From Acidobacterium sp. S8 (GTDB lineage: Bacteria; Acidobacteriota; Terriglobia; Terriglobales; Acidobacteriaceae), in the NCBI RefSeq assembly GCF_009765985.1, contig NZ_LMUM01000026.1:83491-147490 (forward strand): DNA of 64,000 nucleotides. Direction: 5' to 3'. Under the pieces are notes generated by a model. It was not told where the DNA came from and did not search any database. It worked only from the letters and a program-made list of their open reading frames with translations. A program made the translations under genes and the position numbers. Positions 1 to 64,000 of the stretch are shown piece after piece. Each line of letters opens with the position of its first letter. Within the stretch, counting starts at the first letter, position 1.

Positions 1-1080
1 AAGAGCCGCACCCACGAAGGCGCGCTTACCGCGCAGGTATTGCGCGAAAAAACCGCCAAGAAGCAAGATGCCAGAGAGATAGATCAACTCGAAGCTACGG
101 AGAGGCTGCAGCCTTGCCAGTAAAAAGTTTCCGGAAGTGTGAACGAAGAAGGATGAAATGACAATTGCGGCTGAGCCGGTGACAACGCAGGCAATGCAAA
201 GATTACGAACTGCGACGTTGCTGCAACGAATAGCTGCAAGCAACATAAACAACAGCGGAACCAGAAGCCCTACCAGCCCATACCAATGCCAGTTTGAGAG
301 GAAAAAATAATCTCGTGTCAGTACGGCTTCTCGATATCCGTATGGCAATGGGGAGTAGCGTGTGACAAAGTGAACAAGGGCGCAGCCCGTGAAAACGCTT
401 AGACAAGCTGTTGCGAGCCAGACCCAACGCCGTTCCATGACAAAGATCAAGGTGACGAGGAATGTGCCGAGATATGCGGCCATAAGTGGGTGCAGAGTGG
501 CGGCGACGAGAAACCAGAGGGCTGCGCGTTTCCAGTCGCGTCCGAGACAGGCAGCCAGCGCAAAAAGAGAAAATGGCGTCGAGAAGGATCGAGCAGTCAC
601 GTAGGGATCCATGACCGAGAGCGCCGTGGCCGTGACCGGGAGCGTGAAGAGGGCTCCGGCAAAAAGAGTCGCGCCCCACTGAAGATTCGGATCCTTGAAG
701 ATGCCTCGCGAGAGGCGGAGACATCCGGTCAGAAACGCAAAAATGGACAGAAAATAAGCGGCTAAAAGGCCGATTTCCAGGGGAATGTGAGTGATACGCA
801 GTGCCCAGGCGAATATGTGCGAAAAGATAGACCATTGGGTATGCGCAACTACGACGCTGGAATCGATCGTGAAGAGTGAGGGGTCGAGCATCTTACAAAT
901 GCCTGCAACGTAGATACCGGCATCGTCGGCAAAGGGATGATAGCCGTGGATGAACAATACGCAGGGAGTCAGTATGCCGAGCACCATAGCGTCGCTGACG
1001 GCCAGAGAGCGGGACAGATCAGTTGCGCGGCCACCCTGTACAAGGGGTGAAGTGTTTGCTTCCAGAACAGGAGAACCCAA
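1..1080 (-). CDS. Multi-pass membrane protein of unknown function, C-terminus off the left edge
   Basis: The minus-strand frame stays open from about 1236 to base 1. Its translation is strongly hydrophobic, with roughly eight membrane segments separated by short basic loops. Near the N-terminus it carries HGYHPFADDAGIYVAG followed by LDPSLF, a pattern I associate with a family of uncharacterised integral membrane proteins in Acidobacteria. I chose the TTG at 1080 because GGTGAGG lies about eight bases upstream. The ATG at 987 is the alternative, but it would begin at the first membrane segment without a ribosome-binding site. The C-terminus is missing, so no function can be given. Reading frames on the opposite strand in this stretch look like shadows. 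Confidence 0.6.
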   Translation of the reverse strand, partial: MGSPVLEANTSPLVQGGRATDLSRSLAVSDAMVLGILTPCVLFIHGYHPFADDAGIYVAGICKMLDPSLFTIDSSVVVAHTQWSIFSHIFAWALRITHIPLEIGLLAAYFLSIFAFLTGCLRLSRGIFKDPNLQWGATLFAGALFTLPVTATALSVMDPYVTARSFSTPFSLFALAACLGRDWKRAALWFLVAATLHPLMAAYLGTFLVTLIFVMERRWVWLATACLSVFTGCALVHFVTRYSPLPYGYREAVLTRDYFFLSNWHWYGLVGLLVPLLFMLLAAIRCSNVAVRNLCIACVVTGSAAIVISSFFVHTSGNFLLARLQPLRSFELIYLSGILLLGGFFAQYLRGKRAFVGAAL

Positions 1081-1236
1081 AATACCAACCTCACCGAAAA
1101 TAGCAGAAGCAATTGCAGATGGTCTAAACGTGTAGACGTATAAAGCTGAAATCAGTTTCGGACAACAGCTGCTTTCTCCTGGAGAAGATGAAAAAGATCG
1201 GAAATCGGTCGGACAATACGGAGGCCATGGCTGCGT

Positions 1237-2976
1237 TCAAATTTTGTGGTAGCGCTGCAGCACGTCCTCAAGCGTGACAATACCCTCGATTGTTCCCTTG
1301 GTGGCGCGGTTCATGATCGGCAGCAAAGGCCAGCGTGGAAAATAGGGAAGTGCGCTGTCGAGCGGCAGGTCAGGAAAGAGCAAAGGGAGACGTTCCGGTG
1401 GAAGAGCCTGTTCAATCGGCGTCTCTGGGGTCAGAGTTGCGCTGAATGATGTCAGTTCGCCTGTAGTCAGGGCATACCAGGAGCCATCCCAAAGAGAGAC
1501 AAGGAAGGCTTTTGCCTGGGTTGCTGCAACGATCTCTCCTGCGTTGGCGATGGACTGGTTGCCTTTAACGATCGGCACCTGGACGGGAATCAGAGCGTCT
1601 TCGAGATGCAGTTCAGATTCTTCTCGTATTTCTTCCATTGAGGGCAGGGCGAGACCGTCCTGATGGGTGAAGACCTCGAAGATCGGCACCGGCTGTAAGC
1701 CGCGTGATAGCAGATAGGCGATCATGTTGGCCAGAATGACCGGCAGGATGATCGAGTAGTTTCCGCTGACCTCAAGCACCATGAAGACGGAAGTGAGCGG
1801 GGCTCGTAGAAATCCGGCAAAAAGCACGCCCATGCCTACCAGGGCATACGAACCGACCGTGCCGGTCAGGTGTGGGAAAAACAGCTTCTCGAATGATCCG
1901 ACCGACGCACCAAGCATTGCGCCGATGAAGAGAGTGGGGGCAAACATGCCGCCCGGCGTTCCGCTGGAAAACGAAAGCGTGGTTGCAAGGATCTTTAACA
2001 GCGCCAGGACGAGCAGCAGCTTCCAGGCAAATTGCCCGTGCATGGCCTGATCGATGACCTCGTAGCCGGGACCCATGACCTGGGGAAAACCAAAGAATCC
2101 GATCATGCCAACCAGCAGGCCGGCCAGGCCAGACTGGCAATATTGTGTCCATTTGGGCATGGCGCGGAGACGCGGGCGCAGGTAGCCGAGAGCTTTGGAA
2201 AAGACGAGCGCCGCAAAGCCGCCTACGATGCCCAGGACGGCGTAGGCAATCAACTCACGAGGATCGCGCAGCGTAACGGTCGGAATACGAAAAATGGGCT
2301 CCGAACCCCAGAACCAGCGGGCAACGACGACGCTCGAAATGGCGGAAAGAACAACAGAGCCCAAAACAGCTGCGCTCCATCGTCCGATAACTTCTTCAAT
2401 GACAAAAAGGATGGCGGATATCGGAGCGTTGAAAGCGGCAGCCAGACCAGCAGCTGCGCCGATAGGAGCGAAGAGGCGCAACCGCTGCCGGGAAAGATTC
2501 AGCCGGCGCGCGACTATCGAGGCGACGCCCGCTCCGATCTGAAGCGACGGATCTTCGGGTCCAAGCGAGTGGCCGGACCCAATGGCCAGCGCCGAGGTTA
2601 TGAATTTTCCAATGACCGTCTTAAAAGAGATGTAGCCGTTGTAAATGTAAAGCGCGGCCTTGGTCTGGTTGACGCCGCTTCCGCGTGCCGCGGGAAAGGC
2701 AAGCTGCACCAACGCGGCGACAATCAATCCGGCGATGGCTGGAACAAACAGCAGCCGTAATTGGCCGGCATGCGGTGCTGAACCAAGGGTGAGGATTTTG
2801 ATCCACTCAATTGCGATTCGAAAGGAGACGACGAGCAGCCCGGAGAGCACGCCGATAAAGATCGAGAGCACAAGAAAGAGGCGCTCGTCCCGGGTGGGCG
2901 CAATTTTTTCAAGTTGCGCCTGGGTCGGAATGCGTTGCGGTGCTGTTTCGGTTTCTTGGACGGGCGGGAAGGTCAT
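1237..2976 (-). CDS. CLC-family chloride channel / H+-Cl- antiporter
   Basis: 579 residues with the CLC voltage-gated chloride channel fold and about ten or more membrane helices. GSGHS at 133-137 and GPEDP at 139-143 match the first anion-coordinating loop; Glu141 is the gating glutamate, while the usual GREGP or GKEGP reads GPEDP here. Glu194-Glu195 sit where exchangers keep the internal proton glutamate, so antiport is more likely than channel activity. GTPGGMFAP is the second anion loop. A cytoplasmic tail of about 140 residues ends in a CBS-like stretch (GIVTLEDVLQRY). The start overlaps the stop of the upstream TPR gene by four bases, so the two are probably co-translated. The physiological ion and direction cannot be read from sequence. 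Confidence 0.9.
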   Translation of the reverse strand: MTFPPVQETETAPQRIPTQAQLEKIAPTRDERLFLVLSIFIGVLSGLLVVSFRIAIEWIKILTLGSAPHAGQLRLLFVPAIAGLIVAALVQLAFPAARGSGVNQTKAALYIYNGYISFKTVIGKFITSALAIGSGHSLGPEDPSLQIGAGVASIVARRLNLSRQRLRLFAPIGAAAGLAAAFNAPISAILFVIEEVIGRWSAAVLGSVVLSAISSVVVARWFWGSEPIFRIPTVTLRDPRELIAYAVLGIVGGFAALVFSKALGYLRPRLRAMPKWTQYCQSGLAGLLVGMIGFFGFPQVMGPGYEVIDQAMHGQFAWKLLLVLALLKILATTLSFSSGTPGGMFAPTLFIGAMLGASVGSFEKLFFPHLTGTVGSYALVGMGVLFAGFLRAPLTSVFMVLEVSGNYSIILPVILANMIAYLLSRGLQPVPIFEVFTHQDGLALPSMEEIREESELHLEDALIPVQVPIVKGNQSIANAGEIVAATQAKAFLVSLWDGSWYALTTGELTSFSATLTPETPIEQALPPERLPLLFPDLPLDSALPYFPRWPLLPIMNRATKGTIEGIVTLEDVLQRYHKI

Positions 2977-4166
2977 CTTTGCTCCACGGCTTCCGGAGCT
3001 TTGGCGATTTTAAGGAGGAGTGCATCATTGCCGGTAGGAGTTCCACATTGCTGGCTGGTGACCTCTTCCGTTTGATAAACAAGTTGCATAATTTTCTGTT
3101 CCAGCTCCGGATCCTGCTCCAGTTGCAATCGACGCAGAGTCGCCGGTATCTGCTGCCACTGATTGTTCAGCGCCTGCAGCTCAGGCGGCATGACGTTCTT
3201 AGTGCTCAGGCACGAGGCAAGTCTGTCTTGCGCTGTATTTCTGTTGGCCAGAATGCGTTCGGCTCTATCGCGCACGCTCCGGTCCGGGCCAGGATAGAGC
3301 AGGAGGATATGGTCGGCATCGGACAGCATATCGCGGTATTGCAACTGCAAGCCTGCAGGTTCCTTTTCGAACTCAGGATGATTCAACGCCCTCTCCAAGA
3401 AATCTTTGGCCGGCAGATAACGGCCGAGAGCATAGGTTGTGCGGCCTGCACCTAAAAGCGCGTCTATTCGGACTGGCCTGTGCTGGATGGCTTTCTTATA
3501 GAGGTGGAGAGCATTGCCGGGGTCCTGTGCCTTTTCGAGCAAGGCTGCCATGGTAATTTCCAGGCCGGCATCGTCCGGCGCATTGCCGGCTGCGATCAGC
3601 AGCTGATTTTTTGCCTGGTCATATCGCTTCCTGTCGATCAGATATTGTGCCAGCTCCAATCGGACCTCGCGGCGGCGAATGTAACCATCACCCTCCCAGG
3701 TACCATCGAGAGCGGTCTGATAATACTCAAGTGCCGCTGCTTCTTCGCCCTGTTTCGACGCCATACGTGCGAGCTGTAGATTGATCATTCCACTGCCTGG
3801 CCGGGAGTCGAGCAGAGTATTGAAGTATGCAACCGCCTCCTGCGTGCGTCCTGCAGCCGCCAGAGCCTCGGCCAGTTCGATCTGCAGATTCTCATCATCC
3901 GGGGAATAGGCCAGCGCCGAACGAAGCGCATCAATTGCGGCAATCGGCTTGCCTGCGCGAAGAGCGCCTTCTCCCCGGGTACGCCAGCGCTGAGCAAGTT
4001 CCTGGCGATGGACAGAAAAGGAGTGGAAAAGGAAAAGTGTAATAAAAAAGAGAACTACAACTATAGCGAAGAGGCTAAGCAGAGCCAGCGAGTCCCTGAC
4101 AATTAGCTTCTGCTTTTGTTGGCGCTCCTCAGGGGTAAGAGCCGATCGTAATTGAAGTGCAGACAT
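2973..4166 (-). CDS. Membrane-anchored TPR-repeat protein
   Basis: 397 residues. A cytoplasmic N-terminus of about 25 residues is followed by one strong membrane helix at about 27-48, then a long soluble part built from helical TPR-like pairs (for example GKPIAAIDALRSALAYSPDD, then GRTQEAVAYFNTLLDSRPGS and KRYDQAKNQLLIAAGNAPDD). The last 100 residues are helical but not obviously TPR. The ATG at 4166 is the start of a leftward transcript, divergent from the aldo/keto reductase. The gene overlaps the CLC gene by four bases. TPR proteins scaffold other proteins; the coupling suggests, but does not show, a link to the CLC transporter or its assembly. Confidence 0.75.
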   Translation of the reverse strand: MSALQLRSALTPEERQQKQKLIVRDSLALLSLFAIVVVLFFITLFLFHSFSVHRQELAQRWRTRGEGALRAGKPIAAIDALRSALAYSPDDENLQIELAEALAAAGRTQEAVAYFNTLLDSRPGSGMINLQLARMASKQGEEAAALEYYQTALDGTWEGDGYIRRREVRLELAQYLIDRKRYDQAKNQLLIAAGNAPDDAGLEITMAALLEKAQDPGNALHLYKKAIQHRPVRIDALLGAGRTTYALGRYLPAKDFLERALNHPEFEKEPAGLQLQYRDMLSDADHILLLYPGPDRSVRDRAERILANRNTAQDRLASCLSTKNVMPPELQALNNQWQQIPATLRRLQLEQDPELEQKIMQLVYQTEEVTSQQCGTPTGNDALLLKIAKAPEAVEQR

Positions 4167-4264
4167 CTTCTCTCTTTAGATTAACGCGCAGAGGCTCGAT
4201 TGACGTGCTTACAAAACTGCGCATCGAAGTGAATGAAGCTCATCCATTACATGTAAGGAGTAGG

Positions 4265-5278
4265 ATGGGAAAAAGGAGTCCCAGGATGGAACGCCGCGAA
4301 TTTTTGAAATCAGCCGCGATCGTTGCCTTGTCCTCCACCCTTGTTCCTTACTCCGACGCGGTGGATACCGCCTCCGGAATGCCTTATCGCACCCTGGGCC
4401 GTACTGAGGCCAAAGTATCATTGGTCGGGTTGGGTGGCCATCACATTGGCCGTAGCTATGTTTCGCAGGAAGATTCCACCCGCATCGTCCACACGGCGCT
4501 TGATTCCGGCATTAATTTTCTGGACAACTGCTGGGATTACAACAATGGCCTGAGCGAAGAGCGTATGGGCATCGCTCTCAAGGATGGTTACCGGCAAAAA
4601 GCCTTCCTGATGACGAAGCTCGACGGGCGCACCACAAAAGCCGCGCAGGACCAGCTGGAAGAGTCGCTGAAACGCCTGCAGACCGACCACATTGATTTGA
4701 TTCAGATTCATGAGGTCATTCGAATGACCGATCCGGAGCGTGTCTTCGCACCTGGCGGAACACTCGAATATCTGGAAAAGGCGCGAAAAGAAGGCAAGGT
4801 TCGCTTCATCGGATTCACTGGCCATAAAAGCCCTGAAATTCACCTGCACATGATTGAGACGGCAACGAAACATAATTACACTTTCGATACGGTGCAGATG
4901 CCGCTTAACGCCATGGATGCTCACTTCGACAGTTTCGGCAGCAAAGTCGTTCCTGTAGCGAAAAAGCTGAATATGGGCGTGCTTGGCATGAAGCCGATGG
5001 GCGACGGCGTCATTCTGAAGAGCAAGACCGTGACTCCGGTCGAGTGCTTACGCTATGCTATGCACCTTCCCGTCAGCGTGGTCATCACTGGGTGCGACTC
5101 GATGCAGATATTGCAGCAGGCTCTCGATACTGCGAAAAATTTCCGTGGGCTGAGCGAGACGGAGGTCAGCGCGATCCTGAACAAGACCCAGACGGTCGCG
5201 CAAAAGGGCGAGTTCGAACTGTACAAGACCTCGCACAACTTTGACGGCACATACCAGAATCCGCAATGGCTGGGCTGA
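4265..5278 (+). CDS. Aldo/keto reductase with twin-arginine-like leader
   Basis: AKR-superfamily NAD(P)H-dependent oxidoreductase. The classical tetrad is visible: Asp and Tyr in FLDNCWDYN, Lys in MTKLDG and His in IQIHE. LGGHHIG and the C-terminal ITGCDS segment also fit. The frame is open further upstream, but two starts have good ribosome-binding sites: ATG 4265 behind AAGGAGTAGG and ATG 4286 behind AAAAGGAGTC. Both keep MERREFLKSAAIVALSS, which looks like a Tat signal or its remnant, so the enzyme may be exported with its cofactor. It is the first gene of a run with larE-larC-larB, overlapping larE by one base. The substrate is unknown; no metal-dependent function is indicated in the AKR itself. 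Confidence 0.8.
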   Translation: MGKRSPRMERREFLKSAAIVALSSTLVPYSDAVDTASGMPYRTLGRTEAKVSLVGLGGHHIGRSYVSQEDSTRIVHTALDSGINFLDNCWDYNNGLSEERMGIALKDGYRQKAFLMTKLDGRTTKAAQDQLEESLKRLQTDHIDLIQIHEVIRMTDPERVFAPGGTLEYLEKARKEGKVRFIGFTGHKSPEIHLHMIETATKHNYTFDTVQMPLNAMDAHFDSFGSKVVPVAKKLNMGVLGMKPMGDGVILKSKTVTPVECLRYAMHLPVSVVITGCDSMQILQQALDTAKNFRGLSETEVSAILNKTQTVAQKGEFELYKTSHNFDGTYQNPQWLG

Positions 5279-6111
5279 TGATGGAATTGGCAGAGAAACA
5301 ACGGAAGCTCTATGCACGGCTTACGGAGTTGGGCAGCGTGATCGTTGCGTATTCGGGGGGCGTAGATTCAGCGTATCTCGCCTACGCCGCGCACCAGGTG
5401 CTGGGCGATAGTATGGTCGCCATCATCGCCGACTCAGCCAGCTTGCCGCGCAGCCATTACCGCGAAGCGGTGGAGTTCGCCCAGGAGCAGTCGATTCCGC
5501 TGCGTACTGTCGAAACGGACGAGCTGGAACGCGAAGAGTATGCCATAAACCAGGCGGACCGGTGCTTTCACTGCAAGGACGAACTCTTTACCGTGCTTGA
5601 GAAAGAACGCCAGCGTCTCGGATTTACTGCCGTCGCTTACGGATTGAATACCGACGACAAAAAAGATTTCCGGCCTGGACAGCGCGCTGCCGTGGAACAC
5701 TCCGTCGCCGCTCCACTGGCGGAGGCCGGACTCAGCAAGAGCGATATTCGTATTCTGGCGCAGACCGCAGGCCTGCGTGTCTGGGACAAGCCTGCATCGG
5801 CCTGCCTTTCTTCGCGGATCGAATATGGCCGCCGCGTTACACCGGAGGCGCTCCGCATGGTGGAAGACTCCGAAGAGGCGCTGCGTACGCTGGGCCTGCG
5901 GAATTTTCGCGTTCGCCATCATGGCAACATTGCGCGGATTGAAATTGCGGAAAATGAGCTGGCAGCTGCGATGACGCCGGAAACATTTAAGCAGATGGGC
6001 AACGCCGTGCGTGCAGCCGGCTTCCATTATGTTGCGGTCGACTGCGAAGGCTACCGCTCCGGTTCGATGAATGAGATTCTGCCCATCGATGCCCTGACTA
6101 AAGCAAGATAA
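5278..6111 (+). CDS. larE: LarE, ATP-dependent sulfur transferase for the nickel-pincer cofactor
   Basis: LarE adenylates the carboxylates of pyridinium-3,5-biscarboxylic acid mononucleotide and replaces them with thiocarboxylates. The PP-loop SGGVDS is at residues 26-31. RCFHCK supplies Cys96 and Cys99, and ACLSSR supplies Cys176, the position of the sacrificial cysteine in Lactiplantibacillus plantarum LarE. Having three cysteines suggests the [4Fe-4S]-dependent catalytic class rather than the sacrificial single-cysteine class; this is inference from family knowledge. The stop of the aldo/keto reductase and the ATG share one base (TGATG). ATG 5266 and ATG 5281 are in-frame alternatives. Length (277 residues) is normal. 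Confidence 0.9.
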   Translation: MMELAEKQRKLYARLTELGSVIVAYSGGVDSAYLAYAAHQVLGDSMVAIIADSASLPRSHYREAVEFAQEQSIPLRTVETDELEREEYAINQADRCFHCKDELFTVLEKERQRLGFTAVAYGLNTDDKKDFRPGQRAAVEHSVAAPLAEAGLSKSDIRILAQTAGLRVWDKPASACLSSRIEYGRRVTPEALRMVEDSEEALRTLGLRNFRVRHHGNIARIEIAENELAAAMTPETFKQMGNAVRAAGFHYVAVDCEGYRSGSMNEILPIDALTKAR

Positions 6112-6142
6112 AGAGTTTCATAAAATGGTTTTTTGTTAGAAG

Positions 6143-6194
6143 CACCGGGCTTTAGCCCGGTGAATATAGACGGGAGATGGGCGGGCTTCAGCCC
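6143..6194. repeat. Tandem short palindromes between larE and larC
   Basis: The gap holds CACCGGGCTTTAGCCCGGTG (6143-6162), a perfect nine-base-pair stem with a two-base loop, and then GGGCTTCAGCCC (6183-6194), a related five-base-pair stem. A third relative, GGGCTAAAGCCC, lies at 12992-13003, next to the arabinose isomerase. They look like members of a dispersed extragenic palindrome family. In the larE-larC gap they could also form RNA hairpins that set relative expression. No T-run follows, so intrinsic termination is not supported. Confidence 0.6.
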
Positions 6195-6205
6195 CGGATC
6201 GCTTG

Positions 6206-7504
6206 ATGAGAATTGGTTATCTGGATTGTTTCGCCGGCATCAGCGGCGACATGCTGCTTGGCGCACTGATTGACGCAGGTGTTTCGCGCTCGCTCCTTGA
6301 AGAAGCGGCAGGTGCTCTCAACATTGGCGCGACTCTCAGATTTTCATCGGTCGACAGAAGTGGTATCACAGCGACAAAAGTAGATGTACTGGATGCCGCC
6401 AATGGCGAGATCGCCGAGAACGCTCATAAACATGAGCATGCACATCATCACCACCATGATGAAAAGCACGAGCATCCTCATGACCATGACCACCACGATC
6501 ACGAACACAAACACGACCATGTACATGGCCGCAACTGGAAGCAGATTCGTGAGCTGATTGGACACGCGTCGCTGGCCTCTGACGTAAAGGAGCTCGCGCT
6601 GCGAGCCTTTGAATTGCTGGCGCATGCTGAGGCAAAGATTCACAATAAGCCGGTTGAAGATATTCACTTTCATGAAGTGGGTGCCATGGATACGATCACG
6701 GATATCGTCTGCGGCGCGGCAGGCCTTCGCTCGCTTGGGGTCGATGCGTGGTATGCATCGGCGGTCAATACCGGTAGTGGTTTTGTTCAGTGTGCGCATG
6801 GGATGTTTCCGGTTCCGGCGCCTGCGACGGCTGAGTTGCTGAAGGGTATTCCGACTTACTCGGCGGGTGTGCAGAAGGAGCTGACTACTCCAACTGGTGC
6901 CGCGTTATTAAAGGCATTGGGATGTCGGTTCGAGGACGTTCCCACCTTTGCGGCGGATGTGATTGGATATGGTGCTGGTACTCGCAATCCGAAAGACTTT
7001 CCCAATGTTCTCCGGTTGAGTATCGGCGAGTCGACGGTGCGGAAGACCTCTCCTTCGGAACGTGTTGCCGTGCTCGAATGTGCGGTCGATGATGCGACGC
7101 CTCAGCTTGTTGCGCATGTGATGGAGCGTGTTTTGGAAGAAGGTGCGCTCGATGTGATGTGTGCTCCTGTGGTGATGAAGAAGGGCCGCATGGGGAGTTT
7201 GTTGACGGTGCTTTGCCGTCCGGAGCGGCGTGGGGCGTTTGGAGAGTTGCTGCTGCGGGAGACTACGACGCTTGGCCTTCGCGTGCATGAAGAAGATCGC
7301 GTGATTTTGCAGCGTCGCTTTGTCGAGGTTGAAACCTCGTTTGGAAATATTCGCGTAAAGGTTGGTTCGCGCGATGGCGGCGATATGAACTGGATGCCGG
7401 AGTACGAGGACTGCGCTGCGGCTGCTCGTAAACATGGTGTTCCGCTCAAACAGGTGATGCAGGCTGCGCTTGCAGCCGCTGCTGAGAAGAGGGTAGAAGC
7501 GTGA
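6206..7504 (+). CDS. larC: LarC, nickel insertion enzyme for the nickel-pincer cofactor
   Basis: LarC is a CTP-dependent cyclometallase that inserts nickel into the P2TMN precursor. The N-terminus MRIGYLDCFAGISGDMLLGAL (family signature around residues 4-20) and the downstream FHEVGAMDTITDIVG-like segment are diagnostic. Residues 74-107 form a spectacular histidine tract: 19 of 34 residues are His, mixed with Asp, Glu and Lys, which is likely to store or deliver nickel. Here larC is a single open frame of 432 residues, unlike the frameshift-split larC1/larC2 of Lactiplantibacillus plantarum. ATG 6206 is preceded in frame by TTG 6203. The TGA overlaps the GTG of larB by four bases. Confidence 0.92.
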   Translation: MRIGYLDCFAGISGDMLLGALIDAGVSRSLLEEAAGALNIGATLRFSSVDRSGITATKVDVLDAANGEIAENAHKHEHAHHHHHDEKHEHPHDHDHHDHEHKHDHVHGRNWKQIRELIGHASLASDVKELALRAFELLAHAEAKIHNKPVEDIHFHEVGAMDTITDIVCGAAGLRSLGVDAWYASAVNTGSGFVQCAHGMFPVPAPATAELLKGIPTYSAGVQKELTTPTGAALLKALGCRFEDVPTFAADVIGYGAGTRNPKDFPNVLRLSIGESTVRKTSPSERVAVLECAVDDATPQLVAHVMERVLEEGALDVMCAPVVMKKGRMGSLLTVLCRPERRGAFGELLLRETTTLGLRVHEEDRVILQRRFVEVETSFGNIRVKVGSRDGGDMNWMPEYEDCAAAARKHGVPLKQVMQAALAAAAEKRVEA

Positions 7505-8292
7505 ACCGCGATGCGATACTTGCACTACTGCGGCAGGTCGAGGGCGGCAGCGTGCTTCCTGCCGAAGCGCTAGATAAGTTGTCGAATCTGCCCTTTGAAG
7601 ACGCGGGGTTTGCGAAGATCGATCATCATCGCTCGCTGCGCCTTGGCCTGCCGGAGGTGATTTACGCCGCCGGTAAGACTCCGGAGCAGGTGGCCGAGAT
7701 TTTTGCGCGCATGGCGGTGGCTGGCGGCGATGTGATCGCTACCCGAGCTGGGGTTGCAGCGTGGGATGCGGTGAAGCAGATGGTTCCCGCAGCCGAATAT
7801 CACACCGAAGCACGGATCATCGGGCTTCGACAGACGGATGTTTCGTCGAATGCGGGCCGGGTTGCGGTTTTGTGCGCCGGCACCAGCGATATTCCGGTAG
7901 CCGAAGAAGCAGCGGTGACTGCCGAATATCTCGGCGTAAAAGTCGATCGCGTTTACGACGTGGGTGTTGCCGGGCTGCACCGGCTGCTTGCCCAGCATGA
8001 GACGCTGCGCGAGGCGCGGGCCGTGATTGTTTGCGCAGGTATGGAAGGTGCGCTCCCCAGCGTCGTCGGCGGCCTTGTTGCCGCGCCGGTGATTGCTGTG
8101 CCTACCAGTGTTGGTTATGGTGCGGCGTTTGGCGGCCTTACTGCCTTATTGGGCATGCTCAATTCCTGTGCGCCGAATGTGTCGGTCGTGAATATCGACA
8201 ATGGCTTCGGTGCAGCTTACGTGGCGGCGATGATGCTGCGTTCTGCGGCTGCTGCGGCGCGTGATTTGGCCCGGCAGCTGGAGAGCATGTAA
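7501..8292 (+). CDS. larB: LarB, nickel-pincer cofactor biosynthesis carboxylase/hydrolase
   Basis: LarB starts the pathway: it carboxylates the pyridinium ring of nicotinic acid adenine dinucleotide and cleaves the phosphoanhydride to give P2CMN. Residues from about 120 onward form a PurE/AIR-carboxylase-like domain with CAGTSDIPVAEEA and the CAGMEGALPSVVGGL loop. The N-terminal part (FAKIDHHRSLRLGLPEVIYAAGKT in spirit) is typical of LarB. The start is a GTG inside the GTGA overlap with larC. It is the last gene of the aldo/keto reductase-larE-larC-larB run. No larA (lactate racemase or homologue) follows, so the client enzyme must be elsewhere. Confidence 0.9.
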   Translation: MNRDAILALLRQVEGGSVLPAEALDKLSNLPFEDAGFAKIDHHRSLRLGLPEVIYAAGKTPEQVAEIFARMAVAGGDVIATRAGVAAWDAVKQMVPAAEYHTEARIIGLRQTDVSSNAGRVAVLCAGTSDIPVAEEAAVTAEYLGVKVDRVYDVGVAGLHRLLAQHETLREARAVIVCAGMEGALPSVVGGLVAAPVIAVPTSVGYGAAFGGLTALLGMLNSCAPNVSVVNIDNGFGAAYVAAMMLRSAAAAARDLARQLESM

Positions 8293-8349
8293 GGACAGTC
8301 ACATGGAATTGAAACAACAGTTTGTCATCTTCCGATAAACGCCGGGTGC

Positions 8350-8530
8350 CCCATCCTTTCGCGCTCCTTGCGAAAGGGTGGGATAGATTGAAGGCTTCGA
8401 GCCGTAAAGTCTGACCGTCATCCTGAGCGAAGCGAAGGATCTCCAGGATAATCGATAGACGGAATCTACTTCGCTCGTACGAAAACCAGGGTGTCCCATC
8501 CAGAGCGAAAGGCGAAGGGTGGGGTTCGCA
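8350..8530. repeat. Cluster of dispersed intergenic palindromes
   Basis: The 248-base gap between larB and the next gene is built mainly of repeat-like modules. An imperfect hairpin pairs CCCATCCTTTCG (8350-8361) with CGAAAGGGTGGG (8371-8382). TCATCCTGAGCGAAGCGAAG starts at 8418; I recognise this motif as abundant between genes in Acidobacteria. A second, degenerate version of the first module lies at 8488-8526 (GGGTGTCCCATCC, then GCGAAGGGTGGGG). Coding potential is not evident. One or more hairpins could terminate the convergent larB and oxidoreductase transcripts, but none carries a T-run. Confidence 0.6.
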
Positions 8531-8540
8531 CAGAAACAAA

Positions 8541-9503
8541 CTAAGGCTGAAAAACCAAGCGGGTTCCTTGCTCGGAAGCGTTCCAATAAGCGCCAATTTC
8601 GCGCAATGGGACGGCTTTCACATCAAAAACGAAGGGCTTTTTCGCTGCTTCCTGAAAGAATTCGCCGACGGATTTGCCGATTTCCTCCATTGCCACGCTG
8701 CCGAATCCGCTGCCTAATAGTTCGAGTCCAGAGCTGCGGAGGGTGGCCCCGGCCAGAGTGATGTTCGGGCCGGCGCTGTTGCCGATCTGGATGTAGCGGA
8801 TGCGTGGCGAACTGTGCTGCAGGCCTTTTTGCGAGACGACGCTCAGGAGGGTTTCGGCTGGCTCGCCCCACAGGTAGTCGAGCACAACATCGACACCATT
8901 TTCAGCGAATTCCTTGCGATAAGCGGCGACTAATGCGTCGTGTTCCTGCCCTAATGCGATGACTGCATCGGCACCTAAACTTTTCAATTCCTCCAATGCC
9001 TGCGGGTTGCGGCCTACGGCGATGACGCGGCGGGCTCCGAGGCGTTTGGCGATCTGGATGGAGAGTTTGCCCGCTACCCCGGTTGCGCCGAGGATCAGAA
9101 CGCTTTCTCCGGTAGCGAATTTGGCGCGGAACTTGAGAGCTGCCCAGGAGGACATGCCCGGGTTGCCGATGGCGGCTGCGGTCACGTCGTCGAGCGTATC
9201 CGGCAGGGGCAGGCAGACCAAGGGCGATGCGATGGTCTTTTCGGCGAAGGTGCCGTAGGGCGGCCGCCCAGCTCCGAAGAAGACGCGGGTGCCATTCTCT
9301 TTCTTTCCTGCCCCGTCTACGCCGGGAATGAATGGGAACTTGCCGGTGCTGCCGTAGTGGCTTCCGTTGGCCAGGGATTTCACGATGGGGTGAAGGGCGG
9401 CGGCTGTGACGGTGACGAGCATTTCACCATCAGCTGCTACAGGATCGGTAAAGGAGGCGTAACTGGGAGGAGCATCGTAAGCGTGGACAACAGCGGCGTT
9501 CAT
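8541..9503 (-). CDS. Zinc-independent MDR-family NAD(P)H oxidoreductase (quinone reductase-like)
   Basis: Medium-chain dehydrogenase/reductase of about 320 residues. The nucleotide-binding segment VLILGATGVAGKLSIQIAKRLGARRVIAVGRN is clear, and FPFIPGVDGAG marks the N-terminal GroES-like domain. The catalytic and structural zinc cysteines of alcohol dehydrogenases are not seen, which points to a quinone or enone reductase. I use ATG 9503, preceded by AAGGAG seven bases upstream, giving MNAAVVHAYDAPPSYASF; a longer start at 9536 has no such site. It is a single-gene transcript with its own likely promoter and faces larB tail to tail. The substrate cannot be assigned. Confidence 0.8.
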   Translation of the reverse strand: MNAAVVHAYDAPPSYASFTDPVAADGEMLVTVTAAALHPIVKSLANGSHYGSTGKFPFIPGVDGAGKKENGTRVFFGAGRPPYGTFAEKTIASPLVCLPLPDTLDDVTAAAIGNPGMSSWAALKFRAKFATGESVLILGATGVAGKLSIQIAKRLGARRVIAVGRNPQALEELKSLGADAVIALGQEHDALVAAYRKEFAENGVDVVLDYLWGEPAETLLSVVSQKGLQHSSPRIRYIQIGNSAGPNITLAGATLRSSGLELLGSGFGSVAMEEIGKSVGEFFQEAAKKPFVFDVKAVPLREIGAYWNASEQGTRLVFQP

Positions 9504-9580
9504 AGATTTCTCCTTGGGCCGAGGTTCGCATCGCAAATCTTGTCAAGACCCACCTCAGCGATTTTTCTTGCAAGTTATTG

Positions 9581-9608
9581 ATTATAAGATATTTAAAAAT
9601 GCTGTAAC
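9581..9608 (-). promoter_or_regulatory. Candidate sigma-70-type promoter of the MDR oxidoreductase
   Basis: On the minus strand TATAAT occupies 9586-9581 and GTTACA (four of six matches to TTGACA) occupies 9608-9603, with a 16-base spacer. This lies about 75 bases before the ATG at 9503, in an AT-rich patch that contrasts with the flanking GC-rich genes. The assignment is by motif only. Confidence 0.4.
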
Positions 9609-9878
9609 TTGGCAGATTATATCGCTGAAACTGATATCCTGAATATATAGGGAAAATTACCAGAGGATTTCCACCCCAGTAAAGTGAAGCGGGGAAAACT
9701 CACCCGCCAAATTCTTCAGTCTTTCGGGATAAAACTAAGGTAATCCTCCGCTAAGTGATTGAAAACACTAGAACCCATCTAAACTGTTTGGAATCAGCAG
9801 CTTGGAGGGGATGATCCCCCTCTAAACCATTGAAAATAAAGGAAAGAGCCACCCACCAGGGGGGAGGGGGTATCCCGG
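9609..9878. other. Intergenic region between ribulokinase and the MDR oxidoreductase
   Basis: With the promoter just described this makes a gene-free gap of about 375 bases. The part nearest the oxidoreductase is AT-rich. The part nearest ribulokinase has a short hairpin, GAGGGG at 9805-9810 with CCCCTC at 9817-9822, about 57 bases past the ribulokinase stop; without a T-run it is only a weak terminator candidate. I see no credible gene here. Confidence 0.5.
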
Positions 9879-11462
9879 CTAAACCCTTCGCGTGACTTCA
9901 GCCGCAATTTTGCGCAGCTCCGGCAGTACATCGCCCAGCGTTGATGCTTCTGCTCCGCGCTTTCCCAGGGCAAAATAAAGCCGCTTATAGTGCGCAAAAA
10001 GCCGGTTATAAGTCGCATTTGCTGCCGGATTTGGCGCAAATGTCTTGTAGCTGAGGCACATCTTTTCCTGCGCTTCTTCGACGGTCGAGAAGGTTCCGGC
10101 GGCGAGGAAGGCGAAGATGCCGGAGCCGAGGCTGGTGGGAATTCCGGCAGGGACGAGGACAGGCTTGCCGAGTACATCGGCGTAGACCTGATTCAGCACC
10201 TGATTGTTTTGCGGGATGCCTCCGGCGTTGATGACGCGATCGACAGGCACACCGTACTCGGCCATGCGCTCGAGGATGATGCGAGTGTGGAAGGCAGTGC
10301 CTTCAATGGCGGCGAAGAGCTCGTCCTGCGCGGTGTGGATCAGGTTCCAGCCGAGGGTGACGCCGCCCAGCTCGGAGTTGACGAGGACAGTGCGGTCGCC
10401 GTTGTCCCAGCTGAGGCGGAGGAGGCCAGTCTGTCCGGCGCGGTAGGTTTCGAGGCCCTTTGATAATTCCGACACTTTGTGTCCGGCGCGGCGGGCAATA
10501 GCTTCGAAGATGTCTCCGGTAGCGGAGAGGCCGGCTTCGACGCCGGTGTAATTCGGGTGGACGCTGCCGGGAACGACGCCGCAGACGCCGGGTACGAGGT
10601 TGGCCTTCTTCTGCATGGCAATGATGCAGGTGGAAGTGCCAACTACGTTGACGACGTCACCTTCGCGGCAGCCTGCGCCGATGGCGTCCCAGTGCGCATC
10701 GAAGGCTCCAACCGGGATGGGGATTCCGGCCCGAAGTCCCATGGCGTCGGCCCATTGGGGCGAGAGATGGCCTGCGAGTTTGTCCGACGTGGCGTAATCG
10801 CCTGACAGCTTTTCGCGGATGCCATCGAAGAGCGGATCGAGATCGGAAAGAAATTTTTGTGAAGGCAGGCCGTCCCATTTGGGATTCCACATCCATTTGT
10901 GGCCCATGGCGCAGGCGCTGCGTTTTACCCGTTTTGCGTCATTGATGCCGCAGAGAGTTCCTGCGACCATGTCGCAGTGCTCGAAGGCGGTGACGAAATG
11001 CTCGCGTTTTTCGGGGTTGTGGCGGAGCCAGTGGAGGAGCTTGGCGAAGCCCCACTCGTGAGAGTAGACGCCGCCGCACCATTCGATAGCTTCGAGGTTT
11101 TCCTTGTGGGCGAGCTCGGTGATCTGCTGCGCTTCTTCTTTGGCGCGGTGGTCGCACCAGAGGTAGTAGTCGTCGAGCGGCTGGAGGTTTTCGCCAACGG
11201 GGATGACGCTGGAGCCGGTGGTGTCGAGAGCCATGGTTTCGATCTGTGTGCCATCGATGCCTGCGTCTTGGATTGCCTGACGCGTGGCTTTGACGAGGGC
11301 GTCCATCTGATCCTGGTGGGATTGCGTGGCGTAGTCGGGGTCTTCGCGCTTACGATGGAGCGGGTACTCGGCGCTCGCTGTTGCGAGACGACCTTTTTCG
11401 CTGTCGAGTAGGGTGACGCGAACGCTGAGGGTTCCGAAATCTACGCCTGCAATGGTGGACAT
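9879..11462 (-). CDS. araB: L-ribulokinase, FGGY family
   Basis: 527 residues of FGGY carbohydrate kinase. The N-terminal ASKHA segment reads GVDFGTLSVRVTLLD, DTTGSSVIPVG follows, and YYLWCDHRAKEEAQQI is characteristic of ribulokinases rather than xylulokinases or glycerokinases. GVEAGLSATGDIF and INAGGIPQNNQVLNQVYADVLGKPV form the C-terminal FGGY half. The enzyme phosphorylates L-ribulose to L-ribulose 5-phosphate, the step between the isomerase and AraD encoded upstream in the same direction. It is the last gene of the arabinose operon, 80 bases after the isomerase; that gap contains a perfect inverted repeat. Confidence 0.9.
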   Translation of the reverse strand: MSTIAGVDFGTLSVRVTLLDSEKGRLATASAEYPLHRKREDPDYATQSHQDQMDALVKATRQAIQDAGIDGTQIETMALDTTGSSVIPVGENLQPLDDYYLWCDHRAKEEAQQITELAHKENLEAIEWCGGVYSHEWGFAKLLHWLRHNPEKREHFVTAFEHCDMVAGTLCGINDAKRVKRSACAMGHKWMWNPKWDGLPSQKFLSDLDPLFDGIREKLSGDYATSDKLAGHLSPQWADAMGLRAGIPIPVGAFDAHWDAIGAGCREGDVVNVVGTSTCIIAMQKKANLVPGVCGVVPGSVHPNYTGVEAGLSATGDIFEAIARRAGHKVSELSKGLETYRAGQTGLLRLSWDNGDRTVLVNSELGGVTLGWNLIHTAQDELFAAIEGTAFHTRIILERMAEYGVPVDRVINAGGIPQNNQVLNQVYADVLGKPVLVPAGIPTSLGSGIFAFLAAGTFSTVEEAQEKMCLSYKTFAPNPAANATYNRLFAHYKRLYFALGKRGAEASTLGDVLPELRKIAAEVTRRV

Positions 11463-11505
11463 CTTTGTTCCTTGGTTTGCTTCTGTTGGTTTGGGTACGT
11501 TTTAA

Positions 11506-11530
11506 CCCACGTTAGCTTCGCGAACGTGGG
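11506..11530. repeat. Inverted repeat between isomerase and ribulokinase genes
   Basis: CCCACGTT (11506-11513) and AACGTGGG (11523-11530) form a perfect eight-base-pair stem with a nine-base loop, followed by GCACCC. A degenerate second copy with the same CCCACGTTAGC beginning and GGCACCC end lies at 13038-13080. Both are in gaps of the arabinose operon, so they may be mobile extragenic palindromes or processing/attenuation hairpins in the mRNA. Confidence 0.6.
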
Positions 11531-11542
11531 GCACCCAGATTG

Positions 11543-12964
11543 TTAAGCGTTGGGGTCTTCGTGGTAGTGCATGTCCCAGCCGAGGTAACGGGTGGCCGCT
11601 TCGTATACGGGGCTGGCGACGGTTGAGAAGTTGGCGGCGACGTGGTGCTCGAAGCCCCTTTCGCAGATCATGCGCAGGAGCTTTTGCAGCTTGGGGATTC
11701 TCACTACGCCTGCTCCGCCGAAGGTTTCGAGCGGATCGTTGGTGAATTCGCCTTCGCCGACATAGCCCCGGATTTTTCCGTTGAAGTCGTCGGTGGAGAA
11801 GCGGAGATAGCTCATGGCTCCGGCTTTGACGCGGCCCACGCAGGTGCCGAAGGTGTTCTCTTTGCCGACGGTCCCGGCGATGATTTCCTGATAGTCCATG
11901 CGGACGTCGGCGAAGAAGTGCTTTGGCAGGTTGGAGCAGTGGAAGCAGACGGCCTTGTCGGGATCTTCGCCGTAGTTGTTGTTCCAATCGAGCAGGGCGC
12001 TTGGGGTTTGCGAGGCGAGGGCGAGGCCGTACATGCTGAGTACGCCGACGACGTCGGTTTCGCAGGCGCTGGAGAAGAGATTTTCGCTCATCATGCTCAT
12101 GACGGTGCAGGGCACGACGCCGAAGTATTCTTCGAGCGATGTCCAACACTGGATGGCGCTGATGGTGCAGTATGTTTCCTTCATCCAGCCATCGATGACG
12201 GCGCCAAGCTTGGCCATTTTCATGAGGGCGGCGTCGGGGATGCCGCTGGTCGAGACGTAAGACTTAATGGCGGCGAGCTTGGATTGGGCTGCGTCGTCCG
12301 TGTCGTTCATGTGATTGATGCGGCCCAGAATCTCTGAGAGGTCGAGGGTTTCGACGGAGATGCCGTTGAGCTCGAGGAGCTTTTCGCTATAGCGCACAGT
12401 GTTGAAGGCCGCTGGGCGCGCGCCGATGGCTCCGATGCGGAGATTCTTGAAGCCGTTGACGACGCGGCAGACGGCGGCGAACCAGGCGAGGTCTTTTTTG
12501 AATGCATCGGAGCTGGGCGAGACGGTATGGAGCGCGGTGATCGAGTAGGGGATGCCGTACTGCATGAGGTTGTTGCAGGCCGACATTTTGCCGCAGAAGC
12601 TGTCGCGGCGGTTGGCGATCTTCATGATGTCGGCGCGGTCGGGCGTAGCCTGCACGAGCACGGGCACTTTAAGCGTCGAGAGACGGATGGCGTCGACGAT
12701 GGCCCGCTCTTCGCCGAAGTTGGGCAGCGTGACGATGATGCCGTCGATCTCTTCGCGGTGCTGCTTGAAAAGCTCGGCGCAGTGGCGGGCGTCATCGGGA
12801 GTCTGGACGGCGCCATGCTGTGTCTGCTCGGGAGAGAGCACGATGCTTTTGTAGCCGTCGGCATCGAGCGCCTTGATCATCTCTTCGCGGCCTTCTTTGG
12901 CGAGGTGATGCGGGAAGAATCCGCGGCTTCCGACAATGACTCCAAATGTAAGTTGCTTTTTCAT
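11543..12964 (-). CDS. L-fucose/L-arabinose isomerase family protein (COG2407 type), probable L-arabinose isomerase
   Basis: 473 residues with the FucI-like fold but unlike classical AraA. The N-terminus TFGVIVGSRGFFPHHLAKEG, the central ATPDRADIMKIANRRDSFCGKMSACNNL (first part only is diagnostic) and the later CTISAIQCWTSLEEYFG match the broad fucose/arabinose isomerase family. Its place between an SSS symporter, AraD and ribulokinase makes conversion of L-arabinose to L-ribulose the most economical role, since no canonical araA is in the operon. The family also isomerises fucose-like sugars, so substrate remains inference. The ATG at 12964 is reached about 130 bases after the small membrane gene. 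Confidence 0.8.
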   Translation of the reverse strand: MKKQLTFGVIVGSRGFFPHHLAKEGREEMIKALDADGYKSIVLSPEQTQHGAVQTPDDARHCAELFKQHREEIDGIIVTLPNFGEERAIVDAIRLSTLKVPVLVQATPDRADIMKIANRRDSFCGKMSACNNLMQYGIPYSITALHTVSPSSDAFKKDLAWFAAVCRVVNGFKNLRIGAIGARPAAFNTVRYSEKLLELNGISVETLDLSEILGRINHMNDTDDAAQSKLAAIKSYVSTSGIPDAALMKMAKLGAVIDGWMKETYCTISAIQCWTSLEEYFGVVPCTVMSMMSENLFSSACETDVVGVLSMYGLALASQTPSALLDWNNNYGEDPDKAVCFHCSNLPKHFFADVRMDYQEIIAGTVGKENTFGTCVGRVKAGAMSYLRFSTDDFNGKIRGYVGEGEFTNDPLETFGGAGVVRIPKLQKLLRMICERGFEHHVAANFSTVASPVYEAATRYLGWDMHYHEDPNA

Positions 12965-12991
12965 TTCGTGGGTTCCTTTGAGTTTCCCTCA

Positions 12992-13080
12992 GGGCTAAAG
13001 CCCCGTCATTCAGTCAATTTCTAAATCTCCGAACTACCCCACGTTAGCTGCGCCTTCGGCCCCGCGAACATGTGGCACCC
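12992..13080. repeat. Palindromic repeats upstream of the isomerase gene
   Basis: GGGCTAAAGCCC (12992-13003) belongs with the larE-larC palindromes. CCCACGTTAGC (13038-13048) paired with GCGAACATGTGG (13064-13075) is a degenerate copy of the 11506-11530 element. Together they fill most of the 129-base gap between the 70-residue membrane protein and the isomerase. I saw no additional gene or terminator T-run in this gap. Confidence 0.5.
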
Positions 13081-13093
13081 GAGTGGTGTTCCT

Positions 13094-13306
13094 TTATCTT
13101 TTAACGCGTGGCCAGAAGCGGACGGTGTAGGCCAGTCCTGCGACGGTCATCATCGCACCCCACCATATCGATGGGTGCAGATTGAAGAGCACTGGAGGGT
13201 TGGCGGGAGGATGAGACAGCTCCCAGAAGCCCTCGGCAAGAATGATGATGCCATAGAGCAGGAAGAGGACGCCGGCGAAAAACCAGATCGACATTGCTTC
13301 GCGCAT
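13094..13306 (-). CDS. Small two-helix membrane protein in the arabinose operon
   Basis: 70 residues with two membrane segments, at about 7-24 and 46-63, joined by a Pro/His-rich loop (ELSHPPANPPVLFNLHPSIW), and a basic tail RFWPRVKR. The ATG at 13306 has AAGGAGAG upstream that also contains the stop of the symporter gene, only 15 bases apart, so co-translation is likely. I do not recognise a named family. The position directly behind an SSS transporter suggests a small accessory subunit or regulator of that transporter, but nothing in the sequence proves it. ATG 13294 (MSIWFF) is a shorter alternative. Confidence 0.7.
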   Translation of the reverse strand: MREAMSIWFFAGVLFLLYGIIILAEGFWELSHPPANPPVLFNLHPSIWWGAMMTVAGLAYTVRFWPRVKR

Positions 13307-13321
13307 GGTTATGATCTCTCC

Positions 13322-15070
13322 TTACCAGAAAATCACATTGAGGATGACGAAGAGGACAGCGATGACTCCGGCCCAGACGATGGGACGCTGGTACCAGTGT
13401 TCGTCGCGCTCTTCAGGGATGCGCGAGGCGCCGTAGACCAAGCCTTCGAGCTCAGATTCTTTTTTGGGCTGTGTCATGTAGCTTACGACAATGGTGACGA
13501 TGACGCAGACGAGCCATGACCAGAGAGCGCGGTACATGTCTTCCGCCATTGCTTTGGCGTCAGCGGAAAGAGCAACGTAGCGCAAGGCTGAAGGGTCGAA
13601 GTGTACCCATGCCCACAGGCCGACGGCGGTTCCTGTACCTGCGAGCAGACCCCAGAAGCCGGCGGCCTTGGTGGCGCGCTTCCAGAGCATGCCTAGGATG
13701 ACGGTTCCGAAGAGCGGAGCGATGAAGAAGCTGAAGAGCGCCTGCACGTAGTCCATGATGCTAGCTGCGTGCTGGACAAGATATGCGGTGCCGACGGAGA
13801 TGAGCACGCCGACGAAGGTGCACCACCGGCCCATGGAGACGTAATGCTTGTCGGTGGCTTTCTTGTTGATAAAGGCGCCGTAGAGATCGTAGGTCCAGAC
13901 GGTCGAGAAGGCGCTGACGTTGCCTGCCATGCCGGACATGAATCCGGCGATGAGTGCAGTGACGCCGAGGCCAAGCAGGCCGGGGCTGCAGTAGCGCACG
14001 AGCATGAGCGGGAGGACTTCGTTATAGCTGTGCTGGCCGGTGGCGACGGCCTGGGTTTCTCCGACGAGATGGAATGGAAGTACGGAGAGGGCAAGCAGCC
14101 CGGGCAGGATGACGATGAAGGGCACGGCCATCTTGAATCCGGCCCCGATGATGGGAGCCATGCGCGCTGCGCGCAGATTGTGCGCGGAGAGTACGCGCTG
14201 GACGACGAGGAAGTCGGTGGTCCAGTAGCCGAAGCTGATGACGAGGCCGAGGCCGAAGACGATGCCCGTCCAGTGGACGCCCATGGGGTTGTCGTGGAAG
14301 TGGCCGAGGGTGCTCCACATATGGACGTATTCGCCTGACCCGAGACGTTGGAGAATTTGAGCGCGGAGATTGGTCCAGCCGCCGACCTCGATCAATCCGA
14401 GGATGGGCACGAGCAGTGCGCCGAGCCAGATGAGCAGGAACTGAAGGACTTCATTGAAGATGGCGGAGCGCAGGCCGCCGAGTGCGACGTAGAGGGCGAC
14501 GGTGATGGATGAGACCCAGATGCTGAAGTTGAGGTTCCAGCCGAGGACGACCTTCATCACGATGGCCATCGAATACATATTGATGCCGCTCATGAGGACG
14601 GTCATGAAGGCGAAGCTGACGGCGGAAAGTGCGCGGGCGCCGTCGCCGTAACGCAGGTGCAGATAGCCGGGGACCGAGTGAGTCTTCGAGATGTAGTAGA
14701 AGGGCATCATGACGATGCCGAGGAAGAGCATGGCGGGGATAGCGCCGATCCAGTACCAATGGGTGGCGAGGATGCCGTACTGATACGCGGATCCTGCCCA
14801 GCCCATGAGTTCAAGTGAGCCGAGATTAGCGGAGACGAAGCTGAGGCCGGCGATCCAGGCGGTCATCTCGCGGCCAGCCATGAAGAACTCTTCGCTGGTG
14901 TTGGTCGAGCCTTTGAGATAGAAGCCGATGAAGATGACGATGGCGAAGTAAACCGCGATGACAAGGATGTCGACGCCGTTCAGGTGGGCGAGCGATTTGC
15001 CTGACGACTCCAGCAGGAGAGCAAGTGCAGACGGGTGGAAGGTGAGTTTGCTGGCGGTCTCAAGCAGCAT
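13322..15070 (-). CDS. SSS-family sodium/sugar symporter, probable L-arabinose transporter
   Basis: 582 residues with about 13-14 membrane helices. After a short N-terminus the SSS pattern starts with DILVIAVYFAIVIFIGFYL and continues FFMAGREMTAWIAGLSFVSANLGS, GGLRSAIFNEVLQF and ALIAGFMSGMAGNVSAFSTVWTYD, the last being near the family signature. SSS proteins import sugars with sodium; the operon context (AraD, isomerase, ribulokinase) points to L-arabinose. Gap to araD is 61 bases. The C-terminal helix is close to the stop, with the downstream small gene coupled to it. Substrate specificity is inferred from context only. Confidence 0.85.
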   Translation of the reverse strand: MLLETASKLTFHPSALALLLESSGKSLAHLNGVDILVIAVYFAIVIFIGFYLKGSTNTSEEFFMAGREMTAWIAGLSFVSANLGSLELMGWAGSAYQYGILATHWYWIGAIPAMLFLGIVMMPFYYISKTHSVPGYLHLRYGDGARALSAVSFAFMTVLMSGINMYSMAIVMKVVLGWNLNFSIWVSSITVALYVALGGLRSAIFNEVLQFLLIWLGALLVPILGLIEVGGWTNLRAQILQRLGSGEYVHMWSTLGHFHDNPMGVHWTGIVFGLGLVISFGYWTTDFLVVQRVLSAHNLRAARMAPIIGAGFKMAVPFIVILPGLLALSVLPFHLVGETQAVATGQHSYNEVLPLMLVRYCSPGLLGLGVTALIAGFMSGMAGNVSAFSTVWTYDLYGAFINKKATDKHYVSMGRWCTFVGVLISVGTAYLVQHAASIMDYVQALFSFFIAPLFGTVILGMLWKRATKAAGFWGLLAGTGTAVGLWAWVHFDPSALRYVALSADAKAMAEDMYRALWSWLVCVIVTIVVSYMTQPKKESELEGLVYGASRIPEERDEHWYQRPIVWAGVIAVLFVILNVIFW

Positions 15071-15131
15071 ATTGTGTTGTGCCTCGGCTATGTTGGCGAA
15101 CGTTCATTTCTTGTACCTGTCATTCACTGGC

Positions 15132-15824
15132 TTAATTTTTCTGTCCGTAGGTGGCGTGAGTGCCATGCTTGCGGAAATAGTGGCGGTCTAGCAGCGCCTG
15201 CGACACGCCTTTGCTGTCCGGGTTGAGAGATGCGGTGAAGAAGGCCATTCGGGCCACGGCCTCGAGGACGACTGCGTTGTGCGCTGCGTCTGCGGGATCT
15301 TTGCCCCAGCAGAAGGGCGCATGTCCGGCGACGAGGACAGCAGGCGTGGCGGCAGGATCGAGATCATGGAAGCGGCGAACGATAGCGAGGCCGGTGTTAT
15401 GCACGTAGTCGCCGTTGATGTCGCTGTCGGAAAGTTCTTCGGTGACGGGGACGGGACCGTAGAAGTAATCGGCATGCGTGGTGCCGTAGGCGGGGATGCT
15501 GCGTCCGGCCTGCGCCCAGGAAGTTGCGTATTCAGAGTGCGTGTGGACGACGGCTCCGATGGAAGGGAACTCGCGGTACAGCAGGAGATGCGTGCCGAGG
15601 TCAGAGGATGGACGGAGATTGCCTTCGACGATTTTCCCTTCGAGGTCGGTGATGACCATATGCTCGGCCTGCATGGATTCGTAAGGTACGCCGCTGGGCT
15701 TGATGGCGACGAGGCCGGTCTGGCGATCGATGCCGCTGACGTTGCCGAAGGTATAGAGGACCAGGCCGCGGCGGACGAGTTCCAGATTGGCCTCAAGGAC
15801 CTGGGAGCGGAGATCATCGAGCAT
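15132..15824 (-). CDS. araD: L-ribulose-5-phosphate 4-epimerase
   Basis: Class II aldolase-fold zinc enzyme converting L-ribulose 5-phosphate to D-xylulose 5-phosphate, which feeds the pentose phosphate pathway. GNVSG, KPSGVPY, SSDLGTHLLLYREFPSIG and VVHTHSEYAT (two zinc histidines) are visible, as is GTTHADYFYGPVPVTEEL. I choose ATG 15824: its N-terminus MLDDLRSQVLEANLELV aligns directly with the Escherichia coli AraD start, GAGGACAG precedes it, and the 230-residue product matches the usual 231. ATG 15839 is in frame but has no ribosome-binding site. It is the promoter-proximal gene of the arabinose operon, opposite the LacI-type regulator. Confidence 0.92.
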   Translation of the reverse strand: MLDDLRSQVLEANLELVRRGLVLYTFGNVSGIDRQTGLVAIKPSGVPYESMQAEHMVITDLEGKIVEGNLRPSSDLGTHLLLYREFPSIGAVVHTHSEYATSWAQAGRSIPAYGTTHADYFYGPVPVTEELSDSDINGDYVHNTGLAIVRRFHDLDPAATPAVLVAGHAPFCWGKDPADAAHNAVVLEAVARMAFFTASLNPDSKGVSQALLDRHYFRKHGTHATYGQKN

Positions 15825-15876
15825 AACTTCTGTCCTCATTGGCGGTGGGGAAAAATAACTGACGTGCTCATCTTAC

Positions 15877-15948
15877 TAAAGCGATTTATGAAATGGCTTA
15901 TTTCTTTTTTGTTTCTGGTAAAGCGTTTTTCCGGCAAACGTTTACTGG
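15877..15948. promoter_or_regulatory. Cluster of three LacI-type operator-like palindromes
   Basis: Between divergent araD and the LacI-type gene lie TAAAGCGATTTA (15877-15888), GGTAAAGCGTTTTTCC (15917-15932) and CCGGCAAACGTTTACTGG (15931-15948, with AAACGTTT a perfect core and 14 of 18 positions symmetric). All share a central CG flanked by A-rich and T-rich arms, the usual design of LacI/GalR operators. Sites 1 and 2 are 40 bases apart centre to centre, and sites 2 and 3 are 15 apart. They could control both transcripts. No binding data support this. Confidence 0.55.
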
Positions 15949-16009
15949 CGCTTTGACCTTATGCAATTTACACTTGCCAAGTCAAGTGAAAAGCCCCTCT
16001 CAACCCGTG

Positions 16010-17119
16010 ATGACGAAGAAGCCGCGACAAAGGAAAAGCGAGAAGAAACGACTGGATATTCGCGACGTGGCGGAACATGCCCGTGTCTCGATTGCAACGG
16101 TTTCGCGCACGATTAACCGCGTTCCGACGGTGGATAAGGATCTTGCGCGGCGAGTATGGAAGGCAATTGAGGAGCTGAACTACTTTCCTAATACGCAGGC
16201 GCGCGCTCTGGTTTCAGGCCGGAGCCGGTTGTTCGGGCTGCTGATATCGGAGATCACGAATCCCTTTTTCCCGGAGCTGATCCAGGGGTTTGAGGATTTT
16301 GCGATTGAGAACAACTACGAAATTCTGATCGGATCCACCAACTACGATCCGGAGCGCATGGAGATCTGCATTCGCCGGATGATCGAGCGAAATGTGGAAG
16401 GCGTGGCGGTGATGACTTTCGGCATTGAAGAGCCGCTGCTGGATGAACTGGTTTCGCGCAATATTCCGATGGTGTTTGTGGATGCGGCTTCACCGAGCGA
16501 GAAGGTAAGCACGCTGGCAGTGGATTACCACCATGGCATTCGAGAAGGCGTGCAGCACCTGGCGGCGCTCGGTCATCGCAAGCTGGCTTTTATCAGCGGG
16601 CCTATCCACCAGAAGTCCTGCCAGCTTCGCAAGGCCGCATTCCTGCGCGCGGCAGAGGAGATTGGCGTACAGCCTGCCGCGGAGTGGCTGGTGGAAGGTA
16701 ACCATACGCTCGAAGGGGGTACCCGAGCGATGGAAGAGATTCTGAAGAACAAAGATCTTCCGACGGCGGTGATGTGCTCGAACGATATGACGGCGATCGG
16801 GGCATTGCGCGTCCTGGCGAAGGCCGGGATACGCGTCCCGGAGGATATTTCCGTGATCGGGTTCGATGATATCCACCTGGCGGAGTTTGTTTACCCGCCG
16901 CTCACTACGGTACGGATGGCGCGGAACGATCTGGCGCGCGCTGCCTTTTCCGCATTGCGCTCGCACGTGGAGCCAACGCATGCCCATACGCGGAGGTCAT
17001 GGCCGATTCAGACGAAGCTTACGGTAAGGCAGTCGACGGGATATGCTCCTGCGGTTGGATTGGGTAAGACCAAGGCTTCGCGAAAGGCTAAGGGGAAGCA
17101 GGCAAAACCGCTTCCATGA
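16010..17119 (+). CDS. LacI/GalR-family transcriptional regulator
   Basis: 369 residues from ATG 16010. An Arg/Lys-rich tip precedes the helix-turn-helix LDIRDVAEHARVSIATVSRT and the minor-groove hinge helix (LARRVWKAIEELNYFPNTQARAL). The rest is a periplasmic-binding-protein-like sensor (LLISEITNPFFPELIQGFED, IGFDDIHLAEFVYPPLTTVR). It ends in a basic tail. The frame is open to 15893, but an upstream start would place a hydrophobic leader before the DNA-binding domain and cover the operators. Divergence from the arabinose operon suggests it controls araD and downstream genes, with the sugar as inducer; this is inferred. Confidence 0.88.
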   Translation: MTKKPRQRKSEKKRLDIRDVAEHARVSIATVSRTINRVPTVDKDLARRVWKAIEELNYFPNTQARALVSGRSRLFGLLISEITNPFFPELIQGFEDFAIENNYEILIGSTNYDPERMEICIRRMIERNVEGVAVMTFGIEEPLLDELVSRNIPMVFVDAASPSEKVSTLAVDYHHGIREGVQHLAALGHRKLAFISGPIHQKSCQLRKAAFLRAAEEIGVQPAAEWLVEGNHTLEGGTRAMEEILKNKDLPTAVMCSNDMTAIGALRVLAKAGIRVPEDISVIGFDDIHLAEFVYPPLTTVRMARNDLARAAFSALRSHVEPTHAHTRRSWPIQTKLTVRQSTGYAPAVGLGKTKASRKAKGKQAKPLP

Positions 17120-17372
17120 CCTACCCCGCACTTAGGCGTGGCCAGCCGTAAACCTTGCCAAAGACGCGGCAGTAGTTTCCGCCACCGACTTTGCGGATCC
17201 CGGAACGAGCCGGTCTGGGATTCTTCCTCCCGCTGGTCGTCAGAAGGAGGGGGATGGAGGGTGCGAGTAGGTGCATGGCTTGTTGGAGGTTCTTCCCCGT
17301 TCGTTCCTCAGGATCAGAATGACGGTTGTTTCTGAATTTTGGAATGACGGCAGTTTGTCAGGAGTGACCTGT

Positions 17373-18284
17373 TTAACGAGATTTTGTAGTTGGAGCGGCC
17401 ATGGGGCGGGCGCGCCCGGTGGCGATTTCGAGGAAGGCATGGGCGGCTCGGGTGAGCGTCTTGTCTTTGCGGAAGACAAGAGCCAGTTCGCGGTTAAGGC
17501 GCACTCCGTCGACTTTCAGTGATTTCAGCAGGCCGTTACGCTCGTCTTCGCGGACGTTGGTGCGGGGCAGAAAACCCATGCCGAGGCCGGCTCCGATGAG
17601 GCGCTTCAGCAATTCGCTGGAATCGACTTCCATGGTAACGCGCGGCTGGACATCGTGATTGCGGAAGAGATCGTTGATTTGCTCGCGCTGGCGGCCATGC
17701 TTGGGCAGCAGCAGAGGATATTGAAGAATTTCAGCGAACTTGATCTGGTCACGACTGGCGAGAATGTGGCTTTTAGGAATGACGAGGGCCAGCTCGTCCT
17801 TGTGAATGATGTCGACGAGAAGACGCGGGTCTTTTACCGGAAGGGAAACAATGCCGAAGTCGACTTCGCGGTTGAGAACGGCTTCGAGGGATTTGGCGCG
17901 GTCGGCGCGAACGATGGAGAGGTTGACGCGTGTGTACTGCTTCTTGAACTGGGCGAAGACGGTCGGCAGAACGTAAAGGCTGGTGGCTTCATTGGCGCTG
18001 ACGGAGATTTCGCCGCGCGGAGAGCGGTGCAGTTCGCCGATGGCCACCATGATGTGACTATGGACCTGGAGGCAATGTTCGGCGAAGGGCTCGAAGAGAC
18101 GTCCGGCAGCGGTGAATGTTACCTTGCCGCCGTCGCGATCAAAGAGGCGCGCGCCGGCTTCGTTCTCCAGTGAGCGAATTTGTGCAGAGATTGCGGGCTG
18201 CGTGACGCCCAGCTTCTCCGCGGCACGGGAAAAGCTTTTCAGTCGGCTTACTTCCAGGAAAGTTCTGAGCTGCTCAAAATCCAT
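17373..18284 (-). CDS. LysR-family transcriptional regulator
   Basis: 303 residues from ATG 18284. MDFEQLRTFLEVSRLKSFSR begins the winged helix-turn-helix (KSFSRAAEKLGVTQPAISAQI), followed by a LysR substrate-binding domain with the two typical lobes. An ORF continues upstream to 18371, but those residues are basic and unlike the family. The gene lies 102 bases downstream of the FAD oxidoreductase, in the same direction, and may be a separate unit. The ligand and target genes cannot be assigned; neighbours are not a classical LysR-divergent pair. The 253-base gap 17120-17372 before it shows short repeats (GAATGACGG twice) and no gene. Confidence 0.88.
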   Translation of the reverse strand: MDFEQLRTFLEVSRLKSFSRAAEKLGVTQPAISAQIRSLENEAGARLFDRDGGKVTFTAAGRLFEPFAEHCLQVHSHIMVAIGELHRSPRGEISVSANEATSLYVLPTVFAQFKKQYTRVNLSIVRADRAKSLEAVLNREVDFGIVSLPVKDPRLLVDIIHKDELALVIPKSHILASRDQIKFAEILQYPLLLPKHGRQREQINDLFRNHDVQPRVTMEVDSSELLKRLIGAGLGMGFLPRTNVREDERNGLLKSLKVDGVRLNRELALVFRKDKTLTRAAHAFLEIATGRARPMAAPTTKSR

Positions 18285-18386
18285 GTATACGATGTCCCGT
18301 TTTTTGCGGTTGGGCTTGATGGAACGCTGCAGTGGTTTATAGGACTTATAACGCGAAGGCGAGGGAAACACCAGTATAAAGGATGT

Positions 18387-19865
18387 TTATGTGGGCAAGT
18401 CTAATGGTAATGAGTGGCTTAATGCGGTCTGTACAGCGTTATAGCCGCACATGCCATGTACGCCGGCCATTCCGGGCGTGGAAGCGGAGCAGAGGAAGAT
18501 GTTTGGGTCGGAAGTGGCATAGTTCTGCCATGTTGGCCGGAAGAGAATCTGAGGCAGGCTCAAAGCGCCGCCGCTGATGTCGCCGCCGAGGAGATTGGCG
18601 TCCATGGATTCAAGAGTCGCCGGACTTGAAATGTGACGGGCAAGAATGCAGTCGCGAAAGCCTGGAGCAAAACGCTCGATTTGCGCTTCGAGGCGTTCAG
18701 TCATGTCGACAGTAGAGGCGTTGGGAACATGACAGTAGGCCCAGGCGATGTGTTTGCCCTCGGGAGCGCGCGATGGATCGAAGAGTGTGGGTTGCGTGAG
18801 CAGGACGAAGGGGCGGTCGGGGATTTTACCTGCGGCTACCGCGTATTCGGCGGCGGCGATTTCTTCCAACGCACCTCCGAGATGCACAGTACCGGCACGG
18901 AGACAGTCGGCGGCTTTCCATGGAATGGGCTGGGACAGGGCGTAGTCGATTTTGAAGGCACCGGAGCCCGGCTTGAAGCGGTCGAGTTTTTGCCGGAAGC
19001 TTGGCTTCAGGCGGTGGCCGGAGATGGCGAGCAGTTGGCGGGGGCTTACGTCGCAGAGAAAGAGCGCGTCGCGTGAGAAGGCGTCGAGAGATGTGACGGG
19101 CGAGTCGGTGTGGATGCATCCGCCGAGGTCGGTTAGGACGGAAGCGAGCGCGTTGGCAAGGGCTTGCGCTCCGCCGCGAGGCATGGGCCAGCCGTCAGCA
19201 TGGGCGGCGGCTGTGAGAAGTATGCCGGCGGATGAGCTGAGGATTGCGTTGAGTGGCAGGAACGAATGTGCGGCAATACCGGCGAATAACGCTCGGGTTC
19301 GCGCGTTTTGGAAGACGGCATTGGCGAAGAGATTTGCCGGCATCATTGCAGGGATTCCGAAGCGGGCCAGTAACCACGGGTGTTTGGGAAGATGGAGGAC
19401 GGGTTGGAGGACCTCGCTGGAGAGCTGTTTCCAGTTGTGCACCAGGGGGGCGAAGAGGTTGCGCCAGCGCTTGCCATCTTTATCCAGTGCGCGGGCGGCT
19501 TCGTTCAAATCGCGCTCCAGAATGACGGCGGTGCCGTCGTCGAGCGGGTGGGCGAGCGGGGCGGGTGGGTAGATCCATTCCAGGCCGTGCTGCTTCAACG
19601 GTAGCGGTGAGAAGAAAGGTGAGCCGGGGACGAGTGCGTGGATGGCCGATCCAAAATCGTGCTGAAAGCCGGGTAAGGTGAGCGGGAGGGTTCGAGTGGC
19701 GCCTCCGATGGTCGGCTGCGCTTCGTGTAAATCGACACCGTAGCCTGCTTGAGCGAGCGCGATGGCGGCGGCGAGGCCGTTCGGCCCGGAACCTATCACG
19801 ATGGCGTGGCGACCATGCGCGGGATGGTGCTTGTGCTCGAGCAACAGGCTGGATGTCTCAGTCAT
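18387..19865 (-). CDS. FAD-dependent phytoene-desaturase-like oxidoreductase
   Basis: 492 residues. The FAD-binding Rossmann motif GSGPNGLAAAIALAQAG is at 25-41, and a second family segment near the C-terminus reads STPGMAGVHGMCGYNA. This is the COG1233 phytoene dehydrogenase-related group, which includes desaturases, isomerases and retinol saturase-like enzymes acting on isoprenoids or lipids. ATG 19865 is the proper start: the 140 residues an ORF would add upstream are a low-complexity shadow of the next gene. The start ATGACTGA overlaps the stop of the lipase maturation factor gene by eight bases. No carotenoid genes are adjacent, so the substrate is open. Confidence 0.82.
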   Translation of the reverse strand: MTETSSLLLEHKHHPAHGRHAIVIGSGPNGLAAAIALAQAGYGVDLHEAQPTIGGATRTLPLTLPGFQHDFGSAIHALVPGSPFFSPLPLKQHGLEWIYPPAPLAHPLDDGTAVILERDLNEAARALDKDGKRWRNLFAPLVHNWKQLSSEVLQPVLHLPKHPWLLARFGIPAMMPANLFANAVFQNARTRALFAGIAAHSFLPLNAILSSSAGILLTAAAHADGWPMPRGGAQALANALASVLTDLGGCIHTDSPVTSLDAFSRDALFLCDVSPRQLLAISGHRLKPSFRQKLDRFKPGSGAFKIDYALSQPIPWKAADCLRAGTVHLGGALEEIAAAEYAVAAGKIPDRPFVLLTQPTLFDPSRAPEGKHIAWAYCHVPNASTVDMTERLEAQIERFAPGFRDCILARHISSPATLESMDANLLGGDISGGALSLPQILFRPTWQNYATSDPNIFLCSASTPGMAGVHGMCGYNAVQTALSHSLPLDLPT

Positions 19866-21462
19866 GGGGCGGCAGCGGTTCCGGCCATTGGACGACGTCA
19901 AAGCCGCCGTCGGGCTTGCGGGTGAGCGTGGGCGCGTATTGTCCCAGCAGCTGTCTTCTCCACCATAGTCCTGTGGAGCGCTTCTCCGCCATGGACGCGA
20001 ACCAGTATTGCCACAAAACAGAGCGGACGTATTTGGGCGGCTGCGGGAACGGATTTCCGGCGAAGAGCGCAAGAACATCAGGGCTGCCGGTGAGCAGGCG
20101 CTCCTCGGTGAGAGGGACGAGCGAGTTCTGTTGCCAGTCACCGAGCGAGGCAAACCAGAGGTTCCAGTCGAAGCGAGGTTGATAGGGGGCGTAGATGCCG
20201 GGAGGGTGATCGAGGGCCTGAGGCTTGTATTTGAAGGGATAGGCGGTCCAGTTTTGGCCGTCGTTTGAGCCTTGGAATTCGATTTCATAGCGACCGCGCG
20301 TCATGACGGCGAAGAGGCCATATTGATTGGCGATCCGGAAGGGGTCGAGAGCTACGACCGGGGCTGATGGCAAAGGAGCGGCTCGCCATAGCATGTGAAT
20401 GAGTTCGGCGGCGGTGGCGTAGAAGATCCAGGTAAGGAAGACAGCGCTGATAGCGAGGCGAAGAGCGGCGGCGTGCTGCTGCTGGGGGCTTGGTTTGAGT
20501 ATTTCTTCTTCTGATGCAGGGAGTGGTTCGGGCTTGTTTGTTGAAAGTTTTGAGCGAGAACGTTTGGGGACGAAGCGTGTGAGGCATTGGTCGTCAAGGA
20601 GCAGGAAACCTAAAGCCAAGACGAGATAGTTCAGGAAAGTGTAGTTGGCTGTGAGGATGACGACGGCTTCCCAAGGGGTGACGATGAAGAAGCAGAGGAT
20701 TCGATAGCGGCGCGGCAGGAAGAGCAGGAATACGATTGCAAGCTCCATGGCGAGGGTTGCGACGGTGGCGAAGGCGTGAAATGAATGGGGTAGATGTTGC
20801 AGGTACCAGCCGATCCAGGTGGGCAGAGGGCCGTTCTGGTAGTACGCGTCCATGGCGGTGAAATGACGCCATTCGGGGTCGCCGCTCAAGAACTTGACGA
20901 GGCCCGATTGAAAGTAGATGCGGAACCACTCCCATTGCAGAAGAAAAAGGCTCGCGATCGAAGGCGCGCTGGACGCGCCGAGGTCTGGCCAGAGCCCGCG
21001 CGGGGCCAAAAAGAGTGCCAGGAAGCCTGCTTCGAGCAGCATGCCGTCGGACTGGTAGTTGGAGAAGTCGCTGGCAGCGCTGACGAAAGAAAGAAAACAG
21101 AGCAGGCAGATGAACAGAGTCATTCGCGGCCAGACGTTCGCAACTACCAACACGGAGGCGACAAGGCCGATAACGGTGACTGTCATCAGCGCGTGGTTGC
21201 TAGCCGAGAGCCAGAGCAGAGTCGGCGCAAACCATAACTGCATGACCCCGGGGATAGAGCGGTCTACGGACTGAAGATACTGCTGAGCGGGAAGGATGCC
21301 GGCGGGGCCAATCAGGCCTCTAATTTGAAAGAGCAGCGAGTAAAAGGCTGAGAAATAGATGAGGCCTAGAGCGCGAAGAAAGATCCAGCGTGGGATGAGA
21401 TGGCCCGGGGATCGCTCCGAGGGGCCAAAGAGCTTTCGCAGGATGTATGCGCCGCTCTTCAT
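19858..21462 (-). CDS. Lipase maturation factor family membrane protein
   Basis: 534 residues. About seven to nine membrane helices fill the first 330 residues, and a soluble domain follows (FQGSNDGQNWTAYPFKYKPQ, WNLWFASLGDWQQN). The pair YYQNGPLPTWIGWYLQHLP and SDGMLLEAGFLALFLAPR matches the LMF family, known in animals for the ER folding of lipases; bacterial members have no established role. The gene runs leftward and is coupled to the FAD oxidoreductase by an eight-base overlap, so the two probably act in one process, for example on a lipid or exported enzyme. The C-terminal domain is Trp-rich. Confidence 0.82.
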   Translation of the reverse strand: MKSGAYILRKLFGPSERSPGHLIPRWIFLRALGLIYFSAFYSLLFQIRGLIGPAGILPAQQYLQSVDRSIPGVMQLWFAPTLLWLSASNHALMTVTVIGLVASVLVVANVWPRMTLFICLLCFLSFVSAASDFSNYQSDGMLLEAGFLALFLAPRGLWPDLGASSAPSIASLFLLQWEWFRIYFQSGLVKFLSGDPEWRHFTAMDAYYQNGPLPTWIGWYLQHLPHSFHAFATVATLAMELAIVFLLFLPRRYRILCFFIVTPWEAVVILTANYTFLNYLVLALGFLLLDDQCLTRFVPKRSRSKLSTNKPEPLPASEEEILKPSPQQQHAAALRLAISAVFLTWIFYATAAELIHMLWRAAPLPSAPVVALDPFRIANQYGLFAVMTRGRYEIEFQGSNDGQNWTAYPFKYKPQALDHPPGIYAPYQPRFDWNLWFASLGDWQQNSLVPLTEERLLTGSPDVLALFAGNPFPQPPKYVRSVLWQYWFASMAEKRSTGLWWRRQLLGQYAPTLTRKPDGGFDVVQWPEPLPPHD

Positions 21463-21543
21463 AAGCTATTAGACATGATAACTTTTCGTGGGAGGTGCTT
21501 GCCTAGGAATTGAGCTGACCGGCGCGGATGGCAAAGCTTTTAT

Positions 21544-21572
21544 TTGAGGGCACTGCGCTGTCATTCTAATCT
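21544..21572 (+). promoter_or_regulatory. Candidate promoter of the polysaccharide operon
   Basis: TTGAGG at 21544-21549 and TAATCT at 21567-21572 are separated by 17 bases, about 100 bases before the glycosyltransferase start at 21676. The region between is AT-rich, unlike the genes upstream. This is a motif-level suggestion only. Confidence 0.3.
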
Positions 21573-21675
21573 GCATTACTTAAGTTTCAGATTCTATAAG
21601 TTCTTCCTATACCAAGCATATGTCTATTTGTATTCTCTGAATAACTTTTCAACGTATCTAGCTAAGGGAGCCAGC

Positions 21676-22647
21676 GTGTCCGAAGGGGCGGCGGTGAGCG
21701 TGGTGATACCTACGTGCGGGCGGTCACGGCAGGTTGCGGCTGCTGTCAAAAGTGCGCTTGCCCAGAGTTATGCGCCATTCGAAGTAATCGTAGTTATCGA
21801 TGGATTCGATCCCGAGACCATAAGCGTGTTGGGCACGTTTGGCGACCAGCGATTGCGGCTGATCACACTTGAGAAAAATGTCGGAGGCGCCGAGGCTCGC
21901 AACATCGGTATTCGCTCGGCCTGCGGTGAGTGGATTGCCTTCTTGGATGACGACGATACCTGGATGCCCGAAAAGCTGAAACGTCAAATGGAAGTAGCGG
22001 CGTCAGTATCCGCACTATTCCCGATTGTGAGCTCGAAGCTGTTGGATCTTCGAGCTGGTATGACCCGGATGCTTCCGTACAGGCTTTATGAGAAGGGAGA
22101 AGACGTGAGTGAATACCTGCTTTGCCGTCGAGGGCTGGGCTACGGCGGTGGCATGCTGCAAACGTCAACACTGCTGACGAAACGCGATCTTCTGCTGGAT
22201 CTTCCTTTTCTGAAGGGGCTGAAACTGCATCAGGACTGGGACTGGCTGATAAAGGCGGCTCGTCGGCCTGACGTGGAGATTGCGATGGCTCCGGAAGCGC
22301 TCACCGTGATGTATGTCGATGAACAGAGTGGAAGCGTTAGTCAATCGACCGACTGGAAAGCATCGCTCGAATGGGCGCAGGAAGCGCGTTCCGTGATGAG
22401 CCGACGCGCATATTCATTTTTTATTGCGACTGAGTGTGTATCGCGTGCACGAAAGAACGGCGCCGGGGTCAAGGTTGTCTGTGAGCTTTTGCGAACTTAT
22501 TTCCAGGATGGACATCCGTCCGCTCGCTCGCTCGTTCTCTTCCTGGGATTCTTACTATTTTCGAGGAGACACCGAAACATACGGAAAAGACGGTCGAGGA
22601 AGTCGTTCCTGACCGGAAAAACGGAGATGATGACAGGCTATGACTAA
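21676..22647 (+). CDS. Family 2 glycosyltransferase
   Basis: 323 residues from GTG 21676, which follows AAGGGAG. It is a GT-A inverting glycosyltransferase: AVSVVIPTCGRSRQVAAAV starts the fold, NVGGAEARNIGI follows, and WIAFLDDDDTWMPEKL carries the DxD-like metal site. The C-terminus is basic, as in membrane-associated transferases. The frame is open to 21544 but those residues overlap the candidate promoter. Its stop overlaps the SIS-domain gene by eight bases (ATGACTAA), so it is the first gene of a coupled series. Donor and acceptor sugars cannot be read. Confidence 0.82.
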   Translation: MSEGAAVSVVIPTCGRSRQVAAAVKSALAQSYAPFEVIVVIDGFDPETISVLGTFGDQRLRLITLEKNVGGAEARNIGIRSACGEWIAFLDDDDTWMPEKLKRQMEVAASVSALFPIVSSKLLDLRAGMTRMLPYRLYEKGEDVSEYLLCRRGLGYGGGMLQTSTLLTKRDLLLDLPFLKGLKLHQDWDWLIKAARRPDVEIAMAPEALTVMYVDEQSGSVSQSTDWKASLEWAQEARSVMSRRAYSFFIATECVSRARKNGAGVKVVCELLRTYFQDGHPSARSLVLFLGFLLFSRRHRNIRKRRSRKSFLTGKTEMMTGYD

Positions 22648-23248
22648 CTATATTGGAGCGTTTCTCGAAGCTACTCAAGAGATTGCTGTCCGGCTTGACC
22701 AACATGTTATCGATCGAATGATAGAGCTGTTGGTGGATGTGCGCTCGAATCACGGTCGCGTGTTTTTTCTGGGGGTAGGCGGGGGCGCGGCACATGCCAG
22801 TCATGCGGTGAATGACTTCCGCAAGATCGCCGGGATAGAGTGCTATGCGCCCACCGACAACGTCGCGGAGTTAACAGCGCGTACCAACGACGATGGATGG
22901 GAAAGCTGTTATGCAAACTGGTTGCGTGTCAGCCGGCTGCATGAACGCGACGCAGTGTTTGTGTTTTCTGTGGGCGGAGGCAGCGTGATCCCTCCTCTCA
23001 GTACAAATATCATTCGCAGCCTTGAACTGGCGCACCGTGTTGGAGCGCGAATTCTGGGCGTCGTCGGAAGGGATGGGGGATGTACAGCCAAAATTGCGGA
23101 TGCCTGTGTGGTGATACCGACAGTGCTAGACGATTCCATTACACCGCTGGTAGAAGCTTTTCAGGCAGTGATATGGCACCTGGTTGTTTCTCATCCGCGG
23201 CTGAAAGTAAATGAAATGAAATGGGAGTCGACAACGGTCCTGGTATGA
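22640..23248 (+). CDS. gmhA: SIS-domain sedoheptulose-7-phosphate isomerase (GmhA-like)
   Basis: 202 residues. GRVFFLGVGGGAAHASHAVNDF, then the alternate loop VFSVGGGSVIPPLSTNII, form the two phosphosugar-binding parts of a SIS domain, and the length is that of GmhA. It would convert sedoheptulose 7-phosphate to D-glycero-D-manno-heptose 7-phosphate. The presence of a GmhB-like phosphatase, an HddA-like kinase and an HddC-like nucleotidyltransferase in the same locus argues strongly for this role rather than another sugar-phosphate isomerase. The 3' end overlaps gmhB by four bases (ATGA). Confidence 0.82.
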   Translation: MTNYIGAFLEATQEIAVRLDQHVIDRMIELLVDVRSNHGRVFFLGVGGGAAHASHAVNDFRKIAGIECYAPTDNVAELTARTNDDGWESCYANWLRVSRLHERDAVFVFSVGGGSVIPPLSTNIIRSLELAHRVGARILGVVGRDGGCTAKIADACVVIPTVLDDSITPLVEAFQAVIWHLVVSHPRLKVNEMKWESTTVLV

Positions 23249-23829
23249 GGCGAGCGGTCTTTCTCGATCGGGATGGAGTGCTAAATCGGAACGTGTGGAA
23301 TTCTGCGACGGAGGCCTATGAGTCTCCACTTACGCCTGAGCAGTTCGAACTGCTGCCGAAGGTGGTTCCGGCGCTGAAGTTATTGCGTGATGCCGGCTAC
23401 CTTTTATTCCTGGTTTCGAATCAGCCAAACCATGCCAAGGGCAAGGCCGATATGGAAGTGTTGGAGGAGATTCACAGGAAGTTTGAGATGCTACTTACAG
23501 CTGAAGGCATCGTTTTTAGCGATTATTATTACTGCTTTCATCATCCAAATTTTACGGGGGCATGCCGCTGTCGAAAGCCTTCTCCATATTTTTTATTTGA
23601 AGCGCGGGACCGCTTCGATGTTGATCTCGCGCAATCCTGGATGATTGGAGACCGCGTAAGCGACATAGCATGCGGGCGCGCCGCAGGCACCCGCACGATC
23701 GGAATAAGCCCGATGACGCAGTCGCAGACCGGAGCTGATTGCATTGCCGATGATTTGTGGAGAGCAGCTCAGATCATTACCTGTTATGAAAGAGCCAGCA
23801 TCCCGGATGTCTTGGCCGCTTCGACGTGA
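23245..23829 (+). CDS. gmhB: HAD-family D-glycero-D-manno-heptose 1,7-bisphosphate phosphatase (GmhB-like)
   Basis: 194 residues. FLDRDGVLN gives the nucleophile Asp8 and acid-base Asp10. The structural-zinc loop of histidinol-phosphatase/GmhB phosphatases is complete: CFHHPNFTGACRCRKP holds one histidine and three cysteines. GDRVSDIACGRAAG is motif IV. It removes the 7-phosphate (or 1-phosphate, depending on anomer) of heptose bisphosphate. ATG 23245 is used because it overlaps the GmhA stop; ATG 23221 would extend upstream with no family similarity. The last 46 bases overlap the transaldolase gene on the other strand. Confidence 0.85.
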   Translation: MRRAVFLDRDGVLNRNVWNSATEAYESPLTPEQFELLPKVVPALKLLRDAGYLLFLVSNQPNHAKGKADMEVLEEIHRKFEMLLTAEGIVFSDYYYCFHHPNFTGACRCRKPSPYFLFEARDRFDVDLAQSWMIGDRVSDIACGRAAGTRTIGISPMTQSQTGADCIADDLWRAAQIITCYERASIPDVLAAST

Positions 23830-24536
23830 TAGCCAGCGGCGCATGTGTCACGGTAAAACATCTGCACGGTTTCGAGCGAATAGGCGTCCAAATCTTTGCC
23901 GATCAGGTTTAGTTTGTCGAGTATTTCAGGGACGAGTGTGATGATGTGGCAGCCGGCATCTTCAGCTTGAAAGATGTTGAGAATCTCTCTTGGGCTTGCC
24001 CAGAGGAGCTCTACGTGAGGCAGCGGCTCCAGAAGTCGAACAGCCTGACGCATTAGCGGAACTGGATCAATACCTGTATCCGCTATGCGGCCGGCGAAGA
24101 TAGAAATGATAGCCGGCTTTGCCGGATCGAGGCAGTCGGCGACACGCTCAACCTGCTCCAGTGTGAACAACGCGGTGACATTAAGAGGCACGCCTGCATT
24201 CGAAAGACGACGCAGGCTGGAGCCCGTAAATGCGCCCCACGTATTTGTAACTGGAACCTTTACATTTATGTTAGGCGCCCAGGAAGCGATCGTAAGCGCG
24301 TCCTGCTCCATGGCCTCCGGATCGTCGGCGAGCACCTCAAATGAAATGGGTCTGTCAGAGATTACCTTTGTAAGCTGTCGCGCGAAGATCTCGTAGTTGA
24401 CTACATGTGATTTCCGCATGAGCGTGGGGTTTGTTGTAAATCCTTTGATACGCGGATCGGCGGCCCATGTTAGCAGGCTGCCGAGGTTGGCACCATCACA
24501 GAAGAGTTTGGTACGAAAATGATTTATGTCGAGCAT
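23784..24536 (-). CDS. Transaldolase within the polysaccharide locus
   Basis: 250 residues. KGFTTNPTL, the Schiff-base lysine Lys93 in NVKVPVTN, and PLNVTALFTLEQV are the transaldolase (TalC-like) core, and ISIFAGRIADTG is the C-terminal loop. The enzyme interconverts fructose 6-phosphate plus erythrose 4-phosphate with sedoheptulose 7-phosphate plus glyceraldehyde 3-phosphate. Sedoheptulose 7-phosphate is the substrate of the adjacent GmhA-like isomerase, so a biosynthetic supply role is likely. It is convergent with gmhB, overlapping by 46 bases, and begins the downstream part of a minus-strand trio with two glycosyltransferases. Alternative: fructose-6-phosphate aldolase, which is in the same family. 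Confidence 0.82.
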   Translation of the reverse strand: MLDINHFRTKLFCDGANLGSLLTWAADPRIKGFTTNPTLMRKSHVVNYEIFARQLTKVISDRPISFEVLADDPEAMEQDALTIASWAPNINVKVPVTNTWGAFTGSSLRRLSNAGVPLNVTALFTLEQVERVADCLDPAKPAIISIFAGRIADTGIDPVPLMRQAVRLLEPLPHVELLWASPREILNIFQAEDAGCHIITLVPEILDKLNLIGKDLDAYSLETVQMFYRDTCAAGYHVEAAKTSGMLALS

Positions 24537-24557
24537 AGTTTCCGTTTGATCCGGGAG

Positions 24558-25472
24558 TTATGGTTGTGGATCGGTGCTCCATGATCCGCATGCGGTCTGG
24601 AGAGAAATCCCGGCTTCCTGAGATTGATTTATGGGCGCTTGTTCATTCTGGCGCTCAAACAGAAAGAGCTGCCGGAGAACAAGGTAAATGAAGTGAGTAT
24701 TGCCGATCAGGTATCTGCGCCAAAGACGCCGAGGCTCTTGAACAAGACGATAAAGCCACTCCATGCCTAACTTCTGCGTCCACAGCGGGGCGCGACGGCG
24801 CAGTCCTGCGAGTGTGTCGAATGCCGCTCCGACAGACATAGCGGCACCTACTGGAAGAGAAGGACAATTCTGAAGCATCCACATTTCCTGCCTGGGGGCG
24901 CCAAGGGCCACAAACAGGAGGTCGGGGGATGACTTTGTGATGAGCTGATGAATATGAGCCGACTCGATAGGATTATGTTCAAATCCACGGGAAGGGCAAT
25001 AGACGCCCGCTATGGATAGAGCGGGATATCGAGCCTGAAGCCGGAGTGCTGCTTCGACGGCTGCACCCGGCAATCCCCCGAGAAGGAAAATGCTCAATTG
25101 ATGATCTGCTGCTTCGCGGCAGAGGCGTTCCATCAGCTCGCCTCCCGGTACGCGTTCCGGAATCTTCTGGCCCAACAATCTGGAAGCAAGCACTATCGAA
25201 ATTCCATCAGGAACGTTCAGGGATGAAGCGCGCAGCGCCTGATAGAAACGAATGTCGTTTTGTGCGAGCGTTATCAACTGAGCGTTTGGTCCCATGATAA
25301 GAATGGGCGCTTTGCCGAAACTATTCCGTAATCCATCCAGCACCGCCGTCGCCGCTTCATCCATCGTCAGACGATCGATGGGAACATCGGCGATATTACA
25401 TCGTCGCGTAGATGAAAGCGGCATCCGTTTAGACTGCAGAAGCCCTTGCTCAAGAAACGCGCTGAGGCTCAT
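24558..25472 (-). CDS. WecG/TagA/CpsF-family glycosyltransferase
   Basis: 304 residues from ATG 25472, which sits in the ATGA overlap with the upstream glycosyltransferase stop. VLDGLRNSFGKAPILIMGPNAQL, NVPDGISIVLASRLLGQ, SIFLLGGLPGAAVEAA and LLFVALGAPRQEMWM match the WecG/TagA/CpsF family, which transfers a ManNAc-type or related sugar from a nucleotide donor to a lipid-linked sugar. Members act at the cytoplasmic membrane, here with a basic C-terminal WRRYLIGN segment. The ORF can start at 25496 but the overlap favours the shorter form. It is 21 bases from the transaldolase. Confidence 0.85.
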   Translation of the reverse strand: MSLSAFLEQGLLQSKRMPLSSTRRCNIADVPIDRLTMDEAATAVLDGLRNSFGKAPILIMGPNAQLITLAQNDIRFYQALRASSLNVPDGISIVLASRLLGQKIPERVPGGELMERLCREAADHQLSIFLLGGLPGAAVEAALRLQARYPALSIAGVYCPSRGFEHNPIESAHIHQLITKSSPDLLFVALGAPRQEMWMLQNCPSLPVGAAMSVGAAFDTLAGLRRRAPLWTQKLGMEWLYRLVQEPRRLWRRYLIGNTHFIYLVLRQLFLFERQNEQAPINQSQEAGISLQTACGSWSTDPQP

Positions 25473-26449
25473 GGCCAGAAGACTTCCTTTCTGCAATGAA
25501 ACAAGGTTGGGGAAACACCATTCGCAATCATCCCCCCAGGGAAATATTCGTCCCGCAATCTTTGAAGAAGGTAGGCGGGCGAGGCGAGAGCTGTGCGAAG
25601 CAAGGACGCAAATGCACTGCCATAATGTTTTGCGGCTAGATGCATATTCAGGCGCCGAAGGTGCTGCTTAGCAGCAAGGCGTGTCGCGGGGATCGCGTCT
25701 TCGAGAAGCGGTGCTATGTCAGCCAGAGGTAACGGATCGCGGCTGTCGAGATGCGAAAGCAGCAGGTACTGAATGTACAACCCATGCAACTCTTGAAGAT
25801 AGGCATTCCTGGAACTGATGCTCGAGGCATTCTGACGAAAGCCAATCAGGACCTCCGGGAGAAGATGGACATCGTAATGCAGGGCCATGCGCCACCACAG
25901 ATCGGCATCTTCGCTGTGGGTGAGGTCTCGATATCCGCCTATGGCAAGAGTTTTTTCAACATTGAGAGCTACGGATGGGTGGCAGATGGAAAGCAAATAA
26001 CCCGACTGCACAATCTGCCGCAGCTGCTGCGGCGAGCCGCGGGTGCAACGGAAAAGACCGAGGCTGCGGCTGGCAGGATAGTATTCCGCAAGCGAATAGA
26101 ACATGCCGGCATTCTCATGCCAAGCCATCTGCTCCTGTAGGCGTTCGATGCGGCTTGGGTAAGATACATCGTCAGCGTCTTGGCGTACGAGCCATTTTGT
26201 CTCTGTCTCGTGCAGCATGCGGTTCAAGGTTACTGTAAGCCCGGAATGCGGCTGAGACAGAATACGCAGACGCGGATCGTGAAGCGTTTCGAGATAACGA
26301 AGGCTAGGCTCATCTGCGCCATCGACGATCACGAGAATACGGAAATTCCGGACGGTTTGCCGAAGCAAACTTTCGATTGCTTCAGGAAGATAGGGCATTG
26401 CGTTATAGACAGGCAGACCGATCGTGATCGAGCTTCGGCGCAAGGCCAC
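25469..26449 (-). CDS. Family 2 glycosyltransferase
   Basis: 326 residues. SITIGLPVYNAMPYLPEAIESL starts a GT-A fold, followed by KWLVRQDADDVSYPSRIERL (DxD-like) and SEDADLWWRMAL (acceptor-side ED motif). It is the first gene of the leftward trio (GT2, WecG-like, transaldolase), facing the epimerase gene across a 334-base AT-rich gap. Such enzymes add sugars to a lipid-linked repeat unit on the cytoplasmic face. No membrane helix is obvious. Donor specificity cannot be inferred. Confidence 0.82.
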   Translation of the reverse strand: MALRRSSITIGLPVYNAMPYLPEAIESLLRQTVRNFRILVIVDGADEPSLRYLETLHDPRLRILSQPHSGLTVTLNRMLHETETKWLVRQDADDVSYPSRIERLQEQMAWHENAGMFYSLAEYYPASRSLGLFRCTRGSPQQLRQIVQSGYLLSICHPSVALNVEKTLAIGGYRDLTHSEDADLWWRMALHYDVHLLPEVLIGFRQNASSISSRNAYLQELHGLYIQYLLLSHLDSRDPLPLADIAPLLEDAIPATRLAAKQHLRRLNMHLAAKHYGSAFASLLRTALASPAYLLQRLRDEYFPGGMIANGVSPTLFHCRKEVFWP

Positions 26450-26783
26450 TCCTCAACACCCTGTTGACATGGGACATCCCGTGGCAGCTTCGCAACGAAG
26501 AACCCAAGGACAAGCAAGGCAGTAATTACAAAATGTTATTAACTAAGAGTATGGATAGTTATGTCTAGAAACACGGTAGTTAGTCAAGAAGTTTTAGTTT
26601 CACCAGAAAACTTAGGTAATGTTTTCATTTGACGATGGTTCTGTTAGCTTCCTACCTACAAATCACTTATTTTTAGATTGAATCGGGTCTCGGACGTTTC
26701 ACGCTGCGACAGCGGCGTTGAAGGCTCGGAGGTTCGGATATACATGGACGGACAGAGCTAGCTGCAGTGGTTTGTGATTGCCT
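26450..26783. other. AT-rich divergent intergenic region inside the polysaccharide locus
   Basis: This gap separates divergent glycosyltransferase and epimerase genes and should hold both promoters. It is clearly richer in A and T than the flanking genes, most strongly at about 26520-26690. TTGACT-like and TTGACG-like -35 candidates occur on each strand (near 26585 and 26629), but no convincing -10 partner is positioned well. I see no conserved gene. A short H-NS- or regulator-binding role is possible but unsupported. Confidence 0.4.
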
Positions 26784-27779
26784 ATGTTGAATGCACGATT
26801 GGCTAACGATCGCAGTAGACGCTACTTCATCGCGGGTGGTGCCGGATTCATCGGAAGCCATCTGGTCGATGCTTTGCTTGCCGAGGTTTCGACTGAAGAA
26901 GTCACGATTTACGACAATTTGTCTTCCGGACGCGAGTGGCATTACGAGCAGCATGGGTCAGACGCCAGGCTTCGTGTTCTGCGCGCCGATGTGACGGATC
27001 TCCAGGTTCTTACACGCGCCATGGTAGGACATGATGTCGTGGTACATCTTGCGTCGAATCCTGATATTGCCCGCAGCGCCGTCGAACCCGAAATTGATTT
27101 TCACCAAGGTACATGCCTGACAAACAATATCGTGGAAGCGATGCGCCGATCGGGTGTCAACCGGTTGCTGTATGCCTCAGGAAGCGGCGTTTATGGCGAC
27201 CTTGGCGAGGAAGTGGCATATGAAGATCATGGTCCGCTGATTCCGATATCGACTTATGGCGCAAGTAAGCTCGCGGGAGAAGCGCTGATTGCCAGCTATT
27301 GCGCGATGTTTGATCTGACTGCTTGTGCCTTTCGATTCGCGAACGTTGTGGGTGCACGACAAACACACGGAGTGGGCTTTGACTTCGTTAGGCGGTTAAC
27401 GACCAATCCACAGGTGCTGAAGATCTTAGGCGATGGCACGCAGAGTAAATCGTATATTCACGTTTCTGACGTAATGCGTGCTCTTCTGCATGTTGAGCGG
27501 GACAGCAGCGAGCCGTTTGCCGTTTTCAATGTATCGCCTGAGGATGCGATTACGGTCACGGAAATTGCTGAGTTGGCGGTCGAGTGTCTTCAACTGGATT
27601 CGATGCCCCAGCTCGTTTATTCGGGAGGTGATCGCGGCTGGAAGGGCGATGTTCCGGTCGTGCGTCTCAACTCTGACAGGCTAAGAAGCTTGGGCTGGCG
27701 ATCCCGTTATACAAGTCGCGAGGCGATGCGTCTGGCGTTGATGAGCATGATCGCTGATGAGAGAGTGTCCTATGCCTAG
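26784..27779 (+). CDS. NAD-dependent sugar-nucleotide epimerase/dehydratase
   Basis: 331 residues of extended SDR. GGAGFIGSH (18-26) binds NAD, and the catalytic Tyr and Lys are in STYGASKLAGE. DNLSSG and AFRFANVVGARQ, then GDGTQSKSYIHVSDV, are typical of UDP-glucose/GDP-sugar epimerases and dehydratases. The next two genes make GDP-heptose, so a GDP-heptose-modifying enzyme is likely, but a housekeeping-type UDP-sugar epimerase is equally compatible. ATG 26784 is used; TTG 26778 is two codons upstream. The stop overlaps the nucleotidyltransferase start by eight bases (ATGCCTAG). Confidence 0.8.
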   Translation: MLNARLANDRSRRYFIAGGAGFIGSHLVDALLAEVSTEEVTIYDNLSSGREWHYEQHGSDARLRVLRADVTDLQVLTRAMVGHDVVVHLASNPDIARSAVEPEIDFHQGTCLTNNIVEAMRRSGVNRLLYASGSGVYGDLGEEVAYEDHGPLIPISTYGASKLAGEALIASYCAMFDLTACAFRFANVVGARQTHGVGFDFVRRLTTNPQVLKILGDGTQSKSYIHVSDVMRALLHVERDSSEPFAVFNVSPEDAITVTEIAELAVECLQLDSMPQLVYSGGDRGWKGDVPVVRLNSDRLRSLGWRSRYTSREAMRLALMSMIADERVSYA

Positions 27780-28527
27780 CGCGCTTCCACCTCTTGCATT
27801 ATTAGCCGGCGGATTGGCTACGCGCATGCATCCGTTCACTGAAAGCGTGCCCAAGTCATTATTGCCGATCAGTGGAGAGCCATTCCTTGCCCATCAGTTG
27901 CGATTGCTTGTCAGTCAGGGATTTAACGAGGTGGTGCTGTGCTGCGGACATTTAGGCAAGCAGATCGAGCGATTCGCCGGGGATGGCTCGCGATTCGGTT
28001 GCCATATTCGATATTCCTACGATGGAGATGCGCTCCTGGGCACGGGTGGTGCGTTGCGACGCGCGTTGCCACTGCTGGGCGAACGTTTCTTTGTCATGTA
28101 TGGAGACAGTTATCTCTCGCTTGATCCAGTGCGCGTGTGGGAGGCATTTGTCGCTTCCGGGCAGGCGGCCTTAATGACTGTGTGGCGCAACGAGGGTCTC
28201 TTGGAGAGAAGCAATGTCGAGGTGTGGGATAGAAAGATTATCCGTTATGACAAGTGGAACCATGACGATAGTTTGCGATACATCGATTACGGATTGAGTG
28301 TGCTTTCTGCTGATGTGTTGGAGGCGTGGCCTGAAACGGCGCCATTCGATCTAGCAGATACGATGGCACGATTGGCTACGGAGGGCAGGCTGGCTGCCTG
28401 TGAAGTTTCGCAACGATTTTATGAGATAGGTTCGCCGGAAGGATTTCGCGCGACCGAAAAGATGCTGGCTGGATTACGCATGTCCCGAGAGAGCGAACTG
28501 GTGGCTTCTATTGGTGGCCAGGCATGA
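27772..28527 (+). CDS. hddC: Sugar-1-phosphate nucleotidyltransferase, HddC-like
   Basis: 251 residues. LLAGGLATRMHPFTESVPKS is the nucleotide-binding signature with GxxTR and the catalytic Lys, and MYGDSYLSLD holds the metal-binding Asp. The length is that of compact enzymes such as HddC, which makes GDP-D-glycero-alpha-D-manno-heptose, rather than longer GlmU or RfbA types. The kinase next door is HddA-like, supporting a GDP-heptose role. ATG 27772 overlaps the epimerase stop; ATG 27757 is the longer alternative. The end overlaps the kinase start by four bases. Nucleotide specificity (GTP) is inferred from neighbours. Confidence 0.75.
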   Translation: MPSALPPLALLAGGLATRMHPFTESVPKSLLPISGEPFLAHQLRLLVSQGFNEVVLCCGHLGKQIERFAGDGSRFGCHIRYSYDGDALLGTGGALRRALPLLGERFFVMYGDSYLSLDPVRVWEAFVASGQAALMTVWRNEGLLERSNVEVWDRKIIRYDKWNHDDSLRYIDYGLSVLSADVLEAWPETAPFDLADTMARLATEGRLAACEVSQRFYEIGSPEGFRATEKMLAGLRMSRESELVASIGGQA

Positions 28528-29510
28528 TCATTACCCGGACGCCATTGCGCATTTCGATCGGAGGCGGAGGTACCGATCTGCCGTCCTACTACAACGAATT
28601 CGGTGGCTTTGTTATATCGGCGGCAATTAATAAGTATGTCTACATTTCGATTAACAGGAGCTTTTTGCCCGGATATTTCCTGAAATATTCAGACGCGGAG
28701 CATGCGCTGAATTATGAGGAGATACGGCATCCTTTGCTGCGCGAAGCGTTGAAGATGCATGAGGCTCCTTCACCGCTGGAGATCGTCAGCATTGCTGACG
28801 TGCCTGCAGGTACAGGTTTAGGCTCGTCAGGAGCATTTCTTGTTGGTCTGACTCACGCTTTACACGCATATGCACGTAAACGCGTGACCGCGGAAACGCT
28901 GGCTCAGGAGGCGGTGGAGATCGAGATGAATCGCTTGCATGAGCCTGTAGGCAAGCAGGATCAATATATCGCAGCATATGGCGGGCTGCTTTGCCAAGAG
29001 TATGAGAAAGACGGCTCAGTGAGAGTTTCGGCTTTGAGAATCGATGAGACAGCTCTTACGGAATTGCGCGATTCGTTAATGCTCTTTTTTGTGGGGCAGA
29101 CGCGCAACGCCTCCACTTTGCTGATGGATCAGCAGAAGCGTTCTGAACAGCAAGATAAAGCCATGCTGGACGGACTTCACTTTGTAAAACAACTGGGACG
29201 AGAAATACAAAGTGTTTTGGAATCAGGAGCGGTCCACGAATTCGGCAGGCTGATGCATGAACATTGGATACGCAAACGCCGCAGGACTGTAGGAATGAGC
29301 AATGACGAGATTGATCACCTGTACGAACTCGCGCGCGTACGCGGCGGCTCGACCGGAGGAAAGCTGGTAGGCGCGGGAGGAAGCGGCTTTCTGCTGTTGC
29401 AGACACAAGATAGAAAGCGCCTGCGGACGGCGATGACGGATTCCGGCGTCTGCGAGATGGAATTTGACTTTGATTTTGACGGCTCGTCTGTAATGATGCG
29501 CAGCGCCTGA
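28524..29510 (+). CDS. hddA: GHMP kinase, D-glycero-alpha-D-manno-heptose 7-phosphate kinase-like
   Basis: 328 residues. TRTPLRISIGGGGTDLPSYY is the N-terminal GHMP segment, PAGTGLGSSGAFLVGL the phosphate-binding loop, and KLVGAGGSGFLLL the third motif. HddA phosphorylates heptose 7-phosphate at the anomeric position to the alpha-1,7-bisphosphate, which GmhB and HddC then convert to GDP-heptose. All four activities are present within 7 kb. The start ATGA overlaps the nucleotidyltransferase stop. Other GHMP kinases such as fucokinase are longer or differ, but a fucose-like sugar cannot be excluded. Confidence 0.8.
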   Translation: MIITRTPLRISIGGGGTDLPSYYNEFGGFVISAAINKYVYISINRSFLPGYFLKYSDAEHALNYEEIRHPLLREALKMHEAPSPLEIVSIADVPAGTGLGSSGAFLVGLTHALHAYARKRVTAETLAQEAVEIEMNRLHEPVGKQDQYIAAYGGLLCQEYEKDGSVRVSALRIDETALTELRDSLMLFFVGQTRNASTLLMDQQKRSEQQDKAMLDGLHFVKQLGREIQSVLESGAVHEFGRLMHEHWIRKRRRTVGMSNDEIDHLYELARVRGGSTGGKLVGAGGSGFLLLQTQDRKRLRTAMTDSGVCEMEFDFDFDGSSVMMRSA

Positions 29511-29518
29511 GAGGAAGT

Positions 29519-31819
29519 ATGGCGACAGTATTCCCAGAATTGCAGAGGGCCCCGGATCTTCGAACTATCTTCGAAGATAAATGGACGTTAGGCGCTTTAA
29601 CTGGGATTATACGAAAGCGGCGCGCGAGCTTTTTGCTGGTTGTCGTGTCATTTATAGCAGCAGCCGGGCTGTATTGCCTGCTGGCGACACCACGGTACGA
29701 AGCGATCGGACAAATTCAAATTCAAAGAGACAATGCCGTTGCCTTCGGACTGGACAACAGTGTAATGGGGAGTGAGGCCGGCACCGCTTCCGATGCTTTG
29801 GATTACAACCTTAGCCTGGAAACCGAAGTAAATATTCTTCGGTCGGATTCACTTGCCCTGCAGGTCATTCGGGAACTCAATCTGGAGACGAGCCGGGATT
29901 TCTATCCTCGCGAGCGGTCAGGGCAGAATCAACCGCCACGGTGGATGACGTTCTGGAAGAAGCCGGTCGAGCCAATGAATGTGCCGCTCGATGGCGCTCC
30001 GAACCGACGGTATGTCGTTCTCAAGATTTTTGCCAGCCATTTGAAGGTCGAGCCGGTGACAGGCACTCGCCTGATCAGCATCAGCTATGCGAATCCGGAT
30101 CCTACGGTCGCGGCAGATGTGGTGAACCATCTCATCAACGCCTTGATCGAGTATGCTTTCCAGTCCCGCTTTCGTGCGATGGCCGAGGCTTCAAACTGGC
30201 TGACGACGCAACTGGATGGCTTGCGGAGGCAGACGGAAGAATCGCAGACGCGAGCCATTGCTCTGCAAAGGGCTACTGGCATGTTCGGCGAGGACGAATC
30301 GCATAACGTGATGCTCTCTCGTCTTGAGAGCTTGAACGATGCCTTATCAGCGACTGAATCGAATCGGATTTTAAAACAGGCGGTTTACCGCATCGCTGAA
30401 AGCGGCGATCCTGAGCTGATCTCAGGGCTAAGCGGAAACGCAACACTCGGCGGACCAGTGCCGATCGCGAACTCGCTGGGGCTGATTCAGAATCTGAGAG
30501 TACAACAGGCATCCATGCGCGCCGAACTTGATCAGGATCGGGTGCGTTATGGCGCGGCGTATCCGCGTATCGCAGAACTGCAGGCTGAACTCGACGGCAT
30601 CGAGAAATCCATTCATGACGAAGTGGGTCGCATTCGAGAACGCGCACATACGGATTATGAGATTGCGGCACGCACTGAGACGTCAGCAAAAGCAGCTTTC
30701 GAAAATCAGAGAAAGCTGGTGAATGGCCTGAATGATAAGACGACAGCCTACCGTTTAGCGAAGCAGGAGGCGGATGGCAGCCGTGAGGTCTATGAAGGTT
30801 TGGTCGCGAAGTTGAAGCAGGCAGGCGTGCTCGAGGGTTTGCGATCGACGAATATTTCGATTGTGAATCCTGCGCGTGTTCCACCGCCAAACCATCCGAA
30901 AAGCCCGAATACGATGCTGTATTTTGCGGCCGCGATCGGTGCGGGATTCATTTCTGGTGCTGGTGCGGCTTTGTTTCGCGAACTGACCGATACGAAAATC
31001 CGAACCTGCGAAGAACTGGAAAAGCTGACAGGTGTGCCGCTGCTTGGGTTGATTCCTGCATTTAACAGGAGGAACGGCGGCGCTAGCGAGAGAAGGGTGC
31101 TGTCGAAAGCGGCTAAGCTTCCGCCTGCCGGACAGATTGAGAATCCTGATGCGGCACGCGGCCTTTTTGCCGAAGCATTGCGTTCCTTACGCACAGCGCT
31201 TGTGCTTCCACACAGTAGCGATGCTCCGAAGGTTTTCTTGATCACGAGCGCGAAGGCTGGTGAGGGTAAGAGCACGGTGTCATTGAGCCTGGCTACTGTT
31301 CTTGCACAACAGGGAGCGCGGGTACTGCTGGTAGATGCGGACTTACGCCGGCCGATTCTGCATGAACGCATTGGACTGCACGCCTCAGGCGGACTGAGTG
31401 CAGCTCTCACAGATGGCCTTGCTATGCCGGAAGTGGTGGAAGGCATTCCGAACCTTCATGCGATTTGCGGTGGAGCGGTGCCTGATTATCCGTCTGAACT
31501 GCTCGGCTCCAAGAGAATGCGCACACTAGTGGGTGAATGGAAAGATGACTATGATTTCATTCTCCTAGATGGACCGCCGGTACTGCCAGTTACAGATGCC
31601 ATTGTGCTGGAACAGATAAGCGATGCGGTACTGCTGGTTGCACGCCACGGAGTGACCGAAAAAAAAGCAATGCAGCGTAGCTATCGTGCGATTGCTCGGC
31701 AGTTGCCGCAGAGAACAGTGCTGGGAGCCGTGTTGAATGCCGTGCCGGTCCGCTCTTCTTCTTTCTATGAATATTACGGCTACCGGAGCCGGTCGTTAGG
31801 GGGAAGGGTGGCAAATTGA
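29519..31819 (+). CDS. Polysaccharide co-polymerase / bacterial tyrosine autokinase (Wzc-like)
   Basis: 766 residues. A Wzz-type membrane helix lies at about 35-55, a long periplasmic helical part with coiled-coil character follows, and a Pro-rich segment (PARVPPPNHPKSPN) precedes the second membrane helix near 470. The cytoplasmic BY-kinase has Walker A SAKAGEGKST near 577, Walker A' LLVDADLRRP near 603 and Walker B FILLDGPP near 681. The C-terminus is tyrosine-rich (FYEYYGYRSRS), the usual autophosphorylation cluster. It controls chain length and export with Wza. No partner phosphatase is in the window. The stop overlaps the next start by four bases. Confidence 0.88.
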   Translation: MATVFPELQRAPDLRTIFEDKWTLGALTGIIRKRRASFLLVVVSFIAAAGLYCLLATPRYEAIGQIQIQRDNAVAFGLDNSVMGSEAGTASDALDYNLSLETEVNILRSDSLALQVIRELNLETSRDFYPRERSGQNQPPRWMTFWKKPVEPMNVPLDGAPNRRYVVLKIFASHLKVEPVTGTRLISISYANPDPTVAADVVNHLINALIEYAFQSRFRAMAEASNWLTTQLDGLRRQTEESQTRAIALQRATGMFGEDESHNVMLSRLESLNDALSATESNRILKQAVYRIAESGDPELISGLSGNATLGGPVPIANSLGLIQNLRVQQASMRAELDQDRVRYGAAYPRIAELQAELDGIEKSIHDEVGRIRERAHTDYEIAARTETSAKAAFENQRKLVNGLNDKTTAYRLAKQEADGSREVYEGLVAKLKQAGVLEGLRSTNISIVNPARVPPPNHPKSPNTMLYFAAAIGAGFISGAGAALFRELTDTKIRTCEELEKLTGVPLLGLIPAFNRRNGGASERRVLSKAAKLPPAGQIENPDAARGLFAEALRSLRTALVLPHSSDAPKVFLITSAKAGEGKSTVSLSLATVLAQQGARVLLVDADLRRPILHERIGLHASGGLSAALTDGLAMPEVVEGIPNLHAICGGAVPDYPSELLGSKRMRTLVGEWKDDYDFILLDGPPVLPVTDAIVLEQISDAVLLVARHGVTEKKAMQRSYRAIARQLPQRTVLGAVLNAVPVRSSSFYEYYGYRSRSLGGRVAN

Positions 31820-32742
31820 AGTTCACAGTTGGCGTTGCTGTTCTTTTACTGCTCGGCGCGTTCAGTAGCAGAGTCGATGGTCAGGCTGTTCCCGTGGTTT
31901 ACCAATCGAACGGTGCTACCGCGCAGGAAAGCTTGAAGGTTGGCCGTGGCGATCTTCTGCATATCACGATCTTCCGAGAGCCTGATATGGAACAGAAGGT
32001 ACGGGTAAAGGATTCCGGCGAAATTGACCTAGATCTTGCTGGAACATTGAAGGTTGCAGGGCAGACCCCATCGGAAGCGGCGCGGATGATTGCACAACAG
32101 TATGTCAATGGCCAATTTCTTAATCATCCGCAGGTGTCAGTCCTGATTGAAGAATATGCGACGCAGAATGTGTCTGTTCTTGGCGAGGTGAAGAAGCCGG
32201 GCGCATTTCCACTTACCACGCCTCGCGATCTGTTGGATGTTCTTGCACTGGCAGGTGGGCTGACGGAGATTGCAGATCGACATATTACGGTGCAGCGGGT
32301 GGATAAAGCCGGTGTAGAAAAAGCATTTTTGCCCAACAATCCATCGACGGATTTAAGGCAGGCCGGGGTCATAGTGTATCCGGGCGATACGATTCTGGTG
32401 CCCAAAGCAGGTCTGGTGTATGTGATGGGAGACGTGTCGCGTCCTGGCGGCTACGTAATGCAGGACGACGCGAAGATAACTATACTGCAGGCGGTAGCCA
32501 TGGCTGCCGGAGCAAACAAGACCGCGAAGGAGGATGATACACGGCTCATCCGGAAAGCGAATGGCAGCTATCAAGACAGTATCGTGCCTTTGAAAGATAT
32601 CGAGGAAGGTAAACAGCCGGATAAGGAGTTGCAGGCTGATGACGTTCTTTACATTCCTTTCAGCATGACGAAACACGTGATCCTGGCTACCGCCGGAATC
32701 GTGTCATCGACAACCGCGGCGGCTATTTATGCCACCCGATAA
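31816..32742 (+). CDS. Polysaccharide export protein with SLBB domains (Wza-like)
   Basis: 308 residues starting at TTG 31816, the only sensible start because it shares TTGA with the kinase stop. A signal peptide covers about 1-22 (no lipobox cysteine), then the Poly_export domain (VGRGDLLHITIFREPDMEQKVRV) and SLBB repeats (NVSVLGEVKKPGAFPL and YVMGDVSRPGGYVM). It should form the outer-membrane export channel; the final helix HVILATAGIVSSTTAAA may anchor the protein. The lack of a lipobox separates it from classical Wza. It overlaps the polymerase gene by 14 bases. Confidence 0.85.
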   Translation: MKFTVGVAVLLLLGAFSSRVDGQAVPVVYQSNGATAQESLKVGRGDLLHITIFREPDMEQKVRVKDSGEIDLDLAGTLKVAGQTPSEAARMIAQQYVNGQFLNHPQVSVLIEEYATQNVSVLGEVKKPGAFPLTTPRDLLDVLALAGGLTEIADRHITVQRVDKAGVEKAFLPNNPSTDLRQAGVIVYPGDTILVPKAGLVYVMGDVSRPGGYVMQDDAKITILQAVAMAAGANKTAKEDDTRLIRKANGSYQDSIVPLKDIEEGKQPDKELQADDVLYIPFSMTKHVILATAGIVSSTTAAAIYATR

Positions 32743-34072
32743 AAGATACTCGTTGCCACTGACAAAAACGTTCTCGGCGATAGAGGTGGAACAAATTCTG
32801 TGTGTTTGTGTCCTGGCCTTCTTCGCTATGCAGGGAGCCATTCCGGGTATCGCTCCAAATGAAGCGAATGAAATGACGCACATGGCGGCTACGAACCTGA
32901 TGAAGGTCGCCGGCATTGGTTCGCAACTGCTTATCAATGCGACCATCGCAATGCTCGTTCTCGGATATATTGAGCGGTTACGTCACTTCGCATTCGCTCT
33001 GCAATGGACTGCCGCGATTGCCGCGCTCAGCATATGTTCGACCGTCTGGTCCCAGGATGCTACGACGACTGCGAGGCGTTCGATTCCTTTTGCATTGGCA
33101 GCCGCGTTTGGATTGTATTTTGCGTCGAGATTTCAAATACGGGAGCAGCTATCAATCCTTACATCCACTATGGTGCTCTTGGCTTTAGCAAGCGCGGCGC
33201 TTGCTTTCTTCGCCCCGTCCATCGGGCTCGAGGCGTCTCAAGGGCATCACGGCGACTGGCAAGGAGTATTCACTCAGAAGAATGCCTGTGGACGTGCAAT
33301 GGTTTTCGCCGGAATATCGCTTCTTTCTGCCGGACGAATGAACCCTGCGCGTTATGCGGCGCTTTTACTCTTTACGGTTGTGCTGGTGATGAGCGGCTCG
33401 CGCGGAGCATGGCTGATTGGGGCGATTCTGATATTTTGCTTTGGACTGCTTTGTCTTTTAGATCGCTTCGATCCAGGTAGTCGGGTTCTTTTGCTGTACG
33501 GTTTAGCCTTTGCGATGATTGCGGGACTTGCTGCAGCGTGGTTTTGTTTGCCGATGGTTATGGGACTGTTGCATCGAGATGTCACGCTCACGGGACGCAC
33601 CGCGATATGGCACCAGGTCTGGATTGCAATTCGAAAACGACCGTTGCTGGGTTACGGGTTTTCCGCGTTCTGGCAAGGTATGCGGGGCGAATCGAGCAAT
33701 GTCACGATCGCTCTGCGATTTGTGGTCTTCCACGCACATAACGGATTGCTTGAAATGTGGCTTGAGCTGGGTGCGACGGGACTTCTTTTATTCGTTCTGA
33801 GCTATTTGCGGGCGTGGCGCAAGTTGTGGGTGATTCTCCGTTCTGGAGGAATAAGAAGAACCTTCTGGATGATCTTATTTCTTCTATTTATCGCACTTTA
33901 CAACTTCGATGAAAATACGCTGCTTACATTTAATGGGATCTTCTGGGTGTTATATGTAGCAGCGGTTGCGAATATAGAGATATTTTCGCTTGAACATAGG
34001 CAGTTGTCCTCACTAAACAATCGGGCGGTATCGATAGATCCTTTCCACCGGCCCAGTATGGTGAGGATATAG
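32729..34072 (+). CDS. O-antigen ligase / ExoQ-type polysaccharide polymerase
   Basis: 447 residues with about 10-12 membrane helices. GHHGDWQGVFTQKNACGRAM is a hallmark of the Wzy/WaaL/ExoQ family, and TGRTAIWHQVWIAIRKRPLLGYGFSAFW is the second conserved periplasmic loop. In this locus (Wzc-like, Wza-like, flippase) it most likely polymerises flipped repeat units in the periplasm; it could be a ligase. The start lies inside the export gene. The stop TAG is immediately followed by the acyltransferase ATG. Expect an inner-membrane protein; no catalytic residue can be confirmed by eye. Confidence 0.82.
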   Translation: MPPDKRYSLPLTKTFSAIEVEQILCVCVLAFFAMQGAIPGIAPNEANEMTHMAATNLMKVAGIGSQLLINATIAMLVLGYIERLRHFAFALQWTAAIAALSICSTVWSQDATTTARRSIPFALAAAFGLYFASRFQIREQLSILTSTMVLLALASAALAFFAPSIGLEASQGHHGDWQGVFTQKNACGRAMVFAGISLLSAGRMNPARYAALLLFTVVLVMSGSRGAWLIGAILIFCFGLLCLLDRFDPGSRVLLLYGLAFAMIAGLAAAWFCLPMVMGLLHRDVTLTGRTAIWHQVWIAIRKRPLLGYGFSAFWQGMRGESSNVTIALRFVVFHAHNGLLEMWLELGATGLLLFVLSYLRAWRKLWVILRSGGIRRTFWMILFLLFIALYNFDENTLLTFNGIFWVLYVAAVANIEIFSLEHRQLSSLNNRAVSIDPFHRPSMVRI

Positions 34073-35284
34073 ATGGCGACCATTCAGCTGGTTGGTGCTG
34101 ACGCTGCTGAACCTCATTCAAAGGTAGCTCGGAGATTTTATCGGCCAGAGCTCGATGCTTTGCGCTTTTTCGCATTTCTGGCGGTCTATGTCTGTCATAG
34201 CATTCCCAACTCTCTTGCGGCAGCTGGCGCTTCGGGAAGGAGTGGAGCAGGTGTTGCCTTCGTAGCAGCCATTAAAGATACGGGTAATTTTGGAGTTTGC
34301 CTGTTTTTCCTGCTGAGTGCATTTCTTATTACAGAACTGCTGCGGCGCGAGGATGAAGCCTACGGTCCTATTGATATCGGCTCGTTTTACTTGAGACGCA
34401 TCTTACGCATTTGGCCACTTTATTTCGGTATTACAATCGCTTATTGGCTGGGAGGATACTTCTTTCCTGCATTGCGTCTCGAGCCGGGGCGCGTCATCTC
34501 GTATTTTCTACTGGCAGGGAATTGGTATATCGCGCTGCATCCATGGATTCAGACACCGTTACGTTCGCTATGGAGTATTTCTGTCGAGGAGCAGTTTTAT
34601 CTGGCTTGGCCGCTGCTGGCCCACTATGGAGGCATGCGCGCACTTGCTAAGGCGTCACTTGTTCTAGTGCCGCTCTCGCTGCTGACAATATATGTGGTTT
34701 CGTCAGACAAGAGCTATGCGCACAACACGGTTTGGGTAAATAGCTTTACACAATTTCAATTTTTTGCGTGGGGAGCATTGCTTGCTTTGGCGTTGGACGG
34801 GAAAGCATTGCGAATCGATAAGGTGCTGCGCGGCACTATGTGGTCGTTGGGAATCTCTCTTTGGATGTTCGCCGCGCACGCGATCAAGATCAAGCGAGCC
34901 GGGGTAGATGTGCTGCCGTCTCAATATTGTTTTGGATATCTGTTGGTCGCGGCGGGTTCTATGCTGTTGCTGCTCGCGGTGCTGGGGATCTCAAATGGAA
35001 GAGTGCCGCGATGGGCAGTATATCTGGGAAAGATATCGTTTGGGCTTTATGTGTTTCACGAGACCGCATTTCTTATAGCCGACGAAGTGCAAAAGCATAC
35101 TGCAGGGTACATGCCATCCATGGGATTATGGCCGGGTCAAGACAAACCAGCATTACTGGTGCTGAATAAGATCTTCTCGTTGGGTATCACTGTATTGCTG
35201 GCCGTGTCTTCTTACCATTTCTGGGAAATCCCATTCCTTCGACTCAAGGAGCGTTTTACCTGGGTTCGCTCACGGGAGGTCTAG
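34073..35284 (+). CDS. Acyltransferase family 3 protein (OafA-like)
   Basis: 403 residues, about ten membrane helices. RRFYRPELDALRFFAFLAVYVCHSIPNSL is the acyltransferase-3 opening; the His-containing segment is at about residue 40. YLRRILRIWPLY and WSISVEEQFYLAWPL follow and are typical. It should transfer acetyl or another acyl group onto a sugar of the repeat unit at the inner membrane. It starts directly after the polymerase stop with no gap. No extra periplasmic SGNH domain is fused, so the acceptor partner is not obvious. The acyl donor is not determined. Confidence 0.85.
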   Translation: MATIQLVGADAAEPHSKVARRFYRPELDALRFFAFLAVYVCHSIPNSLAAAGASGRSGAGVAFVAAIKDTGNFGVCLFFLLSAFLITELLRREDEAYGPIDIGSFYLRRILRIWPLYFGITIAYWLGGYFFPALRLEPGRVISYFLLAGNWYIALHPWIQTPLRSLWSISVEEQFYLAWPLLAHYGGMRALAKASLVLVPLSLLTIYVVSSDKSYAHNTVWVNSFTQFQFFAWGALLALALDGKALRIDKVLRGTMWSLGISLWMFAAHAIKIKRAGVDVLPSQYCFGYLLVAAGSMLLLLAVLGISNGRVPRWAVYLGKISFGLYVFHETAFLIADEVQKHTAGYMPSMGLWPGQDKPALLVLNKIFSLGITVLLAVSSYHFWEIPFLRLKERFTWVRSREV

Positions 35285-35290
35285 AAGAGG

Positions 35291-36430
35291 GTGAGAACAG
35301 TGTTGATCTATCGCAACGAATTGTTGCCGGCATCAGAGACATTTATTCGTGCGCAAGCTGGCGTACTCCAAAGATTTACGCCTGTTTTTGCCGGATTGAG
35401 ACGGATTGACAGCGGCTTGGATATGCGAGGCGCCAGCGTTCTGACGTTGTCGAATTCCGAATCCTTGCGGAATAAGTTCAAACGTAGAGTATTTCTTCGT
35501 ACTGGCCTCGCCAGGGCGTTCTCAGAAGGCATCGCAGCGCGAAACCCGGAACTGGTACATGCGCACTTTGCTGTGGATGCTGCCGCAGTACTGCCGATTG
35601 CGAAAGATTTGTCTGTACCTTTGATCGTTACATTGCATGGCTACGATGTGACGTGTGCCGCGAACGAGTGGAAAAGCTGGCCAACGGTCCGTTGCTATAT
35701 GCGGCGCATGGCAGCTCTCAAGAGGTACGCCCATTTATTTCTCTGTGTATCCAAGCATGTGAAGCAGCAAGCATTGGCTCTAGGATTTCCCGAGGACAAG
35801 TTATATGTACATCACATAGGCGTCGACCTGAAAGAACGACAACGCCGGCCAAGCTCGCGCGAAAACAATACCGTGCTTTTTGTGGGCAGGCTGGTTGAGA
35901 AGAAGGGGGCGAGCTACCTCATCCGCGCAATGTCCCTTGTAAATCATGTAAATCCACAGGCAAGACTGGTGATGATTGGCGACGGCCCTCTGCGCAACTC
36001 TTTAGAACTAGAGGCAGCGCGCTGCGGTGTAGATGCTCTTTTTCTTGGTGCTCAAGAGCATGAAGTTGTCAGGCAATGGATGAGCGAGGCGCGCGTGCTT
36101 GCAGCGCCCAGTGTACGTGCTGTGAACGGCGATTCAGAGGGACTACCTACCGTTCTTTGCGAAGCCCAGTCGGCAGGACTGCCAGTGGTTGCATTTGCCA
36201 CGGAAGGAGTTACAGAGGCGTTTCCTCCGGAGCGCCGGAAGTCTTTGCCCCGGGAAAGAGACATAGCAACACTTGCCGAACAGATTCTTTTCCTTCTGAA
36301 CAACGACGACGCATGGTGCAAGGCGAGCAAGACGGGGAGAGAATGGGTCGAGTCAATGTTTGATCTTTTCTCCCAGACAAAGCTATTGGAAGACAAATAC
36401 GAGGAACTGATTGAGAGTCATCGTGGCTGA
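35291..36430 (+). CDS. Family 4 glycosyltransferase
   Basis: 379 residues, GT-B fold. The acceptor-domain segment LVHAHFAVDAAAVLP, linker VTLHGYDVT, and donor-domain parts VLFVGRLVEKKGASYLIRAM, LVMIGDGPLRNSLE and DSEGLPTVLCEAQSAGLPVVA (E-x7-E) are diagnostic of retaining GT4. The GTG at 35291 is the ORF start; GTG 35300 is better spaced from GAGGGTGA and equally likely. The end overlaps the flippase start. It probably adds a hexose to the lipid-linked repeat; donor unknown. Confidence 0.85.
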   Translation: MRTVLIYRNELLPASETFIRAQAGVLQRFTPVFAGLRRIDSGLDMRGASVLTLSNSESLRNKFKRRVFLRTGLARAFSEGIAARNPELVHAHFAVDAAAVLPIAKDLSVPLIVTLHGYDVTCAANEWKSWPTVRCYMRRMAALKRYAHLFLCVSKHVKQQALALGFPEDKLYVHHIGVDLKERQRRPSSRENNTVLFVGRLVEKKGASYLIRAMSLVNHVNPQARLVMIGDGPLRNSLELEAARCGVDALFLGAQEHEVVRQWMSEARVLAAPSVRAVNGDSEGLPTVLCEAQSAGLPVVAFATEGVTEAFPPERRKSLPRERDIATLAEQILFLLNNDDAWCKASKTGREWVESMFDLFSQTKLLEDKYEELIESHRG

Positions 36431-37694
36431 AAATATCAGTCTGCGAAGGCATACGTTATGGATGGCTTCTGGCCAAGGCATCTCGCTTGCTTTTCAGGCC
36501 ATATATTTTCTGCTGATCGGCCGTACACTCGGCAGCTATGAGTATGGGGCATTTGCAGGTGTCGTGGCACTCATCAACGCGCTGAGTCAATTCAGTAGCC
36601 TCGGCATGGAGATGATACTGGTACGCAATATCAGTCGATCACGCGAATCGTTTCGCACCACATGGGGCAACGCGCTGCAGATAAGCACCTGCGGCTTCTT
36701 CCTTGTTCTCGCGTTCGCTTTGCTGCTTGGCCGATTTGTTCTCAAAGCAGAGCTTCGGCCACTTATTCCATATATAGCGTTATCAGACGCGTTGTTAGGA
36801 AAGCTGGTCATACTTTCGAGCAGAGCGTTTCAGGGAGCTGGAGAGATTGGTGAGACTGCACGCCTTACCGCACTCACCAGCATCCTTCGCACCGTCGCCG
36901 CTCTCGGCCTGTATCTATTCGCCCGAGTCACACATGTACATGCGACAGCTTTTCTGTGGACAAAAATTTATTGGTTGTCCTCGCTGGTGACGGCAGTCGT
37001 CGCCTTCAGATTGGTTGCAGCACGCCTGGGGTGGCCGCGGTTCGAGATGATTCGCTTGCATGATCTGACCGATGGGCTCAGCTTTTCACTTTCGAGTTCA
37101 TCTGTTTCTATCTACAACGACATAGACAAAAGCATCCTGGCGGGAAGGGGAGATCTATATGCGGCTGGTATTTATTCGGCTGCGTATCGAATCATCGACG
37201 TTGCGAGCGTTCCGATTTATGCGATTTATACGGCAGCTTCGCCTCATTTTTTTCGCGAAGGAGAACGCGGTATCGCGCATGCTTCGATACTGGCGAATCG
37301 ATTGCTGGGGAAGACTGTGCCCTACGGGATTGCAATTGCTCTCGCGCTTTTTGCAGCTTCGCCTCTGCTGCCATATTGTTTCGGCGCGTCGTTTGCAGGG
37401 GCTGTAGAAGCCATGCGATGGCTTTGCCTTCTGCCTTTGATCCGCGGCCTGCATTACGCATGGGGCACAACGATTACCGGATCGGCTTCGCAATGGTATC
37501 GAACTGCCACGCAGGCCGGAGCAGCGATCTTCAACTTGCTGCTCAATCTTGTACTCATTCCAAAGTGGTCATGGCGAGGAGCGGCTGCGGCGAGCCTTTT
37601 GACAGATGGCTCGCTTGCAGCCGCAGCCTGGGTGATTGTTAAATATTTGCAGCTAAGAGAAGATGATCGATCCGTCCTGACGGAGACCGCCTGA
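36423..37694 (+). CDS. Oligosaccharide flippase (Wzx-like)
   Basis: 423 residues, 12-14 predicted membrane helices. The N-terminal WMASGQGISLAFQAIYFLLIGRTLG and the LGSYEYGAFAG segment match the polysaccharide-synthesis (MOP) family, which flips undecaprenyl-linked repeat units across the inner membrane. The GTG at 36423 overlaps the GT4 stop by eight bases (GTGGCTGA); TTG 36411 is an alternative with GAGGA upstream. The stop is directly next to that of the GH28-like gene on the other strand. With Wzy- and Wzc-like genes this indicates a Wzx/Wzy-dependent pathway. Confidence 0.83.
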   Translation: MAENISLRRHTLWMASGQGISLAFQAIYFLLIGRTLGSYEYGAFAGVVALINALSQFSSLGMEMILVRNISRSRESFRTTWGNALQISTCGFFLVLAFALLLGRFVLKAELRPLIPYIALSDALLGKLVILSSRAFQGAGEIGETARLTALTSILRTVAALGLYLFARVTHVHATAFLWTKIYWLSSLVTAVVAFRLVAARLGWPRFEMIRLHDLTDGLSFSLSSSSVSIYNDIDKSILAGRGDLYAAGIYSAAYRIIDVASVPIYAIYTAASPHFFREGERGIAHASILANRLLGKTVPYGIAIALALFAASPLLPYCFGASFAGAVEAMRWLCLLPLIRGLHYAWGTTITGSASQWYRTATQAGAAIFNLLLNLVLIPKWSWRGAAAASLLTDGSLAAAAWVIVKYLQLREDDRSVLTETA

Positions 37695-39284
37695 CTAAAA
37701 CTCCTCAGAAGTAGCAGTTTCGAGAACCTTATCTTTAATCTTTGGGCTGCCAAAGACGCGGAAGTTCGTGGTGTTCTTCAGGCGGAAGGCCTGTTGATGA
37801 CTATCTGCTGGTACCTTGATTCGGAAGAAGTCGGCATCTGTAACTGAATCGAGCACAAAAGCAGGGCGAGCATCCGGTGTCGCTGATGCGATCTCTACAT
37901 TTATCAGTTCAATGTTGTTCACGTGCCGAATAAAGAAGCCATGCGCAGGCATCGGCCCGAACATATGAGGATCAGGGTATCCGGCTTCGCTCTCGGGAGG
38001 TTGCATCGCGGCCATTTCTGCCGTTCCTCCACCCTGATGATGCAGGTAGACGTTGCTGACTTTCATATCTGTAATTGGATGATCGGGGATGCCACTGATG
38101 ATGGCGGCATATTTCGATGCGGAATTGTAACTGACGATATTGCTGAGAATGATGCGGCGGCAGTCACCAATCGGAACACCTTGCGGCCCGCGCATCCTGC
38201 TACCAAGACGAATGAAGATCGGGGATTCGCTGATGTCGCGCATGGTGATGTTGGTAAAGGCGATATCTTCAAGCAGCGCTCCGTCTTCGCTTTCCAGGGC
38301 AATGCCGTTACAGCCTTCAAATACGCAGTTGGAAACGGTAATATTTTTGAAACCGCCATTCGATTCCGTACCGCATTTGATTCGGCCTGTCCGCGGCACG
38401 TGAGCATCGGGAGGAAATTTCTTAAAGGTGCCATCGAGTACGGTTCCGAGCTCATAGCAGCCGGTGACATAACAATTCGTGATCGTTACATTTTCTGTAG
38501 CGCGGGCGTAACCCAGTGCGTAAGAACTTTTAGGGCAGATAGCGTCATCCCACGGCGAATTGACGGTGCAGTTCGATACGCGAACATTTTTGCAGCAGTC
38601 GATGTCCATACCATCGCGATCAGTGTCGATCTTCAGATTATCGATAGTCAGGTTATCGACGCCGGTCGCGAGAATGCCGAAATGGCCGCCTTTGAGAACG
38701 GAGAAATCGCGCAAGATAATATTCCGGCAGTTCTTGAGCGCAATCGCTTTATTGCCGATGCGCGAAGATTCGGCTAGAGGCTGTTCCTTGCTCCAGCCAC
38801 GACTGAGCCCTTTGCCCCAGATGAGTCCGGGGCCATCGATGGTGATGTCGTGCAGTCCTTCGCCCCAGATCAGACTGTTGTGCCAGTGATTATGGCCATA
38901 GTCCTGATAGTTTTCCCACGGCACATTGGATTCCGCTGCGTCATAGCCATCATTGCCGTTTGCAGGAGTGTCCGCGGCGACGATTGTCGATCCTTGCAGA
39001 AGGCGGAGCGCCACGTTGCTCTTTAGCCGAATAGAAAAAGAATTGTAACTGCCCGCCGTGAAGACCACGGTGCCGCCGCCCGCCGCTGCAGCTGCGTCGA
39101 TAGCGCGGTTGATCGCCGGCGAGTCGATGGTCTTGCCGTCTCCGGTAGCGCCGAAAGCGCGGACATCATAGATAGCGCCGCTGGGAAGGTGGGAGGCCGG
39201 TTGAGCTCCGAGCTTTAAGGGCGCAATGATTCCGGCGGCTCCGACGGTGGCGTACTTCAATAAATCGCGGCGAAGTTGTTCCAT
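37695..39284 (-). CDS. Secreted glycoside hydrolase family 28-like beta-helix protein
   Basis: 529 residues from ATG 39284. A Tat-type leader RRDLLKYATVGAAG starts it, so export of a folded enzyme is likely. The middle is a right-handed beta-helix of short repeats (YDVRAFGATGDGKTIDSPAIN is the polygalacturonase-type opening). GH28 catalytic-like sites appear as DTDRDGMDIDCC, SPWDDAICPKSS and a GGHFGI segment. It may cut a uronic-acid-containing polymer, either a plant pectin or the exopolysaccharide made here. Tail-to-tail with wzx. The ORF extends to 39317, but the shorter start gives a standard leader. Confidence 0.78.
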   Translation of the reverse strand: MEQLRRDLLKYATVGAAGIIAPLKLGAQPASHLPSGAIYDVRAFGATGDGKTIDSPAINRAIDAAAAAGGGTVVFTAGSYNSFSIRLKSNVALRLLQGSTIVAADTPANGNDGYDAAESNVPWENYQDYGHNHWHNSLIWGEGLHDITIDGPGLIWGKGLSRGWSKEQPLAESSRIGNKAIALKNCRNIILRDFSVLKGGHFGILATGVDNLTIDNLKIDTDRDGMDIDCCKNVRVSNCTVNSPWDDAICPKSSYALGYARATENVTITNCYVTGCYELGTVLDGTFKKFPPDAHVPRTGRIKCGTESNGGFKNITVSNCVFEGCNGIALESEDGALLEDIAFTNITMRDISESPIFIRLGSRMRGPQGVPIGDCRRIILSNIVSYNSASKYAAIISGIPDHPITDMKVSNVYLHHQGGGTAEMAAMQPPESEAGYPDPHMFGPMPAHGFFIRHVNNIELINVEIASATPDARPAFVLDSVTDADFFRIKVPADSHQQAFRLKNTTNFRVFGSPKIKDKVLETATSEEF

Positions 39285-39460
39285 GAGACTTCCTGAAGTG
39301 GTCTGACCTCTTAGCACACACGATACACTATGGCGGCGATGAACGGCCAGCTATCGTAGTTGTTTAACAGGGCTACGGGCTGGTAGTTATAGATCATTTT
39401 TCTTAGACTTTCGTCATTTGATGACCAGAGGAAGAAAAAATCTCAAACCAGCATGGGCAG

Positions 39461-39489
39461 GTTTTTCTTCGCCTGCGGCGAAGAAAAAC
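39461..39489. repeat. Perfect 13-bp inverted repeat in the proS/GH28 gap
   Basis: GTTTTTCTTCGCC (39461-39473) and GGCGAAGAAAAAC (39477-39489) are exact reverse complements separated by three bases (TGC). A smaller palindrome GTCATTTGATGAC lies at 39413-39425, and another ATTTTTCTT/AAGAAAAAAT pair flanks it. This gap is 302 bases (39285-39586) and holds no gene. The stem could terminate transcription in both directions or be a regulator site of the GH28-like gene; the T-run lies in the 5' arm rather than after the stem. Confidence 0.55.
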
Positions 39490-39529
39490 GGTTCTCCTCT
39501 CGTTGACTACATCATCTCGGCAAATGATC

Positions 39530-39567
39530 TGGAAAAATAAAAGCGGAGGAACATTCATTCCTCCGCT
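39530..39567 (-). terminator. Rho-independent terminator of proS
   Basis: On the minus strand a ten-base-pair stem (AGCGGAGGAA with TTCCTCCGCT, 39567-39542) with a six-base loop is followed by TTTATTTTTCC. It lies 20 bases beyond the proS stop and fits an intrinsic terminator very well. Confidence 0.85.
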
Positions 39568-39586
39568 CTGGAAAATCGGTCTTGAT

Positions 39587-41338
39587 CTAAAGCGCTTCTT
39601 GCAACGTGGAAACAACGTTGGCGATCTCGATATCTTCGCTCGAGGCCTTGGCGCGGGTTACTAGTTCCACTTTACCTTCCGCAGCTTTCTTGCCGACGTT
39701 GATCCGATAAGGGATGCCGATCAGGTCCGCATCCTTGAATTTCACACCAGCGCGTTCATCGCGATCATCGAGCAGGACGTCGAAGCCAGCAGCTTCGAGA
39801 TCGGCAGCGATGCGCTCGCCGGTGGAGAGGAGATTCGAGTCAGTCACGTTAGTTACGGTTACGACGACTTCAAAAGGCGCGATCGAACGCGGCAGCCAGA
39901 AGCCGTTTGCATCATGACTCTGCTCGATGGAGGCGGTAAGGATACGTTCAATACCGATGCCGTAGCTGCCCATGATGGGAGTGACTTCCTTGCCATTCGG
40001 ATCGAGGACGCGTGCTCCCATGATCTGGGTATAGCGATACCCAAGCTTGAAGATGTGTCCGATTTCGACAGCCTTTGCCACCTTGAGAGGTGAGCCGCAC
40101 TGCGGACAACTTTCGCCTTCGACCACATTGCGCACATCCGCTGCGATCGTCCAGGTGAAGTCGCGTCCCGGGCTGACATTGCGGTAGTGGTAATCGAGCT
40201 TATTTGCGCCGCTCACCATATTTTCGCGGCCTTCGAGAGCGAGATCTAGAATGACAGCAACTCCATCCTCGCCCAAGGCCTTGGCCGGAGTTAATCCGAT
40301 CGGTCCTAAGAAGCCGGCTGGACCGTGGATGTATCGCTCGAGTTCCTCGGGCTGCATCGGACGAAGTTCGGCGGCCTTAATAAGCCCGAGCAGCTTGGTC
40401 TCATTCACCTGATGGTCACCGCGCAGGAAGACTACGACCGGACTCCAAACGGCCTTACCTTTCGGATATTTTGTTTCTGCCATGTAGGCGACGCACTTAA
40501 TGTCGCTTGCTTCGGAGATATTGAAGAACTTTGCGACATCGGCAACTACGGCAATGCCGGGTGTCGAAACCAGCTCCGGCTTACCATCACCGGTGGGAGG
40601 AAGCTCCGAAACAGGAGCCAGCTGCGATGTAGCCTTTTCGAGGTTCGCCGCGTAATGGCATTTCGGACAGCTCACGATGAGATCTTCGCCCGCATCGGTG
40701 TACACCATGAATTCCTGTGACTGTGTGCCTCCCATGGCGCCGGAATCGGCTTCCACGGCGATGAAACTGAGGCCACAACGGGAGAAGATGGCGCGGTATA
40801 CCGCATCGTGCAGATCAAAACTCTTGTCGAGTCCAGCGGCATCGATATCGAAGGAATAGCTGTCCTTCATAATGAATTGGCGTACACGCAGCAAGCCGGC
40901 CTTTGGCCGGGGCTCATCGCGAAATTTGGTCTGAATCTGATACCAGATCTGAGGCAGCTGTTTGTAGCTGCGCAGCTCTTTGCGCGCGATATCGGTCATG
41001 ACTTCCTCGTGAGTCATACCGAGGCATAGCGGTGCGCCCTTGCGATCCTGCAGACGGAACATGTTCTGGCCCATCGTGTTCCAGCGTCCGCTCTGCTCCC
41101 AGACTTCTGAAGGCAGAATGCCGGGCAGGAGAAATTCCTGGCCAATCTTGTCCATCTCTTCGCGCACGATACCGACGATTTTGTTGATAGAGCGCTGTCC
41201 GAGAAACAGGTAAGAATAAATTCCCGCGCCGAGTTGCCGGATGTATCCGGAGCGGACGAGGAACTTATGGCTGGCGACTTCGGCATCTGCCGGAGCCTCG
41301 CGGAGGGTAGGAACAAAAAGCTTCGACCAACGATGCAT
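39587..41338 (-). CDS. proS: Prolyl-tRNA synthetase (bacterial type)
   Basis: 583 residues, class II synthetase. Motif 2 ([26 protein letters not shown]), the [13 protein letters not shown] segment, the editing insertion between motifs 2 and 3 (with [19 protein letters not shown]), and motif 3 ([12 protein letters not shown]) are present, followed by the anticodon-binding domain ([27 protein letters not shown]). It charges tRNA-Pro and edits Ala-tRNA-Pro. Length is close to the usual 570. The gene stands alone with its own terminator and is divergent from the STAS gene. A CPxC zinc-like pair appears near QCGSPLKV. Confidence 0.96.
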
Positions 41339-41418
41339 GCGTACTTTGCGCTTTCCTGATAGTGAGAGTCGGGCGTAAGCTTCTATTCTAACTGCAGCGT
41401 CCTCAGGGGTTCTTCAAT

Positions 41419-41787
41419 ATGGAATACGACCCACTCTTAGTGGAAACGGTCGCGATCGATCTTCCCGGCGTACGGGTGATCGGTTTACAGGGTCCGTTAA
41501 CGGTCAATAACCTCTTTATTTTCCAGCAAGAGCTTCGCAACGGCGCCTGGGCAGTAACCATCCTTGAAATGCTGGGCGTACCCTACATGGACTCAGGCGG
41601 CATGGGCGCGATTATCAATTTCTATGTTTCGTGCCAGAGGAGTGGCTGCAAGCTTGTCGTTTGCGGATTGAACTACAGAGTCGTCGAATTGTTCAAACTT
41701 ACCAACGTGGACAAGCTGATTACGATTGCGGATGATGTGGATCACGCCCTGGAACTGTTGAAGAAGTCGGCCAGCGCACATTCTTAA
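41419..41787 (+). CDS. STAS-domain anti-sigma-factor antagonist-like protein
   Basis: 122 residues forming one STAS domain. The key loop reads MDSGGMGAIINF: the phosphorylatable Ser is kept, but the following Ser of the usual DSSG is Gly. SpoIIAA-like proteins bind and release anti-sigma kinases. No kinase or sigma gene is adjacent (proS and Nramp transporter flank it), so a partner must lie elsewhere. The gene is transcribed away from proS from a short 80-base gap and converges with the metal transporter. Length is close to SpoIIAA. Function in general stress or signalling is inferred. Confidence 0.75.
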   Translation: MEYDPLLVETVAIDLPGVRVIGLQGPLTVNNLFIFQQELRNGAWAVTILEMLGVPYMDSGGMGAIINFYVSCQRSGCKLVVCGLNYRVVELFKLTNVDKLITIADDVDHALELLKKSASAHS

Positions 41788-41817
41788 TGTCGAATCTTTC
41801 ATCTTGCGCGCACATTT

Positions 41818-43158
41818 TCAGTGACTGCGAAATGTGGCAATCAGCAGCCAGCCATTCAGCCCGGCAATGAAGACAGCTACTGAGTAGCTGAGCGCGATCA
41901 GCCAACGTTTGTTTGAGAACTCACCCATTTTCCTTCGGTCGCTGGTGAGGGCGACCAGCGGAAAGACGGCAAAACTTAGCTGCATGCTGAGAATGACCTG
42001 ACTAAGAATGAGCAGATTCGACGTTCCACGTGTTCCGTAGAAAGCAGTGACGATGACGGTGGGGATGATAGCCGCCGAGCGCGTGATGAGTCGGCGAAGC
42101 CAGCTTGGGAGCCGTATTTCGAGAAAGCCTTCCATCACGATCTGTCCGGCTAGCGTCCCGGTAATGGTCGAGTTCTGCCCGGAAGCAAGCAGGGCGAGAG
42201 CGAACATCAGGCTGGCGCCACCAAAGCCGAGCAGGGGAGTGAGCAGCTTGTAGGCATCTTCGATCTCTGCGACCTGAGTGTGCCCGCTGCGGTGAAAGAC
42301 GGCAGCCGCCACGATAAGGATTGCTGCATTTACGAAAAGCGCAAAGGTGAGAGCTACGGCCGAATCGATGTTCGCAAAGCGAAGAGCCTCGCGCTTGCCC
42401 CAGGGAGTTCTCTCATAGTCTCTGGTCTGCACGATGGATGAGTGCAGGTAGAGATTGTGCGGCATTACGGTCGCGCCAAGGATACTGATAGCGATATACA
42501 GCATCGCGGGGTTGGTAACCATGGATGACGATGGGACGACGAGATGAAAAAAGACGCTATGCCATGCCGGCCGCGAGAGGAAGGTTTCAATTGCAAACAG
42601 CGTCGCAATCGTGCCAATCAGCACGATGACGAAAGCTTCAAGATAGCGAAAGCCGCGATTCTCGAGCAGCAGGATCATCAGCACATCGAGGCTGGTAATA
42701 ATGACGCCTGCAATGAGAGGGATGCCAAAAAGTAACTGCAATGCAATGGCGGATCCAATGACCTCGGCCAGATCGCAGGCGGCGATTGCAATTTCGGCGA
42801 AGAGCCAGAGTGCAACGGAGACGGGTTTACTATAGCGTTCGCGACATGCCTGCGCCAGGTCTCTGCCGGTAACGATGCCAAGTTTGAGAGAGAGGCTTTG
42901 CAGCAGAATGGCCATCAGATTGGAGACCATGATGACAAAAAGCAGGGTATAGCCGTAATGTGAGCCGGCAGCGAGATCTGTGGCCCAGTTGCCTGGGTCC
43001 ATGTATCCCACAGAAACGAGGAAGCCTGGCCCGATGAAACCCAGCATGCGGCGCCAGAATTGAGGAGATGACGTAAGTCGCACGCTCGCATGCATATCCG
43101 GCATTGAGGGCCGGTCTGATGCGGCAGAAACGGATTCGGCCGACCTTGCTGTCTGCAT
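41818..43158 (-). CDS. mntH: Nramp-family Mn2+/divalent metal transporter
   Basis: 446 residues, 11 membrane helices. The two broken-helix metal-binding motifs are visible: DPGNWATD at the first helix and [10 protein letters not shown] at the sixth. These residues coordinate manganese or iron with proton coupling. The DtxR/MntR-family regulator lies directly upstream in the same direction, with a perfect palindrome between them, so metal-dependent repression is likely. The C-terminal part has fewer conserved features. Convergent with the STAS gene, 30 bases apart, no terminator seen. Mn specificity is inferred from neighbours. Confidence 0.9.
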
Positions 43159-43206
43159 ACGTAGGCTGAGCAGGCGAAAATACCTGTTAGCTTAAGTATG
43201 TCATAG

Positions 43207-43226
43207 TAATTAACTCTGGTTAATTA
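43207..43226. promoter_or_regulatory. Perfect palindrome, candidate MntR/DtxR-type operator
   Basis: TAATTAACTCTGGTTAATTA is a perfect eight-base inverted repeat with a four-base centre. It lies 10 bases past the mntR stop and 49 before the mntH ATG, in an AT-rich gap where the mntH promoter must be. DtxR-family proteins bind inverted repeats of this size, so autoregulation and mntH control are plausible. Binding is not shown. Confidence 0.55.
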
Positions 43227-43236
43227 AAAAATTTAT

Positions 43237-43914
43237 TCATAATTGCTTGCCTGATCTGCGCCTGACCCAAACCTTTTCCGCCGCGGGCTTTCCAAGGATC
43301 GCTGGACCGGCGAGAGTTTCAATCCCGACGGTCTCGTCGTAGTTATGAGTAATCACGCGAAGCTGGGTTTGGGGACCGATGCCGGATCGATGCAGAAAAA
43401 GCAGGAGTTTAGGGTCGCGCTCATACAGGCTGGCCACAACGTAGTCGGCGCCCTCCTGAGCCTCAGAAAGCGGAATAAGGGCTTTCTTTCTTCGCTGTGC
43501 GGGACTCTCCGGCAGTACTGAATTGCCGTGAGGGCAGGTGCCCTTGTCGCCCAGTTTTTCGATCAGTTTGGCCTCGAATTGCGGCGAAACGGCGTGTTCC
43601 AGACGCTCTGCTTCATCGTGGATCTGATACCAGTCCATGTGAAAAATTTCTGAAAGCATGCGCTCGATCAAATGATGGCGAAGAGCGGTATGATAAGCAG
43701 CCTCACGTCCCTTCGCGGTCAAGCGCACCACCCCGTCGGACTTGACGTCGATGAAGGCATCCCTTTTCAGGCGTTTTAAGGCCATGGTCACGGCAGGTGG
43801 TGAAACTGAAAGCCAATGGGCCAAGGTGACTGGAAGGACGCTTTGACCCTCGGATTCGGCCTCGAGGATGGCCTTCAAATAATCTTCCTTGGATATGGTG
43901 ATTGTTTCTTTCAT
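43237..43914 (-). CDS. mntR: DtxR/MntR-family metal-dependent transcriptional regulator
   Basis: 225 residues. The N-terminal winged helix reads ITISKEDYLKAILEAESEGQ and VSPPAVTMALKRLKRDAFI. The metal and dimerisation domain contains HDEAERLEHAVS, whose Glu and His residues fit the primary site, and TCPHGNSVLP. The C-terminal ~80 residues resemble the SH3-like FeoA-type domain of DtxR/IdeR (LPLSEAQEGADYVVASLYE and IGPQTQLRVITHNYDETVGI). It probably represses mntH, 78 bases downstream, when Mn or Fe is plentiful. The length indicates the longer DtxR-like form rather than the short MntR of Bacillus. Confidence 0.88.
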   Translation of the reverse strand: MKETITISKEDYLKAILEAESEGQSVLPVTLAHWLSVSPPAVTMALKRLKRDAFIDVKSDGVVRLTAKGREAAYHTALRHHLIERMLSEIFHMDWYQIHDEAERLEHAVSPQFEAKLIEKLGDKGTCPHGNSVLPESPAQRRKKALIPLSEAQEGADYVVASLYERDPKLLLFLHRSGIGPQTQLRVITHNYDETVGIETLAGPAILGKPAAEKVWVRRRSGKQL

Positions 43915-43963
43915 TGTTGCTTCATACTAATCACCTGGCCTGGCCATTTGCCAGTGCGTAGCG

Positions 43964-44197
43964 TCAGGAACCGTAGTGCCTGCCCTCGTCATTGCGCTCC
44001 CACGGATAGGTCTGGATGGGAGTGAATGTCCGTTGAAAAAAAGCGTCGTCGAGAATGTAACACTCTCCATCTTCTCCACGCACGATCCAGTCTCCCACCT
44101 TTACAGAACTGAATCCAAGATCGGTTGCGATCGTCTTTGCTTCCTTAGATTGAACGGCTTCTACAAGTAGTGGTCTGCAGGTCCGAAATGTACCCAT
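43964..44197 (-). CDS. Small PGDYG-like protein
   Basis: 77 residues from ATG 44197, preceded by GGAGGA. The core FSSVKVGDWIVRGEDGECYILDDAFFQRTF (18-residue central part VGDWIVRGEDGECYILDD) resembles the PGDYG domain: glycine-aspartate-aromatic followed by a charged turn and an F-x-x-T-F end. Such small domains are common as stand-alone proteins of unknown role. ATG 44215, ATG 44227 and a longer start at 44326 are alternatives; the residues added are unlike the domain. The gene is upstream of mntR by 49 bases and might share its transcript. Confidence 0.6.
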   Translation of the reverse strand: MGTFRTCRPLLVEAVQSKEAKTIATDLGFSSVKVGDWIVRGEDGECYILDDAFFQRTFTPIQTYPWERNDEGRHYGS

Positions 44198-44408
44198 CAG
44201 AATGATTTCCTCCATCGCTGGGCTCATTAGAAGATAGCCGCCATAAAAAAGGTATAAATGTCTGCCTCGAGTTGTAGTGAGCGTATTCGCCCCGACTTTA
44301 TAAGTTCTTAATGATTCCCTTCGCACTTCTTTATGTAGTCACACATAGCCTGAAAAGTCTGCCTGAGGGTTTGAGTGGCAGTGAACCCGGTGCAGCTGAA
44401 AGGGAATC

Positions 44409-46118
44409 ATGCAGGGGAACTTCTTTATACGGTTGTTTACATTTGTTTGTTCCAGGTCGAAGGCCGGCGTCGTGCCGATGGCAATTGGTTCTTTGATATT
44501 ATTTGCCTATTGCGCGGATGGACAGGAAAAACAAAAGACAGCGGTTTCCGAATCCGAGACATCCGCTGGTAGTTCATCATCCGTTTCCAACGCGGCTTTG
44601 TTGCAAGAGCTGGGTGCGATGCGGCACAGAATCGAACAGCTTGAGGCCCAAATCAAAGCTGAATCAAGCGTAGGCAGCGATGCAAATCCCGCCGCTGCTG
44701 CTGCGGATTTGCAGGCATCACGCGAAACGTTATTGGCGACAGGCGGTGTTTCGGTCGTTGGATCGACATCTTCGAAATCAGCCAGCACATCCACATCGGC
44801 TGCAAAACCGGAGAGCCAGACAGCTTCGACGGCTAAGGCCGAACCTTTTGCATTTGCCGATTTCACGTGGCTGAATGGAAATCCGCGCACGAAAGAGCCT
44901 GCCTTCGATTCGAAGTTCTTCACCCCGGAAATTCGCGCGGATGTGGACTACACCTATGACTTCCGTCACCCGCAGGATGACACGATTTCTGGATCGAGCG
45001 AAGTGTTTCGCGCAAATGAGGTACAACTGACACAGATGGGGGTCGGCGGAGATTTCCATTACGACAATGTGCGTGCCAGGTTTATGACGCAGTTCGGTAT
45101 GTACTCTACGACGACACCGCGGAACGATTCGAGCTATTCGCGCGGCCAATGGAATCTTGCCGATGCGTATCGATATCTTTCAGAAGCTTATGGTGGCTAT
45201 CACTTCGATGCGCTCCACGGAATTAACGTGGATGCCGGTATCTTCATGTCTTATGTGGGACTATTCAGCTACTATAACTTCGACAACTGGGCTTATCAGC
45301 CGTCTTATGTGTCTTCTAACACACCATGGTTTTTTACCGGCGTTCGCACGCAGATCTTTCTCTCGGACAAGCTGAAGATCGAGCCATGGTTCGTGAACGG
45401 CTGGCAGTCTTATGGGCGGTTCAACAATCGACCGGGCATTGGTGGTCAAATTTTGTGGCGTCCCAATGGAAAGCTATCGATTCTGGGAAATCAATATGCT
45501 TTGGGCGAGGACGCGTTAGGTGTAAAAGGCCGCGTGCGGTATCACACCGACGACAGCATCCAGTACAAGTATTATGACGATCCGACTTCCACTCGTCTCA
45601 GCAAAGCTGCATTCTCATTAACAGGCGATGCCGGTTGCGAGCATGGTGGCGATGCGCAAGCCGGCACGGGCGTGAGCTGTGCAGGCAACTCGGCCAAGGG
45701 ACCGAAGCAGAGCTTCCTCGGCTTTATGCTCTACAACCGGCTCTGGTTCGATAAAGATTTATTCGGCCTAACGCTCGGTGGAGGGAGAATCAACAATCCG
45801 GGTAGGTATCTCGTTTTGCTACCGCCGATTAACGGTGCCACCGCTACTTCGGGTACTCCCTATTTCACCGAAAACCCGGGTGATCAGTTCAAAGCCTGGG
45901 ACGCGTCGGCAACGGTGGACTATATGCCAAGCCAATACTTCACATGGCGACTCGAGTATGACCATCGTGCGGCGAATGTGCCATACTTCGCAGGGCCTGG
46001 CGGCGTCACACCGCCAGGAGGCAATACTGGCGCGCCGGGTTCGTTGTTGCCAGGCTGGGCTCCAGACCTGCGGAATAGCGAGAACCGCGTGACAGGTGCA
46101 ATCCTCGTGAAGTTTTAA
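44409..46118 (+). CDS. Outer-membrane beta-barrel porin, BBP2-like
   Basis: 569 residues. An N-terminal membrane or signal segment ends near residue 40 (ILFAYCADGQ), then a coiled-coil stretch at about 63-82 (LQELGAMRHRIEQLEAQI), a low-complexity Ser/Ala linker, and a beta-barrel with alternating aromatic strands (DVDYTYDFRH, GYHFDALHGINVDAG, WNGWQSYGRF-like). The final residue is Phe, as needed for outer-membrane insertion. I recall this family (DUF1597/BBP2) next to kdp genes in Acidobacteria. It may be a potassium-inducible porin. It is convergent with the kdpD-like gene. ATG 44478 is an alternative start. Confidence 0.75.
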   Translation: MQGNFFIRLFTFVCSRSKAGVVPMAIGSLILFAYCADGQEKQKTAVSESETSAGSSSSVSNAALLQELGAMRHRIEQLEAQIKAESSVGSDANPAAAAADLQASRETLLATGGVSVVGSTSSKSASTSTSAAKPESQTASTAKAEPFAFADFTWLNGNPRTKEPAFDSKFFTPEIRADVDYTYDFRHPQDDTISGSSEVFRANEVQLTQMGVGGDFHYDNVRARFMTQFGMYSTTTPRNDSSYSRGQWNLADAYRYLSEAYGGYHFDALHGINVDAGIFMSYVGLFSYYNFDNWAYQPSYVSSNTPWFFTGVRTQIFLSDKLKIEPWFVNGWQSYGRFNNRPGIGGQILWRPNGKLSILGNQYALGEDALGVKGRVRYHTDDSIQYKYYDDPTSTRLSKAAFSLTGDAGCEHGGDAQAGTGVSCAGNSAKGPKQSFLGFMLYNRLWFDKDLFGLTLGGGRINNPGRYLVLLPPINGATATSGTPYFTENPGDQFKAWDASATVDYMPSQYFTWRLEYDHRAANVPYFAGPGGVTPPGGNTGAPGSLLPGWAPDLRNSENRVTGAILVKF

Positions 46119-46130
46119 TTTGGAAACCTA

Positions 46131-47681
46131 CTATCGTGTACGACGCGCGGTAGCGGAGCGTCGGTCGTCCTTAAATGGATCGCCGGCGCTCAGCGGCAGA
46201 GAAAAGGAAAATATAGTACCCGAGCCGCGCCTGCTGGTAACTGCAACTTCACCGCCGTGTGCTTCCACGATGGCTTTTACAATGGCGAGTCCCATGCCGG
46301 TACCCTGCACGCGGTAACGCTGGCTTTGTCCACGATAAAACTTGTCGAAGATCAAAATTTTTTCGGCATCATCGATCCCAACTCCATCGTCGGCAACACT
46401 AGTGATGAGGGACGAGTCTTTTACCTCTGCGCTGATAGAGATAGATTTCCCGGGCTCAGAATACTTCGCCGCATTCTCAAGCAAATGATGGAGGACCTTG
46501 CGAATCCAATCCGTGTCCATGGGCACGGATGGCAGATCAGGAGGAAGCTGGACTTTTACCGGGTGGCTTTCAAGCAAGTCGCGGCATTCCGCAATAGCTT
46601 CCTGGATAACGTCTTCTATGTGCCGCGGCTGCCATTGCAGCTGTACTTGTTGTGCGTCCAGCTGAGCCATTTCAACGGCTTGACCGATGAGGTGATTAAG
46701 CCGGGTGCTTTCTTCTTCGATAACAGCCAACATCTCATCCCTTACCTCCGGGTCGTGAATCATCCCGGATCGCAAGCTTGTGATCGAAGCGGTGATGGCT
46801 GTTAAAGGCGTGCGTAACTCATGCGTAACAGAGTCCAGCAGCGCGGTTCTCAGGCGCTCATTCTCCTGCGCAGCTTCGGTGCGGGTCAGCCGCTCGGCAG
46901 TATAGGTTCGTTCTATAGCAATCGCAATCAAACTTCCGAGTGCGTCGATTGTTTCCGGCGACGGGATATTGCCTCTGATTCCGATTGCGCCCATGGAATG
47001 AAGTCCGAGAAGCAGAGGTGCAATGCAAGCGTTTGTGCTATCTTCGCGACGCGTTTCCGCCCGAATGGCTACACCCCGGAGCTCTTCTCGTGGGAACGCC
47101 TGCGCATCTGAGGATCCGTAGACCTGATCTGTCTCCAGCAGATAGATATCGATGACTTCGTTATGAAAGGTCGAGCCGATATAGCCGGGAATGTTCTGCA
47201 GGAGATCTGAGATACGGTCGGATGTCAGCATCTTCTGACTAAATTCATAAAGGCGCTCAACTTCCCGTCTTCGCTGGTTTGCAGCGCGAGCTTCTTGCTT
47301 GACGCGCTCAGAGAGGTGGCTTGCCAGTACGCCCGCTGTCAGAAATGCGAGTAACGCGACCCAGTTCTGGGAGTCTGCAATGGTGAACGTTCCAGTAGGA
47401 GGAAGGAAGAAAAAATTAAACGCAATGGCCGCGAGGAGCGACATGTAGATTGAATAACGAAGACCCAGGCGATTGGCAACGAACAGAATTCCGAGTAAGA
47501 ATGTGAGTGCGACTGTAGTTGGATTTACATGCGTAACTTTGATGTAGACGAGAACAACGCATCCAACTATGCACGTAACAAAGAGATAACGCAGAAAATG
47601 CAATAGCCATCGCCGGTTCACAGCGAAATTATATCTGCACATTAGGGTATTAAGTCGGCAGACAGTTTTCAAGCGGTGCAA
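46131..47681 (-). CDS. kdpD: KdpD-like sensor histidine kinase lacking the N-terminal KdpD/USP half
   Basis: 516 residues. Four membrane helices (about 28-128) with FNFFFLPPTGTFTIADSQNWVALLAF match the DUF4118 domain of KdpD; a GAF-like region follows, then HisKA with SVTHELRTPLTAI (phospho-His) and HATPase_c with LLENAAKY, DDGVGI and GMGLAIVKAI. Standard KdpD (about 895 residues) has an N-terminal KdpD plus universal-stress-like domain that is absent here, so the kinase starts near its membrane part. TTG 47681, ATG 47642 and GTG 47621 are possible starts; none has a strong Shine-Dalgarno. Divergent from kdpE. Confidence 0.82.
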   Translation of the reverse strand: MHRLKTVCRLNTLMCRYNFAVNRRWLLHFLRYLFVTCIVGCVVLVYIKVTHVNPTTVALTFLLGILFVANRLGLRYSIYMSLLAAIAFNFFFLPPTGTFTIADSQNWVALLAFLTAGVLASHLSERVKQEARAANQRRREVERLYEFSQKMLTSDRISDLLQNIPGYIGSTFHNEVIDIYLLETDQVYGSSDAQAFPREELRGVAIRAETRREDSTNACIAPLLLGLHSMGAIGIRGNIPSPETIDALGSLIAIAIERTYTAERLTRTEAAQENERLRTALLDSVTHELRTPLTAITASITSLRSGMIHDPEVRDEMLAVIEEESTRLNHLIGQAVEMAQLDAQQVQLQWQPRHIEDVIQEAIAECRDLLESHPVKVQLPPDLPSVPMDTDWIRKVLHHLLENAAKYSEPGKSISISAEVKDSSLITSVADDGVGIDDAEKILIFDKFYRGQSQRYRVQGTGMGLAIVKAIVEAHGGEVAVTSRRGSGTIFSFSLPLSAGDPFKDDRRSATARRTR

Positions 47682-47754
47682 CTATAAGCAGCGAAATACA
47701 GAATGCCTGTGTCATATCAAGGTCGCATGGTCAGAAGAGGAATGAGGCAGCAGA

Positions 47755-48477
47755 GTGCAGAACGATATCTTAGGGAAGATTCTGGTAGTCGACGATGAGC
47801 CGCAGATCACCCGCGTGCTGCGCTCATCGCTGATTGCAAACGGATATGCCGTTGAAACGGCAGGCGATGGAGTTTCAGCTCTGGAAAAGCTCGCTACCTG
47901 GTCTGCCGATATGGTGATTACCGATCTGGCCATGCCGAGAATGGATGGGATCGCTTTGTGTATTGAGATACGGGCACACTCCAATGTGCCCATCCTGGTG
48001 CTCTCAGTGAAAGATCAGGAAGCCTCGAAGGTGAAGGCGCTTGATGCCGGAGCAGACGATTATGTCACGAAGCCGTTCAGTATCCAGGAATTGCTCGCTC
48101 GCGTCCGGGCAAATATGCGAAGGCTGCGAGCGACTGCGCCGGAAACAGAAACGGCTCCTCTTGAAGTTGGCGATTTTCATATTGATTTAGACAAGCGTCG
48201 CGTGGAGGTTTCCGGACGCGAGATTCATCTTTCCCCGAAAGAATTTGATCTACTTTTTTACATGGCGCAACGGTCTGAACGCGTGCTGACGCACCGCAAA
48301 CTGCTCGCAGCTATATGGGGTGCGCATGCCATGGAGCAACCTGAATCTCTGCGCGTCCTCGTTGCGACACTTCGCAAAAAGATTGAACCTGAAGGTACAC
48401 CCAGATACATCATCAATGAGCCATGGGTAGGCTACCGGTTTCAACCCGGCCAGCCGCCTGAAGAGCCATCTATATAA
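47755..48477 (+). CDS. kdpE: KdpE-like response regulator (OmpR/PhoB type)
   Basis: 240 residues. Receiver domain: ILVVDDEPQITRVL, phospho-acceptor in MVITDLAMPRMDG and Lys in YVTKPFS. The C-terminal winged helix reads LSPKEFDLLFYMAQRSERVLTH and SLRVLVATLRKKIE with the ending WVGYRF, typical of KdpE. It should pair with the divergent kinase and switch on kdpFABC downstream. The GTG start has GAGG eight bases upstream. A 253-base leader separates it from the first small kdp gene. Confidence 0.9.
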   Translation: MQNDILGKILVVDDEPQITRVLRSSLIANGYAVETAGDGVSALEKLATWSADMVITDLAMPRMDGIALCIEIRAHSNVPILVLSVKDQEASKVKALDAGADDYVTKPFSIQELLARVRANMRRLRATAPETETAPLEVGDFHIDLDKRRVEVSGREIHLSPKEFDLLFYMAQRSERVLTHRKLLAAIWGAHAMEQPESLRVLVATLRKKIEPEGTPRYIINEPWVGYRFQPGQPPEEPSI

Positions 48478-48730
48478 CTTTTTAACTACTTTCCTACGCA
48501 ATTTTTATTGCGAATCGAGTGAACTAAAGACGAACCGCTTATGGTGAATGTCTTATGCCTTCGCTTGGTCTTCTCGTCTCCGTCTTTCTCTCGTCGACTA
48601 TCTGCGCTCGCGATTCTAGCGAGTTTGTCTGCGCATGCTCTATTTCGAGGCGATCCAAGGATGACGGCCGAAGTATAGCGCGATCTTCCCAGCAGAAAAG
48701 TGCATAGGCCGTTTTTAAGGAGAGGAAACG
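48478..48730 (+). promoter_or_regulatory. Leader region upstream of the small kdp genes
   Basis: CGCAAT TTTT ATTGCG forms a perfect six-base-pair hairpin at 48497-48512, CTCGC and GCGAG pair at about 48611-48627, and a late ACGGCC can pair with GGCCGT just before TTTTT at 48708-48717, which resembles a terminator. The region ends in AAGGAGAGG before the 48731 ATG. It may contain the KdpE promoter and a leader hairpin. I could not match it to a known riboswitch. Confidence 0.4.
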
Positions 48731-48817
48731 ATGTGGGACGTTGTTTTGACCGTTGCGACGATTGCATTTTTCGCTTTAGCCATCGCATACATTGGCGCCT
48801 GTGAAAGGTTGAAGTAG
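48731..48817 (+). CDS. 28-residue single-helix membrane peptide in the kdp operon
   Basis: The reading frame begins at ATG 48731 behind an excellent AAGGAGAGG site and encodes 28 residues. It opens MWDVVLTVATIAFF, continues as one hydrophobic helix with ALAIAYIGACERLK at the end, and stops at 48817. It lies two bases from kdpF. It is too short for normal gene callers. The site, spacing and composition argue that it is real and perhaps a second small subunit of the Kdp ATPase; I recall similar peptides upstream of kdpF in other genomes. No function is proven. Confidence 0.65.
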   Translation: MWDVVLTVATIAFFALAIAYIGACERLK

Positions 48818-48819
48818 GC

Positions 48820-48909
48820 ATGACGATTGAGACAGTTATGTTGCTCGCAGTAACGATATTTCTTTTTGTGTATTTAATTTATGCGCTTCTGCGTCCGGAG
48901 AAATTCTGA
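48820..48909 (+). CDS. kdpF: KdpF, small stabilising subunit of the K+-transporting ATPase
   Basis: 29 residues: a single helix (MLLAVTIFLFVYLIYALLRPEKF) of which the LRPEKF-type end is the KdpF signature. KdpF sits in the membrane beside KdpA and stabilises the complex. The stop TGA shares one base with the kdpA ATG, which supports translational coupling. Like the preceding peptide it is short enough to be missed by annotation. Confidence 0.88.
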   Translation: MTIETVMLLAVTIFLFVYLIYALLRPEKF

Positions 48910-50684
48910 TGACTTGGAGCGGCTGGCTACAGATTCTTATATTTTTCGGCGTCCTCCTCGTGATGGTGAAACCTCTTGGGGTTTATATGGCACGTGTCTT
49001 CGAGGGTGAACGCACATTTGCCGATCCGCTTTTTCGCCCGATTGAGCGATTGCTCTACCGCCTTACCGGTGTGGATGAGTCCCGCGAAATGCGGTGGAGC
49101 GAATACGGGATTGCGATGCTGCTGTTCAGTGGCGTGACAATGTTGCTTACCTACGGGATTCAGCGGCTGCAAACTATTCTTCCCTGGAATCCGCAGAAGC
49201 TTGGTGCGGTCGCGCCTGACCTTGCTTTTAATACGGCATCTTCGTTTACGACGAACACGAACTGGCAGGCGTATACCCCGGAATCCACGATGAGCTACTT
49301 CACTCAGATGGTGGGGCTGGCAACGCACAATTTCTGGTCAGCGGCGGTAGGAATGGCGCTCGCCGTCGTGTTTATTCGCGGCATCGCTCGGAGAGAGAGC
49401 AAGACCGTCGGTAACTTCTGGGTAGATATGACCAGAGCGACGATGCGGATTCTGCTTCCTATTTGTGTTGTCTATGGACTGGTGCTTGTATCGCAAGGTG
49501 TAGTGCAGAACCTGAGACCGTACGACACTGCGAAATTGATTCAGCCCCAGACCGCTGCCACTACAGACAGCAATGGGAAGCAGGTCACGCAGGTGATCGA
49601 CACACAGGCAATCGCGCAAGGGCCGGTTGCTTCGCAAGAAGCGATTAAGATGCTCGGCACGAATGGCGGGGGCTTCTTCAACGCGAACAGCGCCCATCCA
49701 TTCGAAAATCCTACACCGCTATCCAACCTGCTAGAGATGCTCTCCATATTTCTCATTCCTGCTGGTCTTACGGTGACACTTGGCAGGATGACGAAATCAC
49801 CGCGACACGGCTGGGCGGTCTTCGCGGCGATGGCGGTTTTGTTCTTTGCTGGCGTGATCGTTGCGTACTCGGCGGAATCGCAGCCTAACCCGTTACTGCA
49901 TGGGGTTGATCAGCAAACAACTGTTGCGCAGGCAGGTGGCAACATGGAGGGTAAGGAGGTCCGCTTTGGCATCGCCAACTCGGCGCTCTTCGCCACCGTC
50001 ACAACGGATGCAAGCTGCGGAGCTGTGAACTCCATGCATGATTCGTTTATGCCCCTGGGCGGGTTGGTGCCGCTCGTGAATATCCTGCTTGGCGAGGTTG
50101 TGTTTGGAGGAGTCGGGGCAGGGATGTACGGCATCCTCATCATGGTCGTCCTGACCGTCTTTATTGCGGGATTGATGGTAGGGCGCACGCCCGAATATCA
50201 AGGAAAAAAGATCGAAGCGTATGACGTGAAAATGGCCATGCTTTACGTGCTCATATTCCCATTATCGATTTTGATTTTGGCTGCTCTTGCATCGATATCG
50301 CCGGTCTTCGGATTAACGGCTTTAACAAACAATGGTCCGCACGGTCTGTCAGAAATTCTCTATGCCTATGCCTCCGCGACTGGGAACAATGGCTCCGCAT
50401 TTGCTGGACTTTCTGCGAACACGCATTTTTATAACTTCACCCTTGGAGCGGCGATGTTGATTGGCCGCTTTTTCATGATCGTGCCCATGCTTGCTGTGGC
50501 AGGAAATCTGGCTGGTAAGAAAGTTGTCCCACCATCGTCTGGAACATTTCCGGTGACAACTCCACTTTTCACAGTGCTGCTTGTGAGCGTAATTCTCATT
50601 GTCGGTGCTTTGACCTTTTTCCCCGCTCTTACGCTTGGCCCTGTGCTCGAGCACTTGTTACTTCATGCTGGAAAGGCGTTTTGA
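48909..50684 (+). CDS. kdpA: KdpA, potassium-binding channel subunit of the Kdp ATPase
   Basis: 591 residues, ten membrane helices. The four selectivity-filter-like loops are visible: TASSFTTNTNWQAYTPES, MLGTNGGGFFNANSAHPFENPTP, TTDASCGAVNSMHDSFMPLGG and AYASATGNNGSAFAGL. KdpA selects K+ and passes it to KdpB. About 30 residues of polar sequence (QTAATTDSNGKQVTQVIDTQ) precede the second loop. It is the first large gene of kdpFABC. The gap to kdpB is nine bases. High-affinity K+ uptake under limitation is the known role of the family. Confidence 0.96.
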   Translation: MTWSGWLQILIFFGVLLVMVKPLGVYMARVFEGERTFADPLFRPIERLLYRLTGVDESREMRWSEYGIAMLLFSGVTMLLTYGIQRLQTILPWNPQKLGAVAPDLAFNTASSFTTNTNWQAYTPESTMSYFTQMVGLATHNFWSAAVGMALAVVFIRGIARRESKTVGNFWVDMTRATMRILLPICVVYGLVLVSQGVVQNLRPYDTAKLIQPQTAATTDSNGKQVTQVIDTQAIAQGPVASQEAIKMLGTNGGGFFNANSAHPFENPTPLSNLLEMLSIFLIPAGLTVTLGRMTKSPRHGWAVFAAMAVLFFAGVIVAYSAESQPNPLLHGVDQQTTVAQAGGNMEGKEVRFGIANSALFATVTTDASCGAVNSMHDSFMPLGGLVPLVNILLGEVVFGGVGAGMYGILIMVVLTVFIAGLMVGRTPEYQGKKIEAYDVKMAMLYVLIFPLSILILAALASISPVFGLTALTNNGPHGLSEILYAYASATGNNGSAFAGLSANTHFYNFTLGAAMLIGRFFMIVPMLAVAGNLAGKKVVPPSSGTFPVTTPLFTVLLVSVILIVGALTFFPALTLGPVLEHLLLHAGKAF

Positions 50685-50693
50685 GATATCCAT

Positions 50694-52787
50694 ATGGCCA
50701 CCCTATCCACAATTCCTGATACTAAAATTACGCAGCCCGTTGTCGGCCATCCCAATAAACGCCGGAAATCACTCTGGGATAGCCGGATCGTTCGCCAGGC
50801 GCTTGTTGATTCGATTAAAAAGCTGAGCCCGCGCACAATGATGCGCAACCCGGTGATGTTTGTTGTTGAGATCGGAAGTGTTGTGACGACACTTCTTCTC
50901 TTTCATGATCTCAAGACACATGGCAGCTCGTTTGGGTTCGACCTGCAGATTACGCTATGGCTCTGGTTTACCGTTCTCTTCGCTAACTTTGCCGAGGCAA
51001 TGGCAGAAGGCCGCGGCAAAGCCCAAGCTGAGACACTGCGCCGGGCGAAGTCGGAAACAACGGCTCACAAGCTGCTACCAAATGGAGAAAGCGAAGATAT
51101 TCCCAGCGCGAAGCTCCGCGTCAACGACGTTGTCGTCGTCATTGCAGGCGAGCTGATCCCCGGCGATGGCGAAGTGGTTGACGGCGTGGCTTCGGTGGAC
51201 GAGTCGGCGATTACTGGCGAGTCCGCGCCCGTGATTCGTGAATCGGGAGGCGATCGTTCCGCAGTAACGGGGGGAACACGGGTGCTTTCGGATCATCTGA
51301 AGATCAGGATCACGTCGAATCCAGGCGAAACTTTTCTGGATCGAATGATTGCTCTTGTTGAAGGGGCCGAACGCCAGAAGACACCGAATGAAATTGCGCT
51401 CAATATTCTGCTGGCAGGATTGACGGTCATCTTTCTTCTTGCTGTCGTGACCCTACAGCCGTTCGCCATCTATTCCAAAGCTCCTCAAACTGTATTCGTG
51501 CTGGTATCACTGCTGGTATGCCTGATTCCCACTACCATCGGAGGATTGCTGTCCGCTATCGGTATCGCTGGAATGGATCGTCTTGTGCAGCACAATGTGC
51601 TCGCGATGAGTGGCCGCGCGGTCGAGGCGGCCGGCGATGTCAACACTCTTCTGCTTGATAAAACCGGCACGATCACGTTCGGCAATCGGCAGGCTGCGGA
51701 ATTCGTACCAGCGCCAGGAATCAGCAATGAGCAGCTGGCTGACGCTGCCCAGCTTTCTTCGCTTCCCGACGAAACGCCAGAAGGACGCTCAATCGTGGTG
51801 CTGGCAAAAGAGCGCTACGGATTGCGGGGACGCGACATAGAGGAGTTGAATGCGGAGTTTGTGCCATTCAGCGCGATGACGCGCATGTCCGGCGTAAACA
51901 TAGGCGGAGCCGAGATCCGGAAGGGTTCGGCTGATGCGATCACGAAATTCGTAGAGGAGCGCGGAGGCATCGTCTCCAAAGATGTTCGCAACGCTGTCGA
52001 TACAATCGCGCGTTCTGGTGGCACGCCGCTGGTCGTTGCCAAAAATAACCAGGTGATGGGCGTTATTTACTTGAAAGACATCGTAAAGGGCGGAATGCGA
52101 GAGCGGTTTGCTCAATTGCGAGCTATGGGTATCCGCACCATCATGATTACAGGAGACAACCCCTTAACCGCAGCTGCGATTGCGCGCGAAGCAGGTGTAG
52201 ACGATTTTCTGGCCGAAGCCAAGCCCAAAGACAAGATGGACCTGATCAAAAGGGAGCAGGCTCAAGGCAAGCTCGTTGCCATGACAGGCGATGGCACCAA
52301 TGATGCTCCTGCTCTTGCGCAGGCCGATGTAGGTGTGGCGATGAATACCGGCACGCAGGCGGCGAAAGAAGCGGGGAATATGGTGGACCTCGATTCGAAT
52401 CCTACCAAGCTGATCGAAATTGTCGAGATCGGCAAGCAGCTGCTTATGACTCGTGGCGCCCTGACGACATTCTCCATCGCCAATGATGTGGCCAAGTATT
52501 TCGCTATTATCCCTGCGATGTTTGCCGGTACATTTCCCGTGCTGAATGCGCTCAACGTAATGCATTTGCGCACTCCCGAATCCGCCATTCTGTCGGCGGT
52601 GATTTTCAATGCGCTCATCATCGTTGCGCTCATCCCGCTCGCACTGCGCGGCGTCAAATACAGAGCGCTCGGTGCTGCAGCGCTATTGCAACGCAACTTG
52701 TGGGTTTATGGATTTGGCGGCATCATCGCGCCGTTTGTCGGTATCAAGATCATTGACCTGATCATTACTGCCGTTCATCTGGTTTAG
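50694..52787 (+). CDS. kdpB: KdpB, P-type ATPase catalytic subunit
   Basis: 697 residues. The phosphorylation site DKTGT is in [17 protein letters not shown]; the actuator TGES is present in ITGESAPV; nucleotide-binding KGSADAI and the hinge [10 protein letters not shown] are intact. KdpB hydrolyses ATP and accepts K+ from KdpA through the internal tunnel. Membrane helices are positioned as in other type I P-type ATPases without a heavy-metal CPC motif. Length is near the usual 682. It is followed by kdpC with a 10-base gap. Confidence 0.96.
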
Positions 52788-52797
52788 GAGCAAAGCT

Positions 52798-53382
52798 ATG
52801 CGCAGGAATCTGATTACTTCGTTTCTATACACTATTGTCACTGCGGTTCTGCTCGGAGTTGCTTATCCTTTGCTGATGACCGCTCTTGCCCAGGTATTCT
52901 TCCACGACAAAGCCAACGGACAGATGATTGTCCGAAATGGCTCTGTCGTTGGTTCTCGAATCATCGGCCAGACATTCAGCGGAGTTAGTTATTTTCATGG
53001 TCGTCCTTCCGCAGCCGGAGCGAATGGGTATGATGCGTCCTCCTCAGGTGGCTCGAACTACGGACCCACGAATAAGAAATATATTGATCGGGTTGAGAGC
53101 AGCGTTGCCGAATTGCAGGGTGACAACCCAGGCGCACCAGTACCTATCGACCTGGTAACGGCATCAGGATCGGGCCTTGATCCCGACATCACTCCGGCGG
53201 CCGCAGAATTTCAAATTCCGACAGTAGCGAAAGCCCGCGGCATTTCCGCCGAAGAATTGAAGCAACTGGTGGCAAAACATACGGCAGAAAGACAACTTGG
53301 ATTCCTTGGGGAACCCCGCGTGAATGTCCTTGAGTTAAATCTCGAACTGGACAATGCGAATAGCCGAGTCGTGTCGAAGTGA
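52798..53382 (+). CDS. kdpC: KdpC subunit of the Kdp ATPase
   Basis: 194 residues. A single N-terminal helix (YTIVTAVLLGVAYPLLMTAL) is followed by the periplasmic domain with GSRIIGQTFSGVSYFHGRPSA, SGGSNYGPTNKKYIDRV and VPIDLVTASGSGLDPDITPAAAEFQIPTVAKARG (the central SGSGLDPDI is the signature). KdpC stabilises the complex. ATG 52798 has TAGGAG upstream. The last gene of the kdp operon; a weak hairpin follows. Confidence 0.94.
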   Translation: MRRNLITSFLYTIVTAVLLGVAYPLLMTALAQVFFHDKANGQMIVRNGSVVGSRIIGQTFSGVSYFHGRPSAAGANGYDASSSGGSNYGPTNKKYIDRVESSVAELQGDNPGAPVPIDLVTASGSGLDPDITPAAAEFQIPTVAKARGISAEELKQLVAKHTAERQLGFLGEPRVNVLELNLELDNANSRVVSK

Positions 53383-53392
53383 GGGTGACGCA

Positions 53393-53415
53393 CAGGTCAA
53401 AACCTGGCAATTTTT
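53393..53415 (+). terminator. Weak intrinsic terminator after kdpC
   Basis: CAGGT (53393-53397) pairs with ACCTG (53402-53406), followed by GCAATTTTT. A five-base-pair stem is short, but the T-run and position between convergent kdpC and the sulfurtransferase gene fit a terminator. Confidence 0.35.
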
Positions 53416-53417
53416 AG

Positions 53418-54257
53418 CTAAATTGTTTTTTCTACAACTGCTTCCGGGTGTGTCGCGTACTCGGCCCAGGAGCCGTCATAGAGGTTGACTTGCTTAGCTC
53501 CCGCTAGTTCGAGTGCCAGTGCGATGACGGCGGCCGTAACGCCGGAACCGCATGTGGTGGTGATTGGTCGTTCTAAATCAACGCCTTTTGCCGCAAAGTA
53601 TTCGCGAAGGCTCGCATCGGATTTCAAGCGGCCGTCTTCTAGCAGTTCGGTAAACGGAACATTCATAGCTCCAGGCATATGGCCGGATTCTATGCCAGGT
53701 CGCGGTTCCGGCGACACGCCGGTAAATCGACCAGATGAGCGCGCGTCGAGGATTTGCGCATGCTTTGCAATGAGCTCTTTGATCTGGATAAAATCTGCTA
53801 CGGCATCGATCTTGAAGCTGGAGTGAAAAGCAGCCGGAGGGCGATCCGCCCGTCCAGACTGTGTTGGTAAACCTGCTTGTATCCACGCACGCAGGCCTCC
53901 ATCCAGAATAAAAACCCGTTGAGCGCCAAATGTACGTAACATCCACCATGCTCGCGGTGCAGAAAAGACACCTTCCTGTTCGTAAATGACGATCTTCATT
54001 TGGTCGCTAACGCCTAAAGCCGACATTTCGCGAGAGAAAACCTCCGGGGTGGGCAACATGTGGGGTAGCGGGGTGGCATGGTCGGAAAGATCTTCGATGT
54101 CGAAAAAGACAGCGCCTGGAATATGCTTCTCCAGATACCGCGAATGAGTGTCCATCGCAGGCGTAACTCCGACCGGAGGAAGCGTTGCGTCAAGAACAAC
54201 AAGATCAGGATCATTAAGCTGTTCGCTAACCCAAGATGGTGTCACAAGAGTATTCAT
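53418..54257 (-). CDS. sseA: 3-mercaptopyruvate sulfurtransferase
   Basis: 279 residues with two rhodanese domains. The active-site loop TTTCGSGVTA carries the catalytic cysteine in the CGSGVT form of mercaptopyruvate sulfurtransferases rather than the CRxGx(R/T) of thiosulfate enzymes. The first domain lacks the cysteine, as usual. LDATLPPVG and the RYLEKHIPGAVFFDI segment also match. It moves sulfur from mercaptopyruvate to thiols or cyanide. The gene is transcribed leftward, convergent with kdpC; a degenerate rhodanese-like protein is its upstream neighbour. Confidence 0.9.
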   Translation of the reverse strand: MNTLVTPSWVSEQLNDPDLVVLDATLPPVGVTPAMDTHSRYLEKHIPGAVFFDIEDLSDHATPLPHMLPTPEVFSREMSALGVSDQMKIVIYEQEGVFSAPRAWWMLRTFGAQRVFILDGGLRAWIQAGLPTQSGRADRPPAAFHSSFKIDAVADFIQIKELIAKHAQILDARSSGRFTGVSPEPRPGIESGHMPGAMNVPFTELLEDGRLKSDASLREYFAAKGVDLERPITTTCGSGVTAAVIALALELAGAKQVNLYDGSWAEYATHPEAVVEKTI

Positions 54258-54459
54258 GGGAGTTAGTCCTCTTAGTACTCACTTCTTGTTTGAGGATAAT
54301 TCAGCGCTTACCGAATGATTGAGATCATCTATTTTTGGTACCCACAAAAATCGAATCCATAAATTATTGACTTGTAAGGGCGGGGTAAAGATAAATTATT
54401 GAAAACATGAGCTGCAGGTGCTTTGCCTGATGTAATTCGGAAGGGTGCACGGAGCTCTA

Positions 54460-54918
54460 TCAGACGTGGATCGGGGTTTCGTAAACGACATAAATGGGAG
54501 CACATCCGGCGAGATCGCGGGTCGCCCCTATCGTCGAAGAGAGCCTGCCGGGGGTGCCATATAGGACCGCGCCGCAGGAGGGAGGGAGCCACCGTAAGAG
54601 GTCGATCAGCCGATCCGGCTCAACATACAGAACATGCGATTCTGGAAATGGTATCGGCTTTGTAGCAGTGGGCCGCCCGAGAGCTATGAGTATCAAATCG
54701 TCGGATCGCCGGGAAAGGGCCTTGAACTCTCCTGCGGAGATCCACTTCACCTGTCGCTTGCCAGGACGGGAGAGCTGTAGGACTGGAAAGTCGCGGTAAA
54801 GATTTATGGGGCGGTCGAGCCCATTTGCCAGCTTAGCTCTCTCCTCGCGGACAACAAAACAAATCGTATAGATGAAACCCAGCACAGGTAGAACACTCAG
54901 GAACGAAAGGAGCGGCAT
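54460..54918 (-). CDS. Membrane-anchored degenerate rhodanese-like protein
   Basis: 152 residues from ATG 54918, behind AGGGGGATGG. An N-terminal helix (LLSFLSVLPVLGFIYTICFVV) anchors a soluble part. ISAGEFKALSRRSDDLILIALGRP and GAVLYGTPGRLSSTIGATRDLAG resemble a rhodanese domain, but the residue where the catalytic cysteine belongs is Gly in LYGTPGR. It should therefore be inactive in sulfur transfer and may bind a ligand or partner. The frame is open to 55041, but the upstream ATG codons lack a good ribosome-binding site. The 202-base gap to the sulfurtransferase contains nothing recognised. Confidence 0.65.
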   Translation of the reverse strand: MPLLSFLSVLPVLGFIYTICFVVREERAKLANGLDRPINLYRDFPVLQLSRPGKRQVKWISAGEFKALSRRSDDLILIALGRPTATKPIPFPESHVLYVEPDRLIDLLRWLPPSCGAVLYGTPGRLSSTIGATRDLAGCAPIYVVYETPIHV

Positions 54919-55498
54919 AATCCATCCCCCTTTGTTTTTGTATGGCGCTGGATTGTGGTTGGTCGTCATTATCGACGAAAAGCCGCCACAAAGACGATTG
55001 AATGCCGCACTCATTTTCTCTAATCTTTGCGGCGGCAGCAAGGGCTCTCTTGCGGCTGTATTCGATCAGGTTACCGCGAAAGACAGGCAGGCAAATCCCC
55101 CTTTATCAGAAGTGGCAGTAGCCGAGCAGATCCGACATGGAATTACCATGATGTCTGAGCTGTAGATATCCGGAAGCTACTCGAGCGACGAATCGGGCGG
55201 GGGGCGGGAAGCGGGTTCAAAATAAACGACTTTCGCGCACATTTCGAACCCGCTAGGGAGGCCCATTCAGCAGGCATCCTGATCCCGGCGGCGCTCGATC
55301 TTGATATCATTGGAGCACGAAAGTCGTTGCAACTATTCACTGTATTCGTTCGTCCTTAAAATCACGCCAATTTGGCTCATAAGTTTTAGCGAACAGTCCA
55401 TTGGCCCTACATGTCTTCTGTGACGACGGGTACTCAACAAAGAGCTTTAAAACTCCAAAAATAGCGCCTGTTAAGGAAGGCTGTTACGACAACCTAAG
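54919..55498. other. Long intergenic region upstream of the efflux operon
   Basis: 580 bases without a convincing gene; the best open frame (55143-55340, minus) is a basic, Ser-rich peptide with no ribosome-binding site. Nested inverted repeats occur: AGCGGGTTC (55210-55218) with GAACCCGCT (55246-55254), and AACGACTTTCG (55225-55235) with CGAAAGTCGTT (55318-55328). The repeats are perfect. The 3' part is AT-rich (ATAAGTTTTAGCG) and should hold the promoter of the mdtA-like gene. A regulator-binding or RNA-structure role is possible. Confidence 0.45.
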
Positions 55499-56752
55499 AT
55501 GGATCAAAATTTGTCTGAGCCCATTCCGCCCGATCATCAGCTACCGAGCGCCTCCTCAGGTGACGCTGCAAAGCCCCCTCGCAAGCGGCGCCAGTGGCTT
55601 TGGATTCTGTTGTTATTGGGGTTTGCAATCATTCTTGTGCTTATCCTGCGACATCACGATGATTCAGCAAAAACCGCGACTGCCGGAGCAGGAGGCCGCC
55701 GTGGTTTTGGCGGTCCCGTCACACTTACCGTTGCTACTGCTCAGAAGGGTGATATTGGTGTATATCGCGATGCCATTGGCACGGTAACACCTGTATATAC
55801 CGCTTCCATTTACAACCAGGTGACCGGTGTCATCACGGACGTACATTATCGGGAGGGTCAAACAGTCCGCAAGGGCGATCCTCTAGTCGACATAGACCCT
55901 CGCCAATACCAGGCCCAGGTTGAATCGGCCCAGGGGGCGCTCGAACGCGACACCAACCTTCTGGCGCAGGCCAAAATGGACCTGGACCGCTATCAAAACG
56001 CCTGGGACCGGAAAGCCATTGCGAAACAGCAGCTCGATGATCAGGAAAAGATTGTCGCCCAGGACGAAGGGCTGGTTAAATCCGATCAGGGAACCCTGGA
56101 CTTCGATAAGGTACAGCTTTCCTATTGTCATATGGTCGCGCCTTTCACCGGGCGGGTGGGGTTACGCCTCGTAGATCCTGGCAATCTCGTGCAATCGAGC
56201 GGCAGCACGGTGCTGGCCGTCATTACTCAGGTTCAGCCCATCACCGTGGTCTTCACTCTGGCTCAGGATTATCTTTCCGATGTGTTCGCGCAGAAAGGTC
56301 GGGGAGTTGGTCTGAATGTGGATGCCTACGATCGAGAGCAAACCAAGAAGATTGCGGCCGGTAAATTACTGGCTTTGGACAATCAGATTGATACCACGAC
56401 AGGAACGATCAAACTTCGTGCGATTTTTGATAATCGCGACGGATCTTTATTTCCCAACCAGTTTGTAAATACGCGCCTGCTCGTAACCACTGAACATGGA
56501 GTGACTCTGATCCCGTCCTCTTCAATTCAGCACAACGGGGACACATCATTCGTATATGTCATTGCCAATGGTGCGGCAAATTTGAAGGACATCAAGCCCG
56601 GTGTTTCCGATCATGGAGTAACCGCCGTGGAAGGTATAAATCCGGGTGATCAATTGGCGACCAGCAGCTTTGAGAAACTGCAGAGCGGCTCAAAGGTAAA
56701 CATTTCCAAACAACCGCTGCCTCAAGATACAGCCGAGAGCAACGCCCCGTGA
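55499..56752 (+). CDS. RND efflux periplasmic adaptor (MdtA-like)
   Basis: 417 residues. A cytoplasmic tip and one helix at about 36-52 precede the membrane-fusion-protein body: the lipoyl halves around GTVTPVYTASIYNQVTGVI and FTGRVGLRLVDPGNLVQ, the hairpin coiled coil at about 138-195 (QVESAQGALERDTNLLAQAKMDLDRYQ is in that part), and the beta-barrel region (ITVVFTLAQDYLSDVF). It links the inner-membrane pumps to an outer-membrane channel. ATG 55499 starts the operon; the stop overlaps the next start by four bases. Likely substrates (drugs, bile salts) are inferred only. Confidence 0.88.
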   Translation: MDQNLSEPIPPDHQLPSASSGDAAKPPRKRRQWLWILLLLGFAIILVLILRHHDDSAKTATAGAGGRRGFGGPVTLTVATAQKGDIGVYRDAIGTVTPVYTASIYNQVTGVITDVHYREGQTVRKGDPLVDIDPRQYQAQVESAQGALERDTNLLAQAKMDLDRYQNAWDRKAIAKQQLDDQEKIVAQDEGLVKSDQGTLDFDKVQLSYCHMVAPFTGRVGLRLVDPGNLVQSSGSTVLAVITQVQPITVVFTLAQDYLSDVFAQKGRGVGLNVDAYDREQTKKIAAGKLLALDNQIDTTTGTIKLRAIFDNRDGSLFPNQFVNTRLLVTTEHGVTLIPSSSIQHNGDTSFVYVIANGAANLKDIKPGVSDHGVTAVEGINPGDQLATSSFEKLQSGSKVNISKQPLPQDTAESNAP

Positions 56753-59700
56753 ATCCGTCTCGCCCATTCATTATGCGGCCGGTCGCCACGGCTCTGATGA
56801 TGGCGGCCATACTTCTGGTAGGCCTCGTCGCGTTCACGCAATTGCCTGTTTCGGCTCTGCCGGAGGTGGATTATCCCACCATCCAGGTGCTGACCTTTTA
56901 TCCAGGCGCCAGCCCGCAAGTGATGGCAACTACCGTGACGGCCCCCCTGGAGCGCCAATTCGGCGAGTTGCAGGGGCTTAGTCAGATGACCTCCACGAGC
57001 TCTGGAGGAAGTTCAATTATCGTCCTGCAGTTCAATCTCGCGCTCAACATTGATGTTGCAGAAGAAGAAGTTCAGTCCGCCATCAATGCGGCACAGAGTC
57101 TGCTGCCTTCCGTACTGCCGGCCCCCCCCGTTTATAGCAAGACTAATCCTGCCGATGCTCCTGTTTTGACGCTGGCCATCACGTCGAAGTCAATGCCGCT
57201 GCCGGAGGTTGAGGATCTTGTTGACACACGTCTTGCACCCAAGATTTCACAGCTCAGCGGCGTAGGGCTAGTGAGCATCAGTGGTGGTCAGAAACCCGCT
57301 GTTCGCATCCAGGTGAATCCGGTGCAGCTATCCGCGCACGGGATCAATTTAGAAGATGTGCGAACCGCGCTAACCCAAACCAGCGTGAATGCGGCTAAAG
57401 GCAATTTCGATGGACCGCGGCAGGATTACCAGATTGATGCGAATGACCAGCTCGAAACCAGCGACGACTACAAAAACGTCGTAGTTGCGTTTCGCAATGG
57501 CGCGCCAGTCTTCCTGAAAGATGTTGCGTCGATCGTGAATGGCGTTGAAAACAGCAAGCAGGCGGCGTGGATGAACCAGACCCCGGCTGTCATTCTGAAC
57601 GTGCAACGTCAACCCGGCGCTAATACCATCACGGTCGTCAAAAGCATTAAGAAGCTGCTTCCGCAGCTCCAGGCCAACCTGCCAGCGGGCATCGATGTCA
57701 CCACGCTCACGGATCTTACGGTTCCGATTCAGGCATCGGTCGACGATGTTGAATTTGAATTGATGCTGACTATCGCACTCGTTGTGATGGTCATCTTCCT
57801 CTTCCTGCGCAGTCTTTCCGCGACCATCATTCCCAGCGTCGCCGTACCTCTCTCTCTTGTCGGAACGTTCGGCGCGATGTATGTGCTCGGCTACAGCCTC
57901 GACAATCTGTCGCTCATGGCCCTCACAATCTCCACGGGTTTTGTTGTGGATGATGCCATTGTGATGATCGAGAACATCTCACGCTATCTTGAGGAGGGTT
58001 ACGAGCCGATGGAAGCGGCTCTCAAGGGTGCAGGACAGATCGGCTTTACCATCGTCTCCCTCACGGTGTCCCTCATTGCCGTATTGATTCCGTTGCTGTT
58101 CATGGGAGATGTTGTAGGGCGGCTCTTTCGTGAATTTGCTGTGACCCTGGCAGTCACGATTATCATTTCGGCCGTTGTTTCTCTTACGCTCACGCCTATG
58201 ATGTGTTCGCGCATTCTGCGCCACAATCCAGAGGCTCAGCAGGGAAGATTCTATCGCGCATCGGAGAGAGTTTTCGAGCGCATGATTGCATTCTACGGAA
58301 GGACTCTCAAAACAGTCCTGAAGTATCAAACGATTACGCTTTTGGTAGCTCTAGCCACGTTAGTCCTCACCGTCCTGCTCTACATTGCCATTCCGAAGGG
58401 ATTTTTCCCCATACAGGATACGGGCGTCATCCAGGGTATCTCGCAGGCACCCCAATCGATATCTTTCCAGGCTATGTCGGATCAGCAGCAGCAGCTGGCC
58501 AAAATTATCCTTGCCGATCCTGCTGTGCAAAGCCTTTCATCTTTCATCGGTGCAGACGGAACGAATACTACGCTCAACAGCGGCCGCTTCTCCATCAATC
58601 TAAAACCGCTTGATCAGAGAGACGGAAGCGCGGCGGACATTATCCGCAGACTGCAGAAGAAGCTTAGTGATATTCACAGCGTAAAGCTTTATATGCAGCC
58701 GGTGCAGAACATCAGTGTTGATGATCGTGTCAGCCGGACACAGTATCAATACACGATCGAAGATCCCGACGTCCATGAGCTCACTGACTGGACGAACCGC
58801 TTTGTTGCCAAGCTCAAGAAACTGCCCCAGCTTGAAGATGTAGCTACAGATCAGCAGACGGGAGCCAGCGCGGTCTCGTTGATGATCGACCGTGTCACGG
58901 CATCGCGGTTAGGCATTGCTCCGGCCACGATCGACAACACCCTTTACGACGCATATGGCCAACGCCAGATCAGCACAATGTACACGCAGTTGAATCAGTA
59001 CCATGTGATTCTTGAGACTCAACCGGCATTTCAGCAACATCCCGCTCAGCTCAACGATATCTATGTGCAGGCAGGAGCTTCTTCTGGAACGAGTGGTCCC
59101 GGAGCCTCGACTTCGTTTGCCTCTTCCGCATCTGTTTCTGCAGGTTCGAACGCGACGTCGTCGTCTGTTCTCTATACGCCATCTTCCAATGCTCTCGCTC
59201 CACCAACAAAGATCCTGACCCCGTCAAGCGCGGCGAGTACAGCCAGCTCTTCAAGTGGAGCGAATGCGATACCATTAGACGCTTTCACCAACTTCGCGAC
59301 CACAACTGAAGATCTATCCATCAATCACCAGGGTCAGTTTCCTTCCGTTACCATTTCGTTCAACCTCGCTTCGGATGCATCCCTTGGCGAAGCTATTACA
59401 GCAATCGACAAGGCTGCCGCCGAGATGCATTTCCCTCCGAGTGTCCAATACGACTTCCAGGGGACAGCTGCGTCCTTTAAGAATTCTCTTTCGAATGAGG
59501 CACTTCTTATTCTGGCCGCGCTGGTCACCGTCTATATCGTCCTCGGTGTCCTTTACGAGAGCTTTATCCACCCCATCACGATTCTCTCGACATTGCCTTC
59601 AGCAGGTGTGGGTGCATTGCTGGCGCTCATGATTTTTAAGCAGGATCTCAGTGTGGTCGCCATTATCGGAATCATCCTGCTCATAGGAATTGTGAAAAAG

Positions 59701-60054
59701 AACGGCATCATGATCGTCGATTTCGCGCTCGAAGCGGAACGTGAACACGGTATGGATTCTACCGAGGCGATTTACCAGGCGAGTCTCCTGCGCTTCCGCC
59801 CCATCATGATGACCACTATGGCCGCACTTCTTGGAGGCATTCCACTTGCCTTCGGTCACGGCATCGGCTCTGAAATCCGCAGGCCACTAGGCATCGCCAT
59901 GGTAGGCGGCCTTCTTCTCAGTCAGGTTCTCACGCTTTATACCACCCCGGTCATTTACATCTTCTTTGATAGTCTCGGGGAAAGATTGATGGGCCGGCGA
60001 GCGGCGAAACGAGCCGACAAACCAAGCCCTGACCGCGCTGAGAGCCAAGTATGA
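56749..60054 (+). CDS. RND efflux pump, MdtB-like, with Ser-rich docking insert
   Basis: 1101 residues, twelve membrane helices. The proton relay is intact: two aspartates in GFVVDDAIVMIEN and Lys in IGIVKKNGIMIVDFA. The GTG start overlaps mdtA. Against the paralogue encoded next door it has an extra stretch of about 65 residues at roughly 774-840, rich in Ser, Ala and Thr, inserted in the docking domain between DIYVQAG and AIPLDAF; this explains most of the length difference (1101 against 1029). MdtB and MdtC form a heterotrimer, so co-expression is expected. The stop overlaps the MdtC-like start. Confidence 0.9.
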   Translation: MNPSRPFIMRPVATALMMAAILLVGLVAFTQLPVSALPEVDYPTIQVLTFYPGASPQVMATTVTAPLERQFGELQGLSQMTSTSSGGSSIIVLQFNLALNIDVAEEEVQSAINAAQSLLPSVLPAPPVYSKTNPADAPVLTLAITSKSMPLPEVEDLVDTRLAPKISQLSGVGLVSISGGQKPAVRIQVNPVQLSAHGINLEDVRTALTQTSVNAAKGNFDGPRQDYQIDANDQLETSDDYKNVVVAFRNGAPVFLKDVASIVNGVENSKQAAWMNQTPAVILNVQRQPGANTITVVKSIKKLLPQLQANLPAGIDVTTLTDLTVPIQASVDDVEFELMLTIALVVMVIFLFLRSLSATIIPSVAVPLSLVGTFGAMYVLGYSLDNLSLMALTISTGFVVDDAIVMIENISRYLEEGYEPMEAALKGAGQIGFTIVSLTVSLIAVLIPLLFMGDVVGRLFREFAVTLAVTIIISAVVSLTLTPMMCSRILRHNPEAQQGRFYRASERVFERMIAFYGRTLKTVLKYQTITLLVALATLVLTVLLYIAIPKGFFPIQDTGVIQGISQAPQSISFQAMSDQQQQLAKIILADPAVQSLSSFIGADGTNTTLNSGRFSINLKPLDQRDGSAADIIRRLQKKLSDIHSVKLYMQPVQNISVDDRVSRTQYQYTIEDPDVHELTDWTNRFVAKLKKLPQLEDVATDQQTGASAVSLMIDRVTASRLGIAPATIDNTLYDAYGQRQISTMYTQLNQYHVILETQPAFQQHPAQLNDIYVQAGASSGTSGPGASTSFASSASVSAGSNATSSSVLYTPSSNALAPPTKILTPSSAASTASSSSGANAIPLDAFTNFATTTEDLSINHQGQFPSVTISFNLASDASLGEAITAIDKAAAEMHFPPSVQYDFQGTAASFKNSLSNEALLILAALVTVYIVLGVLYESFIHPITILSTLPSAGVGALLALMIFKQDLSVVAIIGIILLIGIVKKNGIMIVDFALEAEREHGMDSTEAIYQASLLRFRPIMMTTMAALLGGIPLAFGHGIGSEIRRPLGIAMVGGLLLSQVLTLYTTPVIYIFFDSLGERLMGRRAAKRADKPSPDRAESQV

Positions 60055-63000
60055 ACATATCTGCTCCATTTATACGGAGACCCGTCGCTACTACTTTGCT
60101 AACGATCGCAGTGGCGATTGCAGGTGCGGTAGGATTTACCGTATTACCCGTCTCTCCATTGCCCCAGGTCGATTTTCCCACGATCTCCGTCCAGGCCAGT
60201 CTGTCAGGAGCCAGCGCTCAGATCATGGCATCTTCAGTGGCTACGCCTCTCGAGCGGCAGTTTGGCCACATCGCTGGCGTCAGCGAGATGACATCTTCCA
60301 GTTCGCTGGGCTCAACTTCGATTACGCTACAGTTCGATCTCACCCGGGATATTAACGGCGCGGCGCGTGATGTCGAGGCGGCCATCAATGCCGCCCGAAC
60401 CTATCTGCCTGCGAACCTGCCAGGCAATCCTACATATCGGAAGGTCAACCCTGCTGACGCTCCGATCATGATCATCGGTCTCACCTCTGATATCTACGAT
60501 CGCTCCAAGCTCTATGACGAAGCTTCCACCGTGATGCAACAGAAACTCTCACAAATTCAGGGTGTGGGACAGGTTGTTGTTGGTGGCGGCGCATTACCCT
60601 CTGTGCGAGTGGAAGTCAATCCCACGCAACTCAACAGCTATGGGTTAACACTCTCAAACGTACAGTCTGTTCTGAGCACCCAGAATTCCGATCTGGCTCG
60701 CGGACAGATCTCAAACAACGCTGCATCTTCTGACATTGTGGTCAATGGGCAGATTTCTCATGCTGCTGAGTATGCCCCGATCATCATCGGTTATAAGAAC
60801 GGCGCCGCAGTCCGTCTTTCCGATGTAGCGCAGGTAGTCGATTCCACTGAGAATATTCGAAATGGCGGCTACCTGAATGGGAAGCCGTCTATCGCAATTA
60901 TTATCTTTCGTCAGCCCGGCGCAAATATTATTCAGACGGTTGATCGCATCCGCAGTCAATTAGGCTTCCTTAAAGCCACGATTCCGCAGGGAGTCGACAT
61001 GACCATCGTCATGGATCGCACTACGACGATCCGTGCCTCGGTTAACGATGTAGAACGCAGCCTGATCATCTCGGTTGTTCTCGTCATTCTGGTCGTCTTC
61101 CTCTTCCTGCGCAGCGGCCGCGCCACTCTCATTCCCAGCGTTGCCGTCCCGGTCTCGCTCATCGGCACATTCGCTGTCATGTACCTGTTCGGTTTCAGCC
61201 TCGATAATCTGTCGCTGATGGCTCTCACCATCTCGACAGGATTCGTTGTCGATGACGCTATTGTTGTGATGGAGAACATCACTCGGCATCTCGAAGACGG
61301 CATGGCGCCCATGGCCGCCGCACTCCAAGGCGCCAAGGAGATTGGCTTTACAGTTTTCTCCATCAGCATGTCGTTAGTTGCCGTCTTCATTCCGATTCTG
61401 CTCATGGGCGGCATCGTAGGACGGCTCTTCCGCGAATTCGCCATCACTCTTTCGACCGCGATCATCGTATCGATGATCATCTCAGTTACTACCACGCCCA
61501 TGATGTGCGCGCACCTTCTTAAAACTCCAAAGAAGGAGGAGCATGGGCGCTTTTACCGCGTCAGCGAGAAATTTTTTGACGGGATGTTGCTTGGCTACCG
61601 CCGCAGTCTGGAATGGGTGCTCGTAAACCCTGGTCTGACTCTGGTAATCCTCATCATGGTAGTGGTGCTGAACGTCGTCCTCATGATCCGGATACCCAAA
61701 GGATTTTTCCCCCAGCAGGATACAGGAGCTCTTGTTGGAGGCGTCCAGGGTCCCCAGGATGCCTCGTTCCCGGTGATGGATGAATCGATACGGACGCTGG
61801 TTAAGACAATCAAGGCCGATCCTGCTGTTGCCAATGTTGTCGGCTATGTGGGCTCAGGCAATGGCGGTTTCATTTATACGGCTCTTAAGCCGCTCAGCGA
61901 GCGAAAGATTGAGGCTCCCGGAATCATTAACCGCCTTCGTCCCAAGCTCAACCGCCTGCCAGTTGCCTCCGTCTTTCTTCAGGCGGCTCAGGACCTGCGC
62001 ATTGGAGGCAGAGGCTCAAGCGCACTCTATCAATACACGATTCAGTCGGACAATATTGCCGATCTCACTCACTGGGCGCCGATTCTGCTGCAACAGATTA
62101 AGAAATTACCGGGCTTCCAGGATGTGAACTCCGATTTTCAAAATGCGGGCCTTGCGGAATATCTGACCTATGATCGTGTGACCGCGGCACGCCTGGGTGT
62201 CAGTGCCCAGGCAATCAACTCAGCACTCTATTCGGCCTTCGGTCAATCTCAAGTTTCACTCATCTATACCCAATTCAATCAGTATTACGTTGTGTTAGAG
62301 GTTGCTCCTCCATACTGGCAGTCGCCTGAGGGATTAAAAAACATCTATCTGTATACGGGCCACGGGGTCATTCCGCTAGCTGCGATGACCAAAGCTGAAT
62401 CTACGACGACGCCGATTTCCGTCGCCCATACCGGTCTTTTCCCGTCCGTCACGGTTTCCTTCAATCTTGCCCCGGGCGTTTCGCTGAGTCAGGCAACGGA
62501 ACGCATCCAGCTCATGCAGAATCAGCTTGGCACCCCGGAGACCATTCACGGATTCTTCGCCGGGACTCTCCAGGCGTACCAGCAATCGCTTAGCTCCGAA
62601 CCTTATCTCATACTTACCGCGCTGCTCGCCGTATATATCGTCCTTGGCATCCTCTACGAAAGCCTCATGCATCCACTTACTATCATTTCCACGCTGCCAT
62701 CTGCGAGCGTTGGCGCTATTCTCGCGCTCATGCTGTTCAAAATCGATCTCAATGTCATCTCAATTATCGGGATTATCCTGCTCATCGGTATCGTGAAGAA
62801 AAACGCCATCATGATGATTGATTTCGCACTTATGGAAGAACGAGAGCATGGGAAGACGACCGCCGATGCAATCTTCCAGGCATGTATGTTGCGCTTCCGG
62901 CCGATTCTGATGACAACTATGGCCGCTCTTTTTGGCGCACTGCCGCTGGCTTTCGGAACCGGTACCGGCTCTGAATTGCGCCGCCCCCTCGGCATCACGA

Positions 63001-63140
63001 TCGTTGGCGGACTCATCATGAGCCAACTGCTTACGCTCTACACGACGCCGGTAGTCTATCTATATCTCGATCGTCTTCGCCTTCGCGCTCAAGGCAAACA
63101 TCGCGATACATTCCACCCTCAGGGAGAAGCCGCATTATGA
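60051..63140 (+). CDS. RND efflux pump, MdtC-like
   Basis: 1029 residues of RND transporter, the usual length. The proton-relay aspartates in GFVVDDAIVVMEN and Lys in IGIVKKNAIMMIDFA are present, as is the docking segment GVIPLAAMTKAESTTTPISV without the insertion seen in its partner. It is coupled to the MdtB-like gene by ATGA and to the outer-membrane protein gene by another ATGA, so all four proteins should be made together. With MdtB it should form a heterotrimeric inner-membrane pump. Substrates are not predictable. Confidence 0.92.
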   Translation: MNISAPFIRRPVATTLLTIAVAIAGAVGFTVLPVSPLPQVDFPTISVQASLSGASAQIMASSVATPLERQFGHIAGVSEMTSSSSLGSTSITLQFDLTRDINGAARDVEAAINAARTYLPANLPGNPTYRKVNPADAPIMIIGLTSDIYDRSKLYDEASTVMQQKLSQIQGVGQVVVGGGALPSVRVEVNPTQLNSYGLTLSNVQSVLSTQNSDLARGQISNNAASSDIVVNGQISHAAEYAPIIIGYKNGAAVRLSDVAQVVDSTENIRNGGYLNGKPSIAIIIFRQPGANIIQTVDRIRSQLGFLKATIPQGVDMTIVMDRTTTIRASVNDVERSLIISVVLVILVVFLFLRSGRATLIPSVAVPVSLIGTFAVMYLFGFSLDNLSLMALTISTGFVVDDAIVVMENITRHLEDGMAPMAAALQGAKEIGFTVFSISMSLVAVFIPILLMGGIVGRLFREFAITLSTAIIVSMIISVTTTPMMCAHLLKTPKKEEHGRFYRVSEKFFDGMLLGYRRSLEWVLVNPGLTLVILIMVVVLNVVLMIRIPKGFFPQQDTGALVGGVQGPQDASFPVMDESIRTLVKTIKADPAVANVVGYVGSGNGGFIYTALKPLSERKIEAPGIINRLRPKLNRLPVASVFLQAAQDLRIGGRGSSALYQYTIQSDNIADLTHWAPILLQQIKKLPGFQDVNSDFQNAGLAEYLTYDRVTAARLGVSAQAINSALYSAFGQSQVSLIYTQFNQYYVVLEVAPPYWQSPEGLKNIYLYTGHGVIPLAAMTKAESTTTPISVAHTGLFPSVTVSFNLAPGVSLSQATERIQLMQNQLGTPETIHGFFAGTLQAYQQSLSSEPYLILTALLAVYIVLGILYESLMHPLTIISTLPSASVGAILALMLFKIDLNVISIIGIILLIGIVKKNAIMMIDFALMEEREHGKTTADAIFQACMLRFRPILMTTMAALFGALPLAFGTGTGSELRRPLGITIVGGLIMSQLLTLYTTPVVYLYLDRLRLRAQGKHRDTFHPQGEAAL

Positions 63141-64000
63141 GATCGCCTCTCCAGATTCCAGACCGTTCAAGATTCCGCACATTTCCGTCGATATGCAGTG
63201 CTCTTTTCCTCGGCTTACTGATCGCCGGATGCACCCCCGGGCCCAAATATCATGCGCCTGCCCCGCCGCCTTTGGCGGCTAAGTCCTACAAAGAATCAAC
63301 GGTTAATTTCCAAGATGCCGAGGGCTGGAAGGTCGCCAGTCCGCAGGACGCCATGCTCCGCGGCAAGTGGTGGGAGATCTTTCATGACTCTGAGCTGAAT
63401 GGCTATGAAGAACAAATCGAAATTAACAACCAGAACATCAAACAATATTTTGAGAATTTGATGGCCGCACGCGCCATGATCAGGGAAGCCCGCGCTCAAT
63501 ATTGGCCCACCATAACGACCAACCCTTCCTGGAACCGCTCCAAATCATCGGGAAATCTCGGCCAGAGTTCCACTGCCAATGCTGGGTCCACAAGCTCGAT
63601 CTGGTCGTTTCCTTTGGACATATCCTGGACACCCGACTTTTTCGGGAAGATCCGCAATGAGGTTAGGGAGGCCGAGTACGGAGCCCAGGTGAGTGCCGCA
63701 GATCTCGAAAATGAAAAACTGGTCGAACAAGCGACTCTAGCCGAGACTTATTTTCAACTTCGCGGTCAGGATGCTTTGGAAAAAGTTCTCAACGATACCG
63801 TTGAGTCCGATAAGAAAGCGCTTGAAATCAACAAGACTCTCTATGAAACGGGCATCAACGATTACCTGTCCGTCGCCGCAGCCGAGAGTACGCTCAAGAG
63901 CGCTGAATCCGCAGCACTCAATGTCGGAATTTCTCGTGCGCAGTACGAGCATGCCATTGCCACGTTACTTGGCAAGCCTGCCACTGATTTTTCCATTGCT
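63137..64000 (+). CDS. Outer-membrane efflux lipoprotein (NodT/OprM-like), C-terminus off the right edge
   Basis: The ATG at 63137 lies in the ATGA overlap with mdtC and the frame stays open to the end of the window (288 codons). A signal peptide ends in LLIAGC with a lipobox cysteine, and RGKWWEIFHDSELN matches the N-terminal region of OprM/NodT proteins. Later parts show the coiled-coil alpha barrel of a TolC-type channel (ENLMAARAMIREARAQYWPT). It completes the tripartite efflux system. The usual family length is about 480, so the C-terminal third or more is missing. Confidence 0.88.
   Translation, partial: MRSPLQIPDRSRFRTFPSICSALFLGLLIAGCTPGPKYHAPAPPPLAAKSYKESTVNFQDAEGWKVASPQDAMLRGKWWEIFHDSELNGYEEQIEINNQNIKQYFENLMAARAMIREARAQYWPTITTNPSWNRSKSSGNLGQSSTANAGSTSSIWSFPLDISWTPDFFGKIRNEVREAEYGAQVSAADLENEKLVEQATLAETYFQLRGQDALEKVLNDTVESDKKALEINKTLYETGINDYLSVAAAESTLKSAESAALNVGISRAQYEHAIATLLGKPATDFSIA

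Follow-up and report, generated by a model that had tools for sequence, protein, structure and literature searches.

A transaldolase paired with a divergent SIS-domain isomerase in a predicted nucleotide-sugar cassette of Acidobacterium sp. S8

The locus described here, part of a 64-kb window (the whole stretch of DNA that was analyzed), combines a transaldolase gene (tal) with genes for an SIS-domain sugar-phosphate isomerase (SIS-t), a HAD phosphatase, a nucleotidyltransferase, and a GHMP kinase. The pairing of the transaldolase with SIS-t is more than chance, and dedication of the former to the gene set of the cassette is supported. The two enzymes probably build an unusual eight-carbon (or nonstandard seven-carbon) sugar, not ordinary heptose. 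We lean, if only modestly, toward a self-contained nucleotide-sugar cassette for surface polysaccharide, in which the transaldolase would yield octulose 8-phosphate and the remaining enzymes would turn this into a GDP-octose. The directly observed basis of this reading comprises the intact transaldolase, its strict pairing with a single isomerase clade, the composition of the gene set, and the separation from classical GmhA loci.

Organization and conservation of the transaldolase locus

As originally predicted, genes resembling gmhA, gmhB, hddC, and hddA are found together with tal, each in its expected place (Table 1). The tal and HAD genes are convergent and overlap by 46 bp. In line with tal are the WecG-type and family 2 glycosyltransferase genes, all three on the minus strand, the WecG-type gene lying 21 bp upstream of tal. 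The epimerase, for which the best PDB sequence match is GalE-1 (3ehe; 263.7 bits), is encoded directly before the HddC-like protein, and the GHMP kinase has PDB matches to 4usm and 3k85. Relatives of the glycosyltransferases recur at a fraction of the tal loci: 17/49 and 16/49 for the first and second family 2 proteins of Table 1, respectively, and 19/45 for the WecG-type protein. Neither Rfam families, at gathering scores, nor tRNAs were matched in scans of the 64-kb window.

Table 1. Features of the cassette and its flanks, in window coordinates
Feature	Coordinates	Strand	Remarks
Family 2 glycosyltransferase	21544..22647	+	Pfam PF00535; 3' end overlaps SIS gene
SIS-domain sugar-phosphate isomerase (SIS-t)	22640..23248	+	GmhA-like fold; LmbN-like role predicted
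HAD-IIIA phosphatase, GmhB-like	23245..23829	+	ATG at 23245; LmbK-like role predicted
Transaldolase, TIGR02134 family	23784..24536	-	LmbR-like role predicted
WecG/TagA/CpsF-type glycosyltransferase	24558..25496	-	PF03808, 204.5 bits
Family 2 glycosyltransferase	25469..26449	-	PF00535; same strand as tal
NAD-dependent epimerase, GalE-like	26778..27779	+	PF01370; LmbM-like role predicted
Sugar-1-phosphate nucleotidyltransferase, MurU/HddC-like	27757..28527	+	LmbO-like role predicted
GHMP sugar kinase, HddA-like	28524..29510	+	LmbP-like role predicted
Export/assembly genes: Wzc-, Wza-, polymerase-, acyltransferase-, GT4-, and flippase-like	29519..37694	+	labels from translations alone

The transaldolase passes the curated cutoff of the NCBIfam model TIGR02134 (297.9 bits against 281.95), scores 128.7 bits against the Pfam TAL_FSA family, and falls far below the cutoff of the TalC/fructose-6-phosphate aldolase model TIGR00875 (74.3 bits against 245.95). 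Judged by its residues the protein is intact: D14, N36, E67, K93, T121, S145, F147, R150, S181, and R183, which we take to serve catalysis and phosphate binding in the TAL/FSA fold, are all present. At these positions the aligned letters agree in 41 relatives (39 loci of the order, one of them split into two frames, plus Opitutus), except for an X at E67 and K93. F147 presumably marks the Phe type of transaldolases, as against the Tyr type of fructose-6-phosphate aldolase. Because TalAB is encoded elsewhere in the same genome, the window transaldolase is an extra copy.

Counted among related genomes, for which Fisher values are not probabilities for independent events, the transaldolase is present in 42 of 298 genomes of the window's order, and SIS-t accompanies it in 42/42; both are on one contig within 6.2 kb in 40 of these, and 42 of the 46 genomes with SIS-t carry tal. 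In a second phylum, SIS-t is found in 23 of 240 genomes, with tal within 2048 bp in 23/23. These counts derive from whole-genome profile searches, a single-sequence scan of contigs having recovered only 5 relatives. The isomerase profiles "t" and "c" were themselves derived from tal-bearing and tal-less loci, respectively, and the genome-wide search and the tree are the better evidence. The conservation of the tal neighborhood across homologous loci, proposed as a check of the original prediction, thus extends beyond the order to a second phylum.

The pairing recurs across several phyla, and the arrangement of the genes varies among lineages. Rhizobium jaguaris and Rhizobium sp. CB3060 share the order hddA-hddC-SIS-HAD-tal; in the former, neighboring genes either abut or share 1-4 bp. 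In Lawsonia intracellularis, an SIS-HAD-tal block is followed 4.7 kb further on by the kinase and nucleotidyltransferase. Some cassettes of other groups add UDPGDH-, SDR-, and Gfo/Idh/MocA-like genes. The HAD phosphatase is a separate gene in approximately 25 of 45 tal loci, as counted with a profile derived partly from fused SIS-HAD proteins, which also served for the control and HddA loci of the order and for the Rhizobium and stand-alone loci (a clean profile was used for the second phylum). Two clusters (G203 and G217) have the SIS-t, HAD, HddC, and HddA genes and no tal, and a third (G285) has tal split into two frames, indicating that tal can be lost.

Loci centered on other transaldolase-family enzymes served as controls. 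None of the 22 (19 from the order and 3 from the second phylum) has cassette neighbors; of the 10 scanned against NCBIfam, 8 pass TIGR00875 (TalC/FSA), and L136 and L137 pass no cutoff. That a pentose-phosphate gene merely sits or hitchhikes in the locus is therefore highly improbable. The placement of the window tal on the strand opposite the SIS and HAD genes and the two clusters without tal would fit such an accident, but the unbroken co-occurrence in 42/42 and 23/23 genomes, the several gene orders, the tightly packed operons, the 0/22 controls, and the separate TalAB all speak against it.

Divergence from the GDP-heptose pathway

The cassette shares its enzyme superfamilies and types of step with the GDP-heptose pathway; it differs in the added transaldolase and in its isomerase, which forms a separate clade and has a changed active site. 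The original prediction of a complete GDP-heptose set is not supported in the usual sense, with the isomerase outside GmhA and four proteins far below family cutoffs: the SIS protein against GmhA TIGR00441 (42.1 bits; curated cutoff 209.45), the kinase against HddA NF049969 (155.1; 600), the nucleotidyltransferase against HddC (68.7; 300), and the HAD protein against GmhB_yaeD (89; 149.6). The HddA cutoff is a strict one, as the best HddA match in the 298 genomes of the order reaches only 432.1 bits. The HAD protein also stays below the 178 bits of PRK08942 (117.7 bits) and exceeds the cutoffs of TIGR01656 and TIGR01662.

On sequence grounds, the "GmhA" of the locus is not GmhA, because it belongs to a clade of its own and its active site is changed. 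SIS-t is split from the SIS proteins of tal-less loci with support of 100/100 and falls outside the GmhA clade in a tree that carries a long-branch warning. It retains the GmhA fold (Z about 21). Alignment to GmhA of Escherichia coli and Burkholderia pseudomallei (Bp) places Asp at the Glu of the characterized enzyme (Bp E68) and Glu at its Gln (Bp Q175) in 44/44 sequences of a first set and 22/22 of the second phylum. The Asp at Bp D61 is replaced in all 44 sequences of the first set by Asn, His, or Tyr, the second-phylum proteins having Asn, Ser, or Thr, and the STSG loop reads SVGG(G) and is extended by an insert of six residues. In contrast, the His aligning with Bp H183, presumably the catalytic His, is retained in 44/44, and H64 is kept too; loss of the catalytic His in SIS-t is thereby ruled out. 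A heptulose that yields a product of different configuration could fit the altered pocket just as well.

This last point bears on the main rival, heptose from locally made sedoheptulose 7-phosphate. Here the transaldolase would form sedoheptulose 7-phosphate from fructose 6-phosphate and erythrose 4-phosphate, and SIS-t would convert it into a heptose 7-phosphate, perhaps the gluco or another epimer instead of manno, en route to GDP-heptose. The GmhA/HddA/GmhB/HddC-like gene set and the GmhA fold of SIS-t are in keeping with this, as is the transaldolase family itself, which also occurs as stand-alone genes. The four examined, all from plasmid records (Staphylococcus aureus, Treponema saccharophilum, Ligilactobacillus acidipiscis, and Streptomyces sp. 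3211), pass TIGR02134 at 294.9-443.3 bits and are 41-50% identical to the window protein; they differ in that none (0/4) has cassette genes in the examined flanks. Such stand-alone enzymes have a pentose-phosphate role, and some C7-cyclitol clusters carry a transaldolase too. Further, no residue is present in >90% of 62 cassette transaldolases and absent from all four stand-alone members; therefore, nothing in the transaldolase itself points to a new acceptor.

Nevertheless, we regard this alternative as unlikely. Sedoheptulose 7-phosphate is a common intermediate of the pentose-phosphate pathway, and tal is absent from all 38 HddA loci of other kinds, several of which lie on stretches that end at contig ends. 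Thirty of these were picked by HddA score (20 higher-scoring and 10 of the 200-227-bit class) and 8 (L109-L116) because no transaldolase matched there; 18 of the 38 have a canonical GmhA, which argues against a simple supply of sedoheptulose 7-phosphate for GmhA. Both kinds of HddA locus coexist in single genomes (G081, G182, and G198). Likewise, a study of Campylobacter jejuni heptose starts its route from sedoheptulose 7-phosphate, and the word "transaldolase" is absent from its main text as available (PMC10680097). The proposal that the locus has its own supply route accordingly survives in part: the conserved neighborhood, intact residues, F147, and separate TalAB uphold a dedicated transaldolase, whereas an isomerase that is not GmhA and the HddA loci without tal speak against a simple provision of sedoheptulose 7-phosphate to GmhA.

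A candidate route to GDP-octose and its wider meaning

In the octose route that we favor, the transaldolase would transfer three carbons, donated by either fructose 6-phosphate or sedoheptulose 7-phosphate, to an aldose phosphate. The acceptor would most likely be ribose 5-phosphate, with octulose 8-phosphate, of predicted C8 chain length, as the product. SIS-t would convert this to octose 8-phosphate, the GHMP kinase would phosphorylate C1, the HAD phosphatase would remove the terminal phosphate, and the nucleotidyltransferase would form the nucleotide sugar, with GDP as the putative carrier. The epimerase may invert one center before a glycosyltransferase uses the sugar; this order of reactions and the use in polysaccharide are what we infer from the gene set.

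The original prediction knew of no described dedicated transaldolase, yet a parallel exists in lincosamide biosynthesis, where, in the cluster descriptions available, LmbR/CcbR is a transaldolase clustered with an isomerase, a kinase, a phosphatase, and a guanylyltransferase, and the product of LmbR is an octulose (PMC4351081, PMC5854111). As far as these sources extend, the lincosamide GDP-octose pathway (LmbR, LmbN, LmbP, LmbK, LmbO, and LmbM; CcbR and so on for celesticetin) clusters the same six activities, a match at the family level only, and it differs in that the window genes belong to a polysaccharide locus and come from a different bacterial group. The lincosamide clusters, as given there, also count a C8 dehydrogenase among their genes, together with a C8 oxidoreductase (PMC4351081, PMC5854111), and dehydrogenase-like and Gfo/Idh/MocA-like genes are present in some cassettes elsewhere as well.

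A different acceptor, e.g., arabinose 5-phosphate, would lead to another C8 or a C9 sugar. Transaldolases are described, in the portion of the source available, as accepting various substrates (PMC5854111), and the extra oxidoreductase genes differ among cassettes of other groups; however, no sequence evidence points to any particular other acceptor, and the characterized lincosamide enzyme is reported in the same source to take ribose 5-phosphate (PMC5854111), making this alternative improbable. Among the literature matches listed (titles and abstract starts), there was none for an octose in bacterial polysaccharide, exopolysaccharide, or lipopolysaccharide, none for a transaldolase in GDP-heptose, O-antigen, or capsule clusters or with phosphoheptose isomerase, and nothing of the cassette kind for a transaldolase in Lawsonia.

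More generally, and with somewhat less than even confidence, we propose that the cassette supplies surface polysaccharides in several phyla with GDP-octoses derived from octulose 8-phosphate, that eight-carbon aldoses are widespread and have gone unrecognized, and that the lincosamide sugar derives from this pathway. If so, the GmhA- and heptose-kinase-like proteins of these genomes would belong to a different sugar pathway, and a transaldolase beside the isomerase would be a simple genomic marker of it. Rhizobium jaguaris is one named organism in which the octose or unusual heptose could then be sought directly, and the cassette would hint at the origin of the lincosamide octose genes.

Cassette genes in the window and its genome

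Six nucleotide-sugar genes, here termed the cassette, lie within a polysaccharide locus of the window, with interspersed glycosyltransferase genes and export-type genes downstream. The original prediction of a transaldolase amid GmhA-, GmhB-, HddC- and HddA-like genes is borne out by a score above the TIGR02134 cut-off. Its view of these as a complete GDP-heptose set is not supported in the usual sense: the likeness to the four families stands, but all four products fall far below the NCBI cut-offs. Elsewhere in the 5.4-Mb genome (listed completeness 99.99%), another contig encodes a TalAB transaldolase above its cut-off. The sole HddA match of a search of the genome is the window copy, and against the GmhA model the genome reaches no better than E = 2.6e-10, well short of the 1e-50 to 1e-65 seen for the canonical GmhA (classical phosphoheptose isomerase) of relatives.

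Cassette genes of Acidobacterium sp. S8 (window positions)
Product	Position	Strand	Remark
SIS-domain isomerase, GmhA-like	22640-23248	+	far below NCBI GmhA cut-off
HAD phosphatase, GmhB-like	23245-23829	+	far below NCBI GmhB cut-off
Transaldolase	23784-24536	-	TIGR02134 297.9 bits, cut-off 281.95
Epimerase	26778-27779	+	cassette gene in polysaccharide locus
Nucleotidyltransferase, HddC-like	27757-28527	+	far below NCBI HddC cut-off
GHMP kinase, HddA-like	28524-29510	+	far below NCBI HddA cut-off

Distribution of the transaldolase and its isomerase partner

Among 298 genomes of the order Terriglobales, TIGR02134 is matched at E<=0.001 in 90 and above its cut-off in 37; five weaker or fragmentary matches (G084, G027, G255, G254, G285) are also members, giving 42 genomes with the cassette-type transaldolase gene (tal), and the matches in the remaining 48 are all <95 bits. 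We inspected 45 tal loci, five from a named collection and 40 from the order, of which one is the window locus and 39 belong to other genomes. Their isomerase type, SIS-t, is present in 44 of the 45, the exception (L049) having it on another contig, alongside HddA in 37, HddC in 38 and HAD as a gene of its own in 25. The isomerase frame reaches 387-407 aa in 13 of the 40 order loci (e.g., L067 8492-9673 and L039 8814-9992), and the four such frames tested against Pfam all join an N-terminal SIS to a C-terminal HAD domain.

The pairing of tal with SIS-t holds in both directions. A whole-genome profile search (E<=1e-40) recovered SIS-t in 46 of the 298 genomes, namely the 42 tal genomes and four more. 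In 40 of the 42 the two genes share a contig, 39 to 6155 bp apart (within 1.5 kb in 32), and in two they lie on different contigs. In the phylum of the Opitutus genome (240 genomes), the isomerase occurs in 23, and in every case a strong transaldolase match lies at a distance of 44 to 2048 bp; another three matches in this group are weaker (114-130 bits). Co-occurrence in homologous loci is borne out (SIS-t in 42/42 order tal genomes; 23/23 in the second phylum), these being counts of genomes of common ancestry and not of independent events. The 22 second-phylum loci fetched, the 23rd being Opitutus locus L004, contain HddA (22), HddC (21), HAD (17), Gfo/Idh/MocA-like (18), SDR (15), epimerase-like (13) and UDPGDH-like (10) genes.

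As for the four additional genomes, G067 has a lone divergent isomerase without tal, and the locus of G291 is truncated by a contig end. G203 and G217 keep the isomerase, HAD, HddC and HddA genes without a transaldolase. In the window-like cluster of G217 (L146 3191-7924), the position expected for tal, flanked by the HAD and WecG genes, is taken by a gene for a 968-aa protein kinase with PD40 repeats. In the G203 locus (L145 6102-12739), where no transaldolase was found in the 20 kb, SIS-t, HAD, HddC and HddA directly follow a DUF6875 gene and a stand-alone AMP-binding/PP-binding/thioesterase module; the arrangement recalls lincosamide biosynthesis, in which an activated amino acid is joined to an octose.

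Named bacteria also carry the set. On Lawsonia intracellularis plasmid 3, SIS, HAD and transaldolase genes are consecutive, with UDPGDH-, SDR-, Gfo/Idh/MocA-, kinase and nucleotidyltransferase genes further along. Rhizobium jaguaris pRCCGE525c and Rhizobium sp. CB3060, in stretches unannotated in the source collection, have consecutive hddA-hddC-SIS-HAD-tal (joints abutting or overlapping by 1-4 bp in the former), preceded by epimerase-like, UDPGDH-like, SDR-like and Gfo-like genes.

Control loci delimit the association. Cassette genes were found at none of the loci of lower-scoring TAL/FSA enzymes (0/19 order, 0/3 second phylum); of ten of these 22 enzymes scanned, eight pass a TalC/FSA cut-off and two pass none. 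Nor do they occur near four stand-alone transaldolases from plasmid records, all above the TIGR02134 cut-off (0/4); belonging to TIGR02134 is therefore not enough to predict the cassette. One of the four, on a Streptomyces sp. 3211 plasmid (L141 18691-21442), adjoins D-arabinono-1,4-lactone oxidase and hexitol phosphatase genes. A transaldolase is present in 0/38 HddA loci of other kinds, 30 chosen by HddA score alone and eight because no transaldolase matched there. In one of them (L109), a kinase of the cassette type lies at a contig end. Canonical GmhA is encoded in 18 and a third SIS type in seven; the fetched stretches of the others gave no SIS match. G081, G182 and G198 each have one canonical and one tal locus. 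A third HddA type (L100-L108; 293-334 bits to the cassette profile) accompanies the third SIS type in 6/9 loci, with no transaldolase or canonical GmhA within the fetched stretches.

Isomerase and transaldolase types

SIS-t is a separate enzyme from GmhA. Its predicted model (mean pLDDT 82.2) has the GmhA fold, with Z of about 20-21 and 18-24% identity to GmhA and DiaA structures. In a tree of 70 isomerases, one that carries a long-branch warning, the 45 encoded at tal loci (39 order, five named and the window's) split from the 25 others with support 100/100. Set against 18 canonical GmhA sequences from the order, the active site has Glu replaced by Asp and Gln by Glu in 44/44 SIS-t, and the active-site Asp replaced in 44/44 (Asn 29, His 14, Tyr 1); the His aligning with H183 of Burkholderia pseudomallei GmhA is retained in 44/44. 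In place of the STSG loop, SIS-t has SVGG, then Gly and an insertion of six residues. In 22/22 second-phylum SIS-t, too, Asp and Glu occupy the Glu and Gln positions and the His is retained. Sixty columns are invariant among 15 SIS-t (12 order, Lawsonia, Rhizobium and one Cloacimonadota genome); hence SIS-t looks like an enzyme under selection rather than a decaying GmhA.

Judged by its residues, the window transaldolase is intact and of transferase type. Ten positions with catalytic or phosphate-binding roles were compared across 41 relatives, from Opitutus L004 and the 39 order loci besides the window's (in one, L058 of G285, the gene is split into two frames). All aligned letters match, save for two of the positions, each with a single X. 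F147 is Phe in 39/39 relatives with a letter aligned there; we take Phe at this position to mark transaldolases and Tyr fructose-6-phosphate aldolase. TalC-type controls likewise have Phe, so F147 rules out the aldolase type only.

An eight- or seven-carbon product

To our knowledge, the lincosamide route, whose product is an octose, is the sole described pathway joining a transaldolase to such a gene set, and it is the closest match of the window cassette. In one published table of lincosamide clusters, the transaldolase LmbR and the C8 isomerase LmbN, phosphatase LmbK and guanylyltransferase LmbO are given as confirmed, and the kinase LmbP, epimerase LmbM, dehydrogenase LmbL and oxidoreductase LmbZ as predicted (PMC4351081); a review states that LmbM, LmbL, CcbZ and CcbS were later shown to process GDP-octose onward (PMC12945683). 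LmbR takes either fructose 6-phosphate or sedoheptulose 7-phosphate as its donor, with ribose 5-phosphate serving as acceptor (PMC5854111). The four-enzyme heptose route of Campylobacter jejuni, by contrast, is described as starting at sedoheptulose 7-phosphate, and the word transaldolase is absent from the main text of that study (PMC10680097).

The classical heptose cassettes inspected here are without a transaldolase. Sedoheptulose 7-phosphate is a product of ordinary metabolism, making a transaldolase of its own needless for a heptose cassette, whereas octulose 8-phosphate is no standard intermediate and would have to be supplied by such an enzyme to any cassette that draws on it. A heptose with a different configuration, built from locally made sedoheptulose 7-phosphate, fits the same facts less well: the comparison of residues, which found none setting the cassette transaldolases apart from the four stand-alone relatives, favors it, but the ready supply of that substrate and the make-up of the classical cassettes speak against it. 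SIS-t, with its rebuilt pocket, would suit a different substrate than that of GmhA. From the need for a transaldolase and this rebuilt isomerase pocket, we infer that the cassette product is probably C8, which would be a GDP-octose made via octulose 8-phosphate.
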